Shown: one piece after another, positions 1-25,745 of the stretch
How the letters are laid out: each line of letters starts with the position of its first letter
Position numbering within the stretch: the stretch's first letter is position 1
IMG/VR virus record: IMGVR_UViG_3300024520_003753
Span: 1-25,745 of that record
Origin: a virus
Length of the DNA: 25,745 nucleotides
Direction: 5' to 3' (one strand)
Made by a program: the position numbers and the translations under genes
The notes under the pieces: generated by a model
The model's input: only the letters and a program-made list of their open reading frames with translations
Database searches by the model: none
What the model was told of the DNA's origin: nothing

Positions 1-1
1 G

Positions 2-1357
2 AAATCGAGTAAATTGATTATGGTACCTCGGGGACACTTAAAGTCGAGTATTTTCACTATAGGATGGAGTATCCAGCAGATATTGAGGAACCCGAATATA
101 AGGATATTGATTAGTAATACGAAATGGGGAAATGCGAAGAACTTTTTGCACCAGATAAAATCGTTTTTGACTGATTTTAGTAGATTACCTGAGTTGTTTG
201 GGAAGTTCAAAGATGACAAGAGGTACGGTGGTGGGTGGAACAGGGAGAACGTTATTGTTGCCCAGCGTAACGAGACGAAGCCTGAGCCTACGTTACAGAC
301 CTCTGGGGTGGAATCAGAGCAGACTTCGCAGCATTATGATGTTATCATACATGATGATATAGTTGCTAGAGACAACATAAATACGAAGGAGAGTCGGGAG
401 AAGGTAAAGAACTATTATAGGGATTCGATGTCGTTATTAGAGCCGTCGGGTCTGTGTGTTGTTATAGGCACGCCGTGGCACGATGATGATTTGTACGTTG
501 ATTTAAGGAAGGACGTGGATTTTGACGTATTTGCGGTAAAAGCGTATGAGAAATGGGTGGACACTAAGGGGAAGGAGCATATTGACTTAGTATTCCCGAA
601 GAAGTTCACATACCCGATTTTGATGAAGAAGAAGAAAGATATAGGCCCTTATTTGTTCTCAGCACAATATATGCTTAATCCGTACCCTGACGAGGCCCAG
701 GAGTTCAAGAAGAGCTGGTTGCAGTATTACGACGAGTTGCCTGCGGGCGACTATTATATCACGACTACGTTAGACCCGAGTTTAGGCAAGAAGACAAGTG
801 ATTGGGCGGGGATAACGACCTCTGCGATAGACGTTATGGGGAATGTGTACGTGTTGGAAGCTCGACGGTTTAAGAGGATGGTTGAGTTGATCCCTGAAGA
901 GTGTCTGAAGACTGTGGCTAAGTTCAAGAGCAACGTGTTTGGGTTAGAGTCGTTTGGTTTTCAGCAGACGTTGGAGCGGCCTATCCGTAGGAAGTTGGAG
1001 GAGAACAAGTTAGGGACTATGGTTAATCTGTTGCCGTATAAGTCAATGGACAAAGCCACGAGGATACAGGGGTTGATCCCGAAATTCAGTTCAGGCGAGA
1101 TATTTATAAAGCGGAACATGGCAGATTTGGAAGATGAGCTGTTGAAGTTCAATCCTACACGTAAACATGCTACTGATGACATAATTGACAGTTTGGCATG
1201 GCATGTGTTGTATTGGGACAGGAAGCCGGACAAGAAGGATATGCGACGCATTGAGCCAGGTACTTTTGGATGGTTGATGAAACAGAACAAGTTGCTGGGG
1301 CAGAAGAACGACGTATTCTGGGATTTTCGTGGTACTAAAACTCAGTGGGTGAGGTAA
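2..1357 (+). CDS. terL: Terminase large subunit (5' partial)
   Basis: This is the packaging motor: an ATPase and nuclease that pumps DNA into the prohead through the portal and cuts the concatemer. The frame is open to the left edge of the window, and the first ATG (20) falls just before the P-loop, so the true N-terminus lies upstream. Numbering from the TTG at 14, a Walker A-like motif PRGHLKSS covers residues 5-12. Walker B DVIIHDD is at 109-115 and the coupling motif GTPWHDDD at 152-159. The RNase H-like nuclease acidic residues are D254 (in LDPS), E312 (in GLES) and D388/D389 (in HATDD). These motifs in this order are diagnostic of the family. The stop lies two bases before the portal ATG, as is usual for the TerL-portal pair. 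Confidence 0.96.
   Translation, partial: KSSKLIMVPRGHLKSSIFTIGWSIQQILRNPNIRILISNTKWGNAKNFLHQIKSFLTDFSRLPELFGKFKDDKRYGGGWNRENVIVAQRNETKPEPTLQTSGVESEQTSQHYDVIIHDDIVARDNINTKESREKVKNYYRDSMSLLEPSGLCVVIGTPWHDDDLYVDLRKDVDFDVFAVKAYEKWVDTKGKEHIDLVFPKKFTYPILMKKKKDIGPYLFSAQYMLNPYPDEAQEFKKSWLQYYDELPAGDYYITTTLDPSLGKKTSDWAGITTSAIDVMGNVYVLEARRFKRMVELIPEECLKTVAKFKSNVFGLESFGFQQTLERPIRRKLEENKLGTMVNLLPYKSMDKATRIQGLIPKFSSGEIFIKRNMADLEDELLKFNPTRKHATDDIIDSLAWHVLYWDRKPDKKDMRRIEPGTFGWLMKQNKLLGQKNDVFWDFRGTKTQWVR
1351..1355 (+). promoter_or_regulatory. Shine-Dalgarno site that sets the portal start
   Basis: GAGGT lies four bases before the ATG at 1360. The longer frame opens at a GTG at 1345 with no comparable site and would overlap the terminase, so the ATG at 1360 is preferred. 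Confidence 0.65.
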
Positions 1358-1359
1358 TC

Positions 1360-3210
1360 ATGGCTAAAAGAATGATGAAAAATTTCGAGTTATGGAAGAA
1401 GCGGGTAGAGTTTAGTGAGGAGAACTTCATACATTCGTCACGACATCATGGCTGGCACAGGTTTGTAGACTATTTCAACGGCATTTATAGACCGCATATT
1501 GGGGTAGACATCCCTGTGACGAAGATCAACAAAGTCTACAGTTTTGTACAGACAGCCAAGGCTTCGTTGTATTTTCGAGACCCGAAGATAACGGTAAATG
1601 CGGAACGACCTGATGCGATATTAGCAGCGATTTTGAAAGAAGAGATAATAAATTATACGTGGCGGAAGAAGAAGATTAAGAGGCAGACAAAAAAGTGTAT
1701 TGGTGAAGCAAAGACAGTAGGTTTTTCGTACATGAAAGTAGGTTTTGACGCTGACTTTAGTGTTAACGAGATAGCTGGTGAAGTTCAGGAGACCGTGACG
1801 AGGGAAGACGTATGGGCGATCCATATTCCGTATGAGAACATTTTGTACGATTTTGCTTCCAGGGAACCGCTGCACGATTCAAGATGGGTTATTCACTGGT
1901 TCTTGAAACCGACTAATTATCTGAAAGAGCGGTACAATCGGGATGATATAAAAGCGACTTCGTTTGTGAACAGACATTTTCATGGCAAACGCAGACACCA
2001 GTCATTCCACTCGAAGTTACAGGCGACAGACTCAGAGATGACGAAAGTATACGAGATTTGGGATAAAGATAGTAGGGGCAGGTACTTGATGTGTGACGGG
2101 TGTGAGGGTTGGTTAGAACAACCTATTATTGCCAAAGATAAAGAGTTTATTGGCCCGTTGAAGATGGAAGGGTTTCCTATAGTAATGTTGAGGTATACAG
2201 ACTTGATAGGAGACACGTTTGACAACTATCCTATAGGCGAAGTTGAGGCTATGGAAGAACAGATACTTGAGAAGATCAAGATACGCTCAATGATGACGAA
2301 CCATATTAAGCGGTTCAGCCGTCAGGTTGTTGTACAGAAAGGGCTTTTTGATGAAGCTGCTATCGATCAGTATACGAAAGGTCAAGATGGTGAGGTTATA
2401 GAAGTCAACGAACCGCCTGCTGACAAGATATGGAGTCCTTCGTACCCGAACTTGCAGACAGACATTTATGCGATAGAGAACCGTAACGATGTGGATATGG
2501 ATGAGATCAGCGGTCAGCCTGCGTTTGAACGTGGTGGACAGACGCAGACTAAAAGCAGGACTTTAGGTGAGTTGAAACAGATAGGAGCGGGTTCTCAGAA
2601 CCGACAGAACGAGCAGAAAGATATTACTGAAGATTTCTGTGAAGAGATAGCCACTAAACTGTTACAGATAATGAAAGACAAGTTTGATATGAAGAAGACC
2701 GTGAGAATTACGGGTCGTCAGCCTCAGCAGATCATGGAGATACTGAAAGCCAAGAATTTGGGGAAAGGTGGGTTCATCACGTTCAGCAAAGAAGATATTA
2801 TCGGGGAAGAAGACGTTAGCGTGAAGATGGGGTCGTCAATTCCGTTGAATACTGAGGGTATGTTAGCTGCGTTGACAGAGATACTGAGGTTTGGGCATGC
2901 GATTGGTTTAGCACCTGGAACAGTCGCTAGTGCGGCGGTAGGAAGCAACATATTGCGAATGTTGGGGATAGAAGAGATTGAGCAGGCGTACCAGAAGGAT
3001 GTAGAGAGGTTATTAGCCCCTAAGAAGCCGTCACCGAAGGAAGTAGCGGACTTAAACAAGTCGAAAGCAGGTACGGAGAACACTGTAGTGGATACAGAGC
3101 TAAAAAAGAACCGTATCCAGAAAGGTCAGTTGGATTTAGTTGGTAAAATGGTAGGAAATCGGCAAGATCTGGAGAATTTACAGAATCCCAAGGAGCCAGC
3201 GAAGAAATGA
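1360..3210 (+). CDS. Portal protein (head-tail connector)
   Basis: The 616-residue product is the likely dodecameric portal at the unique capsid vertex, where it passes DNA during packaging and ejection and holds the tail adaptor. Evidence is its place directly after terL, its length, and typical portal features. These are an N-terminal helical region followed by mixed alpha/beta wing sequence, and a Gln/Lys-rich helical stretch with GQPAFERGG near residue 383 followed by long amphipathic helices. The size is in the range of podovirus-type portals, larger than most siphovirus ones. It overlaps the next gene by an ATGA junction, so translation is probably coupled. I identify it from context and overall pattern, not from a catalytic motif, since portals have none. 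Confidence 0.9.
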   Translation: MAKRMMKNFELWKKRVEFSEENFIHSSRHHGWHRFVDYFNGIYRPHIGVDIPVTKINKVYSFVQTAKASLYFRDPKITVNAERPDAILAAILKEEIINYTWRKKKIKRQTKKCIGEAKTVGFSYMKVGFDADFSVNEIAGEVQETVTREDVWAIHIPYENILYDFASREPLHDSRWVIHWFLKPTNYLKERYNRDDIKATSFVNRHFHGKRRHQSFHSKLQATDSEMTKVYEIWDKDSRGRYLMCDGCEGWLEQPIIAKDKEFIGPLKMEGFPIVMLRYTDLIGDTFDNYPIGEVEAMEEQILEKIKIRSMMTNHIKRFSRQVVVQKGLFDEAAIDQYTKGQDGEVIEVNEPPADKIWSPSYPNLQTDIYAIENRNDVDMDEISGQPAFERGGQTQTKSRTLGELKQIGAGSQNRQNEQKDITEDFCEEIATKLLQIMKDKFDMKKTVRITGRQPQQIMEILKAKNLGKGGFITFSKEDIIGEEDVSVKMGSSIPLNTEGMLAALTEILRFGHAIGLAPGTVASAAVGSNILRMLGIEEIEQAYQKDVERLLAPKKPSPKEVADLNKSKAGTENTVVDTELKKNRIQKGQLDLVGKMVGNRQDLENLQNPKEPAKK

Positions 3211-3545
3211 TCTGTTCCTGCGGTAACGAGAACGCTACACAGTGGAGGAAAGTCTATGATGCGGAAGGAAATAGTCTTGAATGTTGTGAAACCTGCGGGC
3301 AGGTCAGGACTCCGGCGATACCCGATGTGTACTTCAAAGAACCGTACCATGACGAGCATCTTGCCGATAAACTTCATCCACACGGTCAGTACGTCGAATC
3401 AAGGCGGCACAAGGCTCGTTTACTCAAGGAATTAGGGTTGAGAGAGGCAGGAGGTGACAAGAACCCGATTCTAGGCAAAGTAGCCCCTTTTATAAGCGAT
3501 GTAGGTCGTAGAAGGAAGCACTTTAAAGAAAATTTTGGAGGATAA
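3207..3545 (+). CDS. Small zinc-ribbon protein in the head operon
   Basis: The 112-residue protein carries a likely zinc ribbon near its N-terminus: C3-x-C5 and C27-x2-C30, with C26 adjacent. The rest is basic and His-rich, with several Arg/Lys clusters (RRHKAR, GRRRKHFK), which suggests nucleic-acid or virion-protein binding. The start is the ATG of an ATGA overlap with the portal stop. Small zinc-ribbon proteins of unknown role often sit next to portal genes in environmental phages, so a packaging or head-assembly accessory role is plausible but not shown. No enzymatic motif is visible. Confidence 0.75.
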   Translation: MICSCGNENATQWRKVYDAEGNSLECCETCGQVRTPAIPDVYFKEPYHDEHLADKLHPHGQYVESRRHKARLLKELGLREAGGDKNPILGKVAPFISDVGRRRKHFKENFGG

Positions 3546-3698
3546 ATGGCTGATAATCCGTTGGAAGTCTTGGAGATGTTGCGAAAACGAAGACAACAGT
3601 TGCAACCTCAGATGCCTAATATAAATATCAATATAAATTTACATGATCCTATAAAGGGTGATGAAAGAGAAACGGTGATACCTTCACCGTCAGCCTAG
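3546..3698 (+). CDS. 50-residue protein with an Asn-Ile alternating stretch
   Basis: This small gene starts at an ATG directly after the TAA of the zinc-ribbon gene, with GGAGGA seven bases or fewer upstream, and ends in TAG just before the scaffold's AGGAGG site. The product has a short charged N-terminal helix (residues 5-20, rich in Leu, Arg and Gln) and then NINININ at residues 25-31, a pattern that alternates polar and aliphatic residues as a beta-strand would. It ends in a Pro/Ser tail. Good spacing and a strong site support it being real. I do not recognise a family. It could be a minor head component or a scaffold partner. Confidence 0.65.
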   Translation: MADNPLEVLEMLRKRRQQLQPQMPNINININLHDPIKGDERETVIPSPSA

Positions 3699-3707
3699 GA
3701 GGCAATT

Positions 3708-4520
3708 ATGTTAGACGAAAAAACAGAGAGTACCGACAATCAAGGTGATTCCGCAACCGAGGAGACTACTGCTACCGAAACCCAAGAGGTCAAGGAAACA
3801 GAGGAAACCAAGGAAGGAGCAACCACTGAGACCGAGAAACCTGAATTCGAAGACAAGAACATGCAGTCGAAGTTCACGCAGAGGATGCAAGAGTTGTCGG
3901 AGAAAGAAAAGACGTATGCTAGTGGAACACAGAAAGCACAAGCATTTGAGCAGTTAAGGAATGATCCTGAGGCATGGAAGATGATTGTTGATTTATATAA
4001 TCAGCGGTCAGGTAAGTCGCAGAAGGATGAGCCTATCACGCAAGACGATTTGGACAATGCAACAACTGATCCAAAGTCTTTTGAAACTCTTGTTGATAAG
4101 CGAGCAAGGGCATTGTTAACACCAATGCAGCAGAAAGTATTGCAGTTAGAAGAACGAGATCGGCAAAGGTCGCAGTTACAGGACATTGACGATTTTGCAA
4201 ACGCTAAAGACGATAAAGGCAACTTGCGTCATCCTAATTTTTGGGATGAAGGTGTACAGACCAAGATAAAAGCTAATCTTCAAGCGTTGAAAGGTTCGCA
4301 GTATTCTGGACTGCAACAGGTAGAAATAGCACATACAATGGCAACACGAGGAACCTTAGAAAAGAACGCAATCGACAAAGCACATTCAATCGTAAATCAG
4401 AAGAAAGCTGCGGTTGGAGAGAAGGGAACAAGAGTACCGTCTATCCCTAACATGAAGGGTAAATCTATGTTAGAGAGAGCAACAATTCTAGCAAAAGAAA
4501 TAGGGATGGATGTACCTTAA
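3708..4520 (+). CDS. Capsid scaffolding protein
   Basis: The 270-residue product sits immediately before the coat gene and has scaffold features. The first 50 residues are low-complexity and strongly acidic, full of Thr and Glu. Next comes a charged helical core (about 55-240) with Gln/Lys/Glu-rich coiled-coil-like stretches, then a short C-terminal helix (SMLERATILAKEIG) of the kind that docks on coat protein. Scaffolds guide procapsid assembly and then leave or are degraded. There is no protease next to it, so removal as an intact protein, P22-style, is more likely than proteolysis. AGGAGG at 3698-3703 precedes the ATG. Confidence 0.85.
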   Translation: MLDEKTESTDNQGDSATEETTATETQEVKETEETKEGATTETEKPEFEDKNMQSKFTQRMQELSEKEKTYASGTQKAQAFEQLRNDPEAWKMIVDLYNQRSGKSQKDEPITQDDLDNATTDPKSFETLVDKRARALLTPMQQKVLQLEERDRQRSQLQDIDDFANAKDDKGNLRHPNFWDEGVQTKIKANLQALKGSQYSGLQQVEIAHTMATRGTLEKNAIDKAHSIVNQKKAAVGEKGTRVPSIPNMKGKSMLERATILAKEIGMDVP

Positions 4521-4542
4521 AATCTAAGGAGGACAAAATAAG

Positions 4543-5499
4543 ATGGCACAGAAATTTTTCACTTACGGGCCAGATAATGTAAACACGCTACTGACTACGA
4601 CTCAATCATCGTATGCTACAACGGATTTGGTTGACCAGTTTTTCAACCAGACTCCGTTCTGGAAAAAGATGCGTGAGAACGCAAGGATGATGGATGGAGG
4701 AGCAAGTATACTTGTTCAGCTGTTGACAGACCAGAACAGTACGACTACTGCGTATGACGGGTATGATACACTTGATACCACTGCACAGGAAGGGATGACT
4801 TCTGCACAGGCAAAATGGAAGAATTATGCGACTTCGATCTCTATTTCAGGGTCAGAGGAACGGCAGAATTCAGGACAGGGTAAACTCATTAGTTTGCTTG
4901 AAGCAAAGAATCGGCAGGGATTACTCAGCCAGAAACGTAAGTTAACAGCTGATCTTTTTGCTGCTTCAGTAGGTTCAAAGAACCTTGAATCGCTTGTGAC
5001 CATGATAGACGCAACTTCGACGATTCAGGAGATCAACAGTACGACTTCAAGTTTCTGGCAGTCAACTGCTACTACTGGCGGTTCGTTTGCCGCACAGGGA
5101 CTGTCGGACATGCGTACTAACTGGACAACCATTCAGAAGATTACTCCTGAAGGTGATATTGACGTAATCTTGACCACAGATACTGTGTTTAACTTCTACG
5201 AAGGGTCACTGACCCCTCAGACGAGATATACGCAGGGTGGGAACTTTGATGGTGCTCCTACGGGCTTGAAGTTCAAGACTGCGAACGTGTTCTTCGATTC
5301 TCAGTGTAACTCAGGTGTGATGTACATGTTCCCGTCAGCGAACCTGTTTTTGGTAATCAATTCCAATGCAGATTTCATGACCACGCCTTTTGTGAAACCG
5401 AGCAATCAGGATGCGAGAGTAAGCCAGCTTATCACGATGGTACAGCTTGTGACCAATGCAAGACGGAAGCTGACGAAAATCGCAAGCATTACTGCGTAG
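4543..5499 (+). CDS. Major capsid protein
   Basis: The 318-residue product is very probably the HK97-fold coat protein. It follows the scaffold with a strong AAGGAGG site, and its composition fits: Thr/Ser/Asn-rich, few Cys, and an N-terminal segment ending in a TPFWKKM motif often seen in coat proteins of this type. A Thr-rich loop (about residues 64-85) could be the E-loop. There is no N-terminal prodomain or protease gene nearby. The coat forms the icosahedral shell; the small proteins encoded right after it are candidates for its decoration. The assignment rests on position and overall sequence character, without a single decisive motif. Confidence 0.9.
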   Translation: MAQKFFTYGPDNVNTLLTTTQSSYATTDLVDQFFNQTPFWKKMRENARMMDGGASILVQLLTDQNSTTTAYDGYDTLDTTAQEGMTSAQAKWKNYATSISISGSEERQNSGQGKLISLLEAKNRQGLLSQKRKLTADLFAASVGSKNLESLVTMIDATSTIQEINSTTSSFWQSTATTGGSFAAQGLSDMRTNWTTIQKITPEGDIDVILTTDTVFNFYEGSLTPQTRYTQGGNFDGAPTGLKFKTANVFFDSQCNSGVMYMFPSANLFLVINSNADFMTTPFVKPSNQDARVSQLITMVQLVTNARRKLTKIASITA

Positions 5500-5508
5500 G
5501 AGGTTAAA

Positions 5509-5778
5509 ATGGCAGCAAAAACACCAGACTCAATAACTCGTGAAAGCTGTGGGGATTTAATCAAGTTCACCGCAGTATTTACCACGAATGATATAGACGA
5601 TAATGACACGTGGGCATCAGGAATCCGTAGTGCGATTGATTGGGATGTACATACGTCAATAGACGGCCCCCAAGATTGCACTATAGACGACTATGATAAT
5701 GAGACAGGAATATTCACTTTTGCTTCAGCATCAAGTCAGACAGCACGGGTTTGTGTATGGGCGAAAGGTAGTTACTAG
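5509..5778 (+). CDS. Tandem small head protein, copy 1 of 3
   Basis: The 89-residue product is the first of three adjacent paralogs. The shared frame includes a start with TPDSIT or similar, IDDND near residue 28, a WD[VF] segment, the central GPQD motif (residues 53-56), a YDN-type turn, then TFAS and a C-terminal W/F-x-K-x-Y. The pattern suggests a small beta-sandwich. It follows the coat gene with TAGGAGG, so it should be made in large amounts. A capsid decoration or cement protein is the simplest reading, but no known family is recognised. This copy is closest to copy 3. Confidence 0.8.
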   Translation: MAAKTPDSITRESCGDLIKFTAVFTTNDIDDNDTWASGIRSAIDWDVHTSIDGPQDCTIDDYDNETGIFTFASASSQTARVCVWAKGSY

Positions 5779-5786
5779 GAGGGTAT

Positions 5787-6044
5787 ATGGCAACATTACG
5801 AACACCAACATTATCGGTACACAATATCGGAAGTCTCAAGAAGGTTATTGCGACATTCGCAGATATTGATGACAATGATACAGTGGTGTATCCCAAAAGC
5901 GGACAATCTTGGGATGTTCATCATTCGATTGATGGCCCTCAAGATACGTCTGTAGACAACTACGCACGTGGCACGGGTACAATGACGTTCAGTTCAGATG
6001 CAAACAAAACTGGTCGACTGAACACATTTTGCAAAGACTACTAA
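5787..6044 (+). CDS. Tandem small head protein, copy 2 of 3 (most diverged)
   Basis: The 85-residue paralog keeps the IDDND, SWDVH, SIDGPQD and MTFSS segments of its neighbours but has lost the short W-x-SG-[IR] segment found in copies 1 and 3. It differs most at its N- and C-termini, ending FCKDY where copy 3 ends WCKAY. It has its own TAGGAGGG site. The divergence suggests an old duplication, with this copy occupying a different site or role. A decoration role is inferred from position only. Confidence 0.8.
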   Translation: MATLRTPTLSVHNIGSLKKVIATFADIDDNDTVVYPKSGQSWDVHHSIDGPQDTSVDNYARGTGTMTFSSDANKTGRLNTFCKDY

Positions 6045-6054
6045 GGAGGTTACT

Positions 6055-6321
6055 ATGCCAGAAAAGACACCAGACAATGTGACTGTTGAAAGTGCAGGTA
6101 GCCTTCGCATGGTTATTGCGACTTATGAGACAGCGAACATTGATGATGACGACTTCTGGACTTCAGGGATAAAATCTGCGACAGACTGGGATTTTGAACC
6201 TTCCACTGAAGGCCCACAAGACGTTACTGTAGACGCTTATGATAAATCAAACGGTAGATTTACCTTTGCTAGTGCTGCTAATCAGACAGGTAGATTTGTC
6301 GTGTGGTGTAAAGCATATTAG
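6055..6321 (+). CDS. Tandem small head protein, copy 3 of 3
   Basis: The 88-residue paralog matches copy 1 along nearly its whole length: EKTPDN opposite AKTPDS, IDDDDFWTSGIKSA opposite IDDNDTWASGIRSA, and then GPQD and FTFASAA. It starts after TAAGGAGG. Residues that vary between the copies cluster in the stretch after the GPQD motif and at the N-terminus, which is what would be expected if the core is structural and the outer surface varies. Likely an abundant capsid surface protein. Confidence 0.8.
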   Translation: MPEKTPDNVTVESAGSLRMVIATYETANIDDDDFWTSGIKSATDWDFEPSTEGPQDVTVDAYDKSNGRFTFASAANQTGRFVVWCKAY

Positions 6322-6331
6322 AGGCAACTGT

Positions 6332-6357
6332 TTAGGAGAAAAAATAAACTTAGGAGG
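6332..6357 (+). promoter_or_regulatory. Duplicated Shine-Dalgarno (TTAGGAG at 6332 and 6350)
   Basis: The 42-base gap before the next gene holds two TTAGGAG copies 18 bases apart. The second extends to TAGGAGG, six bases before the ATG at 6364, and is the usable one. An ATG-TAA pair (6358-6363) lies between it and the true start but is too close to the site to be used. The first copy has no start codon after it and may be a remnant of a lost gene start. Confidence 0.5.
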
Positions 6358-6363
6358 ATGTAA

Positions 6364-6831
6364 ATGTTACTTAAACAGTTAAACAGAGATGATGCGGAGA
6401 AAATATTTGTAAGCGTACAGAACACTTCAGGAGTGACCGTTTCAGTTGGTCAGTTTGTCTGCTATGACTGGCAGAACAACGCTTCTGTAGGAGTTGCTGC
6501 GACTAAGCCTGTGACCAGTAATTTAGGTCTGTTTTGCGGTGTAAACGTAGGACAGGGTGGACAGAGTGGCGATTATAAAGACCTTGGCACAGATTCGTTT
6601 GGATTGATTCAATGCTGGGGGATTATGAACTCTGTAGCGTACCATGTCGGTGCGGCTTCGCTGTCAGCAGCGGGTATGTATCTTGTACCCACGACTGCTC
6701 AGTGGTCGGGCCAGACAGGTGCGTTGGATGTCGTAGCGGCTTCAGCACTGTTATATACGAGGGGAGCTTTCCTGCTTACCAACGATATTTCAGGGCCAGG
6801 CTATGCAAAGGCATTTGTACGAGCGATATAA
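6364..6831 (+). CDS. Probable capsid decoration or minor head protein
   Basis: The 155-residue product is rich in Gly, Ala, Ser, Thr and Val, with regular beta-type alternation and no signal peptide or catalytic motif. Its place at the end of the capsid block, its strong TAGGAGG site and its composition suggest a virion surface protein, perhaps a trimeric or pentameric decoration protein. It shows no clear similarity to the three tandem paralogs upstream. It is the last gene before a GC-rich hairpin and the enzyme block. Confidence 0.6.
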   Translation: MLLKQLNRDDAEKIFVSVQNTSGVTVSVGQFVCYDWQNNASVGVAATKPVTSNLGLFCGVNVGQGGQSGDYKDLGTDSFGLIQCWGIMNSVAYHVGAASLSAAGMYLVPTTAQWSGQTGALDVVAASALLYTRGAFLLTNDISGPGYAKAFVRAI

Positions 6832-6835
6832 CTTT

Positions 6836-6867
6836 TTGGGGGGAAGGGGTAAAACTCTTCCCCTTAA
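6836..6867 (+). terminator. GC-rich hairpin at the end of the capsid block
   Basis: TTGGGGGGAAG (6836-6846) pairs with CTTCCCCTTAA (6857-6867): seven strong pairs plus two G-U and two A-U pairs, around a 10-base loop. It lies in the only sizeable untranslated gap next to the capsid genes. No T-run follows, so it is not a textbook intrinsic terminator. It could be a leaky terminator, an RNA-stability or processing hairpin that raises capsid mRNA relative to the enzyme genes downstream. Confidence 0.4.
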
Positions 6868-6872
6868 TCTGT

Positions 6873-6876
6873 GAGG
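6873..6876 (+). promoter_or_regulatory. Shine-Dalgarno of the small zinc-ribbon gene
   Basis: GAGG sits four bases before the ATG at 6881. It supports the 67-residue zinc-ribbon frame over the longer GTG start (6871) of the overlapping glycosyltransferase frame, which has no site of its own. Confidence 0.45.
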
Positions 6877-6880
6877 CAAA

Positions 6881-7084
6881 ATGAGCATAATAAAAGACGC
6901 AGTATTCAGATGTCAAAGCTGTGGGAGGCTAACGGGGTCATGGGAAATAGTAAGTGGGAAGAAGTGTGCAGGCCACAAACTCAGACTGACGGACAGGGTA
7001 TCATTTATAGAGGGCGTAACGATCCTCGTATCGTGGCTCAAGCACAAGAGTTTGCAAAAGAGTGGAAAGACAAAACAAAAGTAA
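6881..7084 (+). CDS. Small zinc-ribbon protein overlapping the next gene
   Basis: The 67-residue frame encodes C11-x2-C14-x14-C29-x2-H32, a likely zinc ribbon, after a short start with KDAVFR. Small proteins of this layout (a Cys pair, an aromatic stretch, a second Cys pair or Cys-His and a Trp-containing tail) are common in environmental phages with unknown function. The last 12 or so residues (KHKSLQKSGKTKQK) are low-complexity and look like read-out of the other frame. It overlaps the following glycosyltransferase frame by up to about 145 bases. If both are real, the overlap is unusually long for this genome, where other overlaps are mostly 1-25 bases. A frameshift or a later glycosyltransferase start would explain it. 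Confidence 0.6.
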   Translation: MSIIKDAVFRCQSCGRLTGSWEIVSGKKCAGHKLRLTDRVSFIEGVTILVSWLKHKSLQKSGKTKQK

Positions 7085-7725
7085 TTATATGTGAGCCGAC
7101 AATAGGAAACATTAATTATTTGTGCCACGAAGCAACGGTAGATTTTGTAAAACATTGTAAAGAGTATGAACAGCGGTCAGAATACAAGTTTTTCAAAACG
7201 ACATTAGGAAGACTTATGATTGCTTATGCAAGAGAGAAGTTTGCAGAATTTGCGGTAGATGGCGGGTTTGACTACATAATCTTCATGGATGATGACCATA
7301 TTGTTCCGTCAGACTTATTTGAACGATTGCAGTCACATCTTGATAAATACGATATTGTAGCCCCTTTGTGTTTACAGAGATCACCGCCACACAACCCAGT
7401 GATATATAAGGAAGGAGAAAGAATAATACAAGGGATAAAGTATAGAGAGAACAATTTTCATACTAAGTGGCACAAAGGTGATCTAGTGACAGATGCTGAT
7501 GCAATAGGATTCGGATTTGCGATAATCAAGGTAGACTTGTTCAAACGAGTTCCTAAACCTTGGTTTTTCTTTATGGACCCAGTAGGTGAAGATATAGCGT
7601 TCTGTATGAAAGCAAAGCCTCATGGATGCAAAATACTGGTAGACACAAGTGTAGAATCACCACATTTGGGCGATCCACCAATTATAACATGGAGTGATTA
7701 TGAACGAGAAAAAGACCGCGATTGA
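6940..7725 (+). CDS. GT-A-fold glycosyltransferase (family 2-like)
   Basis: This probably transfers a sugar from a nucleotide donor in the cytoplasm. Numbering from the ATG at 6940 (261 residues), the core opens with the beta-strand KVIICEP near 47-53 and carries the metal-binding MDDDH at 116-120 inside YIIFMDDDHIVPSDLF. A late GEDIAFC supplies the acidic base expected in GT2 enzymes, and SPHLG near the end supplies a His ligand. No membrane helix is seen. The start is uncertain: the frame is open from a GTG at 6871, and 6940 has GGGAGG 11 bases upstream, which is long spacing. Starts at GTG 6964 or 7033 are also possible. The 5' part overlaps the zinc-ribbon gene. Acceptor unknown. Confidence 0.8.
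   Translation: MGNSKWEEVCRPQTQTDGQGIIYRGRNDPRIVAQAQEFAKEWKDKTKVIICEPTIGNINYLCHEATVDFVKHCKEYEQRSEYKFFKTTLGRLMIAYAREKFAEFAVDGGFDYIIFMDDDHIVPSDLFERLQSHLDKYDIVAPLCLQRSPPHNPVIYKEGERIIQGIKYRENNFHTKWHKGDLVTDADAIGFGFAIIKVDLFKRVPKPWFFFMDPVGEDIAFCMKAKPHGCKILVDTSVESPHLGDPPIITWSDYEREKDRD
7691..7694 (+). promoter_or_regulatory. Shine-Dalgarno that sets the start at 7700
   Basis: GGAG is five bases from the ATG at 7700, and a GTG at 7694 (the longer frame) overlaps the site itself, so the ATG is chosen. It lies inside the upstream gene, giving a 26-base overlap. Confidence 0.55.
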
Positions 7726-8464
7726 CGTAGTAATGCCGACATGGGAAAATGAACGTATGGCTACGGTAGCGAAACAGACTATCACGCAGAATACGTCGTT
7801 ACCGATTAGGTTCTACAAAGACGAGCAGAAGGTCACGAATAAAGGGTGGATGTGGTACTGCAACGAGGGATTGAAAGAGTCGTTGGACAACTATGATTCT
7901 GAGTATGTTCTTTTGACGAATGACGATATACAGGTAGGCCCCATGACTGATTGGGCTATACAGATGACGATGATTATGGACAAGTTCAAAGATATAGGAG
8001 CTGTAGGCCCGTTGACGAACAGAGCATGTGGGTGGTCGGTGCTTAATGAGCAGAACTGTTTAAAAGGCAATATAGACTTCTTCAAAGTACCGTACATAAG
8101 TTTTTTCTTCATTCTGTTGAGGAAAGAGGCTATTAAGAAAGTAGGGTACTTGGATGAGAACTTGCCTGGTGGTGACGATTTAGACTTGTCGTTCAGACTG
8201 ATAGACGCAGGGTATTCGGTAGCGATAACTCCGAAGGTGTATGTGAACCATCTGTATGCTCAGACAGGTAAACGAATATATGGTAGCTATTGGGACAGTC
8301 CTGTAATGTCGGAGAAAATACATAAAGCCTTATGTGACAAGCACGGATTTAAACGAGTGATTTGTGCGTTCACAGGCTACGAGGAGAAGAAAGATGAGAA
8401 AACTGATAGTGGTAGCATGTCTGTTGATAGCGACAGGAGTATGGGCGAAAAACAAAAGGTCTGA
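7700..8464 (+). CDS. Glycosyltransferase family 2 (rhamnosyltransferase-like)
   Basis: The 254-residue GT-A enzyme has the nucleotide-sugar fold: start strand IDVVMPTWEN (8-17), a DxD-type TNDD at 73-76 for metal and diphosphate, an AVGPLTN segment, and the acceptor-side GGDDLDLSFRLIDAGY (157-172), in which the second acidic pair is the likely catalytic base. H184 follows. This arrangement is typical of GT2 enzymes that build surface polysaccharide. The last about 24 residues are Ser/Asp-rich and are encoded by DNA that also encodes the next gene's signal peptide in another frame, so they are probably unconstrained. It overlaps the previous glycosyltransferase by 26 bases; the two may act in sequence. 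Confidence 0.88.
   Translation: MNEKKTAIDVVMPTWENERMATVAKQTITQNTSLPIRFYKDEQKVTNKGWMWYCNEGLKESLDNYDSEYVLLTNDDIQVGPMTDWAIQMTMIMDKFKDIGAVGPLTNRACGWSVLNEQNCLKGNIDFFKVPYISFFFILLRKEAIKKVGYLDENLPGGDDLDLSFRLIDAGYSVAITPKVYVNHLYAQTGKRIYGSYWDSPVMSEKIHKALCDKHGFKRVICAFTGYEEKKDEKTDSGSMSVDSDRSMGEKQKV
8381..8386 (+). promoter_or_regulatory. Shine-Dalgarno that sets the start at 8394
   Basis: GAGGAG lies seven bases before the ATG at 8394. This start places a signal peptide at the very N-terminus, while the longer GTG start at 8364 would put ten extra basic residues before it. Confidence 0.6.
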
Positions 8465-8771
8465 TTATACTGCGGTAGAAGAGCCTGTAGGTGTAGCACT
8501 TTCTAATGATGCGTGGACAGCAATACCAGTGGTAAATAATCGAAGAATAGCAGTTAAACTAGATTTACCTGCGGGTGAGACAGATTATGTATCGCTTCTT
8601 TGGTCGCCAGACTCAAGCTCTCCTTCAGCAGGAACGACTCTTGGTGACAAGTATATTGAAGCAAACCCGCCTTGGATATTGCCGATAAACAAGAATGTGT
8701 ATTTATACGGTCTAGCTTCAGGCGATGGTGCTGTGACTATCAATGCACAGGACTTATTGGGGGAATACTAA
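8394..8771 (+). CDS. Exported small beta protein with signal peptide
   Basis: The 125-residue product begins with a classic Sec signal: MRKL, then the hydrophobic IVVACLLIATGVWA, with a likely cleavage after WAK or VWA near residue 19. The mature part reads as a small beta-sandwich: a VGVALSNDAW strand, a NNRRIAVKL strand, then VYLYG and TINA. The same order (Val-rich strand, Arg-containing turn, aliphatic strand, VY segment, final strand) appears in the 92-residue protein at 23554, which lacks a signal. Virion proteins are not normally secreted, so the signal peptide is unusual. It could be a cell-envelope protein that blocks superinfection, or a glycan-binding one. It overlaps the upstream gene by 71 bases and shares one base with the next gene. 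Confidence 0.75.
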   Translation: MRKLIVVACLLIATGVWAKNKRSDYTAVEEPVGVALSNDAWTAIPVVNNRRIAVKLDLPAGETDYVSLLWSPDSSSPSAGTTLGDKYIEANPPWILPINKNVYLYGLASGDGAVTINAQDLLGEY

Positions 8772-9385
8772 TGAATAAAATAATTGGAGGGATTGCGATA
8801 TTCTTTTGTTTAGCTTTTGCGTTTCATGGAATAAAAACAATACATGCGGTACAAAATGCGTCTATAGCAGCAGGAAATGTACTTGATGACGGGGATGGCA
8901 CATATTCATTTGATGGTGCAGTGACTATGGATAGCACTCTTGATGTTGCTGGTGATGTAACAGTAGTAGATGAAGTAACTACTACGGGGACTATACCAAG
9001 ACATTATTCTTTGGCAGATGCAGGCGAAACTCCACGATTAACATTAGGACAAGGTGCTGTAGATGGGTCAGCGAATAATAATTTTGGTGAACTGATTATT
9101 GATGGTGATGGTGCAAGTGGCGGTGGTACAGATGATGTTGTGTTACGGACATACTATGCTTCTGCGTATCATACAATAGTTTCAAATCCTATCGGTGAAG
9201 AAGGATTGGTTTTTGGTGGGTATGCACAATTAAAATCTACGACAACTGCGGGTATGGAAGGAACAACTCCGACAGCTATTGGTCAAGCATATATATTAAG
9301 TACAGGGCTAGGTATTTTTGTATCTTCGGGAATTAATCAAGGTGAATTTGGATATATTGCATTAGGAAATATGCCTGCACCGTAA
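8771..9385 (+). CDS. Exported or membrane-anchored fibre-like protein
   Basis: The 204-residue product starts with MNKIIGG, then a hydrophobic stretch (about 5-26) fitting a signal peptide or an N-terminal anchor. The mature part has repeated short Asp/Gly/Thr/Val units (VTMDSTLDVAGDVTVVDEV, about 50-68) of the kind that form the stalks of trimeric phage fibres, and then a Gly/Ser/Thr-rich domain with many predicted strands. The TAATG overlap with the previous exported protein implies joint expression. I do not recognise a family. Possible roles include an envelope-displayed fibre fragment, a decoy or a receptor-modifying protein. Its fibre-like sequence and export signal do not fit a simple structural role. 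Confidence 0.7.
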   Translation: MNKIIGGIAIFFCLAFAFHGIKTIHAVQNASIAAGNVLDDGDGTYSFDGAVTMDSTLDVAGDVTVVDEVTTTGTIPRHYSLADAGETPRLTLGQGAVDGSANNNFGELIIDGDGASGGGTDDVVLRTYYASAYHTIVSNPIGEEGLVFGGYAQLKSTTTAGMEGTTPTAIGQAYILSTGLGIFVSSGINQGEFGYIALGNMPAP

Positions 9386-9396
9386 TAGGAGGGACT

Positions 9397-9579
9397 ATGA
9401 AAATCATAGATTTTTTTTTTACGAAGCTTTTGAGCAAGAAATTCATAGCATTTCTCGCAGCATGTTGGTTCTTTAAATTAGGCATTTTGAATCAGCAAGG
9501 ATGGCTCATAATCACAGGAGTATATGTAGGGCTTGAAACAAGCTTGAATATAGCAGAGAAGTTAAAGGGGAAAGGATGA
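9397..9579 (+). CDS. Holin-like small membrane protein
   Basis: The 60-residue product has a short, charged N-terminus (KIIDFFFTKLLSKK), a hydrophobic segment of about 16 residues (FIAFLAACWFFKLGIL), a polar turn and a second one (GWLIITGVYVGLETSL), then a Lys-rich tail (AEKLKGKG). This two-helix layout is that of small class II or III holins or of holin-like proteins carried by many phages. TAGGAGGG precedes the ATG. A ten-T run at 9411-9420 encodes the Phe triplet. The lipoprotein gene follows with an ATGA overlap. No endolysin is seen in the window, so the lysis role is a guess. Confidence 0.6.
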   Translation: MKIIDFFFTKLLSKKFIAFLAACWFFKLGILNQQGWLIITGVYVGLETSLNIAEKLKGKG

Positions 9580-9782
9580 ATTTCAGACACGACATGATTT
9601 TGATAGGGACAGTAATTCTGCTGACAGCGATTGCGTTTTTTCTATCAGGGTGTGCAAGTCCAAAGGTTCACATGGTATATGTAGGATATGGTGAAAAGGC
9701 GGTGATATTTGTTCCGAGCAAGACTAAAGGCAAGTGGGTTAATTTTGAGGTGGAAGCACCTGACTATGAGGAGGTTGAATGA
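9576..9782 (+). CDS. Small lipoprotein (possible o-spanin-like)
   Basis: The 68-residue product has a hydrophobic signal followed by a lipobox LSGC (Cys near residue 26), so it is very likely lipidated and placed in a bacterial membrane. The mature part is only about 43 residues, with a beta-like middle and an acidic end (EAPDYEEVE). Residues S and P follow the lipidated Cys closely. Coming right after a holin-like gene, it recalls the Rz1 outer-membrane subunit of spanins. However, Rz1 proteins are usually Pro-rich and paired with an Rz, and neither is seen here, so this is a weak analogy. It starts in an ATGA overlap. Confidence 0.65.
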   Translation: MNFRHDMILIGTVILLTAIAFFLSGCASPKVHMVYVGYGEKAVIFVPSKTKGKWVNFEVEAPDYEEVE

Positions 9783-10624
9783 AGGTCTTAATTACGTTTG
9801 ATGACAGGGTACGACAAGATTCAACGGCCATTTACTTTTATCACGCATTTTGCAAGATAGCAGATGTCGTGAGGGCGTACAACGAGGAGCTGCCTTCGAT
9901 TGATGGCAGTAACTTTGATTTATGTATCAAGATTGACGATGGGTTATTGAGCCACAGATTTCCGAAGAAGTTCAGTGAAGTAACCAAGACTGCGTATTAC
10001 TGCATAGACTCACATCTTGATTTGAAGAACAGGATGGAGTTAGCTGAAGAAGGGAATATTGAGTACATCTTTACTGCTCAGAAACCAGCAAGTCAGCAGA
10101 AATGGCATACAGACAAAGTAAAATGGGTTCCTTTGGGCTGTGATCCGAACTTCCACATGGTCAAAGGCAAACGCACGAAATTGTACGATGTGGGGTTTGT
10201 AGGTAACGTCAATCCTCACTGGCAGATGTGTAGATTGGAGAGGTTAGATAAGTTGTTTAAAGCGTTCCCAAACTATTACTTCGGGGCAGTTTTCTTCAAA
10301 GATATGGCAGAGAAGTTTTCTGAATGCAAGATAGTGTTTAATTCTTCTGTTTTGGATGATATAAACATGCGGCATTTCGAGTCTATGGCATCAGGCAGTA
10401 TGCTTTTGACAAACAAGCTGAACTGGCAGGGGATGTTTACACCTGACAAACATTTTGTTGAGTATGATGGTGATGAGGATATGATACGGAAAGCAAAGTA
10501 TTATATTGACCATGAGGTTGAAAGAGAACGAATTGCTAATCACGGACAGATGGAAGTATTATCGAAACATAAGTATATTGACAGAGTTGAGGAGATAATA
10601 AAAACATGCTTCACACGGAAATAA
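9779..10624 (+). CDS. GT-B-like glycosyltransferase (CgeB/Glyco_trans_1_2 type)
   Basis: The 281-residue product resembles short GT-B glycosyltransferases of the group seen with CgeB-like proteins. The N-terminal half has MKVLITFDD and a YDIC-type linker. The C-terminal half has a WVPLGCDP segment (117-123), the FVGN turn (140-143) and the donor-site signature INMRHFESMASGSMLLTN (195-212), in which Glu201 and the Gly206 loop bind the nucleotide sugar. No membrane segment is present. GAGGAGG and an ATGA overlap couple it to the lipoprotein gene. The donor and acceptor cannot be read from the sequence. This type is common in polysaccharide and spore-coat glycan clusters. Confidence 0.82.
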   Translation: MKVLITFDDRVRQDSTAIYFYHAFCKIADVVRAYNEELPSIDGSNFDLCIKIDDGLLSHRFPKKFSEVTKTAYYCIDSHLDLKNRMELAEEGNIEYIFTAQKPASQQKWHTDKVKWVPLGCDPNFHMVKGKRTKLYDVGFVGNVNPHWQMCRLERLDKLFKAFPNYYFGAVFFKDMAEKFSECKIVFNSSVLDDINMRHFESMASGSMLLTNKLNWQGMFTPDKHFVEYDGDEDMIRKAKYYIDHEVERERIANHGQMEVLSKHKYIDRVEEIIKTCFTRK

Positions 10625-11262
10625 TACAGAAGATCATAGATAAGAAAGGGTACAAGTCGTATCTTGAGATAGGGCTTGATAGGGGTCTTAATTGGTCACA
10701 GATACAATGTGCTCGGAAACTCGGCTGTGATCCTATGGTACTTATCCCTGCGATGAAGTATGGGGAAACCGTGAGGTACAAGAACCAGATTATCCACATG
10801 AAAACAAGCGATGATTTTTTCTACTATTTCGGGTATGGTCAACCGATAGACCTTGTATTCATAGATGGAGAACACACGTTTGAACAATCGTTGAAAGATT
10901 TCAACAATGCACAGAAAGTTTTGAGTGATAACGGGTTGATTATAATGCACGATACCATGCCTACATCAGAGATGGAGTCTATGATATATCAGGACTTTCT
11001 AACAAAATATCGTGACTATCAAGGTGCATGGATGGGTGATGTCTGGAAAACAGTCTATTTCCTGAAACAGCGTAAGAACAACGAATATTTTACGTTAGAT
11101 ATTCCGTGTGGATTTTCTGTATTTAAGAAGAACAAGGGTGATGCACAGAAACCAGAATGTGATATAAGCAAACTAGCGTTCAAGTTTTTTGAGGAGAACA
11201 AGAAAGATGTCTTGAACTTGAAACCGATGCCGTATTTAGGAGAGTTTTTAAATGCCCGTTAA
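10606..11262 (+). CDS. Class I SAM methyltransferase (Methyltransf_24-like)
   Basis: The 218-residue product has SAM-binding motif I as LEIGLDRGLNW (20-30), the acidic IDLVFIDGEHTFEQ (81-94) with its DGEH metal/SAM pocket, and a following strand IIMHDTMP (112-119). This set matches the small methyltransferases found in O-antigen and antibiotic glycan clusters, which often O-methylate a sugar. The start overlaps the glycosyltransferase before it by 19 bases, with GAGGAG 11 bases upstream. In context it probably methylates a sugar or a glycosylated product made by the neighbouring enzymes; the substrate is inferred only. Confidence 0.85.
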   Translation: MLHTEIIQKIIDKKGYKSYLEIGLDRGLNWSQIQCARKLGCDPMVLIPAMKYGETVRYKNQIIHMKTSDDFFYYFGYGQPIDLVFIDGEHTFEQSLKDFNNAQKVLSDNGLIIMHDTMPTSEMESMIYQDFLTKYRDYQGAWMGDVWKTVYFLKQRKNNEYFTLDIPCGFSVFKKNKGDAQKPECDISKLAFKFFEENKKDVLNLKPMPYLGEFLNAR

Positions 11263-12469
11263 GACACTGTTTTTATCAGCTCCTTGGTACAACGAGAATG
11301 AATATATGATTAAATGTGGGTCTCGCTGGCCTTGGATAGTAAAAGCACCGAAACCACCGCCTGAGACGAGAGGGTTGTATAACCCGTTTCCGTTCTTCAT
11401 GATGTACGCAGCAGCGTATCTTTCGGTATCGAGGGTTGCGGATGTGTTCGTATACGACGCAGGTGCGAGGAATCATACCTATAAGATGTTCTATGACGTA
11501 GTAGGCGAGGTTGATCCTGAGATAGTTATTATGGAAGTCACGACTCCTTCTATTGGGAAAGACTTGGATATAGCAAGAGAGTTGAAGAAGAAGGGGATAG
11601 AGATAGCGTTATCAGGCACACATGCGAGTGTGTTTGCGGATGAACTGATAAAGTTGCCATATATAGACTATATCTTGAAAGGTGAGTACGAGGTATCGAG
11701 CTACGAGATGTGTCTGATGAGAACAAAGAAGGTTTACGAGTCGCACAGGATAGAACATTTGGACTCTTTGCCATCACCGTATCTTACGACTGACGATAGT
11801 ATCTACTTATATACAGACACTTTCGGGTTCAACTTCTCTATGCCACAGTTACAGGTATGGACAAGCCGAGGATGTCCTTCAAGATGCAGTTTTTGTAGTT
11901 GGAACCACACAATGACGAACCACAATTATCGGCAGAGATCAGTGAAGTCTATTGGTAAAGAGTTGACTGCATCTATACGAAAATGGAAGTTTAAGAGTGT
12001 TTTGTTTGACGACGACACGTTCAACGTGGGTGACAAGAGAGTGCAGGAGATGTGTGATTTCATGGACAAAGTAGATATTAACTGGCAGGCGATGGTCAAG
12101 ATAGACGCATGTTCTAAACACGCTTTTGGCATAATGCGTCATTCGGGATGTGACGGGTTAAAGATAGGCATAGAGACGTTTTCTCAGAGGGGACTAGATG
12201 CACTCAACAAAGGTGGAAATGCTGATCGTAATTTTGAAACTTGCGATTATTTACTTGATTTAGGATATAACGTCTTTTTGTCGTGTATAGGCAACATACC
12301 AGGCGAGACGGATGAGGATAGAGATATAACGAAGAAGAAACTGTCATATCTGTGTAGCAGGGGTGCGAAGTATCAGTACCCTAATTTAATGTCATTACCA
12401 GGGACAAAACTGTATGATTCGGGAACATTACCCAAGAAAGAAACATGGAAAGAATACGGACATTACTAA
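11252..12469 (+). CDS. B12-binding-type radical SAM enzyme 1
   Basis: The 405-residue product has a two-domain layout. An N-terminal cobalamin-binding-like fold (about 45-165) carries the LSGTHASVFADELI segment typical of this class and lacks the DxHxxG motif, as many do. The radical SAM barrel follows, with C208-x3-C212-x2-C215 (in SRGCPSRCSFCSW) binding the 4Fe-4S cluster. IETF and GIETFSQRGL-type strands follow at the usual spacing. Such enzymes often use methylcobalamin to methylate unactivated carbon; others do oxidative or ring-forming chemistry. TTAGGAG precedes the ATG by nine bases. It overlaps the next gene by 56 bases. Confidence 0.88.
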   Translation: MPVKTLFLSAPWYNENEYMIKCGSRWPWIVKAPKPPPETRGLYNPFPFFMMYAAAYLSVSRVADVFVYDAGARNHTYKMFYDVVGEVDPEIVIMEVTTPSIGKDLDIARELKKKGIEIALSGTHASVFADELIKLPYIDYILKGEYEVSSYEMCLMRTKKVYESHRIEHLDSLPSPYLTTDDSIYLYTDTFGFNFSMPQLQVWTSRGCPSRCSFCSWNHTMTNHNYRQRSVKSIGKELTASIRKWKFKSVLFDDDTFNVGDKRVQEMCDFMDKVDINWQAMVKIDACSKHAFGIMRHSGCDGLKIGIETFSQRGLDALNKGGNADRNFETCDYLLDLGYNVFLSCIGNIPGETDEDRDITKKKLSYLCSRGAKYQYPNLMSLPGTKLYDSGTLPKKETWKEYGHY

Positions 12470-13655
12470 AAGGAAGATACTTCTAATATCTCCGTTTTCG
12501 GCAGGATTAGACGATCCTATCGCATATCCACCACTCGGGCTTTTGTACCTGGCTTCAAATATGAATACGAAGTTTATTCCTGATATACTGATAATGGAGA
12601 GCGAGACCTTCGTTCAGTACGATTACGAGGTCTACGGAATAAGCGTACATTCTGTAGGTGTAGTCAAATTTGTATCTAATTTGATAGCTGAAATCCACAA
12701 GAAGAACCCTAAAGCCACGTTTATAGTAGGGGGGGCTGGTTCGGGGTTGATCCCGAGGGCAACGTATATTATTCATTTGATGGGTGAAGGCGAGAAGTTT
12801 TTTGACGTAGATACGAAGAATTTAGACAACATAAACTTCCCTGCAAGGTATTTGGTAGATTCGAGGTTTATAGTCAAAAAAGACGGTTCTCACCACACCC
12901 CGCAACCGTCAACCACGATGATAGCGACTAGAGGATGTCCCTATAGTTGTGCCTTTTGTGACAGAGAGACACATGGCAGGAAGTTAAGGAAACGGTCTTT
13001 TGAGAATATAGTGCGAGAAATCAAACAGTTAAAGCTAATGTACGGGATTAAATGGATACGGTTCGTAGACGATTGTATTACGGTGGACAAGAAGTGGTTC
13101 ATCAATTTGTGCCTAGAACTCAAGGATTTAGACATTAAATGGACTGTGTTGAGTCGTTCAGACTGTGTAGATTTGAAGCTATTAAAGCTAATGTATAGGT
13201 GTGGATGTAGGGAGATATTCTTCGGATTCGAGTCTGGTAGCCAGAAAATACTCAATTTGATGCGAAAACACAACACGGTTCAGCAAAATATAGAGGTTAT
13301 AAAACTATGCCGTGAGGCAAAAATTATCTCCTGTGCGTACATGATGTTCGGATTCCCAGGAGAAGACGCTGAAACGGTACGTGAGACCGTGAGTTTCTTG
13401 CAGAAAGCGAAGCCAGACAAGAGCAGGCTGACGACTTTCATCCCGATTCCTGGAAGTGATGTTTGGAACTATCCTGAGAAGTACGGGATTAAGATAAGAG
13501 AGAACTACGATGATTACTGGTGTTTTGACAAACACGATTTTGCATGTATTTATAGAGACGTTTCGACATCAAAGATGCGAGAATTAAGAGATAAACTGAT
13601 GCAATTCTATGTAGATGCTGGTTATAAAAAGAACTGGCAAAAGGCGGCAGTATGA
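12414..13655 (+). CDS. B12-binding-type radical SAM enzyme 2
   Basis: The 413-residue product is the second enzyme of this class in a row. The N-terminal Rossmann-like part (about 20-160) opens with KILLISPFSAGLDDP and YPPLGLLYLAS, the usual start of B12-binding radical SAM proteins, and includes the IVGGAGS loop. The cluster motif is C175-x3-C179-x2-C182 in TRGCPYSCAFCDR. The later FFGFESGSQ, YMMFGFPGED and FIPIPGSD segments match radical SAM barrel strands that contact SAM. The first ATG lies inside the upstream gene without a clear ribosome site, so translation may be coupled. It is a paralog of enzyme 1 only at family level; the two are not close copies, so they probably do different steps. 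Confidence 0.87.
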   Translation: MIREHYPRKKHGKNTDITKRKILLISPFSAGLDDPIAYPPLGLLYLASNMNTKFIPDILIMESETFVQYDYEVYGISVHSVGVVKFVSNLIAEIHKKNPKATFIVGGAGSGLIPRATYIIHLMGEGEKFFDVDTKNLDNINFPARYLVDSRFIVKKDGSHHTPQPSTTMIATRGCPYSCAFCDRETHGRKLRKRSFENIVREIKQLKLMYGIKWIRFVDDCITVDKKWFINLCLELKDLDIKWTVLSRSDCVDLKLLKLMYRCGCREIFFGFESGSQKILNLMRKHNTVQQNIEVIKLCREAKIISCAYMMFGFPGEDAETVRETVSFLQKAKPDKSRLTTFIPIPGSDVWNYPEKYGIKIRENYDDYWCFDKHDFACIYRDVSTSKMRELRDKLMQFYVDAGYKKNWQKAAV

Positions 13656-14647
13656 TTAACCCAATTATAGCGAGTTTAAAGCGAGAATGTGAAGTTTTAA
13701 GGAAGGGAGGGATCCCTAAACCGAGGATGGCGATACTCACTCCGACCTACAAGTGTAACCAGAACTGTTACTATTGTTTCTTCAAGAAGAAGAATAACGG
13801 AGATATGATAGATACAGACAAGTTCTGCACGTTCATCAAACAGATTGCGGACTTTGGGATTGAGAGTATAGAATACTGCGGAGGCGGCGAGTCACTACTT
13901 CTGCCGAATATTGAGCAGGTATTTAAGTACGCACACTCGCTTGGGTTAAGACAAGGGTTACTGACTAACGGTGTCTTATTTGACGGGGTTATAGCACAGA
14001 CATTTTTGAAGTATGGCACGTATGTCCGGTTCTCTATAGACACTATAGACAAGATAAAGTACAAAAAGATCAGAGGTGCTGATGATTGCGATAGAGTCAA
14101 GATGAACATTGAGAAAGCTATTGCGATCAAACAGAGACACGACCATATGTGCCAGATATCTCTGAAGGTCGGGTATGCAAAAGAACTAGAAATGGAGGAC
14201 ATACAAGGTGTATTTGATTTTGCTTTCAATAAACGTATTTACAGCATTCAACTGAAGAACGTATGGGATGAAAATGGAAATTATTATAACAATGATTTAC
14301 AGAAGCAGGACATCTATAAGATCATAAAGACGCATGGTACGAGGTTCAACAAGAAGATCGGTGCGAAGAAGAAGATGCGAGAACGGTGTTGGATAAGTCC
14401 TATACAAGTAACCATAGACGCATACGGAGACGTATACTTATGTTGCTACTTTCAAGGTAGGGAAGACTCGCACAAGATAGGTAATCTGCACAAAAGTAAT
14501 CTACAAGAGTTGTGGGGTTCAGAAACACATCTGAAAGCGTTGAGAAGTACGAGGATTAATGATTGCCAGAAACATGACTGTAGGATGATTAGATATATGG
14601 ATCAGTGGAGACAGCAGGAAAAGTCTAACGACATTTATTTCGTCTAG
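13652..14647 (+). CDS. Radical SAM enzyme with SPASM-type C-terminus
   Basis: The 331-residue product has C35-x3-C39-x2-C42 (in TYKCNQNCYYCF), the Gly-rich SAM motif GGGES (77-81) and a TNG strand. A Cys-rich C-terminal region follows (C246, C264, C265, C305, C310) with the CWISPIQ and GNLHKSNLQELW pattern of SPASM domains, which hold extra Fe-S clusters. SPASM enzymes often modify peptides (thioether bonds, epimerisation) or oxidise sugar and alcohol groups, as in anaerobic sulfatase maturation. In a glycan cluster, dehydrogenation of a sugar is possible; in a phage head operon, peptide modification is too. An ATGA overlap couples it to enzyme 2. Confidence 0.87.
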   Translation: MINPIIASLKRECEVLRKGGIPKPRMAILTPTYKCNQNCYYCFFKKKNNGDMIDTDKFCTFIKQIADFGIESIEYCGGGESLLLPNIEQVFKYAHSLGLRQGLLTNGVLFDGVIAQTFLKYGTYVRFSIDTIDKIKYKKIRGADDCDRVKMNIEKAIAIKQRHDHMCQISLKVGYAKELEMEDIQGVFDFAFNKRIYSIQLKNVWDENGNYYNNDLQKQDIYKIIKTHGTRFNKKIGAKKKMRERCWISPIQVTIDAYGDVYLCCYFQGREDSHKIGNLHKSNLQELWGSETHLKALRSTRINDCQKHDCRMIRYMDQWRQQEKSNDIYFV

Positions 14648-14654
14648 GAGAATT

Positions 14655-15539
14655 ATGCGTATAGCTTTTATAGTTCCTTTTACCAATACTTATAATTTAT
14701 CTCATACTGGTGTATGGGGGGATTGTATACTTGTAGAAGCGATAGCAAAATCGTTGAACAAGAAAGGTATTCAGTCAGGAGTCCACAGCGTACCTGATTT
14801 TAAGACAGAGAAACCGTATGATATAGCTATCCACACAAACGATTTGGTACATACGATGGAATTTTCGAATATAGCGAAGAAACATTATTTGTGGATACAG
14901 GGGATAAAAGCAGGTATTGTCACTGATGGTCTGGCAGATTTGTTAGACCCCGAACAGATATATGAGGGTGCAAAACACAGGTACGAGAAAGTCTTCACGT
15001 TATCCAAGACTTTGGCAGAGAGGAAGAATATCCCGTTTGTACCTTGCGGTGTAGACATGGAATCGTACCATCCTATAGAACGAGAGAAAAGGTACGAGAT
15101 AACGTTTCTTGGCAACTTGATTAAACCACAGAGATTGAACGAACAGTACATGCGACCTATGGGAAGATTTGATTATTATTTAGCAGGCGGTGTGTTTGGG
15201 AAAGTCAGTCATGAACGAGGAATAGAGATTGTTGCTCAGTCAGAGATTAATTTACATTTCGGGTATCCGCACACGTTACCTTGGAACATGGTAATTGGTC
15301 GACCTTTACAGAACTCAGCATGTCGAGGATTTACAATGATGGATGAAGTACCGTACATGATGGAAGTTTACAAAGACGCTATGGCATTTACTAAAGGAGG
15401 CGAGGATGAAATAGAGAAGATACATTATTATCTATCTCACCAGAAAGAACGAGAAGATATGGCACACAGGGCGTATGAGATAACAAAACAGAGATTTGAC
15501 AGTAACATCGTGGCAGAGAAAATCTTGGAGGTATTATGA
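14655..15539 (+). CDS. GT-B-like glycosyltransferase
   Basis: The 294-residue product starts MRIAFIVPFTNTYNLSHTGVWGD, a GT-B N-terminal start with a Gly loop. It has the linker PCGVDMESYHP (130-140), common in GT1/GT4 enzymes, then the FLGN strand (151-154), a conserved NLHFGYPHTLPW stretch and a C-terminal helical tail. It differs clearly from the GT-B gene at 9779 but shares the short layout. It has TAGGAGAATT before its ATG and an ATGA overlap with the zinc-site protein after it. Soluble, with no membrane segment seen. It probably adds a sugar to the same product as the other enzymes in the block. Confidence 0.78.
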   Translation: MRIAFIVPFTNTYNLSHTGVWGDCILVEAIAKSLNKKGIQSGVHSVPDFKTEKPYDIAIHTNDLVHTMEFSNIAKKHYLWIQGIKAGIVTDGLADLLDPEQIYEGAKHRYEKVFTLSKTLAERKNIPFVPCGVDMESYHPIEREKRYEITFLGNLIKPQRLNEQYMRPMGRFDYYLAGGVFGKVSHERGIEIVAQSEINLHFGYPHTLPWNMVIGRPLQNSACRGFTMMDEVPYMMEVYKDAMAFTKGGEDEIEKIHYYLSHQKEREDMAHRAYEITKQRFDSNIVAEKILEVL

Positions 15540-16219
15540 ACGAAAAAAGGTATTTGATTCTAGCAGGTGGTTTATGGGGAGTAAGCAAACAGTTGTTCAA
15601 TGGCAGACAGATAGACCCTGAAGCAGGTCAGGAGAAGATGTGTGATTATGTTATAGCAATCAAAGGTCTACCTGACAACATGTTTCAGCCTGAAGAACTT
15701 AACAGACACAGAGTATGGAAATGCGAGCATTGTAACAGACCTATTTCAGAAAGCGAGATGGAAGGGAAATGGGGATGTTTTGCACATAAGAAAAGTTTCA
15801 CAGAGATTGTCAGAGACAAGTGGCGTGTTGACGTATTTGAAAAATACAGTATCCCAAGAAAGAAATGGATGAATCCGTGTTACAGAGTATGGTTGAACAA
15901 CGAGCAGGGGATGGAAAAGTTCCGTGAGATATGGAGGTATGTAGACAGGAACTTTCCTTCAAACAAGACGATGCCGATGCCGAAGGTTGTGGGTAACAAG
16001 ATACAGTGGTTGGTAGAAGAATCAGAAGTCCCGTTCATAGACTTATCAGAACAGGAAGTACCTGATAAAGTAGAACCCGCACCTGAAGTTAGGGTTGAGA
16101 AGAAAGAGGTTAAATCATATATCTGTGAGATATGTGATAAAGAATGGGATAACAAGAATTCGTTGAGAATCCACAAGATGCACTGTTTGAAGAGAAAGAA
16201 AGTAAAAGTGGAGGTATAA
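15536..16219 (+). CDS. Two-zinc-site protein with C-terminal C2HC finger
   Basis: The 227-residue product has two probable zinc sites. The first, C63-x2-C66-x14-C81-x2-H84, has the same spacing as the small zinc ribbon at 6881. The second, C197-x2-C200-x12-H213-x3-C217 (in YICEICDKEW and RIHKMHC), is a C2HC finger like eukaryotic C2H2 fingers, followed by a Lys-rich tail. A Pro/Glu-rich linker (about 170-193) joins them. Fingers of this type occur in some bacterial and phage proteins and can bind DNA or protein. It closes the enzyme block, next to the tail adaptor. It may be a regulator or a tail-associated protein; I do not recognise a family. Confidence 0.7.
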   Translation: MNEKRYLILAGGLWGVSKQLFNGRQIDPEAGQEKMCDYVIAIKGLPDNMFQPEELNRHRVWKCEHCNRPISESEMEGKWGCFAHKKSFTEIVRDKWRVDVFEKYSIPRKKWMNPCYRVWLNNEQGMEKFREIWRYVDRNFPSNKTMPMPKVVGNKIQWLVEESEVPFIDLSEQEVPDKVEPAPEVRVEKKEVKSYICEICDKEWDNKNSLRIHKMHCLKRKKVKVEV

Positions 16220-16228
16220 GGAGGTACA

Positions 16229-17137
16229 ATGCAATTCTCTACTGCGAGAGCTGAAGTAGCGGCTCAGTTGAGCTTAGACCAGACGCAGAGTGATACAACG
16301 ACATTAATCAACAGGTGGCTAAATTTATCGCAGTTAGATATAGCAAGTGCATGGAATTGGACATGGTTAAAGGACAGAGATGTTATCACTACAGAACTTG
16401 ATCTCACCACAGGAACGGTTGACGCTACAGCTGCGTCTGCAACAATTACGTTTAGTTCAGCTCCGGCGGCGAGCCAGACAGATAGGTTTATCCAGTTCAG
16501 CTCGGCAGATGATTGGTACAAGATCACAGCTCATACTGCGGGAGTTGCGACTGCTACGATCAGCCCTGTGTACGCACAGACAAGCAACCTTACCGCAGGC
16601 ACGTTCACAGTCCGCACGTTCTTCTACTCGTTAGCTACGACTACGGAGTACGTGTATACAGCAAGAACGTCTCAGAACCCTGCATACTTACCAGTAATCT
16701 CAGCAAGTCTTGTAGACCAATACGCACCGTTCTGGACAGATACAGGTAGCCCAAAGAAGATAATTCTCTGGGGTAAAGATTCAAGCGGGAACGTACAATT
16801 CTCACCATTCCCTTGGCCGGATGAGATACTGCTTATAGAGTTCAGAGTCTACAAGAAACCTTCTGATTTATCTGCTGATTCAGACACCCCGTTGTTTCCA
16901 ACAAGATTTGATTCTATGTGGATAGACGGTGCGTTAGCCTATGGATACAGATACTTGAACGATGACAGAGCTGATAAAACACGTAGAGACTTTTTGTTGA
17001 AAGTTGATAATTTGAAAGACAGAGATAACCCAGGGTTAACAAGCAACAGAATACTAAAGTCTATAGATGAAGGAAGTCATCAAGGACATCCGTTCATACC
17101 ATTTCCTTCAAACTTTGGGGAGGTGTGGCGTAGATGA
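16229..17137 (+). CDS. Tail adaptor (head completion) protein, P22 gp4-like by position
   Basis: The 302-residue product starts with helices (MQFSTARAEVAAQLSLDQ, LINRWLNLSQLDIASAWNW) and continues as a beta-rich middle (residues about 50-190). It ends with helices and basic/acidic pairs (DDRADKTRRDFLLKVDNLKDRDNP). The layout fits the adaptor ring that sits under the portal. Its place right before the beta-propeller tail protein, with an ATGA overlap, supports this. TAAGGAGG precedes the ATG. Identity is by context and pattern, so it could instead be another neck protein. Confidence 0.7.
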   Translation: MQFSTARAEVAAQLSLDQTQSDTTTLINRWLNLSQLDIASAWNWTWLKDRDVITTELDLTTGTVDATAASATITFSSAPAASQTDRFIQFSSADDWYKITAHTAGVATATISPVYAQTSNLTAGTFTVRTFFYSLATTTEYVYTARTSQNPAYLPVISASLVDQYAPFWTDTGSPKKIILWGKDSSGNVQFSPFPWPDEILLIEFRVYKKPSDLSADSDTPLFPTRFDSMWIDGALAYGYRYLNDDRADKTRRDFLLKVDNLKDRDNPGLTSNRILKSIDEGSHQGHPFIPFPSNFGEVWRR

Positions 17138-18678
17138 CATCCCAAAACAAGTTCATACATTTATCAGATTTCACAGGTGGTCTTGTTACGAAGATGCCGC
17201 CTGTAGATTTGGAGTTGAACCAGTCACCTGATCTTGATAACGTAGTACCTTTAGATCACGGCTTCAAGAAACGGTTTGGAGATTCAGAGTTCAACGCTAC
17301 AGCCATGAACTCAGCAGCGAATGTGCAGGGGTTAGCGTACTACAAAGAGGATGGTGGCAACGAATTTCTTGTAGCTATAGCAGGAGACAAAATTTTTCGT
17401 AGTGACGATCTCGATGGTACAATGGATGAACTAAGCCTTGCAGGGGGCAGTGCTGCACCCGCAGCCGGTCAGAACAATATTTGGACACCTATGATACTAA
17501 ACAATCTTTTAGTGTGGGTAGGTGGCCCATCTACCAGCCCGAATCCTCCAAAAAGTTGGGATGGCTCAACTAACACCAATGATTACCAGAATCTTGCAGG
17601 ATCGCCTCCTTCGGGGCATTTCGGGTTCGTCACTAGAGACAGAGGGTTTATTGGTAGAACAGCGGCTGACCCGTCACAGATAAAATGGTCAGTGCTTTCA
17701 GACATAGAAGATTGGACAGGTACAGGGTCGGGTAGTCAGGTTATTTATACCTCTGATGGTGATCATCTGGTAGGTGGAATACCGATAAACAACGATCTGG
17801 TATTGTTGTTCAAACAGTATTCTATCCATTATCTGATGACCCAATCAGCCCCGTTCCCTACAAAACCGTTCCTTCAAGGTATGGGATGTGTAGGAAAACA
17901 TGCTATGGTCAACGTGAAAGGGTTAGTTTTTTTCATCTCAATGGATAAGAGGATGAGAGCGACGGATGGTTATTCAATCCAATCGTTCCCTGATAATATA
18001 GATGATATTTGGGATGATATACCTGACAACCGCAGAGAGTATATTCAGGGAACCTATATCCCTGGCGAAGAGTTGATTGTCTGGAACGTAACTAAGGGAG
18101 CAGCACAGACAAAGAACAATTATGCGATAGTCTGGGATTTGAAACATAAGTCATGGTGGCGGTATACCACAGGCTATGACGTTAACGTAGGAGTTATAGC
18201 ACAAGGACTCACTTTCTACACAGGTCAGTACGCAGGCAAGATATACAAGAAGATGGATTCTTCAACCAACAACGATGCGTCAGAAGGTGGTGTTGCTATT
18301 CATGGGAAGTATACAACCCCACAGATGAGTTTCGGAAACATGATGACATCAAAACAAGTACCTATTATGACTGTAGCGTTCAAGACACAGACAGACGCAA
18401 CGATTTCAGCAAGTTACGGGTATGACTATACATTAACACGTACAGAGACGTTATCAACCTCAGAACCAGGCAGTTTGTGGGATGGTACAGATACTTGGGA
18501 TGAAAGTTTCGTATGGGGAGGACAGAACAATCTGAACAGGACACGGTTCTTGAGAGGCAGAGGCAACGTATTTCAGATGGAATTTTCTAATAGAACAGCA
18601 GGTGAATCTATGACAGTTAATTCAGTAGACTTATCTGTTATTGTAAGCGGAGCTTTAAAAGAGCTTTCAGCAAAATAG
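17134..18678 (+). CDS. Beta-propeller tail hub protein (P22 gp10-like)
   Basis: The 514-residue product starts with LSDFTGGLVTKMPPVDLELNQSPDLDNVVPLDHGF, a pattern seen in the P22 gp10-type tail stabilisation proteins and T7 gp12-type nozzle proteins of podoviruses. The body is made of repeated beta strands with Gly/Trp/Asp loops (WDGSTN, IYTSDGD, WDLKHKSWWRY), as in propeller folds. It would plug the tail channel and hold DNA before ejection. It follows the adaptor directly, which matches the order of assembly. No enzymatic motif seen. Confidence 0.75.
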   Translation: MTSQNKFIHLSDFTGGLVTKMPPVDLELNQSPDLDNVVPLDHGFKKRFGDSEFNATAMNSAANVQGLAYYKEDGGNEFLVAIAGDKIFRSDDLDGTMDELSLAGGSAAPAAGQNNIWTPMILNNLLVWVGGPSTSPNPPKSWDGSTNTNDYQNLAGSPPSGHFGFVTRDRGFIGRTAADPSQIKWSVLSDIEDWTGTGSGSQVIYTSDGDHLVGGIPINNDLVLLFKQYSIHYLMTQSAPFPTKPFLQGMGCVGKHAMVNVKGLVFFISMDKRMRATDGYSIQSFPDNIDDIWDDIPDNRREYIQGTYIPGEELIVWNVTKGAAQTKNNYAIVWDLKHKSWWRYTTGYDVNVGVIAQGLTFYTGQYAGKIYKKMDSSTNNDASEGGVAIHGKYTTPQMSFGNMMTSKQVPIMTVAFKTQTDATISASYGYDYTLTRTETLSTSEPGSLWDGTDTWDESFVWGGQNNLNRTRFLRGRGNVFQMEFSNRTAGESMTVNSVDLSVIVSGALKELSAK

Positions 18679-18686
18679 GGGGAGAC

Positions 18687-19637
18687 ATGACTTTAGGATT
18701 ATCGAAATCGTACACACCAGCAGCAGGCGAGATAGCGAACTCAACATCGTACAACACAGATATCACATCTTTGTTCAACACGTTCATTAATATGGAGGCA
18801 GACCCACCTACTGCGAGTATAGGTAATCTTTCGGTAGATGCTTTAGGTAAACTGTATCTTGATGGTGGGAACAACACGTATATTCAAGAATCTGCTGCGG
18901 ACAAGATATCTTTTGTAGCAGGAGGCACTGAATCGTTTAGGATAGTCAACGATGATATAGGGATAGCTGCTACGGGCAGACTATATCTTGACGGTGTAGC
19001 AATCTCAGGTAACACTTATATTACAGAATCGGCTGCCGATAAAATGACGTTTGTTACAGGTGGCACAGAAGTATTACGAATACAGGATGACGATATAGCC
19101 ATCCCTGCGACAGGCCAGATATTTTTGGATGGGGTAGACCAGGCAGGGAACACGTTTATCACAGAGGCTTCTGCTGACCAGATAGGGTTTATTACCGGTG
19201 GGTCTACAAGGTTTACAATAGACGCTTCGTATGCGTATGCTGCACAAGGAATTAGGATAGGAACAAGCGATACTGACCATGTGATAGACGATGCTACGCA
19301 GGGTGCGAGTACAGCGACGTTGTATATTGGAACTAATACGATTGACGTAACAGCACCATCATCTAAGAAAGCAAAGAAAGATATTGTAAACACGAAGTAT
19401 GGGACAGCAGATATAGCTCAGCTTGAGATAAAAGATTTCAAGTACGACCAAGCTATTATAGCAGATGGCGATGTTGAACATACAGGACTGATAGCTGATG
19501 ATGTTGCTCTTGTATATCCAGAAGCTATCATAGACAGAACAGACGGGCTCAAGGCTGTGCAGTACAGCAAACTTGTTCCGTTGCTTATAAAGACAGTACA
19601 GGAGTTAAATACAAGAATAACAGCATTAGGAGGCTAA
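18687..19637 (+). CDS. Tail fibre or spike with S74-type self-cleaving chaperone domain
   Basis: The 316-residue product has three parts. Residues 1-54 form a virion-attachment part (MTLGLSKSYTPAAGE). Three repeats of 43-46 residues (about 55-97, 98-143 and 144-188) share YLDG, NTYI, ESAADK, the GGTE turn, RI and DDI. The C-terminus is a peptidase S74-type domain (225-316) whose SSKKAKKDI gives S225 and K230, the Ser-Lys pair that cuts the chaperone off after the fibre trimerises. The expected scar is just before S225. TGLIADDV and YSKLVPLLIKTVQEL are typical for the family. Receptor binding would lie in the stalk, which is short for a fibre. Confidence 0.85.
   Translation: MTLGLSKSYTPAAGEIANSTSYNTDITSLFNTFINMEADPPTASIGNLSVDALGKLYLDGGNNTYIQESAADKISFVAGGTESFRIVNDDIGIAATGRLYLDGVAISGNTYITESAADKMTFVTGGTEVLRIQDDDIAIPATGQIFLDGVDQAGNTFITEASADQIGFITGGSTRFTIDASYAYAAQGIRIGTSDTDHVIDDATQGASTATLYIGTNTIDVTAPSSKKAKKDIVNTKYGTADIAQLEIKDFKYDQAIIADGDVEHTGLIADDVALVYPEAIIDRTDGLKAVQYSKLVPLLIKTVQELNTRITALGG
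18849..19250 (+). repeat. Three protein-level repeats in the fibre stalk
   Basis: Units at 18849-18977, 18978-19115 and 19116-19250 encode 43-46 residue repeats with the order L-D-G, N-T-[YF]-I, E-S-A-A-D-K, G-G-T-E, R-I and A-T-G. The third is the most diverged (TEASADQ, GGSTRFT). They probably form stacked beta segments of a trimeric stalk. Confidence 0.75.
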
Positions 19638-19638
19638 C

Positions 19639-19785
19639 ATGAAAGAGAAGATCGAAGAAGCAATTAAAGAGTACAAAAAGATTGCGGACAATGCTATGAA
19701 CACAGAAGAGAAATCAATCAGAGCAAGATTAGCAGCTAACGGTGCTGTAGTAGCATTACAGAAATTATTGGTGAAGGAGGAATAG
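19639..19785 (+). CDS. 48-residue charged helical protein
   Basis: The gene starts at an ATG with TTAGGAGG upstream, directly after the fibre stop, and its own stop lies one base before the next ATG. The product is almost all helix: KEKIEEAIKEYKKIADNAM, then ARLAANGAVVALQKLL. It looks like a dimerising coiled-coil or a small chaperone. I do not recognise a family. Its place between the fibre and ejection proteins suggests a virion or assembly role. It is too short for many gene finders but well framed by ribosome sites. Confidence 0.65.
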   Translation: MKEKIEEAIKEYKKIADNAMNTEEKSIRARLAANGAVVALQKLLVKEE

Positions 19786-19786
19786 T

Positions 19787-20608
19787 ATGGGTGTTATTGA
19801 AGATCGGATTTTTGAAACAGAGTTCGGAGTAACTAGAGCTGAAGCAGAAGCATTAGAACGAGAATTCAATTCAGTTGATTCTCAGACACAGTCACGAATC
19901 AAGAAGAGAATCAGTGATAGAGGGTTAAATCCAAACGCTGAAGGTGCGTTACTTAAAGAGCTTATTACTCTGAAGGGTGAGTTCGGAGATACTTCTTTTG
20001 GAGATATATTCACAACCATAGATGAGCAAGACGTTGCTGATGGAGGCGGGGTAGATGATGCTGATGTGCTTGGAGAAACAGAAGGATTGACTACTGAAGA
20101 AATAGAAGATGTTATTGAAAGAGAACGGGTCTTAGGTGAGCAGTTTATTACAGGTGAAGAAGAACGAAGAAAACAAAGACGATCAGACTTGTCTGGTCTT
20201 TTAACAACATCAAGAGAGCAAGCATTTTCAGAGAACGCACCTGAAATACTTGAGTCATTAAGTTCTCGTGGACTCTTGCGTTCTTCAGCAGTAGGCGAGG
20301 AGTTAGCCGGAGAACAAAGCAGGCTTCAACAGATTTCGGAGAATTTTTTAAGCACACAGGCGTTATCTGATGTTGATGCTATAAGCGGATTCAAACAAGG
20401 TGCGTTAGGCAGAGAAATAGATTTAAGACGCAAGGGTAAAGAGAGAGAATTTAGCCTTGAAGATTTTGGCAGAGAGGCTTCGTTGGCTAGAGAGTTAGCA
20501 CAGCTAGGAGTTTCTTCATCCAGAGAACAAAGCAAAGCTGATCTAACAGGCAGCATATTTGATTTACTTGGACAGCTTGGTGGTGGGTTCCTTGCTGGAA
20601 GAAAATAG
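19787..20608 (+). CDS. Probable ejection (internal virion) protein 1
   Basis: The 273-residue product is mainly helical and highly charged (RAEAEALEREFNS, DVIERERVLGEQ, EEERRKQRR) and has a Gly-rich hydrophobic C-terminus (SIFDLLGQLGGGFLAGR). This is typical of podovirus internal virion proteins, which pass through the tail and build a channel across the envelope. It leads a run of three such genes. AAGGAGG lies 8-9 bases upstream. There is no catalytic motif; the identification is from composition, position and company. Confidence 0.6.
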   Translation: MGVIEDRIFETEFGVTRAEAEALEREFNSVDSQTQSRIKKRISDRGLNPNAEGALLKELITLKGEFGDTSFGDIFTTIDEQDVADGGGVDDADVLGETEGLTTEEIEDVIERERVLGEQFITGEEERRKQRRSDLSGLLTTSREQAFSENAPEILESLSSRGLLRSSAVGEELAGEQSRLQQISENFLSTQALSDVDAISGFKQGALGREIDLRRKGKEREFSLEDFGREASLARELAQLGVSSSREQSKADLTGSIFDLLGQLGGGFLAGRK

Positions 20609-20617
20609 GAGGATACG

Positions 20618-21667
20618 ATGGTAGATTTCAGGTCTCGTGTGAGATTTCCAATAGAGGCATTTGTGAAGGCATCTCAGAAGCCCAACAAGTTTGACCGATT
20701 AAGATTAGCGGTTGAGGGTGCTGAGAGTGGGTTGACTAAAGGGCTTGCGTTGTCTGAGACTATACGAGGGATAAAAGAGAAACGGGCAAACGCAGCAGCT
20801 ATTCAGGACTTTATAACTCCAAGTCAACTTCAGCAATTACCAGAAGGTGTCTCAGGCCCGCAGAACAAGATAAGTAAAGCAGATATTTTTGATAGAGAAC
20901 TAGGGTTGCCACAAGGAACATCTGCCGGCATTGTTAGAGAAGAAGGGGTTAGTGGATTAAAACCATTAATCCAGCAAAGAGTGAAAGCACAAAAAGCTGC
21001 AGAAACATCATCTTTGCCTCCGGCAATATTTGATGCTGCAACACAGAAGTTTACAATAAATGGTGTTGAAGTTGATGAGTTGCCAAAAGGAACTGTTGTT
21101 AAATCTATTGATTCATCGAAAGGATTACCTGCTGAATCAGCGGGTAAAGCAGCGGCTCTTGAACAAGCATTAGGTGATCTTGGCGATCTTAGAGATTTAT
21201 TATTTGATCGTGATGAAAAAGGCAACATTACTAATTTCAAAGACCTTGTTGCGTTAGGATCGCTTGCTCCTGGCGGTGGCGTTGGTGAAACAAGTAGGCT
21301 CGTTTCTTCAAGAATAAACAATGCGTTAGAAGCAAAACTAAGAATAGAAACAGGTGCGACTGCGACTGAACCAGAATTAAAAAGATTGTTTGGGAGATTT
21401 GCACCTAAACCTCTTTTGGATAATGAAAAGACAGCATTAGATAAAATAGCAAGATTGGAAGAATTTATGCGAAGTGCGATAATTAAAATTGATCCATCGG
21501 GAAAATATACATTTACAACAAAACCAGATGCTTCTCCTGCTGCTAAACGGATGGCAAAACAAATGACAAATCAGAAAGTAAAGGCCATTAAAGGCAAAAT
21601 AATGATAGATGCACAAGGAAATAAAGCGATGGTGTTTCCCGATGGCACGTTCAAGGAGGTAAAATAA
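20618..21667 (+). CDS. Probable ejection (internal virion) protein 2
   Basis: The 349-residue product is Ala/Lys/Glu-rich and mostly helical. It starts VDFRSRVRFPIEAFVKASQKPNKFDRLRLAVEG and then holds GSTKGL-like turns, a KGTVVKS beta segment (about 165) and a basic C-terminus (KRMAKQMTNQKVKAIKGKIMIDAQGNKAMVF). It sits between two other internal-protein candidates, with TAGGAGG upstream, and shares a base with the following stop-start (TAATG). No lytic transglycosylase motif is seen. The role is inferred from position. Confidence 0.55.
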   Translation: MVDFRSRVRFPIEAFVKASQKPNKFDRLRLAVEGAESGLTKGLALSETIRGIKEKRANAAAIQDFITPSQLQQLPEGVSGPQNKISKADIFDRELGLPQGTSAGIVREEGVSGLKPLIQQRVKAQKAAETSSLPPAIFDAATQKFTINGVEVDELPKGTVVKSIDSSKGLPAESAGKAAALEQALGDLGDLRDLLFDRDEKGNITNFKDLVALGSLAPGGGVGETSRLVSSRINNALEAKLRIETGATATEPELKRLFGRFAPKPLLDNEKTALDKIARLEEFMRSAIIKIDPSGKYTFTTKPDASPAAKRMAKQMTNQKVKAIKGKIMIDAQGNKAMVFPDGTFKEVK

Positions 21668-23553
21668 TGGCTTTCGATATAAAGACTGCAAAACCTGTCG
21701 GTTTTGATATAGCAACAGCGAAGCCATTCGAAGGATTAACAGGAGACCCTGATGTTCCAATAGCAAGAGGGGGTGCTGGCGGAGGGTTTGGCAGGGTTGA
21801 AACATTAGGACAATTCGGGACAAGAGCTGTACAGAATGTAGGTGAAGAAGTACAAGGAATTGCTACTGTTATAGCTCATCCTATACAGACAGCAAAGAGT
21901 TTAAAAGACCTTGCTATAGGAATAGCTGCTCCTTTGATACCAGGAGATCAGCCACAAGAAGAAATCCTTGTTGCTATAGAAGATCAGTTAAGAGAAAATT
22001 TCGGCACTATAGATAAAGCAAAGCAGACATTCCTGAGAAACCCCGTAAGTGTGGCACTGGCTGTATCAGCGGCATTTACTGGGTTAGGGGGAATTTTTTC
22101 GTTGGGGAGTAAGGCGGCTAAAATTGCAGGGTTAACACGAACAGCAAAAGCAGCCGCTACTACAGGCAAAGTTGTTTCGCGAGTAGGTGCGGAAATAAGT
22201 CCTATTACACAGGCAACAAGACTTGCTGGGAGTGTGATAAAGGGGGCTGGCAAAGTTGGGACTCCTTTTGCTGGTAGTGTTGATAATTCAATAAGAGCTG
22301 CGGAGACACGGCTGGGTGTTGAGCTGCCGGCATCGGCGGTAAGTAAATCACCTGCGGTACAGGTAGCTGAGAGCGCGTTTGCCAAGAGTTTTTTTGGACA
22401 AGGTATTTTTAATAGGATAAATAAAGTTGGGGATGATCTGGTAAAAATAGCAGATAATGTAGTAGGTGGGGCTGCAAAGACATCTGATTTGTCTGTTGCT
22501 GGAAGAATGATTGCACAGGGCAAAAAAAGTTTTCAGTCTAAGTGGATGAATTTAAAAAACACGTTGTATTCAAAAGCTAAATTTCCGAAAGATTTAAAAG
22601 TTACACCGAAGAAATCATTGGATTTCGCAAAAGAAATATTGGAGGGAGAAATAAAAGCGTCGAAGTTTGCAGGTAAAACTAAAGGATTAAAATTTTGGGA
22701 AGATAAGGTTAAGCGATTAGCACAAGAAGGAAATATTGATGAGTTAAAAAGTTTCCTACAAAAATTAAACAGAGATATATCTTCTAAGGCTGATCCAGTT
22801 GTGACAGGATTTCAAGGAGAACTGAGAAAATTAGCGGTAATTATATCTGAGGATATTGATGATGTTTTAAAAATTCAACATCCTGGGTTGGCAAGGAACA
22901 TTGATAGAGCTAATAAAGTATATAAAATAGGCATAGAAAAACTTAATTCTCAATGGGGTAAACAAATAAAGAAGTTTGCAGACGCAAAACAATATGACAA
23001 AATTATTCCTGCTCTTATAAATCCAAATACATCTCTTGATGATATACCAAGAATTATGCAAGTCGTTGGCGAACAAAATAGACCTATTATACAAGCGACA
23101 ACTTTAAGAGGCTTATTTAAAAAATCAATTGATCCTGTAACTAATGTATTTAAACCAACATCTTTGGCACAAGAGATGAAAAAATTTAGTCATCCAAAAC
23201 TACAGGCAATACTATCACCTGAGCAATATCAAAAACTTAATGATTTGGCTAAAGTTACTGGTGCGTTATCAAAGACACAAAGAGTTATAGGTGGTTCCCA
23301 GACATTCTTTTTAGTAAAACAATTTGGACAACTTGGATTGTTGTTTACAAATCCAATGCAAGCTTTAGGTATCATGCTTGGTGATATTATTATGACAAAG
23401 TTTCTTGGATCAAAAGCAGGACAAAAATTTCTTACAGAGGGTTTTGATTTTGGAGTGAGAGCGGGAAGAGCTATACAAAAAGCAGCACCAGCAACAGGTG
23501 CAACGGGTGCTGTTACTAGACAATTAGGCAGATCAGGAGAACTGGAGAGATAA
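21667..23553 (+). CDS. Probable ejection protein 3, large, with hydrophobic segments
   Basis: The 628-residue product starts with two near-copies of FDI-[KA]-TAKP (residues 3-10 and 13-20) and has a hydrophobic Ala/Gly segment (about 126-156, NPVSVALAVSAAFTGLGG). A long charged helical part follows, and there is another hydrophobic stretch near the end (FTNPMQALGIMLGDIIM). Membrane-active segments in a long helical virion protein are the hallmark of ejection proteins that form a transenvelope tube. There is no muralytic motif. The base composition changes inside the gene: about half GC near 22200 but about 25-30% in samples near 23000-23160. The gene overlaps the previous one by one base. Confidence 0.65.
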   Translation: MAFDIKTAKPVGFDIATAKPFEGLTGDPDVPIARGGAGGGFGRVETLGQFGTRAVQNVGEEVQGIATVIAHPIQTAKSLKDLAIGIAAPLIPGDQPQEEILVAIEDQLRENFGTIDKAKQTFLRNPVSVALAVSAAFTGLGGIFSLGSKAAKIAGLTRTAKAAATTGKVVSRVGAEISPITQATRLAGSVIKGAGKVGTPFAGSVDNSIRAAETRLGVELPASAVSKSPAVQVAESAFAKSFFGQGIFNRINKVGDDLVKIADNVVGGAAKTSDLSVAGRMIAQGKKSFQSKWMNLKNTLYSKAKFPKDLKVTPKKSLDFAKEILEGEIKASKFAGKTKGLKFWEDKVKRLAQEGNIDELKSFLQKLNRDISSKADPVVTGFQGELRKLAVIISEDIDDVLKIQHPGLARNIDRANKVYKIGIEKLNSQWGKQIKKFADAKQYDKIIPALINPNTSLDDIPRIMQVVGEQNRPIIQATTLRGLFKKSIDPVTNVFKPTSLAQEMKKFSHPKLQAILSPEQYQKLNDLAKVTGALSKTQRVIGGSQTFFLVKQFGQLGLLFTNPMQALGIMLGDIIMTKFLGSKAGQKFLTEGFDFGVRAGRAIQKAAPATGATGAVTRQLGRSGELER

Positions 23554-23832
23554 ATGGCAAACACAACATATAACACTGTAACAGTAGCAGCATCAGCCAC
23601 CGCAGTAGTAGGAGGCAGTTCAGCCCGCAAGGGTATGCTGATAGTAAACTTGAGCGAGACTGTGACTGTGTACGTAGGCCCTGATACGAGTATAACTACA
23701 GCTAACGCCTTGCCTATTCTACCCTTGGCAACCATGTCATTATCAGGCTATGCTGAGGCATGGAAGGGGCCTGTGTACGCTATTGTGAGCAGTGGGACTT
23801 TAGACCTTCGTTTCTGGGAGTGGGGCCAATGA
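23554..23832 (+). CDS. Small beta-sandwich virion protein
   Basis: The 92-residue product starts directly after the upstream TAA. Val-rich strands (VTVAASATAVV, MLIVNLSETVTVYVGPD) and a closing LDLRFWEWG give a compact beta-sandwich. The order of strands (hydrophobic Val strand, Arg-turn, aliphatic strand, VY-G, Thr/Ser strand) resembles the mature part of the signal-peptide protein at 8394. It has no signal itself. A head-fibre, decoration or host-binding role is possible; many phages carry small proteins of this fold near the fibre genes. Confidence 0.65.
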   Translation: MANTTYNTVTVAASATAVVGGSSARKGMLIVNLSETVTVYVGPDTSITTANALPILPLATMSLSGYAEAWKGPVYAIVSSGTLDLRFWEWGQ

Positions 23833-24020
23833 CAGTAGAAATCAAACGACCAGGATTCACTAAAGCACAATTAAACGCTTTATATCTGTTATTAGATACA
23901 AGCAACGATCCTCTTACAGGAGAGCTAGTAATTACCCCGTCTTCTGGCAGCACCGCACTGAGGGCAGACAAGAATATAGTGCTTAAAAGCGGGTTTAAGC
24001 TCATAATGGATGGTGCTTAA
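23829..24020 (+). CDS. 63-residue protein of unknown function
   Basis: The start is the ATG of an ATGA overlap with the upstream gene; the frame opens further upstream at 23760, but that stretch lies wholly inside the beta-sandwich gene and is not supported. The product has a helix (KAQLNALYLLLDTS) then a strand-rich part (TGELVITPSSGSTALRADKNIVLKSGFKLIMDG). The latter resembles short beta repeats of fibre shafts. A fibre-base or chaperone role is a guess. Its stop overlaps the next ATG (TAATG), giving tight coupling to the glycosyltransferase that follows. Confidence 0.6.
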   Translation: MTVEIKRPGFTKAQLNALYLLLDTSNDPLTGELVITPSSGSTALRADKNIVLKSGFKLIMDGA

Positions 24021-24898
24021 TGCCTATCGTGAGTGTGGTAATTCCTGCGAACAACGAGAAGTACCTTCAGCAGACTATTAGCTCGATATTAGGCTCGTGT
24101 GCCCGTGAGATAGAGATTATAGCGGTACTGGATGGCTACTGGCCTGACCCTCCGATACAGGATGATAAGCGGGTTACGTTGATCCATCACTCAGAGTCTA
24201 GGGGACAGAGACAGGCAATCAATGAGGCTGCGAAGATAGCGAGGGGTAAGTATATTCTAAAGACTGACGCTCATTCTATGTTTGACCAAGGATTTGATGT
24301 GAAGTTAGCAGAGGATTGCGAGTATGACTGGACAGTGATCCCGACTATGATAAACTTGGATGCAGAGAAATGGCAACCCAAGTGGGGAAAGAAGACAGAT
24401 TTCATGTGGATTAGGTCTCCTGAAGCCAAGGATAAACCATTCAGACACTGTTACTGGGATGGTAGATGTGCGAAGGAGTACCCAGAATTGTATAGACTAC
24501 ATAAGAAGATGGACTACCGTAAAGGTGACATCTGTGACGTAATGACAGGGCAGGGAGCTTGTTTTTTCATGCACTTGGATAGGTTCTGGGAATTGGGTGG
24601 AATGGATGAAAAACATGGTAGCTGGGGAGCTATGGGAGTAGAGGTAGCCTTGAAAGCATGGTTAAGTGGTGGCTCACATAAAGTAAATAAGAAGACATGG
24701 TTCTCTCACTGGTTCAGAGGTGGTGGTGGGCCAGGATTCCCTTACAAGATAAGCGGTAGTGACCAGCATAAGGCAAGAAAGTATTCAATAGATTTCTGGA
24801 TGAACAACAGATGGGCGTTACAAACCAGACCTATCAAATGGCTTGTGGATAAGTTCGCACCATTACCGACTTGGGGTGACACATGCTCTCAATCATAA
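24020..24898 (+). CDS. GT2 glycosyltransferase with DxH motif (pp-GalNAcT-like layout)
   Basis: The 292-residue GT-A enzyme opens PIVSVVIPANNEKYLQQTI (2-20). It has the metal-binding DAH at 83-85 in LKTDAHSMF, and a later GSWGAMGVEVALKAWLSGG, the order of motifs (DxH, then Gly-Trp-Gly with Glu) seen in polypeptide GalNAc-transferase-type GT2 enzymes. No lectin domain follows. The TAATG start and the 16-base overlap with the next gene tie it to its paralog. Donor and acceptor are unknown, but this kind of fold can glycosylate protein as well as glycan. Short His and Trp-rich stretches near the end may line the acceptor site. Confidence 0.83.
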   Translation: MPIVSVVIPANNEKYLQQTISSILGSCAREIEIIAVLDGYWPDPPIQDDKRVTLIHHSESRGQRQAINEAAKIARGKYILKTDAHSMFDQGFDVKLAEDCEYDWTVIPTMINLDAEKWQPKWGKKTDFMWIRSPEAKDKPFRHCYWDGRCAKEYPELYRLHKKMDYRKGDICDVMTGQGACFFMHLDRFWELGGMDEKHGSWGAMGVEVALKAWLSGGSHKVNKKTWFSHWFRGGGGPGFPYKISGSDQHKARKYSIDFWMNNRWALQTRPIKWLVDKFAPLPTWGDTCSQS

Positions 24899-25647
24899 TC
24901 CCTTCATACAAAGAACCTTATTTAGACAAGACCATAGATTCGTTCTTCGATAACGCTGTAGGCGAGATTGAGGTCATCGTAGTGCATGACGGGTATATCC
25001 CCAAAGACCCGATCAAGAACTCGCAACGTGTGAGACAAATATATATCAGCAAGAATGTAGGGATGAGGGAGACTATAAACACAGGAGTGAGTTATGCGGA
25101 AGGCAAGTATCTCATACGTGCTGACGCTCATATCAAGATGGGTGAAGGTTATGATAAAATACTTACGAGTACCATAAAAGATGATTGGATAGTGACCCCA
25201 AGAAGATACAAGCTAGACCCTGTGACATGGGATGTTATAGGTACTCCCATAGACTATGAGAAGCTGGTTATCTTGGGGAACAGGAACAAGTTTGCATCCC
25301 AGACATGGAGATTGAGAGACATAGAACGAGCTGATAAGATGATAGACGAGACTATGGCGATGCAAGGGAGCTTTTGGTGTATGACCCGCAAACATTGGGA
25401 CAAGGTTATAGTGAAGCTAGACCCAAAGTACGGGACACATTATCAGGACTCAGTAGAGATGGTCTTCAAGACGTGGCAAGCAGGTGGGAAACTTATGTTG
25501 AACAAGAACACATGGTTTGCACATAAACACAGGAAGTTTAAACGGACACATAATCTAAAAGGTAAAGATTCAAACGCATCGTTTGCATACGCCCTCAAAG
25601 TATGGGGAGATTATTACAGAGGCACGGTACTGAAAAAATGGTTATAG
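24883..25647 (+). CDS. GT2 glycosyltransferase, paralog of the upstream gene
   Basis: The 254-residue enzyme aligns with its neighbour along most of its length: LSIIIPSYKEPYLDKTIDS opposite SVVIPANNEKYLQQTIS, then DGYIP, GMRETIN, and the metal-binding DAH at 81-83 (in IRADAHIKM). The late acidic region is YQDSVEMVFKTWQAGG, where the upstream paralog has VEVALKAWLSGG, so a Glu before an aromatic/Trp pair is kept. TQEH-like residues near the C-terminus are replaced by KHRKFKRTHN. The two overlap by 16 bases and arose by duplication. Different donors are likely, since the middle regions differ. Confidence 0.83.
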   Translation: MLSIIIPSYKEPYLDKTIDSFFDNAVGEIEVIVVHDGYIPKDPIKNSQRVRQIYISKNVGMRETINTGVSYAEGKYLIRADAHIKMGEGYDKILTSTIKDDWIVTPRRYKLDPVTWDVIGTPIDYEKLVILGNRNKFASQTWRLRDIERADKMIDETMAMQGSFWCMTRKHWDKVIVKLDPKYGTHYQDSVEMVFKTWQAGGKLMLNKNTWFAHKHRKFKRTHNLKGKDSNASFAYALKVWGDYYRGTVLKKWL

Positions 25648-25745
25648 ACTACAACAGCCAAGAGTACGCAAAGACACAGATCAAAGGTGAGATCATACCT
25701 GTGAAGAGAGCTGAGTTACCCAAGAGACACAGGAAAGGTTCTCTC
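25638..25745 (+). CDS. Unidentified protein, 3' partial
   Basis: An ATG at 25638 inside the previous gene's end starts a frame open to the window edge, 36 residues in all. The visible part (MVIDYNSQEYAKTQIKG, then PVKRAELPKRHRKGS) is basic, with no recognisable domain. The overlap with the glycosyltransferase is ten bases, in keeping with the genome's style. The next bases would decide what it is. Confidence 0.45.
   Translation, partial: MVIDYNSQEYAKTQIKGEIIPVKRAELPKRHRKGSL

Follow-up and report, generated by a model that had tools for sequence, protein, structure and literature searches.

Gene content of the locus

The window (the whole 25,745-nucleotide stretch analyzed here, a genome fragment recorded as IMGVR_UViG_3300024520_003753) encodes, between its last capsid or decoration gene and its tail adaptor gene, four glycosyltransferases (GTs), one class I methyltransferase, and three radical SAM enzymes (rSAM). 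The initial annotation had described this set, and reading frames together with Pfam matches bore it out, as PF00535 matches did for two further GT2 genes at 24020-25647. Its account of a single direction with overlaps also held, in that all enzyme genes lie on the plus strand (as do all other features given below) and most junctions overlap by 4 to 56 bases. Two details required revision: the enzyme run is not uninterrupted, as four short exported or membrane open reading frames (ORFs) break it at 8394-9782, and an extra ninth gene closes the block upstream of the tail adaptor. This gene (15536-16219; 50% identical in the sister phage L194, described below) encodes a zinc-finger-like protein (ZnF) with weak C2H2 and HNH matches and is a conserved member of the block. 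No excess of promoters was seen within the block, and no Rfam family was matched.

The assignments of capsid and tail genes, including portal and TerL, were likewise confirmed. The major capsid protein (MCP, 4543-5499) matched the major head protein family phrog_9953 (E = 5e-34), and the tail adaptor or neck protein (16229-17137; L194, 65% identical) matched phrog_10775 (E = 5e-7). Three tandem small paralogs (5509-6321; paralogy E = 1e-18 to 1e-30), without a family match, are probable decoration proteins and are replaced in L194 by one unrelated 86-amino-acid gene. A further probable decoration or head protein, deco4 (6364-6831; L194, 46% identical), has a similar counterpart in phage L011 and in all three phages lies between MCP and the first glycosyltransferase, GT2a. 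MCP, the three paralogs, and deco4 are all candidate acceptors for modification. A strong RNA hairpin 3' of the capsid genes (6836-6867; dG -21.8 kcal/mol, z -4.1) may act as an attenuator; hairpins occur at the same site in relatives with the cassette and in relatives without it, so that a cassette-specific feature was rejected.

Enzymes and small proteins of the block

GT2a (6940-7725; PF00535, E = 1.7e-6), which starts at an ATG at 6940 with GGAGG upstream, carries a metal-binding DxD motif whose D126 and D128 were invariant across 68 sequences. Its best sequence-profile match was A197 of the virus STIV (E = 3e-10), and A197 was also the best structural match of its predicted model (Z = 18.7, rmsd 2.5, 173 residues), followed by LH3, Mnn9, and COLGALT1. 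The polymer-acting enzymes TarP, SpsA, and WrtF also matched the model (Z of about 13), and the GT-A fold that it appears to share with all of these does not fix the acceptor of GT2a. PDB matches to designed "Cake" propellers were discarded, as they covered residues 27 to 66 outside the GT core and no stretch passed alone.

All six GTs had Pfam matches, that of GT2b (7694-8464) being weak (E = 0.004), and its other GT2-like match was to the rhamnosyltransferase family TIGR01556 (E = 2.7e-6). GT1a (9779-10624; PF13524, E = 7e-22; L194, 51% identical) and its paralog GT1b (14655-15539; PF13524, E = 4e-10; L194, 45%) are of the GT-B type, while GT2c (24020-24898; PF00535, E = 1e-14) and GT2d (24883-25647; PF00535, E = 2e-13) are paralogs of each other (E = 7e-33). 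Neither GT1a nor GT2c had relatives in the phage collection. The best PDB sequence match of the methyltransferase (10606-11262; PF13578, E = 3e-11) was weak (6g7d, E = 0.005), its hint of a sugar O-methyltransferase serving as a lead only, and its structure model was too poor for use (pLDDT 53).

The four small ORFs are predicted to encode a short secreted beta-rich protein (8394-8771; signal peptide by sequence and hydropathy), a membrane-anchored beta-rich protein with fiber-like repeats (8771-9385; hydropathy 1.95 at residue 3), a 60-amino-acid, possibly holin-like membrane protein (9397-9579; from its sequence), and a small spanin-like lipoprotein (9576-9782; LSGC lipobox, from sequence and hydropathy). 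The second and third had no family match, and the first occupies a variable slot, where L194 instead has an HNH-type gene and a tandem pair of 104-amino-acid paralogs. The enzymes themselves look soluble, as had been proposed: by hydropathy, transmembrane segments are absent from every GT, rSAM, and methyltransferase protein.

A CxxxCxxC motif was present in each of the three rSAM enzymes. The first two aligned with B12-type radical SAM families, both below the family cut-offs: rSAM1 (11252-12469; PF04055, E = 2e-15; L194, 52% identical) with HpnJ (E = 1e-41) and rSAM2 (12414-13655; PF04055, E = 4e-25) with the PhpK family (E = 6e-45). A B12-binding Pfam match was found for rSAM2 (E = 3e-4, 20.9 against a cut-off of 32.1) and none for rSAM1. 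The rSAM2 of L194, 64% identical over 253 amino acids, has a 120-residue in-frame deletion; rSAM2 may therefore be dispensable, or the L194 assembly may be faulty. rSAM3 (13652-14647; PF04055, E = 2e-15; SPASM, E = 6e-10; L194, 60%) is of the radical SAM/SPASM type and has a relative at the same junction in the podovirus MW202801. Its matches to pVip (E = 1e-17) and to RiPP maturases, along with the small proteins in the block, could point to a peptide-related or defensive role, in which a small peptide would be the substrate of the SPASM and B12 rSAM enzymes, or rSAM3 would act as a viperin. Viperins, to our knowledge, lack the SPASM domain that rSAM3 possesses, and rSAM3 scored only 50.8 bits against a viperin cut-off of 180, so it was rejected as a viperin; it was also rejected as a RiPP maturase, since no precursor-like peptide was recognized and its neighbors are GTs. 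Such a role is the least probable of the readings considered here.

Conservation of the cassette among phages

The order of the block is conserved, together with head and tail genes, in L194, a sister phage whose MCP is 71% identical. Seven of the eight enzymes and both flanks are shared in the same order, the methyltransferase of the window being absent and a different one present, to give MCP-deco4-GT2a-GT2b-GT1a-rSAM1-methyltransferase-rSAM2-rSAM3-GT1b-ZnF-tail adaptor. Because of this conserved synteny, sequence comparison rules out a chance arrangement or an assembly chimera. The MCP scan yielded a single match, L003, which is a second copy of this virus (99.8% identical). Comparison of the window with L194 indicates that the cassette enzymes are under purifying selection: nonsynonymous divergence (pN) ranged from 0.26 to 0.36 with synonymous sites saturated or nearly so, resembling the tail adaptor and decoration genes.

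Similar gene sets recur at this junction in other phages. GT2a and GT2b are fused into one gene directly 3' of MCP and a decoration gene in L011 and L134, and in the GT2a tree these two group with the window and L194 in a single clade (97/96). L134 departs from the common layout, since its rSAM2 and sugar genes precede TerL and do not follow MCP, which counts against a link of these genes to the junction. The complete podovirus MW202801 has the order MCP-x-SPASM rSAM-GT2-PhyH-methyltransferase-NodB-like-GT-neck, and two HK97-type siphoviruses (G002/G012) have MCP-decoration gene-GT2a-GT2-methyltransferase-B12 rSAM fused to a GT2a-like domain-methyltransferase-connector. In soil podoviruses (L118, L122, and L131), a GT-GT protein, an rSAM2 relative, and an NDP-sugar enzyme lie between scaffold/MCP and neck genes. 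The expectation that head genes pass straight to neck genes was upheld in Mx8 and two groundwater relatives, whereas a single GT at the junction proved common in other phages. At least 19 of 46 GT2a relatives had a major head family as the second gene upstream, and 31 of 65 had a neck or tail family as the next gene downstream; these counts come from a query already biased toward MCP-adjacent genes and include many close relatives.

Relatives of rSAM2 were found via alignments, a single-protein scan of viral contigs having been empty. The 123 genes directly neighboring these viral relatives included 18 GT2, 9 NDP-sugar epimerase, and at least 11 methyltransferase genes. Soil and siphovirus rSAM relatives are either neighbors of GT2a-like enzymes or joined to them in one gene, and NDP-sugar enzymes adjoin some of these relatives. 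The earlier statement that sugar-nucleotide synthesis is missing is true of this fragment, but relatives have such genes adjoining the cassette.

One alternative is that the MCP-neck junction is a permissive cargo site, holding enzymes of varied function that share no common substrate. The post-capsid hairpin in cargo-free relatives would accord with this, the site therefore being older than the cassette, as would the HNH genes inserted in the same stretch of L194 and the variable methyltransferase and small-protein slots. Against it, the phages examined show a strong cargo bias toward GT, rSAM, methyltransferase, and sugar enzymes; the GT2a-GT2b and rSAM-GT fusions suggest a single pathway; and the seven enzymes kept the same order, with purifying selection, in the window and L194. 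We consider a mere cargo site very unlikely.

Among prokaryotic genome contigs, the block was not found intact in bacterial surface-polysaccharide loci lacking phage genes; polysaccharide loci gave only weak GT2a matches, and those GT2a relatives that scored better and had a clear context lay in phage head-tail modules (L179, L182, L183, and L184). The L184 context is a Paenibacillus oryzisoli prophage. These observations bear on the main rival explanation, a late-infection change of a host surface glycan that would exclude superinfection or free progeny from receptors, the late-operon site reflecting timing only. The SpsA-, TarP-, and WrtF-like folds matched by GT2a, the four exported or membrane proteins within the block, the NDP-sugar enzymes of the soil relatives, and the reading of pelagimyophage GT and rSAM cassettes in a host-recognition region (PMC7029224) all favor it. 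It is nevertheless unlikely, given the enzymes' lack of transmembrane segments, the absence of a flippase, polymerase, or lipid-carrier transferase, the genomic context of the better GT2a matches, and an MCP-neck position that is constant across morphotypes and does not adjoin fiber or lysis genes.

A candidate pathway for virion glycosylation

The initial annotation had proposed a pathway modifying a virion protein or a surface molecule, and offered action on the phage's own capsid or fiber as a hypothesis from co-location only. Modification of a virion protein is partly borne out, and no longer by co-location alone: the gene comparisons revealed that synteny with head and tail genes is conserved, that cassettes of this kind recur at the junction in phages unrelated to this one, and that some of the genes are fused, and the predicted fold of GT2a is closest to that of A197. 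The acceptor and chemistry are putative. We favor, at slightly better than even odds (about 0.55), a module that would glycosylate a capsid, decoration, or fiber protein, with tailoring by rSAM enzymes and by methylation. The module would be expressed together with the late structural genes, presumably by co-transcription. GT2a and GT2b, as a pair, could start and extend a short glycan on such a protein in the cytoplasm, drawing on host nucleotide sugars; GT1a and GT1b would add more sugars, and the three rSAM enzymes with the methyltransferase would tailor the glycan (C- or O-methylation, epimerization, or oxidation). GT2c and GT2d may act on a second acceptor near the tail-fiber genes. The acceptor, sugar, and reaction order of this scheme are inferred, as is its purpose, which may be stability or a changed surface that escapes receptors, predators, or antibodies.

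DNA hypermodification is another process in which GTs and rSAM enzymes of phages are known. The cassette might by this precedent glycosylate or rearrange modified bases of the packaged DNA; DNA-glycosylating GTs are cited in PMC12619734. We judge this highly improbable: a thymidylate-synthase-type hydroxymethylase, which is not the sole possible route to such bases, was absent from 12 related records, one of them MW202801, which is complete and circular; the cassette sits among structural genes and not nucleotide-metabolism genes; and GT2a is similar to protein- and polysaccharide-acting GTs.

Beyond the virion glycosylation proposed for this phage, virion-modification cassettes could have a widespread and unrecognized home at the capsid-neck junction, shared by many tailed phages, in which an STIV A197-related GT-A family combines with radical SAM and methyl tailoring to place unusual, radical-tailored glycans on particles, a generalization that we offer tentatively, at a little short of even odds. 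Capsid glycosylation has so far been demonstrated in few tailed phages; comparable gene sets occupy this site in phages not related to the present one, and glycosylated phage shells may therefore be more frequent than is currently assumed. A GT located between MCP and neck, in many cases together with further sugar enzymes, would be a signature allowing glycosylated phages to be predicted from sequence, and related arrangements in Paenibacillus and Lachnospiraceae genome contigs make the idea testable in culturable hosts. If true, the tailoring of virion glycans by radical SAM enzymes would add to known enzymology, with a bearing on how stable phages are, how they are recognized by immune systems, and how they evade receptors.

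Comparison with known systems

Phage virion glycosylation is already known; a cassette of the present kind, rich in rSAM genes and conserved in position, seems not to have been described in the literature searched. The window differs from O-antigen lysogenic-conversion systems of the gtrABC type in that its GTs lack a transmembrane segment and no integrase was recognized among its ORFs. The host-recognition cluster of pelagimyophages likewise places GT and radical SAM genes in a phage late region, interpreted as modifying host LPS, but those cassettes adjoin tail fibers in large myoviruses (PMC7029224). The groundwater podovirus MW202801 (ctQWt234) shares with the window a SPASM rSAM, a GT2, a methyltransferase, and a GT between MCP and neck, yet adds PhyH and NodB-like genes and lacks a B12 rSAM and GT2a; its cassette is annotated in the record, and no discussion of it was found in the literature searched.

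In the mycobacteriophages Che8, Corndog, and Myrna (Freeman et al. 2023, as cited in PMC12363180, PMC11256854, and PMC12619734), virions are glycosylated by phage-encoded GTs that modify capsid and tail-tube proteins, as might be the case here. Glycosylation was measured there and is inferred for the window. In the related cluster F1 phage Maravista, GT genes lie near the genome 3' end rather than at the MCP-neck junction, and the passages covered mention neither a radical SAM enzyme nor a methyltransferase (PMC12363180, PMC11256854, PMC12619734). The archaeal virus STIV has a glycosylated coat protein, and its essential GT-A enzyme A197 (PDB 2c0n) is suspected of glycosylating it with host donors, an acceptor likewise only proposed; unlike the window, STIV has a lone GT without tailoring enzymes (PMC10551542). 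GT2a combines the predicted GT-A fold, the DxD motif, and the A197 similarity that would place it among such A197-like viral enzymes.

Gene content and organization of the window

The 25,745-base contig is a fragment of a viral genome. On its plus strand it carries, in order, TerL (partial), portal, scaffold, the major capsid protein (MCP), three tandem paralogues of 85-89 aa from no known family (5509-6321), deco4 (a probable decoration or head protein, 6364-6831), an enzyme block and a tail adaptor (16229-17137). Downstream come a protein of the stabilization type, a fibre ending in an endosialidase-type chaperone, three large proteins that are candidates for internal virion components, two short ORFs and, last, a pair of GT2 genes. 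A separately recorded, overlapping 7.8 kb contig was 99.8% identical to the window, which excludes a chimera for the first 7.7 kb.

Pfam and NCBIfam backed the initial annotation of four glycosyltransferases (GT2a, 6940-7725; GT2b, 7694-8464; GT1a, 9779-10624; GT1b, 14655-15539), one class I methyltransferase (10606-11262) and three radical SAM enzymes (rSAM1, 11252-12469; rSAM2, 12414-13655; the SPASM-type rSAM3, 13652-14647); the two further GT2 proteins at the window end (GT2c, 24020-24898; GT2d, 24883-25647) were likewise confirmed. The enzymes, proposed to be soluble, all lack transmembrane segments. The enzyme genes run in one direction as claimed and adjoin closely (overlaps of 4-56 bases or gaps within 9 bases), except at 8394-9782, where four short exported or membrane ORFs absent from the initial annotation separate GT2b from GT1a. 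These encode a signal-peptide protein, a membrane-anchored beta-rich protein, a small membrane protein and a lipoprotein, which may belong to the lysis machinery or act at a surface. Also newly recognized was the last gene of the block, a zinc-finger-like gene (15536-16219, plus strand). Immediately 5' of GT2c-GT2d, a pair of short, overlapping ORFs whose sequence is decoration/fibre-like (23554-24020) repeats the small-protein-then-GT-pair order of 6364-8464.

The window MCP was related to those of Mx8 and groundwater podoviruses, which have a few small genes between capsid and neck/tail genes and no enzyme block. A strong hairpin (6836-6867) follows the last capsid gene, with hairpins at the matching place in the relatives L194, L011 and L134, the complete podovirus MW202801 and the siphovirus-like contig G012. 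Because hairpins occur there in many related podoviruses, both with and without a cassette, the hairpin looks like a general device rather than a cassette-specific one, possibly attenuating transcription past the highly expressed capsid genes; the enzymes lie downstream. No internal promoter excess was found within the enzyme block.

Conservation and variation among relatives

A scan with the SPASM rSAM recovered a sister phage, L194 (MCP 71% and tail adaptor 65% identical to the window), that carries deco4, GT2a, GT2b, GT1a, rSAM1, a methyltransferase, rSAM2, rSAM3, GT1b and the zinc-finger gene in the window's order between MCP and tail adaptor, the shared genes being 45-64% identical. Its methyltransferase comes from a different family and is displaced downstream by one gene, and two tandem 104-aa paralogues plus an HNH-type gene replace the four short ORFs between GT2b and GT1a. 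Synonymous sites were saturated or nearly so, compared with nonsynonymous divergence of 0.26-0.36 for the enzymes (tail adaptor, 0.26; decoration gene, 0.36), which amounts to strong purifying selection. A single unrelated 86-aa gene occupies the site of the window's three paralogues, indicating that candidate decoration proteins were swapped while the enzymes were retained. The L194 rSAM2 (8333-9166) is shortened by an internal, in-frame loss of about 120 residues, reflecting either degeneration or misassembly. HNH-type genes lie just upstream of it (7850-8333) and at 4091-4531.

Two further relatives, L011 and L134, have TerL, portal and MCP in common with the window, as well as deco4 in the case of L011, and encode GT2a and GT2b as a single protein directly after MCP and a decoration-sized gene. 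GT2a of the window, L194, L011 and L134 formed one clade (support 97/96), consistent with inheritance of the GT at the MCP-adjacent site along with the capsid lineage. Just upstream of TerL, L134 carries an rSAM2 relative, a GT2, a DegT aminotransferase and a hexapeptide acyltransferase; between the fusion and its tail adaptor lies a 513-aa protein of no known family (L224:3519-5057).

Similar cassettes occur in other phages. In MW202801 the MCP is followed by a small gene, a SPASM rSAM akin to rSAM3, GT2, PhyH, methyltransferase, NodB-like, GT, neck and stabilization genes. The siphovirus-like contigs G002 and G012 have MCP, a decoration-sized protein, GT2a, GT2, methyltransferase, B12 rSAM, methyltransferase and a gp6-like connector, and their rSAM protein ends in a GT2a-like domain. 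The phage B12 rSAM proteins L097:7224-9197 and L094:2225-4180 have a C-terminal GT2a-like domain; the record holding the latter (IMGVR_UViG_3300042731_007292, 39.8 kb) shares sequence between its ends across a GT2 gene and therefore probably represents a whole genome, either circular or circularly permuted. In three soil contigs (L118, L122, L131) a double-GT protein is accompanied by a B12 rSAM that matches rSAM2 at E about 1e-40 and by an enzyme of the GDP-mannose dehydratase or UDP-glucose dehydrogenase type; in L122 an SU10-type adaptor follows a short way downstream. Among direct neighbours of viral rSAM2 relatives (n=123), the commonest Pfam families were GT2, methyltransferases and NDP-sugar epimerases. 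Together, the cassette contexts, GT fusions and sugar-enzyme neighbours place the rSAM enzymes in sugar chemistry.

Proposed function and acceptor

The GT2a structure prediction was confident (pLDDT 82), and its closest solved structure was STIV A197 (Z 18.7, 173/191 residues), followed by LH3, Mnn9, mimivirus R699 and COLGALT1; the sequence profile agreed with A197 (E 3e-10). LH3 and COLGALT1 glycosylate proteins. The STIV coat protein is glycosylated, and the essential A197 is suspected to be the responsible enzyme (PMC10551542). Polymer-acting GTs also matched the model (Z 13), so the fold does not settle which acceptor is used. The main rival explanation is modification of the host surface.

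With the GT2a profile, matches were obtained in more than 500 viral stretches; in the best 80 loci, a major head protein was the second gene upstream in at least 19 of 46 and a phrog_2941 neck or tail protein the next gene downstream in 31 of 65, counts biased by a profile built from MCP-adjacent genes and by many closely related loci. Genome contigs of bacteria and archaea yielded just 13 confirmed relatives. Four of the better-scoring ones sit in phage head modules; among these, a Lachnospiraceae contig has GT2a together with a PF05065 capsid and a PF24829 connector, and in a Paenibacillus oryzisoli contig two GTs accompany portal, protease, MCP, decoration protein and tape measure. The matches situated in polysaccharide loci (Vibrio anguillarum, Gottfriedia) were weak, at E 4e-7 or worse, and no phage context was recognized around L180, L181 and L185. 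In L179 and L183, binned as Nanoarchaeota and Omnitrophota MAGs, phage portal genes adjoin the GT, and these look like viral contigs within those bins. DNA modification is disfavoured, since thymidylate-synthase-type genes were absent from 12 relatives.

Glycosylation of a virion protein, with tailoring, is the best-supported mechanism; placement, fusions, conservation and the A197 match are observed, and acceptor, sugar and purpose are inferred. GT2a and GT2b would glycosylate the virion protein, GT1a and GT1b would extend the glycan, the rSAM and methyl enzymes would tailor it, and the host would supply the sugar donors. In the literature searched, with partial coverage, no description was found of rSAM-containing cassettes at the MCP-neck junction. 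Virion glycosylation by phage-encoded enzymes is known in mycobacteriophages (PMC12363180, PMC11256854, PMC12619734), and the window cassette, with its putative virion acceptor, would be a variant on this known theme.
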